From a virus, in the IMG/VR virus record IMGVR_UViG_3300024258_000045, positions 1 through 40,665 of that record: a DNA stretch of 40,665 nt; one strand, given 5' to 3'. The position numbers and the translations under genes are program-made. The notes below the pieces were generated by a model. The model ran no database searches, was not told where the DNA came from, and saw only the letters and a list, made by a program, of their open reading frames with translations. Below are positions 1 through 40,665 of this stretch, piece after piece; the first letter of the stretch is position 1, and the number at the start of each line of letters is the position of its first letter.

Positions 1-47
1 ATTTCCTCTCTAATCATTTCTCTTAATTGTGTTTTAGTTATTTTCAT
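1..47 (-). CDS. Partial protein, N-terminus only
   Basis: The first 15 codons of a gene that runs off the left edge of the window. It starts MKITKTQLREMIREE, a lysine/arginine-rich amphipathic opening of a kind I recall from small phage proteins. An AGGATATAAATAAA leader gives a ribosome site. The rest is not visible, so no function is proposed. It lies 50 nt downstream of the next gene and is probably cotranscribed with it. Confidence 0.6.
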   Translation of the reverse strand, partial: MKITKTQLREMIREE

Positions 48-97
48 TTTATTTATATCCTATAGTTATATGATTATAAATATACAAAACTTTTTTT

Positions 98-673
98 TTA
101 ATCCCATAAACTGAAAAAGTATTCTCCAATCAATTCAAAGGAACGTTTTACAGAACTATTCAATTTTTCATACTCACCGTCTTTTTTGTAATCGTAGTCA
201 GCATCATGGATTAGTTTGGCACACTTGAGCCCGTAAATGATTTCCCCATACACATTCTGCATACGTTGTTCTGCTTTCTCACTCGCTTCATCTGTTGGAT
301 TTCCATCTTCATCAACTCCATCTTTTTCATCGTAGAAAGCCATTGAAACACCTACGTGGTCTTTTTTCAAGCTCTCAAACATTGGAATTAGAATTGTGAC
401 TAAATGGTAATCAATCCCCCAAGTATCCTGGTAAGAGTAGCCTTGTTTTGCTCGTTGGTAGTAATGCTTCAAAGCCCCTGGTCGAATTTTATCCCACCAG
501 TCGTTTAAAACTTTTTGGTGAAATGGAAAATAAATCCAGTCTTCCCATTTTGCTATAAACCAATTTCGTTGTGAGTCGCGATAATCCATCATTTCTCTTA
601 AGTCTGTGAAACATACATCTCCACCATCAGTGGATATACATCCTTCGCAAGTTTCTTCATTGTGTTTTTTCAT
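98..673 (-). CDS. Hypothetical phage protein, 191 aa
   Basis: Unrecognised soluble protein, rich in aromatic residues (Trp, Tyr, Phe) and acidic stretches. It has a near N-terminal Cys pair (CEGCISTDGGDVC) that could bind a metal. The middle part, with HLVTILIPMFESLKKDH, looks like a structured helix core. The start is set by GAGGTAAA immediately upstream, and the ATG overlaps the stop of the preceding gene (ATGA), so translation is coupled. I cannot assign a function. Confidence 0.8.
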   Translation of the reverse strand: MKKHNEETCEGCISTDGGDVCFTDLREMMDYRDSQRNWFIAKWEDWIYFPFHQKVLNDWWDKIRPGALKHYYQRAKQGYSYQDTWGIDYHLVTILIPMFESLKKDHVGVSMAFYDEKDGVDEDGNPTDEASEKAEQRMQNVYGEIIYGLKCAKLIHDADYDYKKDGEYEKLNSSVKRSFELIGEYFFSLWD

Positions 674-912
674 TTTACCTCTTCCATTTTTATTGATTTA
701 TTATTAACTTCTACATCGTAGTAAATAGTTTTCGGTTTTGGCTTATTCATATTGTTTACATCTAATCGTATTCTATTTCTAGCATGCGACGGATCTCCAG
801 ATGCATGTCCTTCTAATGATGTGTATAATCCATACCATCTTTTTTTATATGGTTCATGAACTGTAATTCCCAAATCATTTTTCCACGATTTTATTTTATA
901 TTTGTATTTCAT
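670..912 (-). CDS. Hypothetical protein, 80 aa
   Basis: Small basic protein of unknown role, with many Lys, Tyr and Asn residues and no membrane segment or metal-binding cysteines. Its start codon overlaps the stop of the 34-residue membrane peptide upstream, and its own stop overlaps the start of the next gene. It is therefore one link of a four-gene overlapping string from 1456 to 98. No family recognised. Confidence 0.7.
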   Translation of the reverse strand: MKYKYKIKSWKNDLGITVHEPYKKRWYGLYTSLEGHASGDPSHARNRIRLDVNNMNKPKPKTIYYDVEVNNKSIKMEEVK

Positions 913-1013
913 TTGTTTCTAATATCCTCTAAAATTTCTATTATATTCTGTAGTCCTTCTTTTATCATGTTAAATAAAAATCCTACTACTACTAATATAG
1001 CAAGTTCTATCAT
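909..1013 (-). CDS. 34-aa single-span membrane peptide
   Basis: Short gene beginning MIELAILVVVGFLFNM: one hydrophobic span near the N-terminus, then an amphipathic acidic/basic tail. Both ends overlap their neighbours by ATGA (stop of 1010-1456 with this start, and this stop with the start of 670-912). Such a double overlap is unlikely by chance and is the main evidence that it is translated. A small inner-membrane peptide is the natural reading. Role unknown. Confidence 0.6.
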   Translation of the reverse strand: MIELAILVVVGFLFNMIKEGLQNIIEILEDIRNK

Positions 1014-1456
1014 ATTAATCCCCGCCGTCTCATATCATCTTGAATCACATCGCAATACTCTTTACTCGTTTTGAGTGATGGAGCATCACCTGTTAGTTTT
1101 TCCATTTCACTACGATAATGTTTTATACCATCCAACTTTCTATCCTGTTTTATAAAATCTTCTATATCAAAATCTATAGTGAGTTTGTTGCTTGACCCTG
1201 CACCATTCTTGATTTTGTTTCGTATTCTCCATATTTTATTTGCCGCTTTCATTGTTTCAGCTAACGTTTCCCGTTCTGTATCAGCATCTGGCATTTTTTT
1301 ACCTGTATGAAAATCTCTTACTACATTCATCATAACACTTGCAGATATTAAATGGTCGTCAAATAATTCATTGTCAGTAACTTCATCTGATTCAGTTTCT
1401 TCTACTAATTCAATTAGCAACTGTAACTTATCTAAAGTTTTAGTGTATTTAGTCAT
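1010..1456 (-). CDS. Hypothetical protein, 148 aa
   Basis: Unrecognised charged, mostly helical protein (LDKLQLLIELVEETESDEV near the N-terminus) with a basic middle. No membrane span or metal-binding motif. It begins 6 nt after the upstream gene and lacks a clear Shine-Dalgarno site, so reinitiation after that gene is plausible. The stop overlaps the start of the membrane peptide. Function unknown. Confidence 0.75.
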   Translation of the reverse strand: MTKYTKTLDKLQLLIELVEETESDEVTDNELFDDHLISASVMMNVVRDFHTGKKMPDADTERETLAETMKAANKIWRIRNKIKNGAGSSNKLTIDFDIEDFIKQDRKLDGIKHYRSEMEKLTGDAPSLKTSKEYCDVIQDDMRRRGLI

Positions 1457-1462
1457 ATTGTG

Positions 1463-1747
1463 TTAGGCTACCACCATGGGGAATAAAGTTACTTCTTTGC
1501 CGTTAGCAAGTTTCTTTGTTATATCTTTATTTTCAAACCAATGCATTACTAAATCTTTTAAGAGTTCTAAGTCAATTACTTTTGTAGGTTGAACTACAGT
1601 TGGTTCACTATTACCTATATCACAGTAAAGAAAATCTACAACATAGTATTCATCTGGACAATGTTTATTTAACTTATGTCGCATTTCTTTTATGCTATCT
1701 GGAATTGATAGTTCCAATGGTTCTAATTCGGGGCTAATTACTTTCAT
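1463..1747 (-). CDS. Hypothetical protein, 94 aa
   Basis: Small acidic protein with no recognised family. The C-terminus reads NGKEVTLFPMVVA. The DNA encoding that end resembles the DNA of the mini-ORF at 1907-1963, suggesting a small local duplication. The start overlaps the end of the 56-residue gene upstream by 14 nt. Confidence 0.75.
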   Translation of the reverse strand: MKVISPELEPLELSIPDSIKEMRHKLNKHCPDEYYVVDFLYCDIGNSEPTVVQPTKVIDLELLKDLVMHWFENKDITKKLANGKEVTLFPMVVA

Positions 1748-1904
1748 CTATAATCACCGTATTTTCGCTAATATCAGTTTCAAATAGTATAGTATCATCG
1801 GGAATATCATTTTGAATATGCATCCAAACTTCATTCCCATTAATTAATAGTGGAAATTCAGCTGAATATGTTTTTATAAATTTAATTAATTTGGCTTCAG
1901 ACAT
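1734..1904 (-). CDS. Hypothetical protein, 56 aa
   Basis: Short gene starting MSEAKLIKFIKTY and ending in an acidic tail (DISENTVIIDESN). The balanced, protein-like composition and the 14-nt overlap with the following gene support it. The Shine-Dalgarno site is weak. No family recognised. Confidence 0.55.
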   Translation of the reverse strand: MSEAKLIKFIKTYSAEFPLLINGNEVWMHIQNDIPDDTILFETDISENTVIIDESN

Positions 1905-1906
1905 AC

Positions 1907-1963
1907 TTAAATCTTCATACCCACCATTGGGAATAAATTTACTAACTTATTATAATTTTTCAT
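1907..1963 (-). CDS. 18-codon mini-ORF with a strong ribosome site
   Basis: Starts with the AGGATAAATAAAATGAAA leader seen at many genes here but stops after 18 codons (MKNYNKLVNLFPMVGMKI). The stretch around LFPMV is nearly the same DNA as the end of the 1463-1747 gene. It is either a leader peptide for the 1734-1904 gene, which starts 3 nt after this stop, or the truncated remnant of a duplicate. Confidence 0.35.
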   Translation of the reverse strand: MKNYNKLVNLFPMVGMKI

Positions 1964-1979
1964 TTTATTTATCCTATAT

Positions 1980-2234
1980 TTATTCTGTATTATAGATATG
2001 TCCAGAAAAGCGTTCATCTTTTTCTTGCGTTAAGTTTCTTAATGTGAATCCAGTATCATCAAATACGTCACCTAACATTTCTGTCTCGTCGAATTCGATA
2101 ATGTCGCCAGGCAACCAATTTAACTTATCTGTAAGATCGTCTGGTAAAACTATGTATAGTTCACCGTCAGTATCTTTTTGTACTTTTGTGCTCCATGTTG
2201 TTGATGGTTCACCTCGTTTTGGACTGTTATTCAT
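1980..2234 (-). CDS. AbrB/SpoVT-like small protein
   Basis: 84-residue protein whose centre (GELYIVLPDDL, then LNWLPGDIIEFDE) matches the swapped-hairpin AbrB/SpoVT pattern: a short strand, LP, a helix, then L-x-x-G-D with a final strand. Proteins of this fold are usually DNA-binding regulators or antitoxins. I recall stand-alone versions with a WSTKVQ-type N-terminus from marine T4-like phages, where the role is unknown. No toxin-like partner is evident. ATGA overlap with the upstream gene. Confidence 0.6.
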   Translation of the reverse strand: MNNSPKRGEPSTTWSTKVQKDTDGELYIVLPDDLTDKLNWLPGDIIEFDETEMLGDVFDDTGFTLRNLTQEKDERFSGHIYNTE

Positions 2235-2413
2235 TTTGTAACTCCGTTTTGTTTATAAAAATCATCTAATTCATCTGCACCTAACATCTCAAATTCTATC
2301 ACATCAAATGGGTGTCCCTCTAATGGTCTGTATAAGTGAGTTATTCCATCTTCATCCATCCCCAAGAATAACCAGCCTTGTCCATTCCACCATACATAAT
2401 CATTGTTTTTCAT
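2231..2413 (-). CDS. Hypothetical protein, 60 aa
   Basis: Small acidic, Trp-rich protein (YVWWNGQGWLFLGMDEDG). It contains IEFEMLGADELDD, which resembles IEFDETEMLGDVFDD in the downstream AbrB-like protein. The two neighbours may share a motif or descend from one duplication. Coupled to the downstream gene by an ATGA overlap. Function unknown. Confidence 0.65.
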   Translation of the reverse strand: MKNNDYVWWNGQGWLFLGMDEDGITHLYRPLEGHPFDVIEFEMLGADELDDFYKQNGVTK

Positions 2414-2414
2414 T

Positions 2415-2672
2415 TTATTGATGCCATTGAACTGTAGCTTGGTTTAAATGTTTGCGCATTTGTTCTTCTACGATATCCCAATCAAAACTACGTCTCCATT
2501 TAGAAATATTAGTATGTTCGATATAATCTTTGATAACATCTCCCAATTTTGCACTATGTAATTTTAATTTCATTGTGCTCATTTTTGATTTTTCATACTG
2601 ACTATACATTTCTACTGGGACATCGTCTATTTTGTCTGTGCCGTACTTTTCGGTTAATTGTTCGTATTTCAT
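2415..2672 (-). CDS. Hypothetical protein, 85 aa
   Basis: Small charged helical protein starting MKYEQLTEKYGTDKIDD. The start follows a canonical AAGGAGAAATAAA leader identical to those of the methyltransferase genes just upstream, so it belongs to the same transcription unit. No recognised domain. Confidence 0.7.
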   Translation of the reverse strand: MKYEQLTEKYGTDKIDDVPVEMYSQYEKSKMSTMKLKLHSAKLGDVIKDYIEHTNISKWRRSFDWDIVEEQMRKHLNQATVQWHQ

Positions 2673-2683
2673 TTTATTTCTCC

Positions 2684-3364
2684 TTAAAATAATCTTTCTT
2701 GTGTAGTATGTTTTTCGATTCTTTCTTCTGCAATGTTGAAATATGTTTCATCAATCTCAATACCTATAAAATCTCTATTAGTTTGTTTACAAGCAACTCC
2801 TGTTGAACCTGAACCCATAAAAGGGTCTAAAATAATTTGTGTTTCATCTGTATTATTTTTTACAAATATTTCAAGCATATCCACATTTTTTTCAGTAGGG
2901 TGTAATAATTTACTACTTGAAATTTTAGGAAATTCCATAACATCGGACAATCTTTTTTCTCTAAACAAACTTCTTCCTTTATGTGCATAAATTATAAATT
3001 CGTGTTTCGGTGCGTATGATGCCTTTAAATCTCCAGAGCCATGATTATTTTTAACCCAGACAATAATATTTTTTATTTTGAAATATTTTTCAATAGATTG
3101 TTTAAATTTATCAACATTATGCCAACTACAAAAAATATATAAAGATGAATTATTATTAAGAATTTTATCTGATTTTATTAAAAAATCTTCAAGCCAAATT
3201 AAATTTGAATCATTTTTTATTTTATCAAATTTTTCTTTCACAACTCTTCTATTACTTTGAAAAGACATTCCATAAGGTGGGTCTGTAATTATAGCATCGA
3301 CCTTAATCCCATCTTCAATCATTCTATCCATTGCTATTAAGCAATCTTCATTATAGAGTTTCGT
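2684..3364 (-). CDS. Beta-class DNA methyltransferase, apparent ACG start
   Basis: Adenine- or N4-cytosine-specific DNA methyltransferase (N6_N4_Mtase type). The catalytic DPPY motif (ITDPPYGM) comes first and the SAM-binding motif (LDPFMGSGSTG) near the C-terminus, the permuted beta-class order. The tail (ERIEKHTTQERLF) is shared with its neighbours. The strong AAGGAGAAATAAA ribosome site is followed by ACG where the paralogues have ATG. The next in-frame ATG (3331) has no ribosome site and would lose 11 residues, including the KLYNEDCL motif. I use the ACG start (226 aa). The gene may be poorly translated. It probably protects phage DNA from host restriction. Confidence 0.75.
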   Translation of the reverse strand, partial: TKLYNEDCLIAMDRMIEDGIKVDAIITDPPYGMSFQSNRRVVKEKFDKIKNDSNLIWLEDFLIKSDKILNNNSSLYIFCSWHNVDKFKQSIEKYFKIKNIIVWVKNNHGSGDLKASYAPKHEFIIYAHKGRSLFREKRLSDVMEFPKISSSKLLHPTEKNVDMLEIFVKNNTDETQIILDPFMGSGSTGVACKQTNRDFIGIEIDETYFNIAEERIEKHTTQERLF

Positions 3365-3375
3365 TTTATTTCTCC

Positions 3376-4140
3376 TTAAAATAATCTTTGTTGTGTTTCT
3401 TTTATTCTTTTCTCTGCTATATCACAATACTCACTACTCATCTCACTACCTATCCAATTTCTATTATTTAAAATAGCCATCTTTGCTGTTGTTCCACTTC
3501 CCATAAAAGGGTCGTAAACAATATCATTTTCATTACTCCAACTTATTATGTGGTCATTCGCTAATTGTTCTGGGAATTGAGCAACGTGATTAGCTGTATT
3601 ATAACCGCCAGTGTTATACTTCCAAACATTACCTTTCTGTTTTTTATCTTTGGTTTTTAAAGATGTTTGTGTTTCTCTTAATCCTATACCAATTTCATTA
3701 GTTTTCCTGCTTCTTTTTATTGTTTTGCCAGCGTGAATACAATCAATCATTAAAGGATTAAAAGACTTTGGTTTTTCTTTACTGAAAACGAACATATATT
3801 CAAACTCTTGCTCATATCTTTTATGTGTTAGTGGTATAAAATTTGCTTTTTGGTAAATCATAGTGTCATTCAGCCTAAATCCACATTCTTTTAAAAATAA
3901 TGCTTGTTTAAAAGATGTTCCTGTCTCACTTCCTTTTATTGTTGCATCTCCAACAATCCAAACTACTACACCGCCTTCTTTAGTTACTCTATACAATTCT
4001 TTAGCTATGCTTTCAAAATCAAAACTATAACCATTGTACGTCCTTAAATTGTCATAAGGTGGAGATGTTACTGTTAAGTCAATAAAGTTATCTTCCATTC
4101 TTGCCATTGTATCAAGGCAGTCTTCATTATAGAGTTTCAT
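3376..4140 (-). CDS. Beta-class DNA methyltransferase (TSPPY type)
   Basis: 254-residue SAM-dependent DNA methyltransferase. It has TSPPYDNLRTY early (catalytic motif IV, SPPY variant) and YDPFMGSGTTA late (SAM motif I). SPPY occurs in both N4-cytosine and N6-adenine enzymes, so the modified base is uncertain. It opens MKLYNEDCLDTM, like the downstream copy, and ends ETQQRLF, like the other array members, but the middle is different, implying a different target. AAGGAGAAATAAAATG leader. Second of four tandem methyltransferases in map order. Confidence 0.9.
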   Translation of the reverse strand: MKLYNEDCLDTMARMEDNFIDLTVTSPPYDNLRTYNGYSFDFESIAKELYRVTKEGGVVVWIVGDATIKGSETGTSFKQALFLKECGFRLNDTMIYQKANFIPLTHKRYEQEFEYMFVFSKEKPKSFNPLMIDCIHAGKTIKRSRKTNEIGIGLRETQTSLKTKDKKQKGNVWKYNTGGYNTANHVAQFPEQLANDHIISWSNENDIVYDPFMGSGTTAKMAILNNRNWIGSEMSSEYCDIAEKRIKETQQRLF

Positions 4141-4151
4141 TTTATTTCTCC

Positions 4152-5105
4152 TTAAAATAATCTTTGTTGTGTAGTATGTTTTTCAATTCGCTTTTTAGCT
4201 ATCTCAAAATAATCTTTGTCTATTTCAATCCCTATAAAGTCTCTATTCAAGTTTTTACAAGCTACTCCTGTTGTTCCACTTCCCATTGTTAAATCAACTA
4301 CTAAATCGTTTTCATTACTAAATGTCTTAATCAAATCTTCAAGCAACAATACAGGCTTTTGCGTTGGATGGTAACCGTCATAATCCTTTTTGTATTTTAA
4401 AATATTTGATTTGTATTTTTTACCTTCCCATAGGTTAAAGGTGCTTGCGAACCTTTTAAAACAATTAAAATGTATTTCCTTTAACTCTTGGTATTCCCTA
4501 TTAAAAAAACCAGTTACTTCTCTTAATTTTAAATAATGTTTTTCAGGTATCATTGATGGTTGCAATGAACTACACCAATGGTAAGCGGCTCCACCGTGTC
4601 CTTTTGTATTTAATCCACAAACACCACACATTTCATCAAGTGTTAGTTTTGCTTTTTTACGTTCTATATTTAAGTATTCTCTATAACTATCATCTTCACC
4701 ATAAGTTCCGTGAGAGCCTTTGCTAAAAACTAAAACATCTTCATAATAATTTAAAGGTGCTTTTTTAGCTGTTAAAGCATTTGCAAAATGGTCTTTCTCC
4801 CATATCATACTATAATTAAATGGTAAGTTTGGCAGTGCTTTATTTATTAATTCATTTGTAAATGGTTGCTGTGCTGTTAATATCATTTTGCCGTTTTTTC
4901 TTAAAATACGATTTGCGATTTCCATTATTTTATTAATATCAATAACACTATCCCATTCAGTTTTCCCTTTCATTCCATGATTTATGCTTTCACTATTTCC
5001 TAACCCTTTAACAGTTCCATAAGGTAAATCAGTCAATATTAAATCAACACTTCCATCTTTTATATGCTTGTGTTGTTCTAAACAGTCACCTTTATAGAGT
5101 TTCAT
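4152..5105 (-). CDS. Beta-class DNA methyltransferase (DLPY type)
   Basis: 317-residue DNA methyltransferase. Motif IV reads LTDLPYG and motif I LTMGSGTTG near the C-terminus. Between them is a central segment (about residues 135-215) with several Cys/His residues (CGVCGLNTKGHGGAAYHWC) that is probably the target-recognition region. The beginning and the last ~75 residues are almost identical to the copy at 5228-6160, while the central segment is unrelated. This mosaic suggests exchange between copies. Strong AAGGAGAAATAAAATG start. Confidence 0.9.
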   Translation of the reverse strand: MKLYKGDCLEQHKHIKDGSVDLILTDLPYGTVKGLGNSESINHGMKGKTEWDSVIDINKIMEIANRILRKNGKMILTAQQPFTNELINKALPNLPFNYSMIWEKDHFANALTAKKAPLNYYEDVLVFSKGSHGTYGEDDSYREYLNIERKKAKLTLDEMCGVCGLNTKGHGGAAYHWCSSLQPSMIPEKHYLKLREVTGFFNREYQELKEIHFNCFKRFASTFNLWEGKKYKSNILKYKKDYDGYHPTQKPVLLLEDLIKTFSNENDLVVDLTMGSGTTGVACKNLNRDFIGIEIDKDYFEIAKKRIEKHTTQQRLF

Positions 5106-5120
5106 TTTATTTCTCCTTTG

Positions 5121-5216
5121 TTAAATTGTTCCGTAAACAATACTAACAACAATTATTACCGTGATTGCTATTAATCCAAAAACAAATACTATATTATCAT
5201 CAAGTTCAATCTTCAT
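5121..5216 (-). CDS. 31-aa single-span membrane peptide
   Basis: Gene between two methyltransferases with the common AAGGAAAAATAAAATG leader. The product begins MKIELDDNIVFVFGLIAI and is almost entirely a hydrophobic span after a short acidic N-terminus, so it should insert in the inner membrane. Role unknown. It belongs to a set of 31-50-residue membrane peptides in this window. Confidence 0.6.
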   Translation of the reverse strand: MKIELDDNIVFVFGLIAITVIIVVSIVYGTI

Positions 5217-5227
5217 TTTATTTTTCC

Positions 5228-6160
5228 TTAAAATAATCTTTCTTGTTTAGTATGTTTTTCAATTCTTTCTTCTGCAATTTTAAAATAGTTTTCATCTAAT
5301 TCAATACCTATAAAATCACGATTTGTATTCATACAAGCAACTCCTGTACTTCCACTACCCATTGTTAAATCAACTACTAAATCGTTTTCATTACTAAATG
5401 TCTTAATCAAATCTTCAAGCAACAATACAGGCTTTTGCGTTGGATGGTAACCGTCATAATCCTTTTTGTATTTTAGTATATTGCTTTTGTATTTGTTGCC
5501 TTCCCATAAGTTAAATGTACTTGTATGTCTTTCATTTATCTTTTCAAGCTCACTGTAATTTAAAAATCCATCCATATTATTAATTCGGTATTCTGTAATT
5601 AAAGCTAAGTATGTTTCTTTTTTGCAAAGTTCAAATTGTGAGCTTTTTATTCTAAAAACGTGGTCAGCTCTTTGTCCTATTGCCTCAATTACATTTTTCT
5701 TTTTAAGTCCAATAAAAGAAAGCACGTTACCAAAATACGTTCTAAGTGGGTGCAAGTTTTCAACATCATACTTTTTGCTAAAAACTAAAACATCTTCAAT
5801 ATAACTTACAGGTGCTTTATTTGACACTAAACAATTTGCAAAGTGCATTTTATCCCAGTACATATTATAGCTATGAGGTAAGTTAGGAATAGCTTTTGAT
5901 ATTAATTCAGTTGTAAAAGGTTGGTTAGCTGTTAAAATCATCTTGCCATTTTTTCTTAATATCCTATTGGCTATCTGCATGACTTGATCGGTATCAATAG
6001 TAATATCCCACTCAGAAACATTATATTTTTTTTCTTTTGCTACCCTGCTATTACCCAACCCTTTAACCGTTCCATAAGGCAAGTCCGTAAGCACCAAATC
6101 TACACTTCCATCTTTTATATGCTTGTGTTGTTCTAAACAGTCACCTTTATAGAGTTTCAT
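5228..6160 (-). CDS. Beta-class DNA methyltransferase (DLPY type)
   Basis: 310-residue DNA methyltransferase with LTDLPYG (motif IV) and LTMGSGSTG (motif I). I start it at the ATG preceded by AAGGAAAAATAAA, giving MKLYKGDCLEQHKH exactly as in the 4152-5105 copy. A longer reading to 6193 adds 11 residues without a ribosome site. The centre (about residues 130-215) differs from the other copy, while the end (HPTQKPVLLLEDLIKTF onward) is nearly identical. Probably a paralogue with a changed sequence specificity. Confidence 0.9.
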   Translation of the reverse strand: MKLYKGDCLEQHKHIKDGSVDLVLTDLPYGTVKGLGNSRVAKEKKYNVSEWDITIDTDQVMQIANRILRKNGKMILTANQPFTTELISKAIPNLPHSYNMYWDKMHFANCLVSNKAPVSYIEDVLVFSKKYDVENLHPLRTYFGNVLSFIGLKKKNVIEAIGQRADHVFRIKSSQFELCKKETYLALITEYRINNMDGFLNYSELEKINERHTSTFNLWEGNKYKSNILKYKKDYDGYHPTQKPVLLLEDLIKTFSNENDLVVDLTMGSGSTGVACMNTNRDFIGIELDENYFKIAEERIEKHTKQERLF

Positions 6161-6161
6161 T

Positions 6162-6347
6162 TTATTTTTCCTTAAATGTTTTAAGTTTTCCATTTTGAGC
6201 TGAATACCATTTGTTCATATACCTAAATTCAAATCCTTTATCTCTCATACAAATAGCAATTTCTTCACCATGTTTAGTTTTTAAAACAACTCCGTTATAA
6301 ATCTCTTGCAGGATTATTGTGCCTTTTTTGTCTGTTGTTACTTTCAT
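6162..6347 (-). CDS. Hypothetical protein, 61 aa
   Basis: Small basic protein starting MKVTTDKKGTIILQEIYNG, beta-rich by eye. The start chosen has GGAGAAATAAAATG. A longer frame begins at 6386 without a ribosome site. The start overlaps the stop of the zinc-type 42-residue gene by ATGA. Function unknown. Confidence 0.65.
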   Translation of the reverse strand: MKVTTDKKGTIILQEIYNGVVLKTKHGEEIAICMRDKGFEFRYMNKWYSAQNGKLKTFKEK

Positions 6348-6472
6348 TTTATTTCTCCAAACTTTTCTTCTAACCACATTGTACATTCTGGACAGTAGTA
6401 TGAATCGTGTTTTTCATTATACCACGACACTTTGTGCTCTTTACATAAATTTATATTGTGTTTATGTTTCAT
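6344..6472 (-). CDS. Small zinc-ribbon-like protein, 42 aa
   Basis: Begins MKHKHNINLCKEHKVSWYN and continues to YYCPEC. The CxxH...CxxC arrangement is typical of a minimal zinc ribbon. It abuts the stop of the upstream gene directly and overlaps the next start by ATGA, so it sits inside a translationally coupled run. A nucleic-acid or protein adaptor is possible but unproven. Confidence 0.6.
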   Translation of the reverse strand: MKHKHNINLCKEHKVSWYNEKHDSYYCPECTMWLEEKFGEIK

Positions 6473-6997
6473 TTACATAAACCTCTGCTGTGTTTCTCTT
6501 TTTCTATTATACTCTTTATACATTCCATTACAATCTTCTAAGTTGTTTTTTGTTGGTGGACAATTACGAATTGAATCAGTATATTCTTGAGTTGTGTATT
6601 TTCTCGGGTATAATTGATGACGGATATGATGCCTCATATTATCCACGAACTCTTTTTGCCTATTCTTTCTCTCGGAATCTGTAACTGATGTTTCTTTGAT
6701 TAGTTTCCATAACTTATTTAATTTTCTTCCTATTGGATGCCTCTCTAAATCTGGCATATCACCGTCCATTAGATAAATCAATTCATTCTTTACATCAAGC
6801 TTAGTTTCAAGACTTTCTAATTTACTTAGTTCTATTAAACCAGATCGTGTACGTCTATCGTTAGTTTTCTGTCGCGTCAGGCGAACCATATTTGTATCAT
6901 CAATATTAGTGTAGTGAGCATAGTTATCAAAAAAATTACTCTTTTCTAATTCTTCTAACGCGTCGTGGACAAATGGTTGCATATAAACATCACTCAT
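6473..6997 (-). CDS. Hypothetical protein, 174 aa
   Basis: Charged, helical protein of unknown family. The C-terminus (RKRETQQRFM) resembles the RIKETQQRLF and EKHTTQQRLF tails of the methyltransferases downstream, perhaps a shared interaction tail or a recombination scar. The 5' end overlaps the upstream gene by 8 nt. No catalytic motif seen. Confidence 0.75.
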   Translation of the reverse strand: MSDVYMQPFVHDALEELEKSNFFDNYAHYTNIDDTNMVRLTRQKTNDRRTRSGLIELSKLESLETKLDVKNELIYLMDGDMPDLERHPIGRKLNKLWKLIKETSVTDSERKNRQKEFVDNMRHHIRHQLYPRKYTTQEYTDSIRNCPPTKNNLEDCNGMYKEYNRKRETQQRFM

Positions 6998-7412
6998 ATT
7001 TTTTACGATTTTCTATCCATTGTTCTAAATTCATAACCGGTTCGTCAGTATTCCATAAAGATTCTGATATCAATTCTTTTACTGGTCTATTTTCGTTACC
7101 AAATCTTGCGGACATTTCATCATTTACATATAATGTAGTATCTAAACATTCTGCAATTTCCTTTAGAGTATCACCATCAATAGTAATCGAAACGTCGCCA
7201 TGCCACACTTTCCCATATTCTGGCATCACTACATTTGCATTAAACACAATTAAGTCTACTGGATGCTCTTGATGATAGTGTGATTTAGAACCTCCAATCA
7301 TTCGACCATAGAAGAAGTTATGTGCTTCAAATATCTTTTGAATATCTTGAATAGTTGTAGGTGGTTTCCAATCACTTGGATAAAGTCCTGGGTCTTTTTT
7401 GATGTTAGTCAT
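6990..7412 (-). CDS. Hypothetical protein, 140 aa
   Basis: Unrecognised soluble protein. It contains YHQEHPVDLIVFNANVV and WHGDVSITIDGDTL, a mixed alpha/beta pattern with no known active-site signature that I can name. It overlaps genes at both ends. Possibly a phage-specific accessory factor. Confidence 0.75.
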   Translation of the reverse strand: MTNIKKDPGLYPSDWKPPTTIQDIQKIFEAHNFFYGRMIGGSKSHYHQEHPVDLIVFNANVVMPEYGKVWHGDVSITIDGDTLKEIAECLDTTLYVNDEMSARFGNENRPVKELISESLWNTDEPVMNLEQWIENRKKYE

Positions 7413-7569
7413 TACTTAGCACGTCACTATCAGGAACATTAAAAGTAACAAAACGATTTGAAATTCCATCTTGTCTTGTCAGTGATACAGTATAACTATT
7501 TTTTACTAATGCTATAATCAAAGCATCCATAGTACTTTCATCTACTATTTGTATATTAATTGTTTTCAT
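7405..7569 (-). CDS. Hypothetical protein, 54 aa
   Basis: Short gene with an AAGGGAG ribosome site, starting MKTINIQIVDESTMDALI. The 5' end (TTAAATGAAAACA then TTAATATACAA) repeats almost exactly the DNA at the end of the upstream gene, marking a small tandem duplication of roughly 25 bp. Function unknown. Confidence 0.6.
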   Translation of the reverse strand: MKTINIQIVDESTMDALIIALVKNSYTVSLTRQDGISNRFVTFNVPDSDVLSND

Positions 7570-7590
7570 TTAAAACTCCCTTGTTGTATA

Positions 7591-8025
7591 TTAACTGTTT
7601 TCATTTAATACTTCCTTGACTTCCATGAAGAAATCATTGTCATCGTTTTTAACTAACCACACATTCTCAAATAAATAGAGATAGTCCCCCCATGACTTAT
7701 CAAAATAATCTAACATTGGTTCCAAGTTAGAAAATTCATTTATTTCTAAATCATCACCTCTGTCTCTATGATATGCCATTGTAACATCTTTCAATTCAAT
7801 TTCATTTCCTCTTATTGGGAATGTTTTAAAATTATTTTGTGTTTCAATGTCGTCTCGTAAGTATGATAATGATCCGAGTTTAAGTAACTTATCTACTTTA
7901 TTTTCATCAGTAAAACTATCTACTAATGTTTGTCCAACCCCTTCTGGATACCCGTCGAAATGACAATATACTGCCTTGAATGTTTCGTCTGGTTGTTTCT
8001 TTGCTATATATGACCGAGTGCTCAT
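7591..8025 (-). CDS. Phage protein of the MSTRSYI family, 144 aa
   Basis: Begins MSTRSYIAKKQPDETFKAVY followed by CHFDGYPEGVGQTL. This N-terminal signature marks a family I recall from phages and their hosts, with no established function. It is the first gene after the promoter at 8050-8078, has a GAGGAAT ribosome site, and is preceded by a 5-codon ATGAGGAAT mini-ORF at 8039-8022. Confidence 0.75.
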   Translation of the reverse strand: MSTRSYIAKKQPDETFKAVYCHFDGYPEGVGQTLVDSFTDENKVDKLLKLGSLSYLRDDIETQNNFKTFPIRGNEIELKDVTMAYHRDRGDDLEINEFSNLEPMLDYFDKSWGDYLYLFENVWLVKNDDNDFFMEVKEVLNENS

Positions 8026-8049
8026 TTTTTATTCCTCATTTGTTGCCTT

Positions 8050-8078
8050 AATATACTACGAAAAATCGTAAAAGTCAA
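8050..8078 (-). promoter_or_regulatory. Sigma70-like promoter P1
   Basis: TTGACT, 17 bp, TATATT reading leftward. It lies between the end of the 8092-8352 gene and the 8025 start, and drives the 8.0-0 kb run including the methyltransferases. An ATG follows 10 nt after the -10 box. Confidence 0.8.
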
Positions 8079-8091
8079 GCTTTATTTTTAA

Positions 8092-8352
8092 TTAAATTCT
8101 ATTGTGATTATTACAACATTCAACATCACAATAATTATATAGTTGTATTTTACTTTTACCCTTTAAGTCCGACCTATCTATTTTAATATCAGACTTTCTA
8201 TATATTGGCATTTCTTCAAATGATCCAAGAGGTGGAACTACGTGGTATACTAATGGATTAGTTGCCATCTTTCCACAATTATGACATTTTCGTTTTATTG
8301 GTGATTTTATTTTCTTCTTCAAGTGATTGGACCTCCAGTATAAATTTCCCAT
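8092..8352 (-). CDS. Small zinc-binding-type protein, 86 aa
   Basis: Basic protein with a CHNCGK pair near the N-terminus and a CDVECC cluster near the C-terminus, so a zinc site is likely. Function unknown. The ATG at 8352 has only a weak ribosome site. A TTG at 8322 sits 8 nt after a perfect GGAGGT and could be the true start (76 aa). In that case the overlapping frame upstream (KNIKKAKPLIDSGKWEIYTG) would be the tail of a gene cut by the endonuclease next door. Confidence 0.65.
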   Translation of the reverse strand: MGNLYWRSNHLKKKIKSPIKRKCHNCGKMATNPLVYHVVPPLGSFEEMPIYRKSDIKIDRSDLKGKSKIQLYNYCDVECCNNHNRI

Positions 8353-8382
8353 TTTCCACTATCTATAAGCGGTTTAGCTTTT

Positions 8383-9318
8383 TTAATATTTTTCAAACGT
8401 CAAATCTCTTTCTCTAATTCTATAAAAATCACAATTTAATACTTCTTTTATTTCATTCATACGCTCAATATCTTTTTTCTTTAACTTGCCATTAAAATAA
8501 TGGTTATCTTCATCCCATTCTATCACTATATTATATATCGATTCATAATAATCCACAAAATATCCAGCTACCTTTTTCTCTCCGCCATTCATTGCATGTT
8601 GTCCATTCCATCCATTATATTTATTTAACCAATCAAAGTACTCGCAAGCAACTTTATTAAAACCAATAATGCTTCCGGTTAATCCAATTCTTTCAATAAC
8701 AGCTTCTCGTTTATTTAACCTATTTAATTTACCTTCGTCAGTTTGATAAAATTTAAGTAATGATTTTCTTATTTTATCTTTAACATCTTTTCTACAAGAT
8801 GGATTTTTATATCCTGCAAATCTTCCTTTATTGGCATTGCTAATTTTTTCACAGGTTTCTTCTGTTACTTCTCTATTAGAATTTCCATCAGCAGTTAATT
8901 GTGAATATTCACTACAAACAACCGGCGCGTTTGGAAATTTATTTTTATATTCTTGAAATGTTATATTGTGAGTATCTAAATGTCTAAAATGTATTTGTCT
9001 TAGTTTTTTCCCACATATTTGACATTTCATATAATCAATATTTTCAATACCTGATAGAAGTTTCCATTTTCTTTTGTCTAAATTTCTATTATCTATACCA
9101 CGACACTTAATAGAACAATAATATTTATATCCAGTTCCTATATTTTTAAATTGAGTTTTATTACTACATTCGTCTCTACTACATAATATTTCATTATCAT
9201 TTTCTGCCATGAAATTTTGATAATAAGTCTCGTGAGATATATTAGGGTGATTTTTTGATAGATGTCGTGATAACCACATCATTGTTTTAAAACTTTTATT
9301 ACAAATTTGACATTTCAT
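8383..9318 (-). CDS. Zinc-finger, Vsr-like homing endonuclease candidate
   Basis: 311-residue protein. It opens with a C2H2-type finger (CQICNKSFKTMMW, then H-x4-H), has a CSRDEC...CSIKC cluster and a second CQICGK...HLDTH finger near residue 130. The C-terminus (VDYYESIYNIVIEWDEDNHY, then a helix and FYRIRERD) has the look of a Vsr/PD-(D/E)XK-type endonuclease core. Zinc fingers plus a small nuclease is typical of phage free-standing homing endonucleases. I start at the ATG after AAGGAGAAATAAA. The frame extends upstream to 9447, which may be a separate gene remnant. Confidence 0.75.
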   Translation of the reverse strand: MKCQICNKSFKTMMWLSRHLSKNHPNISHETYYQNFMAENDNEILCSRDECSNKTQFKNIGTGYKYYCSIKCRGIDNRNLDKRKWKLLSGIENIDYMKCQICGKKLRQIHFRHLDTHNITFQEYKNKFPNAPVVCSEYSQLTADGNSNREVTEETCEKISNANKGRFAGYKNPSCRKDVKDKIRKSLLKFYQTDEGKLNRLNKREAVIERIGLTGSIIGFNKVACEYFDWLNKYNGWNGQHAMNGGEKKVAGYFVDYYESIYNIVIEWDEDNHYFNGKLKKKDIERMNEIKEVLNCDFYRIRERDLTFEKY

Positions 9319-9351
9319 TTTATTTCTCCTTAGTAGATTATTAATGTTATA

Positions 9352-9413
9352 GAACAAGTAATCCTTACTTACTAAGGTTTCGGGAAACGGTAGCAACTCC
9401 GCTGTCCTTGTCC
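9352..9413 (-). ncRNA. Possible structured RNA leader before the endonuclease
   Basis: This 62-nt block is noticeably richer in G and C than its surroundings. The ends pair (GGACAAG with CUUGUUC, 7 positions with one G-U). Inside are CGG/CCG, GUUU/AAAC and CCUUA/UAAGG hairpins, and the last can be replaced by AAGUAA/UUACUU. It ends 34 nt before the endonuclease start. It could be a riboregulator of unknown class, or simply coding sequence of a split upstream gene. Confidence 0.3.
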
Positions 9414-9428
9414 TATAATAAATATCAT

Positions 9429-10067
9429 TTAATTTAAAATTGTCCATTTTTTGTCATTACCTAAATCATTCATAACCTTTTTATATTTTAAATTTTTAAT
9501 TTCTCCTGTTATATTATTTTTTACTTTTACTTTATCATTTCTTTCGTACATTTTATCATTTTTAAACGGAACTATTTTTTTCTCATAATCAAATATTGTT
9601 TTTCCGTTAAGATGTGAAATTTCATGTTGTACAGCGATTGCTTCAAGTAACCGTAAATCTTTATCATCTGCATTTTCTTTTTCCCAAATTCCTTTACCAC
9701 TGTTTGTTGAAACTCCACTAAAATACCAATTACTTTCTTCTTGTTCTGTATGTACTATAATATTCTTATATCGTTTGGTGTGTACACCTTTCTTTGGATA
9801 TGAGAGACATCCCTCATAAAAATCTATTTCGTCCCATTTTTCAATTACTGTTGGGTTGATTAGTATAAGTGGTTCTCTAACATTTACTACTGCTACTTGA
9901 GCGTCTATATTGCACTGTGGGGCTGCCAATCCGATTCCCGATTTATTTTTACTTAAAATCTGGAATAATTCTGTTGCTATTTTTAACCCATCTTCAACTG
10001 AAACTTTTTTGAGTTTCTTATTTATAACCGGATTATGTTCTTTGTTGCAATTAATTATTTTTCGCAT
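9429..10067 (-). CDS. def: Peptide deformylase
   Basis: 212-residue deformylase that removes the N-formyl group from new proteins in the cytoplasm. All three family motifs are present: GIGLAAPQ, EGCLSYP (metal-binding Cys) and QHEISHLNG (metal-binding His residues and catalytic Glu; the usual Asp of HExDH is Ser here). A C-terminal extension of about 45 residues (NDKVKVKNNITGEIKNLKYK) is beta-rich and absent from the minimal enzyme. Phage deformylases are known from marine phages. The start follows AGGATGGTTT and overlaps the upstream gene by 17 nt. Confidence 0.93.
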   Translation of the reverse strand: MRKIINCNKEHNPVINKKLKKVSVEDGLKIATELFQILSKNKSGIGLAAPQCNIDAQVAVVNVREPLILINPTVIEKWDEIDFYEGCLSYPKKGVHTKRYKNIIVHTEQEESNWYFSGVSTNSGKGIWEKENADDKDLRLLEAIAVQHEISHLNGKTIFDYEKKIVPFKNDKMYERNDKVKVKNNITGEIKNLKYKKVMNDLGNDKKWTILN

Positions 10068-10320
10068 AAACCATCCTGTATACCTTATATAATCTGTTAC
10101 AGTATTTAAAATCTAACTCACTTATATAACCGTCATCCATATAACCATATTCAAGTTTAGTAACATATTTAAAATCACTACTCCAATCTCTATCTGTACA
10201 ATTCAATTCCTTACCTGGTGGTATTTTATACTCACCACCATTAACACGTTTTTTATTGTAGTCCGCCCATTGAATCATAGTTGACCGTAAATGTTTAAGT
10301 TTTTTTAATACAGTATTCAT
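10051..10320 (-). CDS. Hypothetical protein, 89 aa
   Basis: Small basic, Tyr-rich protein of unknown function. I start at the ATG that overlaps the upstream stop (ATGA) and follows GGGG. A GTG two codons upstream is possible. It overlaps the deformylase start by 17 nt, so the two are translated together. Confidence 0.65.
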   Translation of the reverse strand: MNTVLKKLKHLRSTMIQWADYNKKRVNGGEYKIPPGKELNCTDRDWSSDFKYVTKLEYGYMDDGYISELDFKYCNRLYKVYRMVYAKNN

Positions 10321-10598
10321 CCCCACGTTTTCTTATTATACAACACTACTTGATATTCCAACAGTCTCCCACATTCATCACAGAAAATTGGAGTGATTGA
10401 TTCAAAATTACTATATTGATTCAATACACGTTCACAATGATTTTCAACTTGTTCCCACTCTTCTGGTACGTTCTTATTTAGAGTGTGTTGTTCAACACTT
10501 TCATCACAACATTTAGTTCGAAATGCATATAGTTCCGCATCGGGATTCTCTTTGGACTTAAAATAATTTCTATCCATTATTGTAAGTTCGGACATCAT
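10317..10598 (-). CDS. Hypothetical Cys-containing protein, 93 aa
   Basis: Unrecognised acidic protein with a CC pair near residue 30 and FCDECGR near residue 73, the latter resembling half of a zinc ribbon. Overlaps at both ends by ATGA. Possible metal-binding accessory protein. Confidence 0.65.
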   Translation of the reverse strand: MMSELTIMDRNYFKSKENPDAELYAFRTKCCDESVEQHTLNKNVPEEWEQVENHCERVLNQYSNFESITPIFCDECGRLLEYQVVLYNKKTWG

Positions 10599-10843
10599 TT
10601 GTCTAATGCCGTTGAATTACCATCTATCACCCAAACTCCACGGAGATATTCTTTAAGTAACCCACTTTCTGCATTACGACGTAAAACAAAATCTTCGTGG
10701 GTTTCGTTATCTAATCGCTTAGGACCTTTTAATCCTGCAGAGATTTGGTATCGTTCTTCCAGAAATACTTCCTGACTCATATACTTTTGACGTGGTGTTC
10801 CTTCTCCTGGTTTTGTTATTGGCTTCATTGGTTTTAATGTCAT
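10595..10843 (-). CDS. Hypothetical protein, 82 aa
   Basis: Basic N-terminus rich in Lys and Pro (MTLKPMKPITKPGEGTPRQK), then a charged helical segment. Preceded by GGGAGAAATAAA, which lies within the end of the upstream small gene. Family unknown. Confidence 0.65.
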   Translation of the reverse strand: MTLKPMKPITKPGEGTPRQKYMSQEVFLEERYQISAGLKGPKRLDNETHEDFVLRRNAESGLLKEYLRGVWVIDGNSTALDK

Positions 10844-10983
10844 TTTATTTCTCCCATCTTTTTTCTGTAAAGTTCAGCGTCAGGATCATCTTTTGCCCAG
10901 AATTTAGTTCCATCCTTTAACTCATACTGTTTATAATTATGAGCTATATGAAACGGTGTATCTTTTTTCTTTTTTCTTGCCAT
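10840..10983 (-). CDS. Hypothetical basic protein, 47 aa
   Basis: Short gene starting MARKKKKDTPFHIAHNYKQY. Its last codons (GEIK then stop) also provide the ribosome site of the next gene, with which it overlaps by ATGA. The start overlaps the upstream stop (TAATG). Function unknown. Confidence 0.6.
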   Translation of the reverse strand: MARKKKKDTPFHIAHNYKQYELKDGTKFWAKDDPDAELYRKKMGEIK

Positions 10984-11207
10984 TATTTTATTGCCTCTGT
11001 TAATTTAATACCTGCATTAAAACCCATATTATAAGCATTATCTATTTTAGATTCTATACCAGTATCTATTATATTCCACCATAACATTGCTGATACTATC
11101 CACATCCACGTTGATATTTTTAATCCAAACATAGTACTGGACATCTGTTCATTCATCCACATTGTACCAGTATTAAATGGTTTTATAACCCAATTCATTA
11201 ATTCCAT
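10983..11207 (-). CDS. Small membrane protein, 74 aa
   Basis: Hydrophobic, Met/Trp-rich stretch in the middle (STWMWIVSAMLWWNIIDTG) suggesting one membrane span, followed by an amphipathic tail with NMGFNAGIK. Likely an inner-membrane protein. No family recognised and no lysis-gene signature that I would trust. Confidence 0.6.
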   Translation of the reverse strand: MELMNWVIKPFNTGTMWMNEQMSSTMFGLKISTWMWIVSAMLWWNIIDTGIESKIDNAYNMGFNAGIKLTEAIK

Positions 11208-11209
11208 AT

Positions 11210-11644
11210 TTATTCTTCTCCGAGTTTGTGATTTAAAAAATCTTTTTGTTTTTTGATTGCTTTCTTTAACGCTACTTTCCGTTCCTTATCCATAGCAAGT
11301 AACATCTGTTGTTTAGTTCTACGTTTCGTTTTCTTCTTGGATGGTATAACTTTCGTAGGTTTTAATGTACCTTTGAGTTTAGGTTGTTCTTTACCCTTAT
11401 GAAAAACATTACCATCCACATCAACAAATTCTGACATCCAATGCCATCCAACTGGACGACCGGTTGGACTATATGCTGATTTTGATTTTTCAACTGGGTA
11501 GTCTCGTGCCATAACCATATTAACACACATACTACACTTTACGGATACCGCTTCATCTCCTACACTTTTAACTTCACGTCCACATGAACATTCCATATAA
11601 CGAATTCCATCTACTTCATATGAGTTACTTACTTTTTGTTTCAT
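11210..11644 (-). CDS. Zinc-ribbon protein with basic C-terminus, 144 aa
   Basis: N-terminal CSCGRE and CSMC pairs form a likely zinc ribbon (residues ~19-39). The last 60 residues are extremely Lys/Arg-rich (KKKTKRRTKQQ), consistent with nucleic-acid binding. AAGGAAAACAAAATG start. It may be a DNA- or RNA-associated accessory factor. Function not known. Confidence 0.65.
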   Translation of the reverse strand: MKQKVSNSYEVDGIRYMECSCGREVKSVGDEAVSVKCSMCVNMVMARDYPVEKSKSAYSPTGRPVGWHWMSEFVDVDGNVFHKGKEQPKLKGTLKPTKVIPSKKKTKRRTKQQMLLAMDKERKVALKKAIKKQKDFLNHKLGEE

Positions 11645-11659
11645 TTTGTTTTCCTTTGT

Positions 11660-11995
11660 TTATGCGACACCAATGTCGCCTGTTTGTATTGCGTCATTAA
11701 TTTTTTCTTCTAATACATCATCTAGTATGTCATCAAATGTTTTACCACTATTCCAATTATGTTTACTATCCATAAATAATACTGGTTGTCCATGCTCTAC
11801 TTTTAAATTTTCATATGTAGCGTCCTTATCAACTTCAATCAAATGTAAAATCATATGGTCATTCATATCTTGAAATAAATCCATCATTTCTACCATTTCA
11901 TCTTCTGTCTTACCGTGGTATATTGTTTTAATGTCATTTGAGTTTATGCCTATGTCATCATCCGACATTACAAGTAACCAACTTTTAGTATGCAT
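11660..11995 (-). CDS. Hypothetical acidic protein, 111 aa
   Basis: Acidic protein with many Asp, Met and Glu residues (DEMVEMMDLFQDMNDHM). No membrane span or active-site motif recognised. It overlaps the upstream gene by 11 nt and shares its transcript from the promoter at 12345-12373. Confidence 0.65.
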   Translation of the reverse strand: MHTKSWLLVMSDDDIGINSNDIKTIYHGKTEDEMVEMMDLFQDMNDHMILHLIEVDKDATYENLKVEHGQPVLFMDSKHNWNSGKTFDDILDDVLEEKINDAIQTGDIGVA

Positions 11996-12317
11996 CTTCA
12001 GATCCTTTATATTCTATAAATGGGATATTATTATCAAATTTAACATTACCTTCAACATCAGTATCTTCAAATAAAACATTCATTCTATTTCCAATGGATT
12101 TTTTCAATCTTTCCGCTTTATCCATTAATTGCCAACGACTATATTTTTCTGACCAAACTGGAAAATTCTTTGGGACCGTTTTAATAGTAACAGATATTGT
12201 ATTTTTCCAATAAGTGTTGCTAGAAGTTATCGAAGCATTAAATCCCATTTTCTTTAACATCGGAATTAACTCTTTACGATATTTACCTGCTAATTTTTTT
12301 ACTTCATTATATACCAT
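11985..12317 (-). CDS. Hypothetical protein, 110 aa (LPD29-like?)
   Basis: Basic alpha/beta protein. The N-terminal half (KELIPMLKKMGFNASI, then SVTIKTVP) vaguely recalls the small LPD29-type domain found in phage and plasmid polyvalent proteins. The match is from memory and weak. First gene after promoter P2, with an AAGGA ribosome site. Confidence 0.6.
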   Translation of the reverse strand: MVYNEVKKLAGKYRKELIPMLKKMGFNASITSSNTYWKNTISVTIKTVPKNFPVWSEKYSRWQLMDKAERLKKSIGNRMNVLFEDTDVEGNVKFDNNIPFIEYKGSEDAY

Positions 12318-12344
12318 ATGATTTTGTCCTTTTAGTTTCCTTTG

Positions 12345-12373
12345 ATCTTACAACAAAAAAATGAGAAAGTCAA
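12345..12373 (-). promoter_or_regulatory. Sigma70-like promoter P2
   Basis: TTGACT, 17 bp, TAAGAT followed by CAAAGG. It sits in the gap between the 12384 stop and the 12317 start and shares TTCTCAT in the spacer with P6 and P7. Confidence 0.85.
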
Positions 12374-12383
12374 GTGTTATTTT

Positions 12384-12620
12384 TTATAATTCTGGGTGTG
12401 ATTTGTCAAACCAAAAATCTTCATCATTAACATATTCCATATCTATATAGTCCATAATTTCGCCAGCAAGATTTTCATTAAATTTCCAAAAATCATCGCC
12501 AGACATTTCATTAATTTTTGTTATGTGAACTTCATCACTCGTTACATTCCACGATACATTATAATAAATATTAGTATCTTCATCAAAATACTCAAACTCT
12601 TCATCAAAAAACCAAGTCAT
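12384..12620 (-). CDS. Hypothetical acidic protein, 78 aa
   Basis: Very acidic, aromatic-rich protein (MTWFFDEEFEYFDEDTNIYY). Such DNA-mimic-like composition occurs in phage anti-host proteins, but composition alone does not establish that role. It directly abuts the equally acidic gene upstream. Confidence 0.65.
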   Translation of the reverse strand: MTWFFDEEFEYFDEDTNIYYNVSWNVTSDEVHITKINEMSGDDFWKFNENLAGEIMDYIDMEYVNDEDFWFDKSHPEL

Positions 12621-12833
12621 TTATCTATCTCCTAAATATTCTGGTTCTGATATCATATTTAATACTTCATCATCATAAAGTTCTATTCCAACATTTTCTT
12701 CATATGCTCTCATAGGCATTTCTTCATTATATTCCAATTCAATATCATATAACTCACCAACATCAGGACCGTCATATCTATCATCTATGAAATTTAATTC
12801 TGTATCATTTGTCGAGTTCATTAGTTTCTCCAT
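12621..12833 (-). CDS. Hypothetical acidic protein, 70 aa
   Basis: Strongly acidic protein (GPDVGELYDIELEYNEEMP) lacking recognisable domains. First gene after promoter P3 and paired with the 12384-12620 acidic gene. A second Met at codon 5 could also be the start. The two may act together; this is only inferred from adjacency and charge. Confidence 0.6.
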   Translation of the reverse strand: MEKLMNSTNDTELNFIDDRYDGPDVGELYDIELEYNEEMPMRAYEENVGIELYDDEVLNMISEPEYLGDR

Positions 12834-12847
12834 TTAATTTCTATTAG

Positions 12848-12876
12848 AATATACGGAAAAGATCAATACAAGTCAA
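12848..12876 (-). promoter_or_regulatory. Sigma70-like promoter P3
   Basis: TTGACT, 17 bp, TATATT. Located between the membrane protein gene (stop at 12890) and the acidic gene pair it should transcribe. Confidence 0.8.
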
Positions 12877-12889
12877 GTGTTATTTTTGT

Positions 12890-13831
12890 TTATTTATTTT
12901 TATTTTCTACGACTGGATAGTGTATTCCACGATCTTGTGGGACTGTTGGAGTTTCCTTTATAACTTTTGTTTCTTCTATAACCTTATCTAACTTTTTTTC
13001 AGTAATATCCGGTTCTATTGTTTCTTTAACAAGTTTCTCAAATAATGGTTTATCTTCACCATATAGTTTCCACCACTTTTTTCGTTTCTTTGGTTCTGTA
13101 TTTTCTGGTGGAGTGTGATGTTCTGCTCTATGAACCATTGCTATGTTATATGCAATAACTAATACGACAGCCATTGGGTCAAACACGAAAATGAGGATGA
13201 ATATAAAAAACTTAACTACTGTATCTATATCGGTTTTGAATGTTCTGGCAAGATAGATAGCTGGACCTACATCAACACCGGTTTCAATTAATACTGTTTT
13301 TAAATCTCCAATATCTTCTTTAATATCTAATATTTGTTCATTTAGGTTTAAAATTTTTGGGTTGTAATCTTCACGGAGTTTTCGTCTGGCTGTAATATAG
13401 TTGTCCGGTAATAATGCTACAGATTGTTCTAATTCACTTTTTAGATATACCTTATCTTCTTCTAACTGTTCTAATCTATCTTCTTTGTAAATCAGTTTTG
13501 TAGATTGTTTCTCAAACTCTACTGTGGCCCCTTGATAGGCATTGGATAAGAATCCGAATATACCTGCTGATGTAATTCCAACTAAAGTTATTGTTCCAAC
13601 CAATAGATAAGTTTTCATAAACCCATTTATTTTAGTCCAATACCGATATAAGAATGATGCTGTTACTAACTTTGCAAACTCTAATGATCCTGCCATTATC
13701 ACTACTGCTAATGCTGCTCCGGCGAATAATTTTGATAATCCATATACTGAATAGAATGCCGCACTACCCGCTACGAGTAGTGCTGCTAATCCTACTAAAT
13801 ATGGAAATGTTTTACTATTTTGCGTCTCCAC
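12890..13831 (-). CDS. Membrane protein with central coiled coil, 313 aa
   Basis: About three hydrophobic spans in the first 105 residues (YLVGLAALLVAG, GAALAVVIMAGSLEFAKL, TYLLVGTITLVGITSAG), a charged coiled-coil segment (~110-195), a fourth strong span (FFIFILIFVFDPMAVVLVIA) and a Lys/Glu-rich cytoplasmic tail. The spans-coil-span layout resembles DUF4407-type and other phage membrane proteins of unknown function. A role in envelope remodelling or superinfection exclusion is possible but there is no direct evidence. Confidence 0.75.
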   Translation of the reverse strand: METQNSKTFPYLVGLAALLVAGSAAFYSVYGLSKLFAGAALAVVIMAGSLEFAKLVTASFLYRYWTKINGFMKTYLLVGTITLVGITSAGIFGFLSNAYQGATVEFEKQSTKLIYKEDRLEQLEEDKVYLKSELEQSVALLPDNYITARRKLREDYNPKILNLNEQILDIKEDIGDLKTVLIETGVDVGPAIYLARTFKTDIDTVVKFFIFILIFVFDPMAVVLVIAYNIAMVHRAEHHTPPENTEPKKRKKWWKLYGEDKPLFEKLVKETIEPDITEKKLDKVIEETKVIKETPTVPQDRGIHYPVVENKNK

Positions 13832-13852
13832 ATGATCTCTCCAATTACTTTG

Positions 13853-14038
13853 TTATTCATCTTCTAACTCGATGAGATTTAAAATAATAGATATTTTATC
13901 TTCCATTATTTCTAATCTACCAGCGAGTTCTTTTACTGGAATAACCTTTCCTTCGGCGTCGAATAAGTTTGACCTTAATCTCTCCATCGAAAGTTGTAAC
14001 TGTTCAATATGTTCTAATATTCTATTTTTTCTTAACAT
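13853..14038 (-). CDS. Small coiled-coil protein, 61 aa
   Basis: Starts MLRKNRILEHIEQLQLSMER and is predicted by eye to be almost wholly alpha-helical with heptad-like Leu/Ile spacing. AAGGATACATTAAATG start. Could be an oligomerising adaptor. Function unknown. Confidence 0.6.
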   Translation of the reverse strand: MLRKNRILEHIEQLQLSMERLRSNLFDAEGKVIPVKELAGRLEIMEDKISIILNLIELEDE

Positions 14039-14078
14039 TTAATGTATCCTTAATAGTAATAAATATAATATATATTAA

Positions 14079-14264
14079 CTATTGTTTAGATTCTTCTACT
14101 GATGCTTTTCTATATCCGGTAACTAATTTCTTCAATTCACCGAGAGCTTTTCGTGCTCTACCACCTGCTGCTTTGTTACCCTTTTCAGAATATATTTCAT
14201 GGTTTTCTGAAAATTCAGTGTATAGTTTAGTAATCTGTTCGTTTAGTTCATTTAATTTACTCAT
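14079..14264 (-). CDS. Histone H1-like Hc1-type protein
   Basis: 61-residue basic helical protein. The core EKGNKAAGGRARKALGELKK, then GYRKASVEESK, closely follows the pattern of the bacterial histone H1-like family (Hc1; EKGNKAA-x-R-x-RK...L-x-KL...YRK-x-S). Those proteins bind and compact DNA. In a phage it could package, protect or silence DNA. Start follows GAGGAGAAAAACG. It overlaps the J-domain-like gene by 8 nt. Confidence 0.7.
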   Translation of the reverse strand: MSKLNELNEQITKLYTEFSENHEIYSEKGNKAAGGRARKALGELKKLVTGYRKASVEESKQ

Positions 14265-14841
14265 CGTTTTTCTCCTCGTTAATGTTTAGTCCGAGAGATT
14301 TTAACATTCCCTCTTTCACTATTTCTTTATTTTCTTCTGGGGTATCTTTCCATTGCCAAGCGTAAGTTCCTTTGAGTTCATGTATCTTCTCTGTAAGTTT
14401 CTTTACACTTTCTTCTAAATACTTACTATCATCTTTTTTAATTTTAGAAATGTCAATTCCTAATTCCATTGCTATTTCCATCACTCTTGACCAATCTTTA
14501 TTCTTTACTGATCCTAATGCTTCTTTGTATAAATCTACTAATTTATTATGCCTAACTTGAGAAATATTTTTGTTTTCAAGTTTATCAGGATGAGTTTTTT
14601 GAGCTATCTTTTTAAATACTATATTCACATCCTTTTCTGGAATATCATATTCAATAGGATCCGTAGCTACTCTTTTAGCATCTTTAGAAGTTTTTTTCTT
14701 TCTAAAATACTCACCAAATTCCTTTTCAAACTCAACTAAACTATCATTAAAAATAAATGTAGTTTCTTCAAGTTCAGTTTTTAAATATAGGATTTGATGT
14801 TGTAACTTTTTTCTTTTTAATTCTAATAACTTATCATTCAC
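14257..14841 (-). CDS. J-domain-like protein, 194 aa
   Basis: Residues ~70-125 contain VFKKIAQKTHPDKLENK followed by a helix (NKLVDLYKEALGSV). The HPD tripeptide after a helix is the hallmark of DnaJ J domains, which stimulate Hsp70 ATPase. Here the domain is central, with a coiled N-terminus and an acidic helical C-terminus, so it may recruit host DnaK to a phage-specific target. The start is GTG overlapping the upstream stop (TAGTG). No Hsp70 gene is in the window. Confidence 0.7.
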   Translation of the reverse strand: MNDKLLELKRKKLQHQILYLKTELEETTFIFNDSLVEFEKEFGEYFRKKKTSKDAKRVATDPIEYDIPEKDVNIVFKKIAQKTHPDKLENKNISQVRHNKLVDLYKEALGSVKNKDWSRVMEIAMELGIDISKIKKDDSKYLEESVKKLTEKIHELKGTYAWQWKDTPEENKEIVKEGMLKSLGLNINEEKNDE

Positions 14842-15068
14842 TACGACTGTGGCATATTATATCTATTCAACCAAATGTATAAAGCTTCTTTTTCATCTTT
14901 ACTCAACAACTCAAATATTTCTGGTTGGACTGGGAGTTCTATTAAATCTATTCTATCTTCACCGTCACCATAAACTCTTTTACCATCACCTTCTCCTGGA
15001 TCAATTCCAAGTTCTTTTAATCTACGTATTAAAATTTTAAAGTTGACCATTTCCTGTTTATTGGACAT
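14841..15068 (-). CDS. Hypothetical protein, 75 aa
   Basis: Small acidic protein starting MSNKQEMVNFKILIRRLKEL, with a Gly/Asp-rich loop (DPGEGDGKRVYGDGED). Strong AGGAGAAGTATATT ribosome site. No family recognised. Confidence 0.65.
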   Translation of the reverse strand: MSNKQEMVNFKILIRRLKELGIDPGEGDGKRVYGDGEDRIDLIELPVQPEIFELLSKDEKEALYIWLNRYNMPQS

Positions 15069-15106
15069 AATATACTTCTCCTGTTGGTAATAAATATAGA
15101 TTTTAC

Positions 15107-15289
15107 CTAAATATCATCAAATTCTGCGTCTATTATAGTCATACAGAAATAGAACTTATTACCATTGCGAAGTACTGCGTCTGCACCGTATTTATCTTTC
15201 CAGTAATCTGTTCCCTTTTCATTTGTTTTATCTACATCCATTTTACCTAATACTTGATATAAAGTATCTTTTACATTTATTATATCCAT
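15107..15289 (-). CDS. Hypothetical protein, 60 aa
   Basis: Short acidic alpha/beta protein starting MDIINVKDTLYQVLGKMDV. Its start lies just after the hairpin that follows groEL, so expression may depend on readthrough. Function unknown. Confidence 0.6.
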   Translation of the reverse strand: MDIINVKDTLYQVLGKMDVDKTNEKGTDYWKDKYGADAVLRNGNKFYFCMTIIDAEFDDI

Positions 15290-15304
15290 TTATAATATCC
15301 ATAA

Positions 15305-15333
15305 TAGTGGGACCACTTATTGTGATCCCACTA
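15305..15333 (-). terminator. Hairpin after groEL
   Basis: Near-perfect 12-bp stem (TAGTGGGATCAC pairing with GTGGTCCCACTA, one G-U) around a 5-nt loop. It lacks a run of T after the stem, so it may stabilise the groEL message or reduce, rather than stop, transcription into the 15107-15289 gene. Confidence 0.55.
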
Positions 15334-15344
15334 CCAATGTGGAT

Positions 15345-16976
15345 TTACATCATGCCTGGCATTCCACCCATTCCGCCTGGTGGCATCATAGGTGATGTGT
15401 CGTCACTTGGAATTTCCGTAATAACGGCCTCCGTTGTGAGTAACATACCAGCGATTGAACTTGCGTTCTCTACTGCTACACGTGTAACCTTAGCTGGATC
15501 AATAATGCCAGCCTTGAACATATCTACATATTCTCCACTACGAGCATCAAACCCAGTTCCATTTTTACTATTAAGAACTTCACGTGCTACGACGGAAGAT
15601 TCTTCACCAGCATTTTCACAGATTTGACGAAGTGGTGCTTGAAGTGCTTTTCTCATGATATTCACTCCAACCATTTGTTCATCATCTACTGATACATCGT
15701 CAAGAGCTGAAATAGCACGAAGTAGAGTAACACCACCACCAGCGACGATACCTTCTTCAACTGCTGCTCGGGTTGCGTGTAACGCATCTTCCACACGAGC
15801 TTTCTTCTCTTTCATTTCAACTTCAGTTGGTGCTCCAACATTTAGTACTGCAACTCCACCACTTAGTTTAGCAAGTCGCTCTTGTAACTTCTCAATATCA
15901 TAATCGGAAGTGGATTTTTCAATCTGAACTTTGATTTCATTAATACGAGATTTAATTGTATCTACATCACCACTACCACCAACGACGGTTGTATTGTCTT
16001 TGTCGGATACAACACGTGAACAGGTTCCCATAAAATCAAGAGTTGTGTTCTCTAATTTATGACCAGCTTCTTCAGAAATTACGGTTGCTCCGGTGAGTGT
16101 CGCAATATCTTCTAACATTGATTTACGTCTGTCTCCAAATCCTGGTGCCTTCACTGCAAGAACTTTGAATGTTCCACGGAGTTTATTCACTACGAGTGCC
16201 GCGAGTGCTTCACCATCTACATCTTCAGCTACTATGACGATTGGTTTTCCTGTCTGAACTACTTTCTCCAAAATAGGTAGAACGTCTTTCACATTGGAAA
16301 TCTTCTTGTCATGTAATAAGATATATGGATCTTCAAGAACTGCTTCCATATTATCAGAATCGGTTACGAAGTATGGTGAAAGATAACCACGATCAAATTG
16401 CATTCCTTCTACGAAATCCAAATATGTTTCAGCTGTCTTACTTTCTTCTACAGTAATAACACCGTCTTTACCAACTTTTTCCATTGCCTCAGCAATCTTT
16501 CCACCAATCTCACTATCATCATTTGCTGAGATTGTAGCTACTTGAGCAATTTGATTTGAATCTGGAAGGTCTTTAGCTGCGTTACGGATGGACTCTACAA
16601 CTTTACTTGATGCAAAATCAATCCCACGTTTAATGGACATTGGATTTGCACCCGCTGTAACATTCTTCACTCCTTCGTTTATGATGGCCTGTGCGAGAAC
16701 CGTGGCGGTAGTTGTACCATCACCAGCTATATCAGATGTTCTTGACGCAACTTCTTTCAATAACTCTGCCCCTACACTTTCAAACTTATCTTCAAGTTCA
16801 ATTTCCTTTGCTACTGTAACCCCATCTTTGGTTATGAGCGGAGAACCGAACTTCTTTTCAATAACTACATTCCTACCCTTTGGACCTAATGTAACCTTAA
16901 CCGCGTTTGCAAGTTGGTCTACACCAGACATCAAAGCTGAGTGGGATTGAGCATTGTATTTTATTTCTTTAGCCAT
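15345..16976 (-). CDS. groEL: Chaperonin GroEL
   Basis: 543-residue, full-length group I chaperonin, an ATP-driven folding chamber of the cytoplasm. Visible landmarks are [10 protein letters not shown] near the start, the ATP-site [19 protein letters not shown] in the apical domain, [19 protein letters not shown], and the flexible [10 protein letters not shown] tail. It is bacterial in length and features rather than a reduced phage chaperonin. It lies 9 nt downstream of groES with an AGGAGAATGAA ribosome site. Carriage of both subunits suggests that phage proteins, perhaps the capsid, need extra folding capacity. Confidence 0.98.
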
Positions 16977-16985
16977 TTCATTCTC

Positions 16986-17276
16986 CTATAACTTAGCCAT
17001 TATGTCATTCTCACGAACAATTAATAAATCACTTCCATCAATATTGATTTCAGTTCCACTATATTTTCCATATAGGACTTCATCATTTACACTAACGGAT
17101 GGACTTACTAATGTTCCACTATCAGTTGTCCTGCCTGGACCAACTGCTACTACTTTACCGCGTTGCGGTTTTTCTTGTGCCGTATCGGGAAGAATAATTC
17201 CACCGGTGGAAACTTCATCAGCTTCTGCGGCTTCTATAACTACTCTATCCGATAACGGATTGATACTATAACTCAT
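16986..17276 (-). CDS. groES: Co-chaperonin GroES
   Basis: 96-residue lid of the GroEL chamber. It shows the N-terminal [11 protein letters not shown], the mobile-loop [20 protein letters not shown] and the C-terminal [11 protein letters not shown]. The length is standard. Directly upstream of groEL in the usual bacterial order. Start set by AGGAGAAAGTAAAATG. A possible long-loop terminator hairpin upstream (17324-17384) may separate it from hsp20. Confidence 0.97.
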
Positions 17277-17323
17277 TTTACTTTCTCCTGTATTTATTAG
17301 TTATATTATTTTGATATAATAAA

Positions 17324-17384
17324 AGTGGGCTCGGTTGTTTTTAAGTTTGTTTATAATGGAAACTAAAAATTGGTTGAACCCACT
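17324..17384 (-). terminator. Hairpin with T-rich tail between hsp20 and groES
   Basis: Arms AGTGGGTTC and GAGCCCACT (9 pairs, one G-U) enclose a 43-nt loop and are followed by TTTTATTAT on the transcribed strand. It could terminate the hsp20 transcript or partially attenuate groES-groEL. Confidence 0.45.
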
Positions 17385-17412
17385 CTATTATATAATAGTA
17401 ATAATTTCTATT

Positions 17413-17886
17413 TTATGAAATTTTTACTATATTAACCATCGGAATTTCTGGTTCTATTTTGGGAAGTTCTATAGATAATATACCATCTTCAAATTTAGCT
17501 GATATATTTTCTCCATCAAGTAATTCACCTAATTCAAATGAACGTTTGAATGAAGATTGCTTCAACTCTCTACGAAGTACTTTAGCACCGTCAACGTCAA
17601 ATGTATTATGTTTATTACCTGAAATAGTTAAGATACCATCTTCAACTTGAATGTTCAAATCCTTCTTACGAAGTCCTGGAATTTCTGCGATGATGCCAAC
17701 TTTATCATCCCATTCATAAACATTTATTTTTGGATACGATGAACCTTTATACGGATTCACCCCAACCGTCTTTGCTATGTCTGGAAATTGTGTGTTTACC
17801 ACTTGGTCAAATAATGCGTCAAATGGTGTTAAGAATGTATCTCTATCGAAAAAAGGGATACCTGTGTGAAGTGCAACTTTAGTCAT
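17413..17886 (-). CDS. Small heat-shock protein, Hsp20 family
   Basis: 157-residue alpha-crystallin-type holdase that keeps unfolding proteins soluble. The crystallin domain spans about residues 45-145: YEWDDKVGIIAEIPGLRKKD, LTISGNK, FKRSFELGELLDGE, FEDGILSIELPK. Start chosen at the ATG after AGGAGAAATAAC; a frame extending to 17916 has no ribosome site. It sits immediately upstream of groES-groEL, so the chaperones form a cluster. Confidence 0.93.
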   Translation of the reverse strand: MTKVALHTGIPFFDRDTFLTPFDALFDQVVNTQFPDIAKTVGVNPYKGSSYPKINVYEWDDKVGIIAEIPGLRKKDLNIQVEDGILTISGNKHNTFDVDGAKVLRRELKQSSFKRSFELGELLDGENISAKFEDGILSIELPKIEPEIPMVNIVKIS

Positions 17887-18017
17887 GTTATTTCTCCTGT
17901 TAGTTACGTTAGTCAACTATGAACATCAATCTCTTTTGAGCCTTGACATTCGGTTATGTTATTGTCCTCTATTGAGCGACAAATTTTTATACTCATCTAT
18001 ATATATCACGTAATTTT

Positions 18018-18551
18018 TCAAAACGTCTTTTTATTTTTAAAATCAAAAAATTCACCGGACTTATTTTCAGCATAACTATTAGTTGGATGAGTGTCATCAA
18101 ATCTATAATGATATGTTAATGCATCTGCACACACTATATTCTTGTCTAATATATCTAATATTTCTTGTGTAGGATTTGGACCTGCCAATCTTTCTTTACA
18201 TAACTGAACATTATCTTCCATCAGTTCTACACCATAGGTAGTGGATAATGCCTGTTCTAATGTACAATTACTTTGTTCCATCTTCCGTATAACCACTTCT
18301 GAAAGAATTTGACCATCACCACAAGAATTATCCATATAAGTTTTAGTCCAATCATAAAACATATCAGGTGATTTTTTTTCTTCATCATCTAATATTTCTT
18401 GTACATATTTAGTTGATGTAAAAACTTCAGCTGTTGCTTTCTGTCTTTCCCTATCTCTATCTATACCACTCATATAATCAAAATTACGAGAATGACTTAT
18501 ATAATCATTTAGTATCTTGTTCATACCAATCCTGAATATATTCATTAACAA
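18018..18551 (-). CDS. SAM-binding DNA methylase fragment or subunit
   Basis: 177-residue protein with a methyltransferase SAM pocket. MDNSCGDGQILSEVVIRKM (motif I, about residues 72-90) is followed by TYGVELMEDNVQLCKERL (motif II-like acidic residue) and NIVCADALTY. There is no NPPY/DPPY catalytic motif, so it is either a non-catalytic subunit or needs a partner. It overlaps the 3' end of the giant helicase-methylase gene by 47 nt, and that partner has NPPY but a weak motif I. The two may form one enzyme; this is inference. I recall similar stand-alone proteins in phages. Confidence 0.7.
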   Translation of the reverse strand: MLMNIFRIGMNKILNDYISHSRNFDYMSGIDRDRERQKATAEVFTSTKYVQEILDDEEKKSPDMFYDWTKTYMDNSCGDGQILSEVVIRKMEQSNCTLEQALSTTYGVELMEDNVQLCKERLAGPNPTQEILDILDKNIVCADALTYHYRFDDTHPTNSYAENKSGEFFDFKNKKTF

Positions 18552-21500
18552 AATCTATTTCTTCTTGTGTAAATCCAAAATAATTAAATAACTTTTCATC
18601 ATCCCACTCTTGTGTAAAATCAAGATAAGGTACTGCCCTTAACTCACCTCGATGTAAGTTTTGATTCAATTTAAGAGTAGAAACGGCGAATCTTGAAAAC
18701 TTTGTAAGTAAGTAATCAAAACAATTAAGTGCTTCAATCTCAGAATCAAATGTAATTTCATTTGAAGTATTTTCAGTAGTTTTTTCTGTATATAAAAGTT
18801 CGTCAAAAGAATTTTCATATTTTTTAGAAATTATTGATTGAAATTTACCACTCGGTTTTCCATTTTTCGGAACACCAGTTGATATAGCGTTTACCTTGAG
18901 TAAATATTTTTTATATTTTTTTGTTTTCCTAAATAAATTTTCTTCTATAGAATTAGTATTTTGTTTATCAATTTTTTCTTTTATTGAATTTACTAACAAA
19001 TTACCATGTATAAAGATATCATCTAAATTAGTATATGTGATAGTTTTGTTTTGTTTTTTATAGTAGTTGTTAACAACTTTTATATTTTTGTTTTTTACCT
19101 TTTTGATTCTCGTAAGACTAAGTGGGGCTTCTTGATTGATATCAAAAAGTTCATTTCCATTTAATAAGGTGAGAATAGCTTCCCAATCGGAAACAATTTT
19201 TTTAATTGTTTTTGTACTTGGTTTTTCATTTACAATCTTCCTACTGAGAAAAGGGGTAGCTGGATGTAAACAAATTAAAGTACCACCAAAATTAAGTTCA
19301 TGAAAACATTTAATAAATATTTCTATATGTTTAAAATATGGTGGGTTAATAATAATAAAATCTTTCTTGTTTGTAGAAGATTTAATAAATCCCATTGTAT
19401 TATTAAGTTTTTCAAAAAAAGAGTTTTCATCTTCATAACTTAGTAATTCTATAATTTCTTCATTTGTAACACCTACTTTCCCAAAAATAATCATAGAGTA
19501 TCTTTTCAGTAAATGGGCCATTGCAATAATCCCACTACCACTTTTAGCATGAGGAAAAACGAAATTTTTCTTATCCTTTAATTTAAGTTCCTTAACCCAA
19601 GGTTCTAAACATCCTATCCAATTCTCTACTGAAAGTTGAGTATCATCACCACCATAGGTGAACCACTTATCAATTCCATTTTTTGTAGTTGAAATAAGAG
19701 TTTCTCTATCCATATCTAAATAGTTTCGAATCCCCTCGATTCTACTATTTTTTAGTTTACCATTAATCTTATCAGTTAAACCAAATTTTCTTATAGTTTC
19801 CACAAAAATTCTTGAAAGTCCTTCGTTTGGTAATTCTAACCCTACTGAGAACTCATCCTCACCTTGATACTTAAAAAGTTCATCTATATGTTTATCAACC
19901 TTCCCCTCAGATTTATAAACCGCCCATACAATATCAAGTTTACTCAAAGTTTGTTCGAATGATTTCTTGACCTGATCCCGTAAATCTAATATCTCATTTT
20001 TAACTCTTTCTGTATTGTCTTTTTGGGATTTAGAATAATCGGTTTTTTGTCTACCAAGATTCCGTTTCCACAAATCTAATTTATATTTTTGTGCCTTATT
20101 ATTAGATGACCATTTTTGTTTTATTGCCCATTCTATCCAAGTAGAATCTAACTCATCAACGCCAAAAGATTTATCTAAACAAGTACCAACAGTAAGTCCT
20201 CTCCTAATTGTATTTTTATTTACAATTTTATTAATCTTAGACTCTATTTCTTCAAGTTTTTTAGGTTCTGACCAAGTTCTTCTTTCATCAACATACTTTG
20301 TAATATCAATAATTGAAAAGAAATATTTTAAAGCAGCTGTTTGGTCACCACCATTAATCTTAGCCATAGAATCAACAAACTCAGCTCCTACTTGATAAAT
20401 TCTATCCGGCTTATAATCCCACATAATAACTTTCTCAACTTTAGTTGTTTTACCAATATGATTATCTAAATCAATATCAAATCCAAAACCTCTACCGAAT
20501 AGTTGGAAATAAATTTCATAAGTAGATTTAGAAGATAAGTTAATAATACTTTTCCAATGTCTTTCTGAAACTCCTTGAATCATACTACCAGCACTCAAAA
20601 CAATTGTTCGTTTACCTTCCGATTCTGCCTTTAAGATAAGATTATTAACTTCGTCCTCATTCCAAGCATCTCTACCCGTTGAACCTGCTACAAGTATAGG
20701 GACAATATTGTTAGAATATTTATGTTTTAGTATAAGTTCTTTAAATTTCCTACATGCAGCTACAGTATCTAAAAGTGCAATATGATGTTTTCTTTCCCTT
20801 GAAAATATGGGAGAAAATTTAGAATCAGGATTTAACATTTTTCCAACTAATTCTTCAAAATGAAATAGATTTGTCAATATACCATCATCAGTATTCTGTA
20901 AATTATGGAGATTAAAATCAGAACCATCTGAATTCGAAAGTTCAATTAATTTAACCTCAAGTTGTAAATCAATATTAAGATCCCCTAAAAGTTTTTCCTG
21001 AAATTCCTTGATTCCGTGGAAAAATGTATTTGACTCATCAAACTTATCTTGGTGATTTAAAACTATATTACAGGGAGTACCAGATGATAGCGTTATTACA
21101 CCATTACAAATAGACTCATAATATTTTTCCCACTGTGGAGTGAAGTAATTATGTGCCTCGTCCACAAATAATTCATCACACTTTATATCATATGACTTTT
21201 TAAGTGCACTTAACTTTTCTTCAAAGTTAGGAAAATCTTTCTTTTCTGTCGAAGCCGTTATAAGTTGTGGTGAAAGAACCACAAGTGTATTTCTTATTGG
21301 TGTCTTGTTAAAATCAAAATCTTTGTTGGATTTCAACTTCACAAAATCCATACAATCTTTATAAGAGTTTTTCCATTTATTTTTCCAACCATTAAATACT
21401 TTAGTGTCATGACAAAACACAACATGGATACCTACTTTATTTTTTTTGACATATTCTCTTTTAATTTTTTCGAAGAAACACCAAGACTTTCCAAACCTCG

Positions 21501-22236
21501 TTGTTGCAAATAAACCAAAATATTTAGTTTTGCTATTAATCATCTTTAATATAGCTTCTTCTGAATCTTTAGATGATGTATACGGAATAAGAAGTTCATC
21601 TTTATTTAACTCTATCATTACTTCTAACCTAATTTTATCAAGAGTAGTAAAAAATGTTTCTCTACCAGTACCATCTACTTTTGGTGGTATATTTGAAATT
21701 CTTTTATTTACTTTTTGTTCTACATCGTACGCGGTTCGTTCTTTATCAGTACCTAATCTTCTATCATCATCTGTAAATTTGTAAGCCCATAAAATTACAA
21801 AAGGCTCATTTATTTTCCATTCACTTGTTATAGTTTCATCTGGTGTCTTATTATTGTTCTTAGAACCATATTGACCGAATTTTATCCAATCCAAAATGGA
21901 TGATAGAGTCAAACCTTTCTTAATCATATTATTATAAACTGTTTCAGTTACCCAAGCATATAATCCTTGGCCTTTTGACTTGAATATTTCTAACTCATCA
22001 GTAGATAAAATTGTTTTAACTAACCAACCACCTTGTGCGTTCGGTCTAACTCCCCTTAACTTAAACTTATTATCCATCTTCTTCATAACCTTTTTAATAT
22101 ACTTTTCTCGGTATTTCTTTTCCTGTTTATTTTGAAACAACTGAGATTCAATAACCTTTCTTTTAGCAGTATCCATTTTATCATGGTTTTTAAAACTTTT
22201 GATTGTACGTTCTTTTAATAATTCATTCATATTCAT
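18505..22236 (-). CDS. Giant GIY-YIG-like / SF2 helicase / methylase protein
   Basis: 1243-residue multidomain protein. Residues ~91-195 have GLYAWV, then IKFGQYG and GRETFF, the spacing of a GIY-YIG (T5orf172-like) nuclease with its catalytic Glu. Residues ~235-620 are an SF2 helicase: Walker A-like TTRFGKSW (245), DEAH (359), SGTP (385), QLFGRGFG (578). Residues ~890-1090 resemble an adenine methylase: SGSG (899) and INPPY (963). A C-terminal LRAVPYLDF...WDDE segment may recognise DNA. The order recalls single-chain Type ISP restriction enzymes, but with another nuclease. First gene after promoter P4; no clear ribosome site, probably coupled to the 11-codon leader ORF. Confidence 0.8.
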   Translation of the reverse strand: MNMNELLKERTIKSFKNHDKMDTAKRKVIESQLFQNKQEKKYREKYIKKVMKKMDNKFKLRGVRPNAQGGWLVKTILSTDELEIFKSKGQGLYAWVTETVYNNMIKKGLTLSSILDWIKFGQYGSKNNNKTPDETITSEWKINEPFVILWAYKFTDDDRRLGTDKERTAYDVEQKVNKRISNIPPKVDGTGRETFFTTLDKIRLEVMIELNKDELLIPYTSSKDSEEAILKMINSKTKYFGLFATTRFGKSWCFFEKIKREYVKKNKVGIHVVFCHDTKVFNGWKNKWKNSYKDCMDFVKLKSNKDFDFNKTPIRNTLVVLSPQLITASTEKKDFPNFEEKLSALKKSYDIKCDELFVDEAHNYFTPQWEKYYESICNGVITLSSGTPCNIVLNHQDKFDESNTFFHGIKEFQEKLLGDLNIDLQLEVKLIELSNSDGSDFNLHNLQNTDDGILTNLFHFEELVGKMLNPDSKFSPIFSRERKHHIALLDTVAACRKFKELILKHKYSNNIVPILVAGSTGRDAWNEDEVNNLILKAESEGKRTIVLSAGSMIQGVSERHWKSIINLSSKSTYEIYFQLFGRGFGFDIDLDNHIGKTTKVEKVIMWDYKPDRIYQVGAEFVDSMAKINGGDQTAALKYFFSIIDITKYVDERRTWSEPKKLEEIESKINKIVNKNTIRRGLTVGTCLDKSFGVDELDSTWIEWAIKQKWSSNNKAQKYKLDLWKRNLGRQKTDYSKSQKDNTERVKNEILDLRDQVKKSFEQTLSKLDIVWAVYKSEGKVDKHIDELFKYQGEDEFSVGLELPNEGLSRIFVETIRKFGLTDKINGKLKNSRIEGIRNYLDMDRETLISTTKNGIDKWFTYGGDDTQLSVENWIGCLEPWVKELKLKDKKNFVFPHAKSGSGIIAMAHLLKRYSMIIFGKVGVTNEEIIELLSYEDENSFFEKLNNTMGFIKSSTNKKDFIIINPPYFKHIEIFIKCFHELNFGGTLICLHPATPFLSRKIVNEKPSTKTIKKIVSDWEAILTLLNGNELFDINQEAPLSLTRIKKVKNKNIKVVNNYYKKQNKTITYTNLDDIFIHGNLLVNSIKEKIDKQNTNSIEENLFRKTKKYKKYLLKVNAISTGVPKNGKPSGKFQSIISKKYENSFDELLYTEKTTENTSNEITFDSEIEALNCFDYLLTKFSRFAVSTLKLNQNLHRGELRAVPYLDFTQEWDDEKLFNYFGFTQEEIDFVNEYIQDWYEQDTK

Positions 22237-22258
22237 TAATTGTTAATTTATCACTCAT
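22223..22258 (-). CDS. Leaderless 11-codon mini-ORF upstream of the helicase
   Basis: MSDKLTINEYE starts 9 nt after the P4 -10 box, so the transcript would begin at or next to the ATG. Its stop overlaps the start region of the helicase gene (ATGAATGA), which itself lacks a ribosome site. It probably delivers ribosomes to the helicase by coupling. Confidence 0.4.
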   Translation of the reverse strand: MSDKLTINEYE

Positions 22259-22267
22259 TGTTACTTG

Positions 22268-22296
22268 ATCTTACGACAAAAAAACAAGAAAGTCAA
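22268..22296 (-). promoter_or_regulatory. Sigma70-like promoter P4
   Basis: TTGACT, 17 bp, TAAGAT followed by CAAGTAACAATGAG. It abuts the stop codon of the 22300-22470 gene and should drive the helicase/methylase pair. The downstream 20 nt are nearly identical to those of P5. Confidence 0.87.
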
Positions 22297-22299
22297 GTT

Positions 22300-22470
22300 T
22301 TATTTTATTTTATTTATTACTTCGTTAGGTACGAACCAGATGCGGCCCATATTATCTTTAACACGAATGTGTCCTTTTAATGTTGAATTACCAGCTTCTT
22401 TAACTAACTCATTCTTATATAGAATACCATTAGATGTTGGGTAATCTTTTATAACCTTATACTTATTCAT
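22300..22470 (-). CDS. Hypothetical protein, 56 aa
   Basis: Basic beta-rich protein beginning MNKYKVIKDYPTSNGILYKN and containing GRIWFVPNEV. The pattern suggests a small beta-barrel, but no family is assigned. Strong GGGAGGATAATATAA ribosome site, embedded in the end of the upstream membrane-peptide gene. Confidence 0.6.
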   Translation of the reverse strand: MNKYKVIKDYPTSNGILYKNELVKEAGNSTLKGHIRVKDNMGRIWFVPNEVINKIK

Positions 22471-22475
22471 TTATA

Positions 22476-22628
22476 TTATCCTCCCGAGATTATAAAATAC
22501 ATATATAATCCGGCAACTATTAAAGCTAATCCACACTTTATAATAATCCATTTTGTTTCTGAATCTATTTCTTTATCCGTCTTAGGTTTAATAGATTTAA
22601 CATTACCATACCAATCACGCTGTCTCAT
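22476..22628 (-). CDS. 50-aa single-span membrane protein
   Basis: Begins MRQRDWYGNVKSIKPKTDK (charged, cytoplasmic) and ends in one hydrophobic span (WIIIKCGLALIVAGLYMYF) with a short tail. The last codons double as the ribosome site of the next gene. Probably an inner-membrane protein. Role unknown. Confidence 0.6.
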   Translation of the reverse strand: MRQRDWYGNVKSIKPKTDKEIDSETKWIIIKCGLALIVAGLYMYFIISGG

Positions 22629-22640
22629 TTACTTTGACCT

Positions 22641-22872
22641 CTATATCTTTTTTATAACGTTTTTTTGAATGTTTATTACAACCAAATTTTGTGCCTCTAC
22701 CAAGTCACGGTCTTGTTCTTTTCTATGTCTTGTTCTCTTTCCCCAGAGATTTGTACTAACTAATACCAGTTTTCCTCTTGTTCAGTTTATTTTGTTTATA
22801 ATCATTCTCAATTATATTAACTAATGAATACTTTTTAATTTTACTTGTTATTGATTTCTTTTTATTTTTCAT
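22641..22872 (-). pseudogene. Small basic gene with apparent frameshift
   Basis: The first frame starts MKNKKKSITSKIKKYSLVNI (overlapping the upstream gene) and stops after 38 codons at 22756. An overlapping second frame, with no start codon of its own, runs on through NLWGKRTRHRKEQDRDLVEA to a stop just before the next gene's ribosome site. Joining the two needs a one-base shift near 22765. It could be a broken gene, a sequencing error or programmed frameshifting. Confidence 0.4.
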
Positions 22873-24034
22873 TTTCTAAAATATCCTTATTGGATACATA
22901 AAAACTTTCCCAAGTAGTATTTGATATTTTATCTACTACTTCTTTTGACTGTATAGATAATGATTCATAGGTTATCATTTCTGGTAATTTAGTTTTAACT
23001 GATCCATTAAATATAAACGGTCTACCGTTTACTTTCGACATAAATTTACCACTGTTTCCAAAAATAGCATCTCCTAGTTTTATATTTTTACCTTTTCCAG
23101 GATATGCATTTGGACAATCATTAGTTCCAAATACAGTATATCTTTTGCCACCATGTAATCCAAAGCAAATACTATCTTGATCAAATTCTCTACCTAATTT
23201 TTTTAAATTCAATAATAGTTTTTTATTATCTTTTAAATCCACCACAAAAAATGATTCTTCTTTAACTTCAATCTCATTATTAGATTTATAATTCTCAATA
23301 TAAATTCCCTGTATTTTAGTAATACCATACCCCTTACTTAATAATTTTGATTCCAACTTTTTATTTCTTGCTTTATTTTCACCTTTCGTATACACCGTAC
23401 CTTCACCACAATCACGAGCATATCTAAATGCAGTTATGGTTCCAGTTTGGTGAAGTTGGGCGTGCTTCCAAATTCTACTTAAAGAACTTTCTTGTAAATT
23501 AACGTTTTCTGTGATTTCCATTATTTCTTTCATCCATGCTTCAAATACATCATTACCTTTACTCTTTATCAAATCTATACTAAATGAATGTCCTATCAAT
23601 TTTTGTTTAGATGTTGATACAAAGTTTATTCTAAATTGGGTATTACCACCGGACTTTACCTTTGCCCACTTACGAGCTGCTTTAATTTCACGAGTTCCCC
23701 ACTTGTAAGTTTCCAATGTCCACGCACCTTCTCTTGGTCTGTATCGGGTTCGTATCCAACCTCTTTTTACTATCTTGGTTAGGATTTCTATGCGAGCTTT
23801 ATTCTCTTGTTTCGGAAATACCTCACTATGTTTATCAAAGATTCGTTTTAAAGTTCCAATTTCAGTTTTAAATAACTTTGGGTGTCTCGCTACAAACTCC
23901 ATATGAGTGTCTTTAACTTTATACAATTTACCATTTGGATCTACCCAATCTGCTTGAGTCTGACCACCACTTACAGCATCTTTAAAGTCACCCCAACCTT
24001 CTTCTATTTCTGATATGTCTTTATATTTTTTCAT
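22862..24034 (-). CDS. DUF3293-like phage protein, 390 aa
   Basis: Large soluble protein. The second half follows a pattern I associate with DUF3293 and phage relatives: TAFRYARD, ENKARNKKLESKLLSKGYG, IYIENYK, then EESFFVVDL and LGREFDQDSICF. The N-terminus (KKYKDISEIEEGWGDFKDAV) is charged and helical. No catalytic function is established for that family. It is followed by a nuclease gene upstream in the same operon. Confidence 0.65.
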   Translation of the reverse strand: MKKYKDISEIEEGWGDFKDAVSGGQTQADWVDPNGKLYKVKDTHMEFVARHPKLFKTEIGTLKRIFDKHSEVFPKQENKARIEILTKIVKRGWIRTRYRPREGAWTLETYKWGTREIKAARKWAKVKSGGNTQFRINFVSTSKQKLIGHSFSIDLIKSKGNDVFEAWMKEIMEITENVNLQESSLSRIWKHAQLHQTGTITAFRYARDCGEGTVYTKGENKARNKKLESKLLSKGYGITKIQGIYIENYKSNNEIEVKEESFFVVDLKDNKKLLLNLKKLGREFDQDSICFGLHGGKRYTVFGTNDCPNAYPGKGKNIKLGDAIFGNSGKFMSKVNGRPFIFNGSVKTKLPEMITYESLSIQSKEVVDKISNTTWESFYVSNKDILENEK

Positions 24035-24421
24035 TTAACTTCCAAATACTTTTTTCTTTTCACCATGATATTCGTATGCGTGTCCATGTTCTTTTAATAA
24101 TTCATTTACTGAAGTATCGTGTCCTTTAACAAACAACTCTCCGAGAACTCTACCATACTTACCAGTTCCATGTGATATAATTGAAAACTTACCATCATCA
24201 GAATTTTCTAAAAGGTCTTTGACAAATGCCTTCGCGGCTAAACCCAATTTCTTTTCTTCTAAATCTCGTGTTCTACTTTCCCAAGCATCAACACCGTAAA
24301 ATCTTATTCTCTTTTTGACCCTTACATCAAATCCTAATGAAATGTAAGCGTCGCATGTATCTCCGTCCACAACTCTTATAAGTTCACATGAATAACCATA
24401 TTTTTTTACTTGTTTACCCAT
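24035..24421 (-). CDS. Staphylococcal-nuclease-type (thermonuclease) protein
   Basis: 128-residue SNase-fold nuclease. It shows VVDGDTCDAYI (calcium-binding Asp residues), RIRFYGVDAWESR (catalytic Arg and Glu) and GKYGRVLGEL (second catalytic Arg), so all three catalytic positions are present. There is no signal peptide, so it would act in the cytoplasm, perhaps on host DNA or RNA. Directly abuts the gene upstream and is preceded by GGGAGAAATTAG. Confidence 0.9.
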   Translation of the reverse strand: MGKQVKKYGYSCELIRVVDGDTCDAYISLGFDVRVKKRIRFYGVDAWESRTRDLEEKKLGLAAKAFVKDLLENSDDGKFSIISHGTGKYGRVLGELFVKGHDTSVNELLKEHGHAYEYHGEKKKVFGS

Positions 24422-24733
24422 CTAATTTCTCCCGCGTTTAAGAGGTGATAACATATTACTGGCCTTTATTTGTTTTGCGACAGTTCTAATACCATCGTCC
24501 CATTTACATTCTTCTATCTTCATTAAGATTTGTAAAGCTCGTGATTGAGTGATAGGTTGTTTATACCTATCTCCTTCATATAAATATACACCACTATCAT
24601 CTTTCGATATTTGGGTTAGAGCAAGCTTTACTCTTTTAAAATCCATATATGCGGGATAAGTTGCTATTGCTTCAACTACACCATCCACCATTACAATATA
24701 CTTAGTATAACCTGACCATCTATTCATTTTCAT
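24422..24733 (-). CDS. Hypothetical protein, 103 aa
   Basis: Basic alpha/beta protein starting MKMNRWSGYTKYIVMVDGVV. The start used follows AAGGATAGTAAAA; a frame reaching 24775 has no ribosome site. The 5' end overlaps the zinc-ribbon gene by 14 nt. Family unknown. Confidence 0.6.
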   Translation of the reverse strand: MKMNRWSGYTKYIVMVDGVVEAIATYPAYMDFKRVKLALTQISKDDSGVYLYEGDRYKQPITQSRALQILMKIEECKWDDGIRTVAKQIKASNMLSPLKRGRN

Positions 24734-24890
24734 TTTTACTATCCTTATTCTGTTTTGTTCTGTAAATTTTATCATAGCAATCCAAACAAAGTTGACCTGC
24801 TCCTTCTACATATCCTAATCGGTTATCTATATGAGTATCTTTATCATATAAAGTTTCACAATCACAACTAACACATTTATCTTTCATCAT
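24720..24890 (-). CDS. Small zinc-ribbon protein, 56 aa
   Basis: Starts MMKDKCVSCDCETLYDK and contains QLCLDCYDKIY. The two CxxC pairs about 28 residues apart form a typical zinc ribbon. GGAGGGTGGA lies just upstream of the start and is part of the preceding gene's coding sequence. Possible nucleic-acid-binding adaptor. Confidence 0.65.
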   Translation of the reverse strand: MMKDKCVSCDCETLYDKDTHIDNRLGYVEGAGQLCLDCYDKIYRTKQNKDSKNENE

Positions 24891-25554
24891 TCCACCCTCC
24901 ATTATTGTAATCAGTAAACAATCTACCAGTTGGTTCTTTGGTTTCCCAATCTATTTCTTCTTTATGTTCTAGTGTATAATCACCAAATGGTCTACGAAAA
25001 ACTGTCTTGCCACTATCTGGTGATTCGTAAATATATTTACCATCATTAGAAAGTGAATTATCAATTATCTCATCCGCAGGTCTATTAGTTTCTTCAGTAT
25101 ACCGTTCCCCATTTTCACGTTCGTATTCTAACTGACATTTTAGATGTCGTGTTCTCGATACAACGGGATCTAAGTCTCTATCGTGAGTAGATTCATCACA
25201 GTAATCACATACCCAATCTTCTAATTTTAATTCACACTCAAGGTGATTAAACTCAGTTCCAAGATAATCTGAATTTACATCGTGTGTATTTTCTCCACAT
25301 ATATTACACACCCACTTATCTTTTTCAGATTGTATATCCGATTCTAAATCATACTTGTGCATATCAGTAGTGAGATATGAATTAATTGGTTTTACTGGGT
25401 TACCTGCGGTGTCTATTCTATATTTAGTATAACTACCATATTCTTTTAGTGTTATAGATATTGTAGTTGCTACAAGTTCTCTTGCCGCTGATGATGCCAA
25501 ATTAATCTGACCACTCGACATATCATCTAACACATCTTTAATTATTTGTTTCAT
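24877..25554 (-). CDS. Protein with two tandem CxxC...HxxC zinc modules, 225 aa
   Basis: The middle (residues ~80-145) holds two copies of one module: WVCNICGENTHD...HLECELK and WVCDYCDESTHD...HLKCQLE. Each has CxxC followed by HxxC, so two zinc sites of duplicated origin. The remainder is acidic with no recognised enzyme motif. Probably a DNA- or protein-interaction factor. It overlaps genes at both ends by 14-17 nt. Confidence 0.7.
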   Translation of the reverse strand: MKQIIKDVLDDMSSGQINLASSAARELVATTISITLKEYGSYTKYRIDTAGNPVKPINSYLTTDMHKYDLESDIQSEKDKWVCNICGENTHDVNSDYLGTEFNHLECELKLEDWVCDYCDESTHDRDLDPVVSRTRHLKCQLEYERENGERYTEETNRPADEIIDNSLSNDGKYIYESPDSGKTVFRRPFGDYTLEHKEEIDWETKEPTGRLFTDYNNGGWNDER

Positions 25555-25834
25555 TGTATTGGTCCTTGTTGTTATATCGCTTATAAATAATATTACACAT
25601 TAATTTTTCATTTTTTGTTAATTTAAACCCACCACCAATTTTAGCCTCGGCCATTAATTGTTCTTGTAATTTTGTTACAAATGCAAAATCACTTCTACTT
25701 TCACTTGACCAACCAGTTTTAGAAATTTTTATAAATTCAAAAATTTGAGTGCTTAGTTTTTTTACCTTATACAGATTACCAGCACTCTCATGGTAATCGT
25801 AACTTTTTTTCATGTCAATTAAAAAATCATCCAT
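25538..25834 (-). CDS. Hypothetical protein, 98 aa
   Basis: Basic, helical protein starting MDDFLIDMKKSYDYHESAGN. The start follows AGGAAAATATA and lies just after overlapping hairpins at 25854-25902 that may control it. Function unknown. Confidence 0.65.
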   Translation of the reverse strand: MDDFLIDMKKSYDYHESAGNLYKVKKLSTQIFEFIKISKTGWSSESRSDFAFVTKLQEQLMAEAKIGGGFKLTKNEKLMCNIIYKRYNNKDQYNETNN

Positions 25835-25853
25835 TATATTTTCCTATTAAAGT

Positions 25854-25902
25854 GTGGGGTGAGATAAAAAGGAATTTAAAATACCCACCCCACGTTAGTG
25901 GG
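25854..25902 (-). promoter_or_regulatory. Mutually exclusive hairpins before the 25834 start
   Basis: On the transcript, CCCAC-TAAC-GTGGG (25902-25889) can form first, or its right arm can instead pair as GTGGGGTG with CACCCCAC (25893-25854, 8 bp, 24-nt loop). The two share 25889-25893 and cannot coexist. The layout resembles an attenuator or other riboregulator. No T run follows. Confidence 0.4.
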
Positions 25903-25903
25903 A

Positions 25904-26110
25904 TTAACCCCTAACTAATTTTTCCTTTGCCTTTAGTATAATTTGATGCCTCTCTATGAGTTTCTGGATTCTTTCAAGGGATCCCTTTGGGTAAATACCA
26001 CGTTTTAAATTAGATACGATATTATCAATATAAACATTTCTTATATTGTCATCCATATACGCATCCATTTCTGTTAATCGTTTCATTGAACGTTTTAATT
26101 TATTATTCAT
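25904..26110 (-). CDS. Hypothetical basic protein, 68 aa
   Basis: Lys/Arg-rich helical protein starting MNNKLKRSMKRLTEMDAYMD. AGGAAATAAAAAATATG start. It is preceded by a TATAAT box and a palindrome at 26154-26173, so it may have its own regulated promoter. Possibly DNA-binding. No family recognised. Confidence 0.6.
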   Translation of the reverse strand: MNNKLKRSMKRLTEMDAYMDDNIRNVYIDNIVSNLKRGIYPKGSLERIQKLIERHQIILKAKEKLVRG

Positions 26111-26134
26111 ATTTTTTATTTCCTATTATTAAAT

Positions 26135-26179
26135 ATTATACGAGAAAGTGAAACTATCAAAATATTTTGATAGCTTCAC
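26135..26179 (-). promoter_or_regulatory. Palindromic operator-like site with TATAAT box
   Basis: CTATCAAAA-TA-TTTTGATAG is a perfect 20-bp palindrome, extended by GTGAA/TTCAC arms around one mismatch (26148-26179). A perfect TATAAT (26140-26135) lies 14 bp beyond the TTGATA half. It could be a repressor-binding site over a weak promoter for the 26110 gene, or a hairpin ending the MoxR transcript. Confidence 0.4.
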
Positions 26180-26218
26180 CACTTCGTTTTTAGTTTCTTC
26201 TAATTAGAAAGAAATTTT

Positions 26219-27382
26219 CTAACTAATATCTCCTGAGTTTTCGATTTCACTTTCATTAAACAAGTCATCAGAACTACCATCAGTAACAAACTTCTGTATT
26301 AACTGTTTCACGTAAGTTCGTTCTGATTCCATACCACCATCATTAGAGTATTGTGGATAGACAGTAACTTCAGCTGCTTCATCTAATCCAAATCCATCAT
26401 AGAGTAATCCAGCCATTTCAACAGAAGTTCTGGTTGAAATTCCACTTGAAACTCTACCGGTTTCATTTCGTGATTCAACACGAGTTGAATGTGCAATTTC
26501 CGAAACTGATTTCAGTAATCCATTATCTACATGAGGAAACATATAGGATAGTAATCCCAATTCTTCTTCATTATTCAATACATCCATTTCTACGATGGTG
26601 AATCTGTCCATTAAGGCTTTATCCATAACACGAGTAGAAGTGTATTCATTACCAATGTTAGCGGTCGCGACGAATGTAACTCCTTCTGCGACTGAAACTG
26701 TTTCAGTTCCATCGGCTTCATCCAACCGAAGATATCTTTGACCTTCATCAAGAACTGTCATTAAAATATTCCAAGCGTCGGGGTGAGCTCTTGATAATTC
26801 ATCCAACAGAATAACTGCGTTTGGAGTTTTTATCGCGGAAACGAAATGTGATTCTGAAAAGTAAGTTCCCTTCTTTTTATCAAAGTGGGTATTACCAATC
26901 AAAGTTGAACGAGGATCCTGTGTCGCTCCAAGATTAAAGTAAAAGTCAGGACGGTCTAAAGCGTTTACCAACGATTTAGCTGCCATAGTTTTACCACATC
27001 CGGACGGACCAGTCATTAAAATGTTTTTTCCACGGACTGCGGAACGGACAAGATATTTCCACTTCAATTCTTTCATCACCAAACCATTAGGTTTAAGTTT
27101 AAAAGAACTATGAATGAAGTTCAACATTTCTGAATGTTCTTTTGGAATATCAACAGAACTCATATCCATTACTGGAACAGAAGCTTCGTCAAATTTACTC
27201 ATTGGAACTTTCCACCAATAAGTTCTCCCACCTTTACCTTCACGTTTCTCTAATGCCATTCCGGCTTCAAACGCTCCTCTACGAGTGGAAGTTGAGATTT
27301 CCGAGGTAAGTTTATTACCATCGATATCCCAAGCGTTAAATCGGTTACCCGACATTTCTATTTTTACAACTGTATTTGTCAT
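26219..27382 (-). CDS. MoxR/CobS-type AAA+ ATPase, 387 aa
   Basis: AAA+ chaperone-type ATPase of the MoxR group. Walker A MTGPSGCGKT, Walker B AVILLDELSRAHPDAW, sensor-like FVATANIGNEY and the arginine-bearing MDKALMDRFTIVEMD are all present. Such ATPases work with VWA-domain proteins to remodel or activate target complexes. A VWA/metallopeptidase gene lies just upstream. I start at the ATG after AAGGAGTCATTCAA. A 13-residue in-frame extension to 27421 would be leaderless, beginning about 9 nt after promoter P5. Confidence 0.92.
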   Translation of the reverse strand: MTNTVVKIEMSGNRFNAWDIDGNKLTSEISTSTRRGAFEAGMALEKREGKGGRTYWWKVPMSKFDEASVPVMDMSSVDIPKEHSEMLNFIHSSFKLKPNGLVMKELKWKYLVRSAVRGKNILMTGPSGCGKTMAAKSLVNALDRPDFYFNLGATQDPRSTLIGNTHFDKKKGTYFSESHFVSAIKTPNAVILLDELSRAHPDAWNILMTVLDEGQRYLRLDEADGTETVSVAEGVTFVATANIGNEYTSTRVMDKALMDRFTIVEMDVLNNEEELGLLSYMFPHVDNGLLKSVSEIAHSTRVESRNETGRVSSGISTRTSVEMAGLLYDGFGLDEAAEVTVYPQYSNDGGMESERTYVKQLIQKFVTDGSSDDLFNESEIENSGDIS

Positions 27383-27430
27383 TTGAATGACTCCTTTTAA
27401 GTTAGTTACATTATCTCTCATTGTTACTTG

Positions 27431-27459
27431 ATCTTACGAATAATATTTGATAAAGTCAA
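27431..27459 (-). promoter_or_regulatory. Sigma70-like promoter P5
   Basis: TTGACT, 17 bp, TAAGAT followed by CAAGTAACAATGAGAGATAA. Drives the MoxR-type gene independently of the VWA operon upstream. Confidence 0.87.
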
Positions 27460-27488
27460 GGCTTTTTTTAAGTTTTTTTCACTTTTTT

Positions 27489-27674
27489 TCATTTTGATTT
27501 AGTCCAATGGAATTTACCATTATCAGTTTGATAGGTTTCCCAACCACATTTTTTCCATATACATTTCCAACTATCTTCTGATTCAGTTCTTCTTCTATCT
27601 GTTGGCTTCATCTTATATCCACACATACAATCTGGTGAATGTTTATACCACTTGGATAAAATCCACTTAATCAT
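27489..27674 (-). CDS. Small zinc-ribbon-like protein, 61 aa
   Basis: Basic, Trp-rich protein starting MIKWILSKWYKHSPDCMCGY and containing WKCIWKKCGW. The four cysteines (CMC and CxxxxC) suggest a zinc site. The start overlaps the stop of the 34-residue membrane peptide (TAATG). It ends the VWA transcription unit. Function unknown. Confidence 0.6.
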   Translation of the reverse strand: MIKWILSKWYKHSPDCMCGYKMKPTDRRRTESEDSWKCIWKKCGWETYQTDNGKFHWTKSK

Positions 27675-27778
27675 TAGGGATGAAACGGTGCTCCATCAAG
27701 TATAAATGCTATAACTAATAACATATACATCATAGCTACTAATACTAATCCCATTAACATATTTTTTACTTTTTCCAT
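27674..27778 (-). CDS. 34-aa single-span membrane peptide
   Basis: Starts MEKVKNMLMGLVLVAMMYML: short basic N-terminus, then one long hydrophobic span and a short tail ending in Pro. It overlaps the VWA gene stop and the next gene start (TAATG at both). Probably anchors or modulates something at the membrane, perhaps the VWA protein. This is inferred from position only. Confidence 0.6.
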   Translation of the reverse strand: MEKVKNMLMGLVLVAMMYMLLVIAFILDGAPFHP

Positions 27779-30012
27779 TAGTTCTTCTCCAAGAATTTTT
27801 TGTTCATAGTTCTTGATACGGCTGTTACAGAAGTTACATCAACAAACTGAGAATCTTTACCATACATTCTTTTGAAATCTCCCATATATCTATTTCCATC
27901 ATAACTATCTCCAATGTAATATGAAAGAACTTTTATTCCACGTTCTCTAATTTTCTTTACCATCAATTTAGTATGGTTGATTGCGGTATCATGATAATAA
28001 TCAACGACACCATTACTAAACATTGGCATCCCATCGGAAAAGTTTAAGAAATAAGATTCTTTATCAGTTCCACCAGCGACCATTTCATCCATAACAGCTT
28101 CATAACATAATCCTTCTGGAGTAGTTCCAGCTACATTTATGGATTTCCAAAGTGTTTTAACTTTAACTAAACTATCTACACGTGAATCATAAGCGATTAA
28201 TATAATTGGATAATCTTCAGTACTTCTACCATAACTATGCTGAGTAGAACGAAAAGAAACAACCACATCAACACCTTCAATCATATCAATTGCCTTTACC
28301 ATAGAAGTAACTGACTTCATGGTTTTTCTCCATTTATCTCCAGACATACTTCCACTTGCGTCAATGGAAATATGAAGGAAAGCGTCTGGGAAAGAATCAA
28401 TAAATGTTTGACTAAATACACCATCATTTCCAAATCCAAGTTCGGCTATTAATCTTTTATCAATACGACCGGTATTTTTTCTGGTATATTTTGTTTCACG
28501 GGATTCAGTTCTAACTTGAAGTTTTCTACCAAGGATAGTTCCAAGTCTTAAACCTTCTGTAATAGATTCTTCGTTAGTATCACTGTGATAACTTCTACCT
28601 AACATATTGATAGTTCCACTTTCAATAAGTTCTTTGGTTAATTTCTTAACTACAATACATTTGGTTTTTTTACCAAGTTTTTTACCAGTCCACCTATCAG
28701 TTAAATCTACACCAACTTCTTTATAACTCATACCACTATTTTCAACAGCGTCAATGGAAGCTTTATCTTTTTTGGAAACTTTCTTTTTCTGGATATCTCC
28801 ATCCATAAATTTCTTTTGTTTCTTGATTGCGTTTTCAAGTGATTTCTTTTGTGAATCTGAAAGTGTTACTTCACTTTTTTTAGTTTCAATTTCTTCACCA
28901 CTTTTATTAGAAGAATCTTCTTCACCACTTTCATCACTACTTTCAGTAGAAGAACTTTCCCCATCTTCATCCGATTCTTCACCACTATCCATAGGAACAG
29001 ATACAGAATTTCCGGATTTTTCTTCACTAAATTCTACATCACCATTTTCAACGGCTGATAACAAATCTTCAAATTCATCATCAGACATTTCACGGGATTC
29101 ACTTTCACCACTTTCACTATTACCATCAGTAGAACCACTACCATCGGCTTTCTCATAAGAAACTTCACCAGTTTCATCATCAGTTTTTTTAATTCCATCA
29201 AGAATGTTATTTAAAATTACGTGATACATTTCAAGTGCCACATTGAATGAATCTTCACTTGATTTCAATCTTGAAATATTTTTCAAATCAAGTATATTCC
29301 AAATCTCTCTTAATCCATTTAATGAATCTAAACGAGTATTTGAATTAGTAAAATTGATAACTCTAAAAATATATGAATCCCAATTTTCATCGGTCATTTC
29401 ATCAGACAATAAAGCTTTATCAATTACTTTTGCTCTAAAATACTTTTCGTACATTGAATGATAGTAACCTTTATATCCAGGTGAGTTACTGAATATATGA
29501 TAATCAATTCGTCTATCTTCTACAAAGTTTAATAAATTCTTAATATGAATTTTAGAATCCATTTCACTATAACCTTTAGTGAAAGCTCTATCTAAATATT
29601 CTTTTGGTATATTAACTTCAAGTTGTTTTAGGAAGTCAAAATCACTTAATAGTATATGAGAACCTTCGTGAAGTGCTAACCCAACAGTTGAATCAAAAAG
29701 TTTATCATCCAACTTTGACGAAATAGTAACTTTCTTACCATCAGTAAAGGAATCACCTTGTGCTGTAAATGTAACGGGAATATCTTTTCCAGTTACAATA
29801 TTTACGAAGTTTCCAATAGCTCGTCTATATGAAGCGAGAGCTATTAAATCAGTTCCACTTTTCTTTTCTTCATCATGAGTTTCACCCCAATTTTCATCCA
29901 ACCAAAATGAACTAAAATTGTTAGTCTTGTTTAGATTTTTACTGGAATACTTCTCACGAAGTGCCATTGGATTAAATAATTTCATTTTTTTCATTTGGGT
30001 TTTCTCTCTCAT
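27778..30012 (-). CDS. Metallopeptidase-like plus VWA domain protein, 744 aa
   Basis: The N-terminal domain contains ALHEGSHILLSD (HExxH at residue 115) and, ~50 residues on, NFVEDRRIDYHIF with a possible third metal ligand, like the putative metallopeptidase domain of DUF2201-type proteins. Residues ~290-400 are a Ser/Glu/Asp-rich linker. The C-terminal VWA domain has an intact metal site: DASGSMS (~551), TTPEG (~630), FSDG (~660). This is the architecture of CobT/CoxE-like partners of MoxR ATPases, one of which follows. The ATG at 30012 is nearly leaderless from P6; an internal start at 29994 is possible. Confidence 0.88.
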   Translation of the reverse strand: MREKTQMKKMKLFNPMALREKYSSKNLNKTNNFSSFWLDENWGETHDEEKKSGTDLIALASYRRAIGNFVNIVTGKDIPVTFTAQGDSFTDGKKVTISSKLDDKLFDSTVGLALHEGSHILLSDFDFLKQLEVNIPKEYLDRAFTKGYSEMDSKIHIKNLLNFVEDRRIDYHIFSNSPGYKGYYHSMYEKYFRAKVIDKALLSDEMTDENWDSYIFRVINFTNSNTRLDSLNGLREIWNILDLKNISRLKSSEDSFNVALEMYHVILNNILDGIKKTDDETGEVSYEKADGSGSTDGNSESGESESREMSDDEFEDLLSAVENGDVEFSEEKSGNSVSVPMDSGEESDEDGESSSTESSDESGEEDSSNKSGEEIETKKSEVTLSDSQKKSLENAIKKQKKFMDGDIQKKKVSKKDKASIDAVENSGMSYKEVGVDLTDRWTGKKLGKKTKCIVVKKLTKELIESGTINMLGRSYHSDTNEESITEGLRLGTILGRKLQVRTESRETKYTRKNTGRIDKRLIAELGFGNDGVFSQTFIDSFPDAFLHISIDASGSMSGDKWRKTMKSVTSMVKAIDMIEGVDVVVSFRSTQHSYGRSTEDYPIILIAYDSRVDSLVKVKTLWKSINVAGTTPEGLCYEAVMDEMVAGGTDKESYFLNFSDGMPMFSNGVVDYYHDTAINHTKLMVKKIRERGIKVLSYYIGDSYDGNRYMGDFKRMYGKDSQFVDVTSVTAVSRTMNKKFLEKN

Positions 30013-30020
30013 TACTCTTG

Positions 30021-30049
30021 ATCTTACGACAAAATAATGAGAAAGTCAA
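30021..30049 (-). promoter_or_regulatory. Sigma70-like promoter P6
   Basis: TTGACT, 17 bp, TAAGAT followed by CAAGAGTAATGAGAGAG. Drives the VWA operon. The ATG begins 8 nt after the -10 box, so the message would be leaderless. Confidence 0.87.
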
Positions 30050-30058
30050 GTACTTTCT

Positions 30059-30514
30059 TCAAATATTTTCAACTTTCTTTTTATATTGTTTATACATTTT
30101 GTTTAATGCTGATTTTTGTTTGGGTGATAATGAACCTCTATTACGAGCTTGGTTGTAAAGTGAATCTATGAATATTTCTTTTTCATATTTGAAATTACTT
30201 GTATATGGTGCTCGTTCTAACATGGTACGAACCATAGTAATCTTATTTAATAATATTGTTTTATTTTCTAAATAGGATGTGTCGTTTATTGTATTGAGCC
30301 ATGTTTTATATGACTTAACTATTTTAGTAATTGATGATTCCATTAATGATGTGATTTTTCTACCAGTATTTATTGCGTGATACATACTACCAATGAATTC
30401 TCTATATGTAGAATCTTGGTGTAAGTAATTTACATCATCTAAAATGTGTTTTAATTGTTTTATTCTGTGGTTGAATTCGGTTCTATTTTTTTCTATGTAT
30501 TGTTTATTTCTCAT
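30059..30514 (-). CDS. Hypothetical basic protein, 151 aa
   Basis: Lys/Arg/Asn-rich helical protein starting MRNKQYIEKNRTEFNHRIKQ and ending KMYKQYKKKVENI. No recognised domain. It sits alone between P6 and P7, immediately upstream of the VWA operon, so it may belong functionally to that module. The ATG is 8 nt after the P7 -10 box with no ribosome site, indicating leaderless translation. Confidence 0.7.
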   Translation of the reverse strand: MRNKQYIEKNRTEFNHRIKQLKHILDDVNYLHQDSTYREFIGSMYHAINTGRKITSLMESSITKIVKSYKTWLNTINDTSYLENKTILLNKITMVRTMLERAPYTSNFKYEKEIFIDSLYNQARNRGSLSPKQKSALNKMYKQYKKKVENI

Positions 30515-30522
30515 TATAGTTG

Positions 30523-30551
30523 ATCTTATAACTTAATAATGAGAAAGTCAA
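30523..30551 (-). promoter_or_regulatory. Sigma70-like promoter P7
   Basis: TTGACT, 17 bp, TAAGAT followed by CAACTATAATGAGAAATAA. The spacer TTCTCATTATT is shared with P6. Confidence 0.85.
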
Positions 30552-30633
30552 GTCTTTTTTCACTTATCTTGATGATTTTTTTTATTTCTTTATATCTATT
30601 ATAAAAGAGTATTCTTGATAATAGTTACCAAAC

Positions 30634-30658
30634 AAAGTGAGAAGGGGTTAATATATAA
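30634..30658 (-). terminator. Hairpin downstream of the 30713 gene
   Basis: GGGTTA and TAACCC pair around a 9-nt AT-rich loop in the 160-nt gap between the 30713 gene and promoter P7. Only CTTCTCACTTTG follows, so it is at best a weak terminator. Nothing else is recognised in this gap. Confidence 0.35.
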
Positions 30659-30712
30659 CTAACCCAACCGTCTTTCATCTATAGTATCATTGATAGTCTT
30701 TTGATATTTTCA

Positions 30713-30940
30713 TTAGTTTAACTCCGGTTTTATTTCAAAGTCATTTATAACTTTAAATGTGAGTATCCATTTCATATCATCACAAACTTCATAACCATCT
30801 AAATAACAACTATCCGTAGTAAATCTGGTTACTATATTGGTCATTTGATCTTCTTTATGGTATATAATATAAATGTATTCACCGTTAGTTCTCACCATAA
30901 CTGTATTATCTGGATCATTATATACTACATTGTCTTTCAT
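30713..30940 (-). CDS. Hypothetical protein, 75 aa
   Basis: Acidic beta-rich protein starting MKDNVVYNDPDNTVMVRTNG. Last gene of a long coupled series from 33.9 kb. ATGA overlap with the upstream gene. No family recognised. Confidence 0.65.
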   Translation of the reverse strand: MKDNVVYNDPDNTVMVRTNGEYIYIIYHKEDQMTNIVTRFTTDSCYLDGYEVCDDMKWILTFKVINDFEIKPELN

Positions 30941-31227
30941 TTATTCGTCCATAAATCAGGTTGAATATCTGTTTCTTCTCCATACATAGAATATCGTGGT
31001 TTAGGTGGTGGTGTATCCGGTTCTTCTTCATACTCAACGGAATAAATCTTTCCCTCAAATGAAGATAGGTGAAACTCTTTAATAGTTCCATCTGATTTAT
31101 GAAAGGCGTATTCTAATCCCTCCGTGAGTGATGGGAATATTCCTGATGATGGATCTTCTGGGTCCTTCCATGAATCACCAGGTGGGAATCTTTCTAATAT
31201 TAATTTTCTTATTTCTTTGGTTGCCAT
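30937..31227 (-). CDS. Hypothetical protein, 96 aa
   Basis: Mixed-charge protein starting MATKEIRKLILERFPPGDSW, with a Pro-rich acidic stretch near the end (EEEPDTPPPKPRYS). It overlaps the upstream gene by one base and the downstream gene by ATGA. Function unknown. Confidence 0.65.
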   Translation of the reverse strand: MATKEIRKLILERFPPGDSWKDPEDPSSGIFPSLTEGLEYAFHKSDGTIKEFHLSSFEGKIYSVEYEEEPDTPPPKPRYSMYGEETDIQPDLWTNK

Positions 31228-31469
31228 TACCGTTGACCCTTTAATAGAGATTCCATCAATTCAGATGTGATCAAAGAATATTCTGGATATTTGGAAAATG
31301 TATCAATTAGATTTACGATATACTCTGAAGGTATGTGATCAACTTCATATTCTTCAACTATCGCTGCCTGTGCAATGAACGTTTTTATTGCAATCTTCAA
31401 ATCTTCAGGCAAGTCTGAACGTGGTTCTAACTTACCATCTTTTAATTTCTTTGATATGTTGTTTGTCAT
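31227..31469 (-). CDS. Hypothetical helical protein, 80 aa
   Basis: Helical protein starting MTNNISKKLKDGKLEPRSDL. No motif recognised. The start overlaps the stop of the membrane protein gene (ATGA). Confidence 0.65.
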   Translation of the reverse strand: MTNNISKKLKDGKLEPRSDLPEDLKIAIKTFIAQAAIVEEYEVDHIPSEYIVNLIDTFSKYPEYSLITSELMESLLKGQR

Positions 31470-31807
31470 TTTATATGTACCGATAAATTAATGTATAATA
31501 TAACACAGGCTAATATTAAGGATACTATAATCCGTTGACTTGGAACTTCATGTAACACTAATGCAGTCATTAATGTAAATGTCATTGTTGCAATTCCAAA
31601 TCCAATTGGTCTAACAGTCCAATACTCTCCAAAATATTCATAAAACATTCGAGTTGAATAATAAAATAAATATCCTACCGGTAATCCACCCAATGCAATC
31701 CACCAATGAGTTCTTGCCCATTCCCATCTGAACTGTGCATTCATGTGAAACCATGCAATTAGATTTCCTATTACACTAAATGATAACGCTACAAATAATT
31801 TATTCAC
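31466..31807 (-). CDS. Small multi-span membrane protein, 113 aa
   Basis: About four hydrophobic spans (LFVALSFSVIGNLIAW, WWIALGGLPVGYLFYY, IGFGIATMTFTLMTALVL, IIVSLILACVILYI) connected by short loops, so an integral inner-membrane protein. The size and four-span layout resemble small transporter-like proteins, but I cannot name a family. It overlaps the upstream gene by one base. Confidence 0.7.
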   Translation of the reverse strand: MNKLFVALSFSVIGNLIAWFHMNAQFRWEWARTHWWIALGGLPVGYLFYYSTRMFYEYFGEYWTVRPIGFGIATMTFTLMTALVLHEVPSQRIIVSLILACVILYINLSVHIK

Positions 31808-32391
31808 TAAGTTTTACCAAATAAATCTGCAAGTGATGCACCCAACTCCTTGGCTAATTCATCACCGGTTATATCATCTTGTATATTTTGTTCTATCCCG
31901 TTTTGATCTTCAAATGTTCTACCAATTTTTACATTTACTCGTTTGTGATTATGATCCTTCTCAAGGAAATAACAGTTATAACAAAAGAACCTCATATTAT
32001 CTGGAACTTTATTGTGAATATCTCCATCAATGAAATGTAATATAAGTGGTGAAAGCATATCAGTTTTTCGGAATCTCGACTCCCCACATTGACTACATCT
32101 CTGTGGTAATATGAATTTTCTAATTAACTTTTTCTGTAAAGTCAATTCTACGTCTAATGGTTTTAATCCACTCCAGGTTACTTTACGTGCTCTGGAAATT
32201 CCCCTTGAATTTGGGTGTGGTTTAAATACATCATATAATTTAGCGTACTTCTTAAACGTATTGTATGAAGTGTGAAGTGATGCTGCAGCCTTAATCATAC
32301 TTTCACTTTCTTGTATAGCTCTAACTATCTTTTCTTTTGGTATGGGTTTTCCTAAATATGGATTTATTCCCTGACCCTTTTCTCCTGGCAT
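31807..32391 (-). CDS. HNH-like protein with helix-turn-helix N-terminus
   Basis: 194 residues. Positions ~18-65 (KEKIVRAIQESESMIKAAAS) look like a homing-nuclease-type helix-turn-helix. Residues ~97-145 (RCSQCGE, then LILHFIDGDIHNKVPDNMRF and FCYNC) match the zinc-bound HNH layout LHHIDGDxxNN...NLxxLCxNC, though the first catalytic His pair reads LHF. It could be a degenerate HNH endonuclease or a DNA-binding derivative. AGGAGTATAATATG start. Confidence 0.7.
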   Translation of the reverse strand: MPGEKGQGINPYLGKPIPKEKIVRAIQESESMIKAAASLHTSYNTFKKYAKLYDVFKPHPNSRGISRARKVTWSGLKPLDVELTLQKKLIRKFILPQRCSQCGESRFRKTDMLSPLILHFIDGDIHNKVPDNMRFFCYNCYFLEKDHNHKRVNVKIGRTFEDQNGIEQNIQDDITGDELAKELGASLADLFGKT

Positions 32392-32411
32392 ATTATACTC
32401 CTATGTGTTTT

Positions 32412-32777
32412 CTATACGGAGAAAGATGTACCACACCCACAAGTTCTATTTGATTGTGGATTGGTAAACTTAAAACCTCCGTTTAATAAATCATCACTAA
32501 AATCTATTTCTGTTCCTATTAAGTATACGAAACTACTGAATGGAACTATCAATTTCATATCGTCGTAATGATATATTTTATCGTTATTTATTATTTTTCT
32601 GTCAAGAGATTTTAATGTATAATTCATACCACTACAACCACCACCCTCAACGGAAAATTCTACATCTGTATATCCAAGTGTAGTTAATCTGCCTATAGCG
32701 GATGGGGTCATAGTGATATCATCCAGATTTATATCTGGAGTTTCATTATCTAATAAATCTCTTGCATCAATGTTCAT
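32412..32777 (-). CDS. A-type iron-sulfur carrier (IscA/ErpA/HesB)
   Basis: 121-residue Fe-S scaffold/carrier. TMTPSAIGRL opens the domain. The three conserved cluster-binding Cys are visible in EGGGCSGMNY and TCGCGTSFSV at the C-terminus. This type donates clusters to apo-enzymes in the cytoplasm. HesB-type genes are known in marine phages, where they may support host Fe-S supply or a phage Fe-S protein. No recognisable Fe-S target lies in the window. Confidence 0.92.
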   Translation of the reverse strand: MNIDARDLLDNETPDINLDDITMTPSAIGRLTTLGYTDVEFSVEGGGCSGMNYTLKSLDRKIINNDKIYHYDDMKLIVPFSSFVYLIGTEIDFSDDLLNGGFKFTNPQSNRTCGCGTSFSV

Positions 32778-32812
32778 GAAAATAAATATAAAGTTTTTTA
32801 GAAAACATACAA

Positions 32813-33037
32813 TTATTTAGTATCAAATGATTTCCAATTAGAATCTTCCATTGTTTGGAGTATTGCCTCAACTACTTCATGTACTTTATCTGGTGAAAGG
32901 GATATACCCTTTTTAGATGGTTTATACTCACCATCATCTGCCATAAACCAAATCCTAATGTCCACAAATTTGTATCCAGAAAATTCTTTTTCTTCTATTC
33001 TAAATACTTCTTTCTGGTTCTTTTGTATTTCTATCAT
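32813..33037 (-). CDS. PC4/YdbC-like ssDNA-binding protein
   Basis: 74 residues, almost entirely one PC4-type domain: FRIEEKEFSGYKFVDIRIWF, then GEYKPSKKGISLSPDK. The VDIR-x-W, G-x-x-KP-x-KKGI-x-L pattern is characteristic of the transcriptional-coactivator PC4 fold, which binds single-stranded DNA or melted promoters. In a phage it could act in replication or transcription. One base separates it from the PhoH-like gene. Confidence 0.85.
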   Translation of the reverse strand: MIEIQKNQKEVFRIEEKEFSGYKFVDIRIWFMADDGEYKPSKKGISLSPDKVHEVVEAILQTMEDSNWKSFDTK

Positions 33038-33038
33038 T

Positions 33039-33872
33039 TTAACCCCATCTGTTTGTTATTCGTGAGTAATCATATTTTGGATGTTCTAACCAAGCTGATA
33101 ATGTGGCTTCTGCAGGTAAATCCGCAATATCATATTCTTTATTATATCGTTCTAATATTCCAGCAACTACCGGATGTCTCACTATGTCTGCTAATGTAAA
33201 TTGTGAAAATCCTAAATGTGGTAACCCAGTTAATCTTCTAATTGCATCTTCTAACCCATTACCATTTTTATGTTTAACATCTGATTGTTGTAAATCTCCA
33301 CTAATGATAAATTTACTACCTTTACCAATGCGAGTTAGAAATGTTTTAATCTGTAAAGGAGTTGAGTTCTGTGCTTCATCTAATAATACCATTCTATTAG
33401 TTAAAGTAAGTCCACGCATATAAGCTAATGGAACTACTGTAATCACACCCGTATCTCTTAACATCTTCAATCTATCTCTACCTATAATCTGTTCCATATT
33501 GTAGTAGATAGACATCATAAATGGTTCTGTCTTTTCTTCTACGTTACCTGGTAAGTATCCAAGCTTCTCACCCTCAACTTCTACTAATGGTTTTGTAATA
33601 ATAATTCCATCATATTTTTTAGAAGTAGCAAGTTGTTGTAATGCATAATATACTGCGATATAAGTCTTACCACATCCAGCAGGACCTGCACAAAATGAAA
33701 TATCATTCTTATCTATAGTGTTATAGAATATTTCTTGATTTTCAGTTTGGAACTCTATATCCCATTTAATCCGTTTTAATTGTGACAGGACTTGTCGTTT
33801 ATTTTTACATTCTTGATTTACTTTAACTTGTGTAGTAGTAACAACTTTTTTTACTGCTTTAGATTTACTCAT
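33039..33872 (-). CDS. phoH: PhoH-family ATPase
   Basis: 277-residue PhoH-like P-loop ATPase. It has FCAGPAGCGKTYIAVYYALQ (Walker A), the family segment GIIITKPLVEVEGEKLGYLP, VLLDEAQNSTPLQIK (Walker B), FIISGDLQQSD and the C-terminal DIVRHP. Common in marine phages; proposed roles involve RNA or nucleotide metabolism, none firmly shown. I start at the ATG after AGGAGATATTCACT. A 14-residue extension to 33914 is possible. Confidence 0.93.
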   Translation of the reverse strand: MSKSKAVKKVVTTTQVKVNQECKNKRQVLSQLKRIKWDIEFQTENQEIFYNTIDKNDISFCAGPAGCGKTYIAVYYALQQLATSKKYDGIIITKPLVEVEGEKLGYLPGNVEEKTEPFMMSIYYNMEQIIGRDRLKMLRDTGVITVVPLAYMRGLTLTNRMVLLDEAQNSTPLQIKTFLTRIGKGSKFIISGDLQQSDVKHKNGNGLEDAIRRLTGLPHLGFSQFTLADIVRHPVVAGILERYNKEYDIADLPAEATLSAWLEHPKYDYSRITNRWG

Positions 33873-33957
33873 AGTGAATATCTCCTGGTTGGTTAAAGGA
33901 AAATGTTTAGTCATAACCTTTATTTACTTCTATAATAAATAGAATATATATGAGATA

Positions 33958-34428
33958 TTACTTTGAAAATTTATCAGCACATTCCATAGCAGCCCAACTA
34001 TTTGGTTTCAATACACCTTCAAATCCCATTCCCATACAATACCCAATTACTTGCTTAACCATTTCACTACTGGCATATTTCGATTTCGGATTTATATCTG
34101 TATGTATTTCTTTAATATTATAACCAATACTTTCTAATATAGGATTTATAAACAGAGCAGTTTCAACTGCTTCATATGTTTCTTTGAATAATCGTTGTTG
34201 CATAGATATATTAACATCTTTAATTTTTATATTCTTATAATAACCACGACCACCTTTACCTTCCATCAACATTACCAATACTACTGTGTAAGTTGTAGTG
34301 TCACATCGTTTCATGCTATCACCACCAATGTAAAAAGATAAATTATGCTCATCTTGAATACTTGCTATATCAGTAAGTAGTGTTGTTTCTATATCTGTTA
34401 CTTGTTCACCTGTAAATCGTTTCCACAT
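33958..34428 (-). CDS. YkuK/DUF458-like RNase H-fold protein
   Basis: 156-residue protein matching the predicted RNase H-like family DUF458 (YkuK). An early strand ends FYIGGDSMKR, followed by RGYYKNIKIK, QQRLFKETYEAVETAL, IKEIHTDINPKSKY and a Ser-rich helix. The Asp residues in GGDS and HTDIN would be metal ligands. A nuclease role is predicted from fold only. First protein gene after the tRNA array; AGGAGAATGTAAAATG start. Confidence 0.75.
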   Translation of the reverse strand: MWKRFTGEQVTDIETTLLTDIASIQDEHNLSFYIGGDSMKRCDTTTYTVVLVMLMEGKGGRGYYKNIKIKDVNISMQQRLFKETYEAVETALFINPILESIGYNIKEIHTDINPKSKYASSEMVKQVIGYCMGMGFEGVLKPNSWAAMECADKFSK

Positions 34429-34447
34429 TTTACATTCTCCTATATTG

Positions 34448-34485
34448 TAGCCCCAAGTGGAATTGAACCACTATTTCTGCACACT
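34448..34485 (-). tRNA. tRNA 3' fragment (T arm and acceptor strand)
   Basis: A good T arm (AGTGG-TTCAATT-CCACT) and acceptor 3' strand TGGGGCT with discriminator A, but no matching 5' strand (AGCCCCA), D arm or anticodon arm in the 30 nt before it. Probably a tRNA remnant. The upstream 20 nt resemble the ribosome-site region of the following gene. Confidence 0.4.
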
Positions 34486-34504
34486 TTACATTCCCACATA
34501 TTTG

Positions 34505-34581
34505 TCCACCGGGTTGGAGTCGAACCAACGTGTAACCAATTAACCTTTCAACGGTTTATCAGACCGAGGGTATACCGGTGG
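34505..34581 (-). tRNA. Anomalous tRNA, identity uncertain
   Basis: Perfect 7-bp acceptor (CCACCGG/CCGGTGG) and T arm (GTTGG-TTCGACT-CCAAC), but the middle does not fold canonically. Candidates are CGGT-CTGATAA-ACCG (Ile GAU loop) with no D arm, or AACC-GTTGAAA-GGTT (Ser UGA loop) with an odd 11-nt variable region. A D-loop-like TTAATTGGTTA lies 3' of both. The upstream endonuclease gene ends 23 nt inside it. Confidence 0.45.
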
Positions 34582-35296
34582 GATTGCAGTTATCGTAAAA
34601 TTTTCTATTGAGTTCTTTATTATAAAAAAATGGTGTGTATCCATTCTTATCACAGTAATTTATTAAAGTTTCTCGTTTAATATCTATAGTATCGTAATAA
34701 TATTTCCATTTTCTCTGCAAGTCATTGTTGGAAATAATAGTTTTACATTCTACAATATAAATTTCACCATTAGTAGTTTTTATTTTAAAATCTGGAATAT
34801 ATCTCCGTTCTCTATTCTCAAATTCAAATGGTAAACTAAAATTACATCTATCAATATCCATCACATTAAATTCATTTTCAAAATAATCTAAACAACTATA
34901 TTCTACTTTAGAATCACACTTTATTAATTTATCTTTATATAAATATTCACATCTAATAGACTTCAATGATGGTGCATGTCCATTTAATATTCGTTTAACC
35001 ATAGCCAATGATTGTGATTTCCTACGACTATCAGGCCAATACTGGCTTCCACATTCTCTTGAACATAGTTTTTGTTGTGTTTGAGTTGGACCGTTATAAT
35101 CAGTGGTAATGAACTTTTTATTACATACCAAACAATTTCTTTCAATCTGTTTATGTTGTGTTAAAGTTTTACTAACTTTCTCATTTATTTCTTTTCGTTT
35201 TGCTTTAGTAGAAAATCCATTAGAACAACTCCTATTACAAAATCTACCAGTTGCAAAACTCCCATTATGTTCTTTATTACAATATTCACATTTCAT
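34559..35296 (-). CDS. PD-(D/E)XK-type endonuclease within the tRNA array
   Basis: 245 residues. Zinc-type N-terminus (CEYCNKEHNGSFATGRFCNR, then CLVCNKKF and CSRECGSQYW), a basic middle, then CDSKVEYSCLDYFE and RRYIPDFKIKTTNG-EIYIVECK, a PD-(D/E)XK active site (Asp, then Glu-x-Lys). This is the layout of phage homing endonucleases. AGGAGAATATAAAATG start. Its last eight codons and stop (TGA at 34561-34559) lie inside the next tRNA, as if the gene had inserted at that tRNA. Confidence 0.78.
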   Translation of the reverse strand: MKCEYCNKEHNGSFATGRFCNRSCSNGFSTKAKRKEINEKVSKTLTQHKQIERNCLVCNKKFITTDYNGPTQTQQKLCSRECGSQYWPDSRRKSQSLAMVKRILNGHAPSLKSIRCEYLYKDKLIKCDSKVEYSCLDYFENEFNVMDIDRCNFSLPFEFENRERRYIPDFKIKTTNGEIYIVECKTIISNNDLQRKWKYYYDTIDIKRETLINYCDKNGYTPFFYNKELNRKFYDNCNPTGIPSV

Positions 35297-35309
35297 TTTA
35301 TATTCTCCT

Positions 35310-35377
35310 ATACTAATAAGTATAATCGAACCTAAAAAAGATGTAGTTTATCATACTAATAACCACTAATAAGTGGT
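35310..35377 (-). repeat. Two hairpins with identical TATT loops
   Basis: Between tRNA-Arg(UCU) and the endonuclease, ACCACT-TATT-AGTGGT (35377-35362) and ATACT-TATT-AGTAT (35323-35310) both form stems with the same tetraloop. The second sits next to the endonuclease ribosome site. They could guide RNA processing between tRNA and mRNA or limit translation. Confidence 0.35.
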
Positions 35378-35386
35378 AATAATTGG

Positions 35387-35459
35387 TACTCTCGGAAGGA
35401 CTCGAACCCTCAATAAATCGGTAGAAACGATTTGTGATATCCTGTTTCACCACGAGAGC
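35387..35459 (-). tRNA. tRNA-Arg (UCU)
   Basis: Acceptor GCTCTCG/CGAGAGT, D arm GTGA/TCAC, anticodon stem AATCG/CGATT with loop TTTCTAC (UCU, reading AGA/AGG), T loop TTCGAGT. CCA appears encoded. AGA is a favoured Arg codon in this AT-rich DNA. Confidence 0.9.
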
Positions 35460-35465
35460 AATTGG

Positions 35466-35548
35466 AGGAGAGATGAGGAATCGAACCCCCAAACTTTCAT
35501 TCACCCTGGGGTTCAAACCCAGTTGCCGACCATTCAGTGGATCTCTCC
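35466..35548 (-). tRNA. tRNA-Ser (UGA)
   Basis: Acceptor GGAGAGA/TCTCTCC, anticodon stem CTGGG/CCCAG with loop TTTGAAC (UGA), a long class II variable arm as expected for Ser, and T loop TTCGATT. The discriminator is U where Ser usually has G. CCA appears encoded. Confidence 0.85.
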
Positions 35549-35556
35549 ATATATTG

Positions 35557-35643
35557 CGGAAGATGTTGGATTCGAACCTCCGTTACCTATTAAGGTAAGC
35601 ATCCTTAGCGGGGATGTACAATCAACCACTCTACCACGCTTCC
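35557..35643 (-). tRNA. tRNA-Ser (GCU), imperfect
   Basis: Anticodon stem CATCC/GGATG with loop CCGCTAA (GCU) and a clear class II variable stem TTACC/GGTAA. Discriminator G suits Ser. The U33 position is C, and the acceptor (GGAAGCG/ATCTTCC) and T stem each have two mismatches. Its first 13 nt encode the end of the cytidylyltransferase gene. Confidence 0.7.
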
Positions 35644-36020
35644 ATTATTTTAGTGGTTGAATAATCACCCACCCTATCAAAAAATTTTAATTCCTTTGTA
35701 AATTCTCTACCAATCACTTGACCGTTTTTCCAATCCGAACCAACTACCATTATATCTGGTAATGTAACTCTAACTAAATTTCGTAATTCGTTAGTTGTAT
35801 TGAACTGTAAAACTTCGTCAATATACTTTATAGAATTTAACATTTCTATTCTATCTTCCAATGTGTGTATTGGTCTACCTTTACCCTTATCTGTTCTAAT
35901 CTTTGCATCAGTATCTATACCAACTATAAGAATATCTCCAAGTGATTTAGCATATTTAAACAACTCTATATGTCCTCGATGTAAAACATCAAAGCAACCA
36001 TTAGTCCAAACTTTAATCAC
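35631..36020 (-). CDS. Cytidylyltransferase-like protein (HxGH type)
   Basis: 129-residue nucleotidyltransferase. WTNGCFDVLHRGHIELFKYA carries the HxGH nucleotide-binding motif. GIDTDAKIRTDKGKGRP, then MVVGSDWKNGQVIG and YSTTKI follow the glycerol-3-phosphate cytidylyltransferase / HldE C-domain pattern (RfaE domain II). It would activate a sugar or alcohol phosphate with CTP or ATP for envelope or nucleotide-sugar synthesis. Overlaps the cupin gene by 8 nt. The final codons (MEAW, stop) lie in the 5' end of tRNA-Ser(GCU). Confidence 0.88.
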   Translation of the reverse strand: MIKVWTNGCFDVLHRGHIELFKYAKSLGDILIVGIDTDAKIRTDKGKGRPIHTLEDRIEMLNSIKYIDEVLQFNTTNELRNLVRVTLPDIMVVGSDWKNGQVIGREFTKELKFFDRVGDYSTTKIMEAW

Positions 36021-36354
36021 CTTTAATTATCCTATAGCTATCATCTTCAAAGTGTTGTGTTGAAAATTCAAATAATTCACTATCTTCTATTGCAAGCATT
36101 TGATGACGTAATCCAATAGAAACGTGAAATGTATCACCAGGTTCCATAATCATTTTTTTAGATTCTTCTAAGTTATCTTCATTTGAATATCTAACTATTA
36201 TCGAACCAGACTGTAAATAAAATACCTCATCTTTTATTTTATGGTAATGAAAGGAACAATGTTTTCCCTTTTTAAAGAATAGAAGTTTCCCACAGTATTC
36301 TTTCTTATTTACTATCCACTTTTCATATCCCCAACTTTTATCATGAATTTCCAT
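36013..36354 (-). CDS. Cupin protein, sugar-phosphate isomerase-like
   Basis: About 113 residues of a single cupin barrel: KSWGYEKWIVNKKEYCGKLL, FKKGKHCSFHYHKIKDEVFY (His-rich metal site), SGSIIV, and MEPGDTFHVSIGLRHQM. This resembles the C-terminal half of type II mannose-6-phosphate isomerases. Coupled to the cytidylyltransferase, it suggests a two-gene sugar-modification unit. Start placed after GGAGTTAGAA (36354). Longer frames to 36366 or 36387 lack a ribosome site. Confidence 0.83.
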   Translation of the reverse strand: MEIHDKSWGYEKWIVNKKEYCGKLLFFKKGKHCSFHYHKIKDEVFYLQSGSIIVRYSNEDNLEESKKMIMEPGDTFHVSIGLRHQMLAIEDSELFEFSTQHFEDDSYRIIKGD

Positions 36355-36423
36355 TTCTAACTCCATTCTATCCGTAATAAATATCATGTTTAGTTATCTA
36401 TTACAGATATAATATAACTATTG

Positions 36424-36498
36424 ACCGGGTAGTTGGAATCGAACCAACACCTGTATAGATTTTAAGTCTATTGCCTCTACCAATTGGGCTACGGGACC
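36424..36498 (-). tRNA. tRNA-Leu (UAA), acceptor stem does not pair
   Basis: D arm GCC/GGC, anticodon stem ATAGA/TCTAT with loop CTTAAAA (UAA), and T arm GTTGG/CCAAC are sound. However, the 5' strand GGTCCCG does not pair with TACCCGG. The variable loop is short, unlike the class II arm usual for Leu. The first 10 nt code for the end of a small protein. Possibly a pseudo-tRNA. Confidence 0.6.
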
Positions 36499-36632
36499 CT
36501 CTTTCTGTCAATCAACCATTGAGTATGAAAAAAGTCAATAGTATCTTCATCTAAATCTTTCCAAGATATATTTTCTTCCTTCATCCGTATTACTACATAC
36601 TCACCAAAGGTCGGTTCATATTTTATACTCAT
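36489..36632 (-). CDS. 47-aa protein fitted between two tRNAs
   Basis: Begins MSIKYEPTFGEYVVIRMKEE, two nucleotides from the tRNA-Lys discriminator base, and ends RKRVP with its TAG inside tRNA-Leu. It has a protein-like acidic composition but no Shine-Dalgarno site, because the tRNA sequence occupies that position. Translation would need processing of the tRNA first. Function unknown. Confidence 0.5.
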   Translation of the reverse strand: MSIKYEPTFGEYVVIRMKEENISWKDLDEDTIDFFHTQWLIDRKRVP

Positions 36633-36633
36633 G

Positions 36634-36705
36634 TGGACCCACCCGAACTCGAATCGGGAACAGATGGTTAAAAGCCATCTGGTTTACCAGTTAACCTATG
36701 GGTCC
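36634..36705 (-). tRNA. tRNA-Lys (UUU)
   Basis: Acceptor GGACCCA/TGGGTCC, D arm GGTTAACTGGTAAACC, anticodon stem GATGG/CCATC with loop CTTTTAA (UUU), T arm CCCGA/TCGGG. All arms pair well; CCA is not encoded. Confidence 0.93.
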
Positions 36706-36710
36706 AATTG

Positions 36711-36782
36711 TACTCCCGGATGGAATCGAGCCATCATTTGTAGTTTAGGAAACTACTGTGTTCTCCTTTACACTACGGGAGT
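36711..36782 (-). tRNA. tRNA-Arg (CCU)
   Basis: Acceptor ACTCCCG/CGGGAGT, D arm GTG/CAC, anticodon stem GTAGT/ACTAC with loop TTCCTAA (CCU, reading AGG), T arm GATGG/CCATC. Well folded. Confidence 0.92.
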
Positions 36783-36791
36783 AAAAAATGA

Positions 36792-36871
36792 TATAAATAG
36801 AGAGCGTCAATCTTTCGTCTGAGGAATTAACTCAAAGTCTTTATAACGGACTTCTACCGTTTCTATTTATA
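36792..36871 (-). ncRNA. Unidentified tRNA-like structured RNA
   Basis: Fills the gap between two tRNA-Arg genes. The ends pair perfectly over 10 bp (TATAAATAGA with TCTATTTATA). Inside are AACGG-TAGAAGT-CCGTT (5-bp stem, 7-nt loop like an anticodon arm, but A at position 33) and TGAG-TTAATTC-CTCA (T-arm-like). There is no D arm. No start codon opens a convincing ORF. It may be a stable RNA like the unexplained RNAs of the T4 tRNA cluster. Confidence 0.5.
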
Positions 36872-36874
36872 CTG

Positions 36875-36946
36875 TACTCTCGGGAGGAATCGAGCCCCCA
36901 ACTTTTGGTTCGTAGCCAAATATGATATCCGTTTCACCACGAGAGT
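36875..36946 (-). tRNA. tRNA-Arg (ACG)
   Basis: Acceptor ACTCTCG/CGAGAGT, D arm GTGA/TCAT, anticodon stem TTTGG/CCAAA with loop CTACGAA (ACG, reading CGU after A34 deamination), T arm GGGGG/CCTCC. Confidence 0.9.
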
Positions 36947-36956
36947 ATATTGTTTG

Positions 36957-37028
36957 AGCTCTCACGAGGAATCGAACCCCGCTCTTCTGGTTACAAACCA
37001 GTTGCTTTACCTGATAAGCTATGAGAGC
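36957..37028 (-). tRNA. tRNA-Thr (UGU)
   Basis: Acceptor GCTCTCA/TGAGAGC, D arm GCTTATCAGGTAAAGC, anticodon loop TTTGTAA (UGU) on stem ACTGG/CCAGA, T arm with TTCGATT. One weak pair at the bottom of the anticodon stem. Confidence 0.9.
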
Positions 37029-37036
37029 ATTTTGTG

Positions 37037-37107
37037 TAGGGAATAATGGAATCGAACCATTCTCTATTGGATGTAAGCCAATCATTCTACCGATGAACTA
37101 ATTCCCC
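37037..37107 (-). tRNA. tRNA-Val (UAC)
   Basis: Acceptor GGGGAAT/ATTCCCT (one G-U), D arm GTTC/GAAT, anticodon stem ATTGG/CCAAT with loop CTTACAT (UAC), T arm AATGG/CCATT. Confidence 0.9.
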
Positions 37108-37112
37108 TGTTG

Positions 37113-37186
37113 AGTACAGGATCGGATTCGAACCGATGAATAATGGATTTGCAATCCACCGCATTAAACCACTCTGCCACCTGTAC
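37113..37186 (-). tRNA. tRNA-Cys (GCA)
   Basis: Acceptor GTACAGG/CCTGTAC, D arm GCA...TGC, anticodon stem GTGGA/TCCAT with loop TTGCAAA (GCA), T arm ATCGG/CCGAT, discriminator U as usual for Cys. Confidence 0.92.
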
Positions 37187-37194
37187 ATATGGTG

Positions 37195-37265
37195 TGGAGC
37201 TATAGGGAATCCAACCCTAATTTCCGCAGTGCAAATGCGGTGTAATCGCTTTATACCATAGCCCC
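37195..37265 (-). tRNA. tRNA-Ala (UGC)
   Basis: Acceptor GGGGCTA/TAGCTCC (one G-U), anticodon stem CCGCA/TGCGG with loop TTTGCAC (UGC), T arm TAGGG/CCCTA. Its first 15 nt encode the last four codons and stop of the HNH protein gene. Unlike the other overlapped tRNAs, it folds well. Confidence 0.88.
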
Positions 37266-37826
37266 ATATTTTTCTTTTACTATTTCATTAATTTTTTCAT
37301 TTATCAATTCTTTATGCTTATTCATTCGTGTCATTATGTGATGATTAGAACACAGTGGTATTAAGTTTTTTGGTTCATCATTATCATGATTATTATCTAC
37401 ATGGTGAACTTCAACCGAAATATCCCATCCACATATTACACATTCAGGTTCATAGTTCTCAAAACACATTTCCCTATAATGTGGGTTTACTCCAATCTTA
37501 TTAGGATGAATACCATTATTATCATTTATCATCCTTCTATATCCAGTCTTACCAACTCTGTTATTATACTTCGCTGAACAACTTGAATTACAGAATGTAA
37601 GGTGTTTTTCTATGTGAGTATCACATTCTTTACATTCAGTATAATTTTCTGGATTATACATACATCGTTTTTCATGTGGCCCCAAATTTGCCTTTTGGTA
37701 TTTTTTATCACAATACGAACATACCGTATATTGCTCATCTTTCTTATGAACCCATTTAGAATGATTAGCTATTTGTGGATGACTTTCAGTTTCATATCCA
37801 CAGTTTTTTACTTTACATTTATACAC
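37251..37826 (-). CDS. HNH endonuclease with zinc fingers, homing type
   Basis: 191 residues. N-terminal CKVKNCGYETESH-type finger, further CxxC pairs (CSYCDKKY, CKECDTH, CNSSCSAKY), then a complete HNH nuclease: CVICGWDISVEVHHVDNNHD, PKNLIPLCSNHHIMTR. The start is GTG, 7 nt after AGGAG. The gene lies between tRNA-Glu and tRNA-Ala and runs into tRNA-Ala (YGAMV, TAA at 37253-37251), consistent with a homing gene inserted at a tRNA locus. Confidence 0.88.
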   Translation of the reverse strand: MYKCKVKNCGYETESHPQIANHSKWVHKKDEQYTVCSYCDKKYQKANLGPHEKRCMYNPENYTECKECDTHIEKHLTFCNSSCSAKYNNRVGKTGYRRMINDNNGIHPNKIGVNPHYREMCFENYEPECVICGWDISVEVHHVDNNHDNDEPKNLIPLCSNHHIMTRMNKHKELINEKINEIVKEKYGAMV

Positions 37827-37866
37827 ATCAATTCTCCTATATTATCTTCTATAATAAATATAAGGA

Positions 37867-37883
37867 GAACGAGTTTTTCGTTC
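37867..37883 (-). repeat. Hairpin between tRNA-Glu and the HNH gene
   Basis: GAACGA-AAAAC-TCGTTC, a 6-bp stem just before TCCTTATATTTATTATAG. A similar stem (AAACGA/TCGTTT) lies at the end of the 38020-38127 gene. Possible processing or stability element. Confidence 0.3.
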
Positions 37884-37913
37884 AAGTATTTTACTCTCCA
37901 TAATATTTTATTG

Positions 37914-37985
37914 TAGCCCGACGGAGTACTGACCTCCGGTTCCTGGAGTGAAAGTCCAGTGTCCTATCCATTAGACGACCGGGCC
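37914..37985 (-). tRNA. tRNA-Glu (UUC)
   Basis: Acceptor GGCCCGG/TCGGGCT (two G-U), D arm GTC/GAC, anticodon stem CTGGA/TCCAG with loop CTTTCAC (UUC). The T stem CGGAG/CTCCG is sound but the T loop GTCAGTA lacks the usual TTC. Confidence 0.85.
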
Positions 37986-38019
37986 ATTTATGGTAAACAA
38001 ATTGTCAAAAAACTTTTAA

Positions 38020-38127
38020 TCAAACGAACTTTAGTCGTTTCATTATTTTCTTATACCAACTGGAGTTAATTGCTTTGTTAAACTCTTTAGTTAGGCTGTA
38101 ATTTTTATTAGTTCTCTTATCTTTCAT
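38020..38127 (-). CDS. Hypothetical basic peptide, 35 aa
   Basis: Begins MKDKRTNKNYSLTKEFNKAI and ends KKIMKRLKFV. Very basic. It is the only ORF between promoter P8 and tRNA-Glu, with GAGATAAGAAAATG as a weak ribosome site. A hairpin (AAACGA/TCGTTT) overlaps its stop. Function unknown. Confidence 0.45.
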   Translation of the reverse strand: MKDKRTNKNYSLTKEFNKAINSSWYKKIMKRLKFV

Positions 38128-38158
38128 TTTCTTATCTCATCATTTCAATTAACACCTA

Positions 38159-38187
38159 AATATACAAACAATAATTCATAAAGTCAA
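38159..38187 (-). promoter_or_regulatory. Sigma70-like promoter P8
   Basis: TTGACT, 17 bp, TATATT. The -35 and spacer (TTATGAATTATTGTTTG) are identical to P9, so one is a copy of the other. It reinforces transcription of the tRNA array downstream of tRNA-Gln. Confidence 0.85.
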
Positions 38188-38210
38188 GTGTTATTTTAAA
38201 AAACTTTTAG

Positions 38211-38281
38211 AAGGCCTGATCGGAGTTGAACCGATAATATGAGATTCAAAATCTCATGTGATACCATTTCACCACAAGCCC
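38211..38281 (-). tRNA. tRNA-Gln (UUG)
   Basis: Acceptor GGGCTTG/CAGGCCT (two G-U), D arm GTG/CAC, anticodon stem TGAGA/TCTCA with loop TTTTGAA (UUG), T arm ATCGG/CCGAT. Confidence 0.9.
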
Positions 38282-38289
38282 ATATATTG

Positions 38290-38361
38290 CATCTCCACTA
38301 AGACTCGAACTCAGACTAACGGATTTGGAATCCGTAATGCTACCAATTACACCATAGAGAT
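38290..38361 (-). tRNA. tRNA-Trp (CCA)
   Basis: Acceptor ATCTCTA/TGGAGAT (one G-U), anticodon stem ACGGA/TCCGT with loop TTCCAAA (CCA), T arm CTGAG/CTTAG (one G-U), discriminator G as expected for Trp. Confidence 0.9.
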
Positions 38362-38366
38362 ATTTG

Positions 38367-38437
38367 CTCACCCACCTGGATTCGAACCAGGAAGATCTGA
38401 TTAACAATCAGACATGATACCATTTCATCATGGGTGA
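38367..38437 (-). tRNA. tRNA-Asn (GUU)
   Basis: Acceptor TCACCCA/TGGGTGA, D arm ATG/CAT, anticodon stem TCTGA/TCAGA with loop TTGTTAA (GUU), T arm CCTGG/CCAGG, discriminator G. First RNA after promoter P9, with its mature 5' end about 10 nt from the -10 box. Confidence 0.93.
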
Positions 38438-38447
38438 ATATGCTTTA

Positions 38448-38476
38448 ATAATACAAACAATAATTCATAAAGTCAA
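38448..38476 (-). promoter_or_regulatory. Sigma70-like promoter P9 of the tRNA array
   Basis: TTGACT, 17 bp, TATTAT. It lies between the 38.5 kb terminator and tRNA-Asn, so the array starts as its own unit. A transcript would begin only a few bases before the mature tRNA 5' end. Confidence 0.88.
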
Positions 38477-38497
38477 GTCTTTTTCTTTCATAAAAAC

Positions 38498-38532
38498 AAA
38501 AAGGGTGAAACCTTTTGAGTCTCACCCTTTTC
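38498..38532 (-). terminator. Rho-independent terminator
   Basis: AAAAGGGTGA and TCACCCTTTT form a 10-bp stem with a 13-nt loop, followed by TGTTTTTATG on the minus strand. It ends the 40.5-38.6 kb unit just before promoter P9. The plus strand also has a T-rich tail, so it may work both ways. Confidence 0.8.
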
Positions 38533-38573
38533 TTTATATGCTATTGTAATTTTATATATTAAAAGTAATGAGA

Positions 38574-38681
38574 CTACGTTCTCCAATAATCGGCATCAAC
38601 CTGATGTTCCGTTGTGCAATTATATGCCCGAGGAATCTCAGTGGTGAGTACCGGTGAAAATCGTTTTGATATGTTATTCAT
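38574..38681 (-). CDS. 35-aa ORF before the terminator
   Basis: Starts MNNISKRFSPVLTTEIPRAY and ends DADYWRT. Protein-like composition. Its ATG overlaps the stop of an open frame upstream (TATGAATAAC) in the usual coupled style, and it ends about 40 nt before the terminator. No family recognised. Confidence 0.4.
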   Translation of the reverse strand: MNNISKRFSPVLTTEIPRAYNCTTEHQVDADYWRT

Positions 38682-38784
38682 ATTTCTCATTACTGTAATA
38701 TATATCATGAAGTTTTGGAAAACGTTCTTTTATTTTTAAAAAATAAACACCATTAAAAAAACGTATATAATCGTTAATACGCGT
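38674..38784 (-). pseudogene. Open frame without start codon, possible remnant
   Basis: 36 codons (including FLKIKERFPKLHDIYY) between an in-frame TAG and a stop that overlaps the next ATG. There is no ATG, GTG or TTG start. The DNA 38701-38742 closely matches 18001-18042 at the end of the small methylase gene, where the same frame reads LKIKRRFEKLRDIYR. Probably a gene fragment or dispersed repeat. Confidence 0.3.
38701..38742 (-). repeat. Dispersed ~42-bp repeat (second copy 18001-18042)
   Basis: Both copies carry a T-rich block, TTTTTAAAAATAAAA, then ACGTTTT and AAAA, ending TGATATAT, with only scattered differences. One lies at the 3' end of the methylase-like gene, the other here before a small ORF. 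The function is not clear. Confidence 0.4.
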
Positions 38785-38811
38785 CTATCTCGTTCTCGTT
38801 AATAACACTTA

Positions 38812-39270
38812 CTATATCAGTTCCTCAAATCTCACGTTATCAAGTATCATCCTATAAAAATATTCTCCACTCTTATTAAACCTATTGGGGAACTCCACTA
38901 ATGGTTGTTGTAATATAACATCACCTTCTACTATAGCTATCATTGTTCTATTATAATTAACCATAACATATAATGAATTAGGATACTTAACAAAGAACTT
39001 CTCTTTTCTGGATGGTACATTAAACATTCCATACGGAAACTTGTGTGACTTCCAAGATAGAGAGTATTCTGCTTCTATATACTGTATATCTCCATTCTGT
39101 AATGTAGCTATTAAATCAATGTCATATTTATCTGGATGATCTGAAATTTCTTTAATGTTAGAATTTATCTTACCGGCATTATTTTTACATACATCACGAG
39201 CTATCTTATCGTGCTTCATTCCAATGTCTGGATTGTTCTGGTAGTATTCTTTAAATTTATTTTTCATCAA
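38812..39270 (-). CDS. Possible PD-(D/E)XK-fold protein, 152 aa
   Basis: Contains KYDIDLIATLQNGDIQYIEA followed by EYSLSW. An Asp after a strand and an E-A-E on the next strand recall the PD-(D/E)XK nuclease core, with the usual Lys not obvious. The rest (FFVKYPNSLYVMVNYNRTM) suits an alpha/beta fold. Two Met codons at the start. It overlaps the phosphoesterase gene by 14 nt. Nuclease function is tentative. Confidence 0.65.
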   Translation of the reverse strand: MMKNKFKEYYQNNPDIGMKHDKIARDVCKNNAGKINSNIKEISDHPDKYDIDLIATLQNGDIQYIEAEYSLSWKSHKFPYGMFNVPSRKEKFFVKYPNSLYVMVNYNRTMIAIVEGDVILQQPLVEFPNRFNKSGEYFYRMILDNVRFEELI

Positions 39271-39763
39271 ATCTCTCCACCACTTCGTTTATCGATATCG
39301 GTCTATACTCATGTAAGTCCACACCAACGTCTAATTGATTACCTATTGGATCCGTGTTACCATGAGAATGACCAAATAGATTTATTGCTCCATAGTGATC
39401 TCGATTCCAAGTTCTAAATGGATAATGACACATAACAAAAAAATTATCATCCAATTCTAATTCGTTATAATCTTTAATCCATTCAAATTCACTACGTATT
39501 GCTTTATCCTTTAAGAGTTTCCAATCGTGGTTTCCCTTAACAAGATATTTAGTTCCATTTAACCTACGAAGTATATCTAAATTATCTACATTATCACCCC
39601 AACCAAAATCACCTAAATGATATATCTCATCATCCTTACCAACTACACTATTCCAATTTTCTATTAGAGCTTCATTCATTTCATCTATTAGTTCATACGG
39701 TCTATCACAAAACTTTATAATATTTATGTGATTAAAATGGGTATCCGCTGTAAAGTATATCAT
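39257..39763 (-). CDS. Metallophosphoesterase
   Basis: 168-residue calcineurin-like phosphoesterase with the full metal-binding set: DTHFNH, GDFGW, GNHD, CHYPF and GHSHG. Such enzymes hydrolyse phosphomono- or diesters (nucleotides, RNA ends, cyclic nucleotides). The substrate cannot be told. Short and single-domain, as in other phages. It overlaps genes at both ends. Confidence 0.92.
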   Translation of the reverse strand: MIYFTADTHFNHINIIKFCDRPYELIDEMNEALIENWNSVVGKDDEIYHLGDFGWGDNVDNLDILRRLNGTKYLVKGNHDWKLLKDKAIRSEFEWIKDYNELELDDNFFVMCHYPFRTWNRDHYGAINLFGHSHGNTDPIGNQLDVGVDLHEYRPISINEVVERFDEK

Positions 39764-39960
39764 GACTGTGCCAATTGGAATGGAACAGGTAATAGTTTTT
39801 CAAGTTCATCCATGTATTGTAATTCAGTAACAATCATATCAAAAAACTCATCATCTAATTCAAATCGTTTTTTATCGCCTACAACTTTATTGCCAGCGTT
39901 TACAAATTCTAATAACAATCCCATATCTAAAATTGGTCGTTTTAATACTACTGTATTCAT
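39760..39960 (-). CDS. Hypothetical protein, 66 aa
   Basis: Small acidic, helical protein starting MNTVVLKRPILDMGLLLEFV. ATGA overlaps on both sides link it to the phosphoesterase and the gene upstream. No family recognised. Confidence 0.7.
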   Translation of the reverse strand: MNTVVLKRPILDMGLLLEFVNAGNKVVGDKKRFELDDEFFDMIVTELQYMDELEKLLPVPFQLAQS

Positions 39961-40481
39961 TTAATTGAATGACTATCTACAAGTGTTTCCATTTGCTCCG
40001 TAACTAACTGTGGAAACTTCTTAACTCTCTTAGATGGAACATGAATTAATTTAATACCAGCTTCTATATAGTGTTCCATTTTCATTAATTGTGTTAAGGT
40101 CATATTTCTAGTTATAAATGAAAGTCTACCATTTTCTTTTTGAGTAACAAAAATAGTTGTAGCTAACTTAGGAAAATTATTTTGTAACCACTCTAATGTA
40201 AATGGTTTATTCTTAAACTTACTAATAAGATACTCAGCTACAGTACCACGAGAGTATACATGGTCACTAACATAGTAAGGTTTATTTGTTTTTAATGCGG
40301 ACTTAGAAACAAGTCCAGTAGAATACCCATTACCTTTAATATCAAATATCAAATTAGATATTTGTCTTTTCCAAGCATATTCATATCGTGAGTCTGAACT
40401 CTTATTCTTTAACGAAACAGTTTTTACCATATCGAATAGTGCTTCAACCATATCATATTGCTTGTCGGTGTAATTAATCAT
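39957..40481 (-). CDS. Hypothetical protein, 174 aa
   Basis: Basic alpha/beta protein starting MINYTDKQYDMVEALFDMVK. It contains SKSALKTNKPYYVSDHVYSR and a C-terminal VPSKRVKKFPQLV. I do not recognise a family, but the DHV(Y)SR motif and basic surface would suit a nucleic-acid enzyme. The ribosome site AAGGAG lies in the end of the leader ORF upstream. Driven by P10. Confidence 0.7.
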   Translation of the reverse strand: MINYTDKQYDMVEALFDMVKTVSLKNKSSDSRYEYAWKRQISNLIFDIKGNGYSTGLVSKSALKTNKPYYVSDHVYSRGTVAEYLISKFKNKPFTLEWLQNNFPKLATTIFVTQKENGRLSFITRNMTLTQLMKMEHYIEAGIKLIHVPSKRVKKFPQLVTEQMETLVDSHSIK

Positions 40482-40484
40482 TTA

Positions 40485-40535
40485 TCATTTCTCCTTATCC
40501 TGTATCCAATTATAGATGTGTGGTTTTTTATTCAT
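40485..40535 (-). CDS. Leaderless 16-codon mini-ORF
   Basis: MNKKPHIYNWIQDKEK begins 6 nt after the P10 -10 box and ends within the ribosome site of the next gene (AAGGAGAAATGA). It could be a leader peptide that tunes or couples downstream translation. Confidence 0.4.
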   Translation of the reverse strand: MNKKPHIYNWIQDKEK

Positions 40536-40541
40536 ACCTTG

Positions 40542-40570
40542 ATCTTACGAAGAATATATGAGAGTGTCAA
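40542..40570 (-). promoter_or_regulatory. Sigma70-like promoter P10
   Basis: TTGACA, 17 bp, TAAGAT followed by CAAGGTATGAA. The only copy with the consensus TTGACA. Drives the 40.5-38.6 kb unit. Confidence 0.87.
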
Positions 40571-40573
40571 GTG

Positions 40574-40665
40574 TTATTTTATTGTATCCCATTCTACCCT
40601 TTCCCACTTATCATTAGAAGTCAATTTAAATGCACCTATAAATATCTGTTCCCATCGGTTAGGCT
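40574..40665 (-). CDS. Partial protein, C-terminus only
   Basis: The last 29 codons of a gene entering from the right edge (PNRWEQIFIGAFKLTSNDKW, ending DTIK). The stop lies just before promoter P10. Family cannot be judged from this piece. Confidence 0.6.
   Translation of the reverse strand, partial: PNRWEQIFIGAFKLTSNDKWERVEWDTIK

Follow-up and report, generated by a model that had tools for sequence, protein, structure and literature searches.

Genes and tRNAs of the array

The window, meaning the whole analysed stretch of 40,665 nt, is a phage fragment whose tRNA array contains four coding sequences, a predicted endonuclease, a cytidylyltransferase, a 47-aa ORF and an HNH gene, each ending inside the next tRNA; all four and their tRNAs lie on the minus strand (Table 1). 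A preliminary description had pointed out these endings, and they are real. The endonuclease stops with TGA at 34559, overlapping by 23 nt the tRNA that starts at ~34581, the cytidylyltransferase with TAG at 35631 (13 nt; tRNA start ~35643), the 47-aa ORF with TAG at 36489 (10 nt; ~36498) and the HNH gene with TAA at 37251 (15 nt; ~37265). In all four genes RNase P would be expected to cut 5' of the stop codon, the geometry behind the earlier remark that release of the tRNA would remove the stop from the mRNA. Spurious coding starts were rejected for three of the genes. Codon usage in the 47-aa ORF is coding-like (0.134, reached by 1.2% of shuffles), and neither a homologue nor a nuclease signature was found for it.

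Table 1. Features of the tRNA array discussed in the text, in window coordinates
Feature	Position	Strand	Remarks
Resident tRNA-Ile(GAU) remnant	34450..34482 (ends approximate)	-	From alignment with L001 7909-8000
Decayed leader copy	34483..34506	-	Corresponds to the leader 3' of tRNA-Ile in L001; 19/24 positions identical
Odd tRNA-like gene	34505..34581	-	3' of endonuclease; perfect acceptor stem (7 bp) and T stem (5 bp)
Endonuclease, 245 aa	34559..35296	-	Cys module at aa 1-49, a further Cys cluster, predicted C-terminal PD-(D/E)XK nuclease; last codons and TGA inside tRNA 34505-34581
tRNA-Arg(UCU)	35384..35459	-	Left neighbour of endonuclease insertion; adjoins tRNA-Ile in L001
tRNA-Ser(GCU)	35556..35643	-	Probably decayed; mismatches in acceptor and T stems
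Cytidylyltransferase (PF01467)	35631..36020	-	Resident gene; GTG start; final residues and TAG in tRNA-Ser(GCU)
tRNA-Leu(UAA)-like	36424..36498	-	Acceptor stem unpaired; variable region short
47-aa ORF	36489..36632	-	Between tRNA-Lys and tRNA-Leu; absent from L001; TAG is nt 8-10 of tRNA-Leu
tRNA-Lys(UUU)	36633..36705	-	Directly followed by tRNA-Leu in L001
tRNA-Ala(UGC)	37194..37265	-	Intact, 56.1 bits; directly 3' of HNH gene; adjoins tRNA-Glu in L001
Zinc-finger/HNH endonuclease, 191 aa	37251..37826	-	Assigned by PHROG
tRNA-Glu(UUC)	37914..37985	-	Left neighbour of HNH insertion; scores 45.6 bits, not called by ARAGORN

Condition of the overlapped tRNAs

Covariance scoring bore out the faults previously noticed in three of the four tRNAs and the good fold of the fourth: measured against four paired arms and the Rfam cut-off, Leu, Ser(GCU) and the tRNA at 34505 fall short of a canonical tRNA, and Ala does not. 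The tRNA-Leu(UAA) matches RF00005 over model positions 8-63 only and so lacks an acceptor stem; it also has a short variable region, whereas the counterpart in the close relative L001 is of class II; it is probably a pseudogene. The tRNA-Ser(GCU) scores below the Rfam cut-off, with two acceptor mismatches (C6.U67 and G7.A66) and, by eye, two more in the T stem. By the covariance model, the D arm of the gene at 34505-34581 (30.3 bits) is reduced to 4 nt instead of 15 and its variable region is 18 nt too long. Its anticodon is ambiguous, read as GAU by the model and as UGA in the minimum-energy fold.

That these are functional if unusual tRNAs, adapted to the overlap through a reduced D arm or mismatched stems, is an unlikely reading. 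The 34505 gene, with its perfect acceptor and T stems and a score just above the Rfam cut-off, is the best argument for it; however, the L001 counterparts are canonical (tRNA-Ile 63.9, Ser 56.2 and Leu 57.8 bits), the core of the odd tRNA has no second copy and no exact match in the viral contigs, and good scores are the rule among overlapping tRNAs elsewhere (31.5 to 69.9 bits). The same comparison disposes of a tie between overlap and damage, which the preliminary description had drawn: in L001 the cytidylyltransferase likewise ends in tRNA-Ser(GCU), which is there fully paired, and overlap is therefore neither the cause nor a sign of the tRNA faults.

Empty sites in a close relative

L001 is a close relative of the window (80-87% DNA identity) and carries the same tRNA array; the endonuclease, the HNH gene and the 47-aa ORF are all missing from it. 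Its Glu-Ala, Arg-Ile and Lys-Leu junctions are uninterrupted, so both nuclease genes are missing at conserved tRNA junctions that represent empty sites for the window's inserts. At the Ala site the spacer AAATAT 5' of the tRNA is kept in both genomes, and the HNH protein ends in YGAMV followed by TAA, read from this old spacer and from tRNA-Ala itself. Judged against this single close relative, the genes were more probably inserted in the window than lost from L001.

The cytidylyltransferase behaves differently from the nucleases. The same gene is present in L001, and a homologue of the same length occurs in L004 without any tRNA; on this comparison it is not mobile, and its overlap is older, ordinary gene packing. 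The earlier suggestion of mobile genes is thus supported for the two nucleases, whose sites are empty in L001, and fails for the cytidylyltransferase. Its companion suggestion, that incoming genes had replaced the 5' parts of tRNAs, applies at most to Ile and possibly to Leu, and tRNA-Ala is intact. At the Ile site the resident tRNA-Ile(GAU) has been cut to its 3' half (the edge of the variable loop, the T arm and the 3' acceptor strand), with the odd tRNA before it and the leader of an RNase H-like gene 3' of it; with the decayed leader copy between the two, the alignment suggests that tRNA and flank are present twice in tandem.

An alternative is that the endonucleases are ancestral residents, lost in L001, with a function for the phage, for instance to restore tRNA genes or multiply them in the face of defences that cut tRNAs. 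SegB, which amplifies tRNA-Tyr, aids phage T6 against Septu (PMC13096335), and the tandem tRNA-Ile and leader resembles such an amplification, but both nuclease genes have codon usage less typical than that of resident gene windows (0.086 for the endonuclease and 0.083 for the HNH gene, against a 5-95% range of 0.107-0.363), and the module family to which the former belongs is scattered over many contigs with its nuclease domains swapped. We regard ancestral residence as unlikely. A phage function and selfish homing are not mutually exclusive.

Domain content of the two nucleases

Both proteins appear to carry an endonuclease domain, HNH by PHROG matches (phrog_8048, E 2.8e-9; phrog_22514, E 2.5e-6) in the one and PD-(D/E)XK in the other, where the assignment rests on predicted catalytic residues (E132, D169, E183 and K185, invariant in 14 sequences) and on a C-terminal domain whose predicted fold matches TnsA (Z 10.4, rmsd 3.4 over 111 residues). 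Neither protein has a match in Pfam, and no GIY-YIG domain was matched for either in Pfam or PHROGs. Searches of the viral contigs returned no full-length homologue of the endonuclease body, nor any relative of that body without the module. The two genes are free-standing: they lie between tRNA genes, and the window's Rfam matches at gathering scores are to tRNA families only, which offers no intron or intein context. The leader motif TATAGGAGAAT occurs in two exact copies only within the window, and shared leader use is therefore not general.

Frequency of coding ends inside tRNAs

Ending inside the next tRNA is real but ordinary. Across 43 phage tRNA arrays, 104 ORFs without the N-terminal Cys module have a tRNA just 3' of them, and 27 of these end within that tRNA; so do 4 of the 15 such annotated coding sequences in Serratia phage BF, and a stop codon occupies nt 8-10 in 407 of 769 tRNAs (53%) in the surveyed phage arrays. 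These counts, together with the ancestral cytidylyltransferase overlap, which is of natural length, make it rather probable that the overlaps reflect simple packing, in which compact genomes run into stops at tRNA 5' ends and mobility is irrelevant to the overlap. Such packing leaves unexplained why nucleases inserted exactly there and why related ORFs share a downstream tRNA, and ORFs with the module overlap more often than others (15/32 or 17/34 versus 27/104), a modest difference (P 0.03-0.01). Packing complements the mobile-endonuclease reading rather than excluding it.

The sharing of downstream tRNAs was measured on all array ORFs of at least 100 aa; the result is accordingly not specific to the module, and the pairs are non-independent. 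Among related ORFs from different phages, mostly nucleases, 8 of 18 pairs at a minimum of 50% identity precede the same tRNA species, against 0.53 in shuffled data, and at a minimum of 25% identity 16 of 165 do so, against 4.9. Close relatives also share the upstream tRNA (6/24 pairs versus 0.8, at least 50% identity), and inherited synteny may account for some of the pattern; at 25% identity or more the upstream excess is gone and the downstream excess remains. A search by peptide pattern found no relatives of the window HNH protein, and among array ORFs it has a 28%-identical relative (L105/L106), both ending in tRNA-Ala(UGC). A common target is thus seen for related array ORFs and, of the two window nucleases, for the HNH protein at Ala.

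Homologues at the same tRNA differ in how far they reach into it, with gaps of -45, +34 and -62 at Cys, 0, -1, -9 and -10 at Asn, and -10, -10 and +1 at Glu, and the two Ala-linked HNH genes enter their tRNA in different frames. These differences argue against deliberate processing control, in which tRNA release by RNase P would strip the stop, yield non-stop mRNA and so limit endonuclease expression or tune tRNA output. The position of the stop in all four genes accords with such control, T4 segB transcripts are reportedly processed by RNase E (PMC2988022) and low nuclease expression is plausible, but many members of the module family have no overlap and T4 segB stops 5 nt before its tRNA; we consider the proposal highly improbable.

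A Cys-module family in phage tRNA clusters

The ~45-residue N-terminal Cys module recurs at 51 viral loci, joined to HNH, PD-(D/E)XK or DUF559/Vsr-like nucleases, with a tRNA no more than 1.5 kb away in 51/51; about 20 of these loci end inside the next tRNA. All 44 records with the module carry tRNAs, 4 to 44 each, whereas among 84,980 bacterial and archaeal species there are three module matches, two of them beside tRNAs. A Lak phage homologue (27% identity) was discarded as a case of overlap: read with TAG as Q, it ends before the tRNA. The module-bearing endonucleases apparently form an undescribed family almost confined to phage tRNA clusters. A bolder version, to which we give slightly less than even odds, is that the family is large, that its Cys module steers interchangeable nucleases to the 5' boundary of tRNAs, one tRNA species per lineage, anchored by shared last codons, and that it is a major shaper of phage tRNA arrays alongside SegB.

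Proposed colonization of tRNA arrays by mobile endonucleases

We propose, with a probability of about 0.78 and on sequence comparison, that phage tRNA arrays are colonized by free-standing mobile endonucleases, and that the two in the window inserted just 5' of the Ala and Ile tRNAs, their presumed homing sites. Cleavage, homing and the tRNA itself as target are inferred. The endonuclease gene would insert flush against the 5' side of one tRNA gene, and because of this position its frame would run into the tRNA as far as the first in-frame stop, in such arrays often U8-A9-G10. On co-infection the enzyme would cut the array of a phage without the gene, and repair of the break would add a copy of the endonuclease and its flanking tRNA to the cleaved genome; at Ile, repair may have brought in a second tRNA with its leader, sparing only the 3' half of the resident. 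Endonuclease ends inside tRNAs would then be explained without special regulation, and annotators should bear in mind that coding sequences running into the 5' end of a tRNA are often real. Why phages keep and reshuffle tRNA arrays is a question now tied to tRNA-cutting bacterial defences, and a module family nearly confined to such arrays, apparently faithful to particular tRNAs, is a testable agent of phage tRNA gain, loss and damage beyond SegB.

By analogy, the best reading of the window genes is a tRNA-targeted homing type, SegB-like in its working but of another family. SegB, the free-standing GIY-YIG homing endonuclease of T4 and T6, reportedly cleaves inside tRNA genes and drives both the inheritance and the amplification of regions with tRNAs (PMC13096335; PMC2988022). 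The motif reported for it, RAWTSGAAC, corresponds in our reading to the tRNA T arm in reverse complement. Like segB, which in T4 lies directly upstream of tRNA-Arg in the array, the window genes sit directly 5' of array tRNAs. Unlike it, they encode PD-(D/E)XK and HNH nucleases rather than GIY-YIG proteins, the family has Cys modules and the stops fall inside the tRNAs. HNH genes in phage tRNA clusters have been noted, for example in T5-like phage HdH2 and mycobacteriophages (PMC6409571), but that paper presents them neither as a module family linked to specific tRNAs nor as stopping inside a tRNA, and the word 'overlap' is absent from it; in HdH2 the HNH gene lies beside tRNA-Thr with a 1-nt overlap.

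The predicted fold and catalytic residues of the window's C-terminal domain resemble those of TnsA and other PD-(D/E)XK nucleases, including I-Bth0305I, although sequence identity is ~15% and a common fold alone is no sign of transposition. One module protein, L057, is free-standing beside tRNA genes and carries a PDDEXK_5 domain (PF11645), the I-Ssp6803I type known from a tRNA-fMet intron. The Cys module itself has no Pfam match, and its similarity to FCS fingers in the PDB is insignificant (E 0.5); the NUMOD and FCS-type zinc modules of homing endonucleases are likewise small, modular, Cys-rich or helical DNA-binding parts, and in one member of the family, L021, NUMOD3 follows the Cys module.

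The four overlaps and the tRNAs they enter

In this 40.7-kb IMG/VR virus record, four minus-strand coding sequences stop inside the next tRNA, at positions matching those of the preliminary description, and all four stop codons lie near its 5' end, with 10 to 23 nucleotides of the tRNA included in the overlap. The surrounding cluster, at 34.45–38.44 kb, has about seventeen members, counting both tRNA genes and tRNA-like sequences. Covariance alignment and scoring confirmed that the tRNA faults noticed earlier are real. In Leu(UAA), the acceptor stem is absent from the alignment, which spans model positions 8–63 only; Ser(GCU) has four mismatches across the acceptor and T stems, counted by eye, and scores below the cut-off. 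The tRNA at 34505–34581 has perfect acceptor and T stems, only 4 nt in place of the D arm, 18 additional nucleotides in the variable region and an ambiguous anticodon (GAU in the covariance alignment versus UGA in the minimum-energy fold). The tRNA-Ala is sound, as first described. An exact 25-bp direct repeat (38165–38189 and 38454–38478), with none expected by chance, brackets the Gln–Trp–Asn tRNA block.

Empty sites in a close relative

The relative L001 (IMGVR_UViG_3300013115_000236) is 80–87% identical to the window at the DNA level in long blocks on either side of the array. Its tRNA order runs from Glu directly to Ala, from Arg(UCU) to Ile(GAU) and from Lys to Leu(UAA), the last being a normal class II tRNA. 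With these neighbours directly adjacent there, each of the three genes (endonuclease, HNH and 47-aa ORF) was either inserted in the window or lost from L001. The two genomes agree at the Ala site in the spacer (AAATAT) and in the first bases of the tRNA (GGGGCT). The final HNH residues, YGAMV, and the stop codon were thus supplied by the older spacer and tRNA sequence. At the Ile site of the window, the endonuclease is followed by a complete odd tRNA, a decayed leader copy matching the leader after Ile in L001 at 19 of 24 positions, and what is left of the resident Ile tRNA, its 3' half only, followed by its own leader. Here a tRNA and its flank would have been copied in with the endonuclease and fused to the resident tRNA close to its T arm, local tandem duplication being the alternative.

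Of the mobile genes proposed in the preliminary description, the endonuclease and the HNH gene are supported as such by their empty sites and domains, the 47-aa ORF is undecided, and the cytidylyltransferase is not mobile, being present in L001 as well. There, too, its stop falls within Ser(GCU), a tRNA whose stems in L001 all pair (56.2 bits); this is the situation that the preliminary description said would refute its tie between overlaps and tRNA faults. A homologue in L004, with no tRNA downstream, is of equal length (130 versus 129 and 132 aa). The overlap shared with L001 and this equal length thus identify the cytidylyltransferase overlap as old gene packing that costs the protein nothing.

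A 44-aa ORF is conserved in L001 (3774–3908); the block that contains it is 83% identical and lies immediately upstream of the array. Short window blocks (27405–27501, 30004–30079, 30480–30594, 12322–12383 and 8047–8094) recur at several places in L001 and are perhaps dispersed promoters or repeats.

Frequency of genes ending inside tRNAs

The arrays of 43 phage regions were surveyed using ARAGORN tRNAs and mechanical gene calls for ORFs of at least 90 aa with a stop near the next tRNA; 27 of 104 ended inside it. Among 15 such CDS annotated in Serratia phage BF, 4 did so. TAG, TAA or TGA occupies nucleotides 8–10 in 407 of 769 tRNAs (53%), so that a frame entering a tRNA often ends at once. 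Given these frequencies, the overlap is ordinary and no special explanation is needed.

A family of endonucleases in tRNA arrays

The window endonuclease has no Pfam match. Its first ~49 residues, a Cys module with near-invariant positions C3, C6, H10, G12, G17, C20 and C24, recur in proteins from 51 viral loci. At each locus a tRNA lies no more than 1.5 kb away, and the 44 records searched all carry between 4 and 44 tRNAs. The domains that follow vary among proteins (HNH, PDDEXK_5, DUF559/Vsr-like, NUMOD3); in the window endonuclease it is a PD-(D/E)XK domain, with E132, D169, E183 and K185 invariant in 14 sequences. The predicted structure is moderately confident (mean pLDDT 75, pTM 0.51) and good in its nuclease part, which resembles TnsA (Z 10.4, rmsd 3.4 over 111 residues). 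Among 84,980 species genomes of bacteria and archaea, only three matches were found; two adjoin tRNAs and are plausibly phage contigs. The endonuclease belongs to a probably undescribed family of tRNA-array endonucleases, in which the module would set target choice.

About twenty module genes end inside the next tRNA, mostly with the stop at nucleotides 8–10. In the comparison, module proteins did so in 17 of 34 cases versus 27 of 104 for other ORFs, which include other endonucleases (P 0.012). Two of the 17 come from Rfam tRNA calls, a step applied to module loci alone and not to controls; without them the count is 15/32 (P 0.030).

Phage contig L002, which encodes three module endonucleases, has a tmRNA gene (7677–8000, 108 bits) inside its tRNA array.

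Sharing of the downstream tRNA

Array ORFs of at least 100 aa, many of them nuclease-like, were compared in pairs between different phages, the pairs being non-independent. The downstream tRNA species was shared in 8 of 18 pairs at least 50% identical (0.53 expected from shuffles) and in 16 of 165 at least 25% identical (4.9 expected). For example, four proteins precede Asn(GUU), three Cys(GCA), three Glu(UUC) and two Arg(ACG). The upstream tRNA, too, was shared more often than expected in close relatives (6/24 versus 0.8) but not at 25% (9/164 versus 5.5); inherited synteny therefore accounts for part of the pattern, not all of it.

The window HNH protein and a protein in L105/L106 are 28% identical in an alignment reaching the last residues, and both genes end in tRNA-Ala(UGC), entering in different frames. 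Overlap lengths vary in most groups (Cys −45, +34 and −62; Asn 0 to −10). From these comparisons, the target looks to be kept and the overlap incidental. Deliberate processing control through RNase P, the other explanation first offered, is unsupported: the main argument against it is that the target looks to be kept while overlap length and entry frame vary.

Relation to known systems

The window endonucleases behave like T4 SegB, a free-standing homing endonuclease whose gene lies 5 nt upstream of tRNA-Arg. The empty sites, the domains, the family's confinement to tRNA arrays and the sharing of tRNAs are observed; that the window enzymes likewise cleave and home is what we infer. SegB is reported to cut within tRNA genes and to amplify tRNA-Tyr under defence pressure, and segB is found together with tRNAs across phages (PMC13096335; PMC2988022). 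Its reported motif, RAWTSGAAC (PMC13096335), would on our own reading be the tRNA T-arm consensus in reverse complement; if true, this would account for SegB cuts in many tRNA genes. The window genes are nevertheless not SegB, since no GIY-YIG domain was found in them. Earlier work has noted that phage tRNA clusters can contain HNH genes (PMC6409571), and in the T5-like phage HdH2 an HNH gene overlaps tRNA-Thr by one base. In the literature searched, with subscription journals mostly outside it, the Cys module is undescribed and no tRNA fidelity is reported for non-GIY-YIG families.

Other genes of the window

Coordinates of features in the window
Feature	Position	Strand	Remark
Four tandem N6/N4 DNA methyltransferase genes	2684–6193	−	
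Zinc-finger gene	8383–9447	−	354 aa, ROS/MUCR match
Peptide deformylase	9429–10067	−	phage-encoded
GroEL-like chaperonin	15345–16976	−	phage-encoded
Hsp20	17413–17916	−	phage-encoded
IscA-like Fe-S protein	32412–32777	−	phage-encoded
Endonuclease	34559–35296	−	
Cytidylyltransferase	35631–36020	−	
47-aa ORF	36489–36632	−	
HNH gene	37251–37826	−	
44-aa ORF	38574–38708	−	

The further zinc-finger gene lies away from the tRNA array and may be one more mobile endonuclease. Two of the methyltransferase genes have near-identical starts, which suggests that they arose by duplication. The peptide deformylase, GroEL-like chaperonin, Hsp20 and IscA-like protein form an unusual combination in one fragment.
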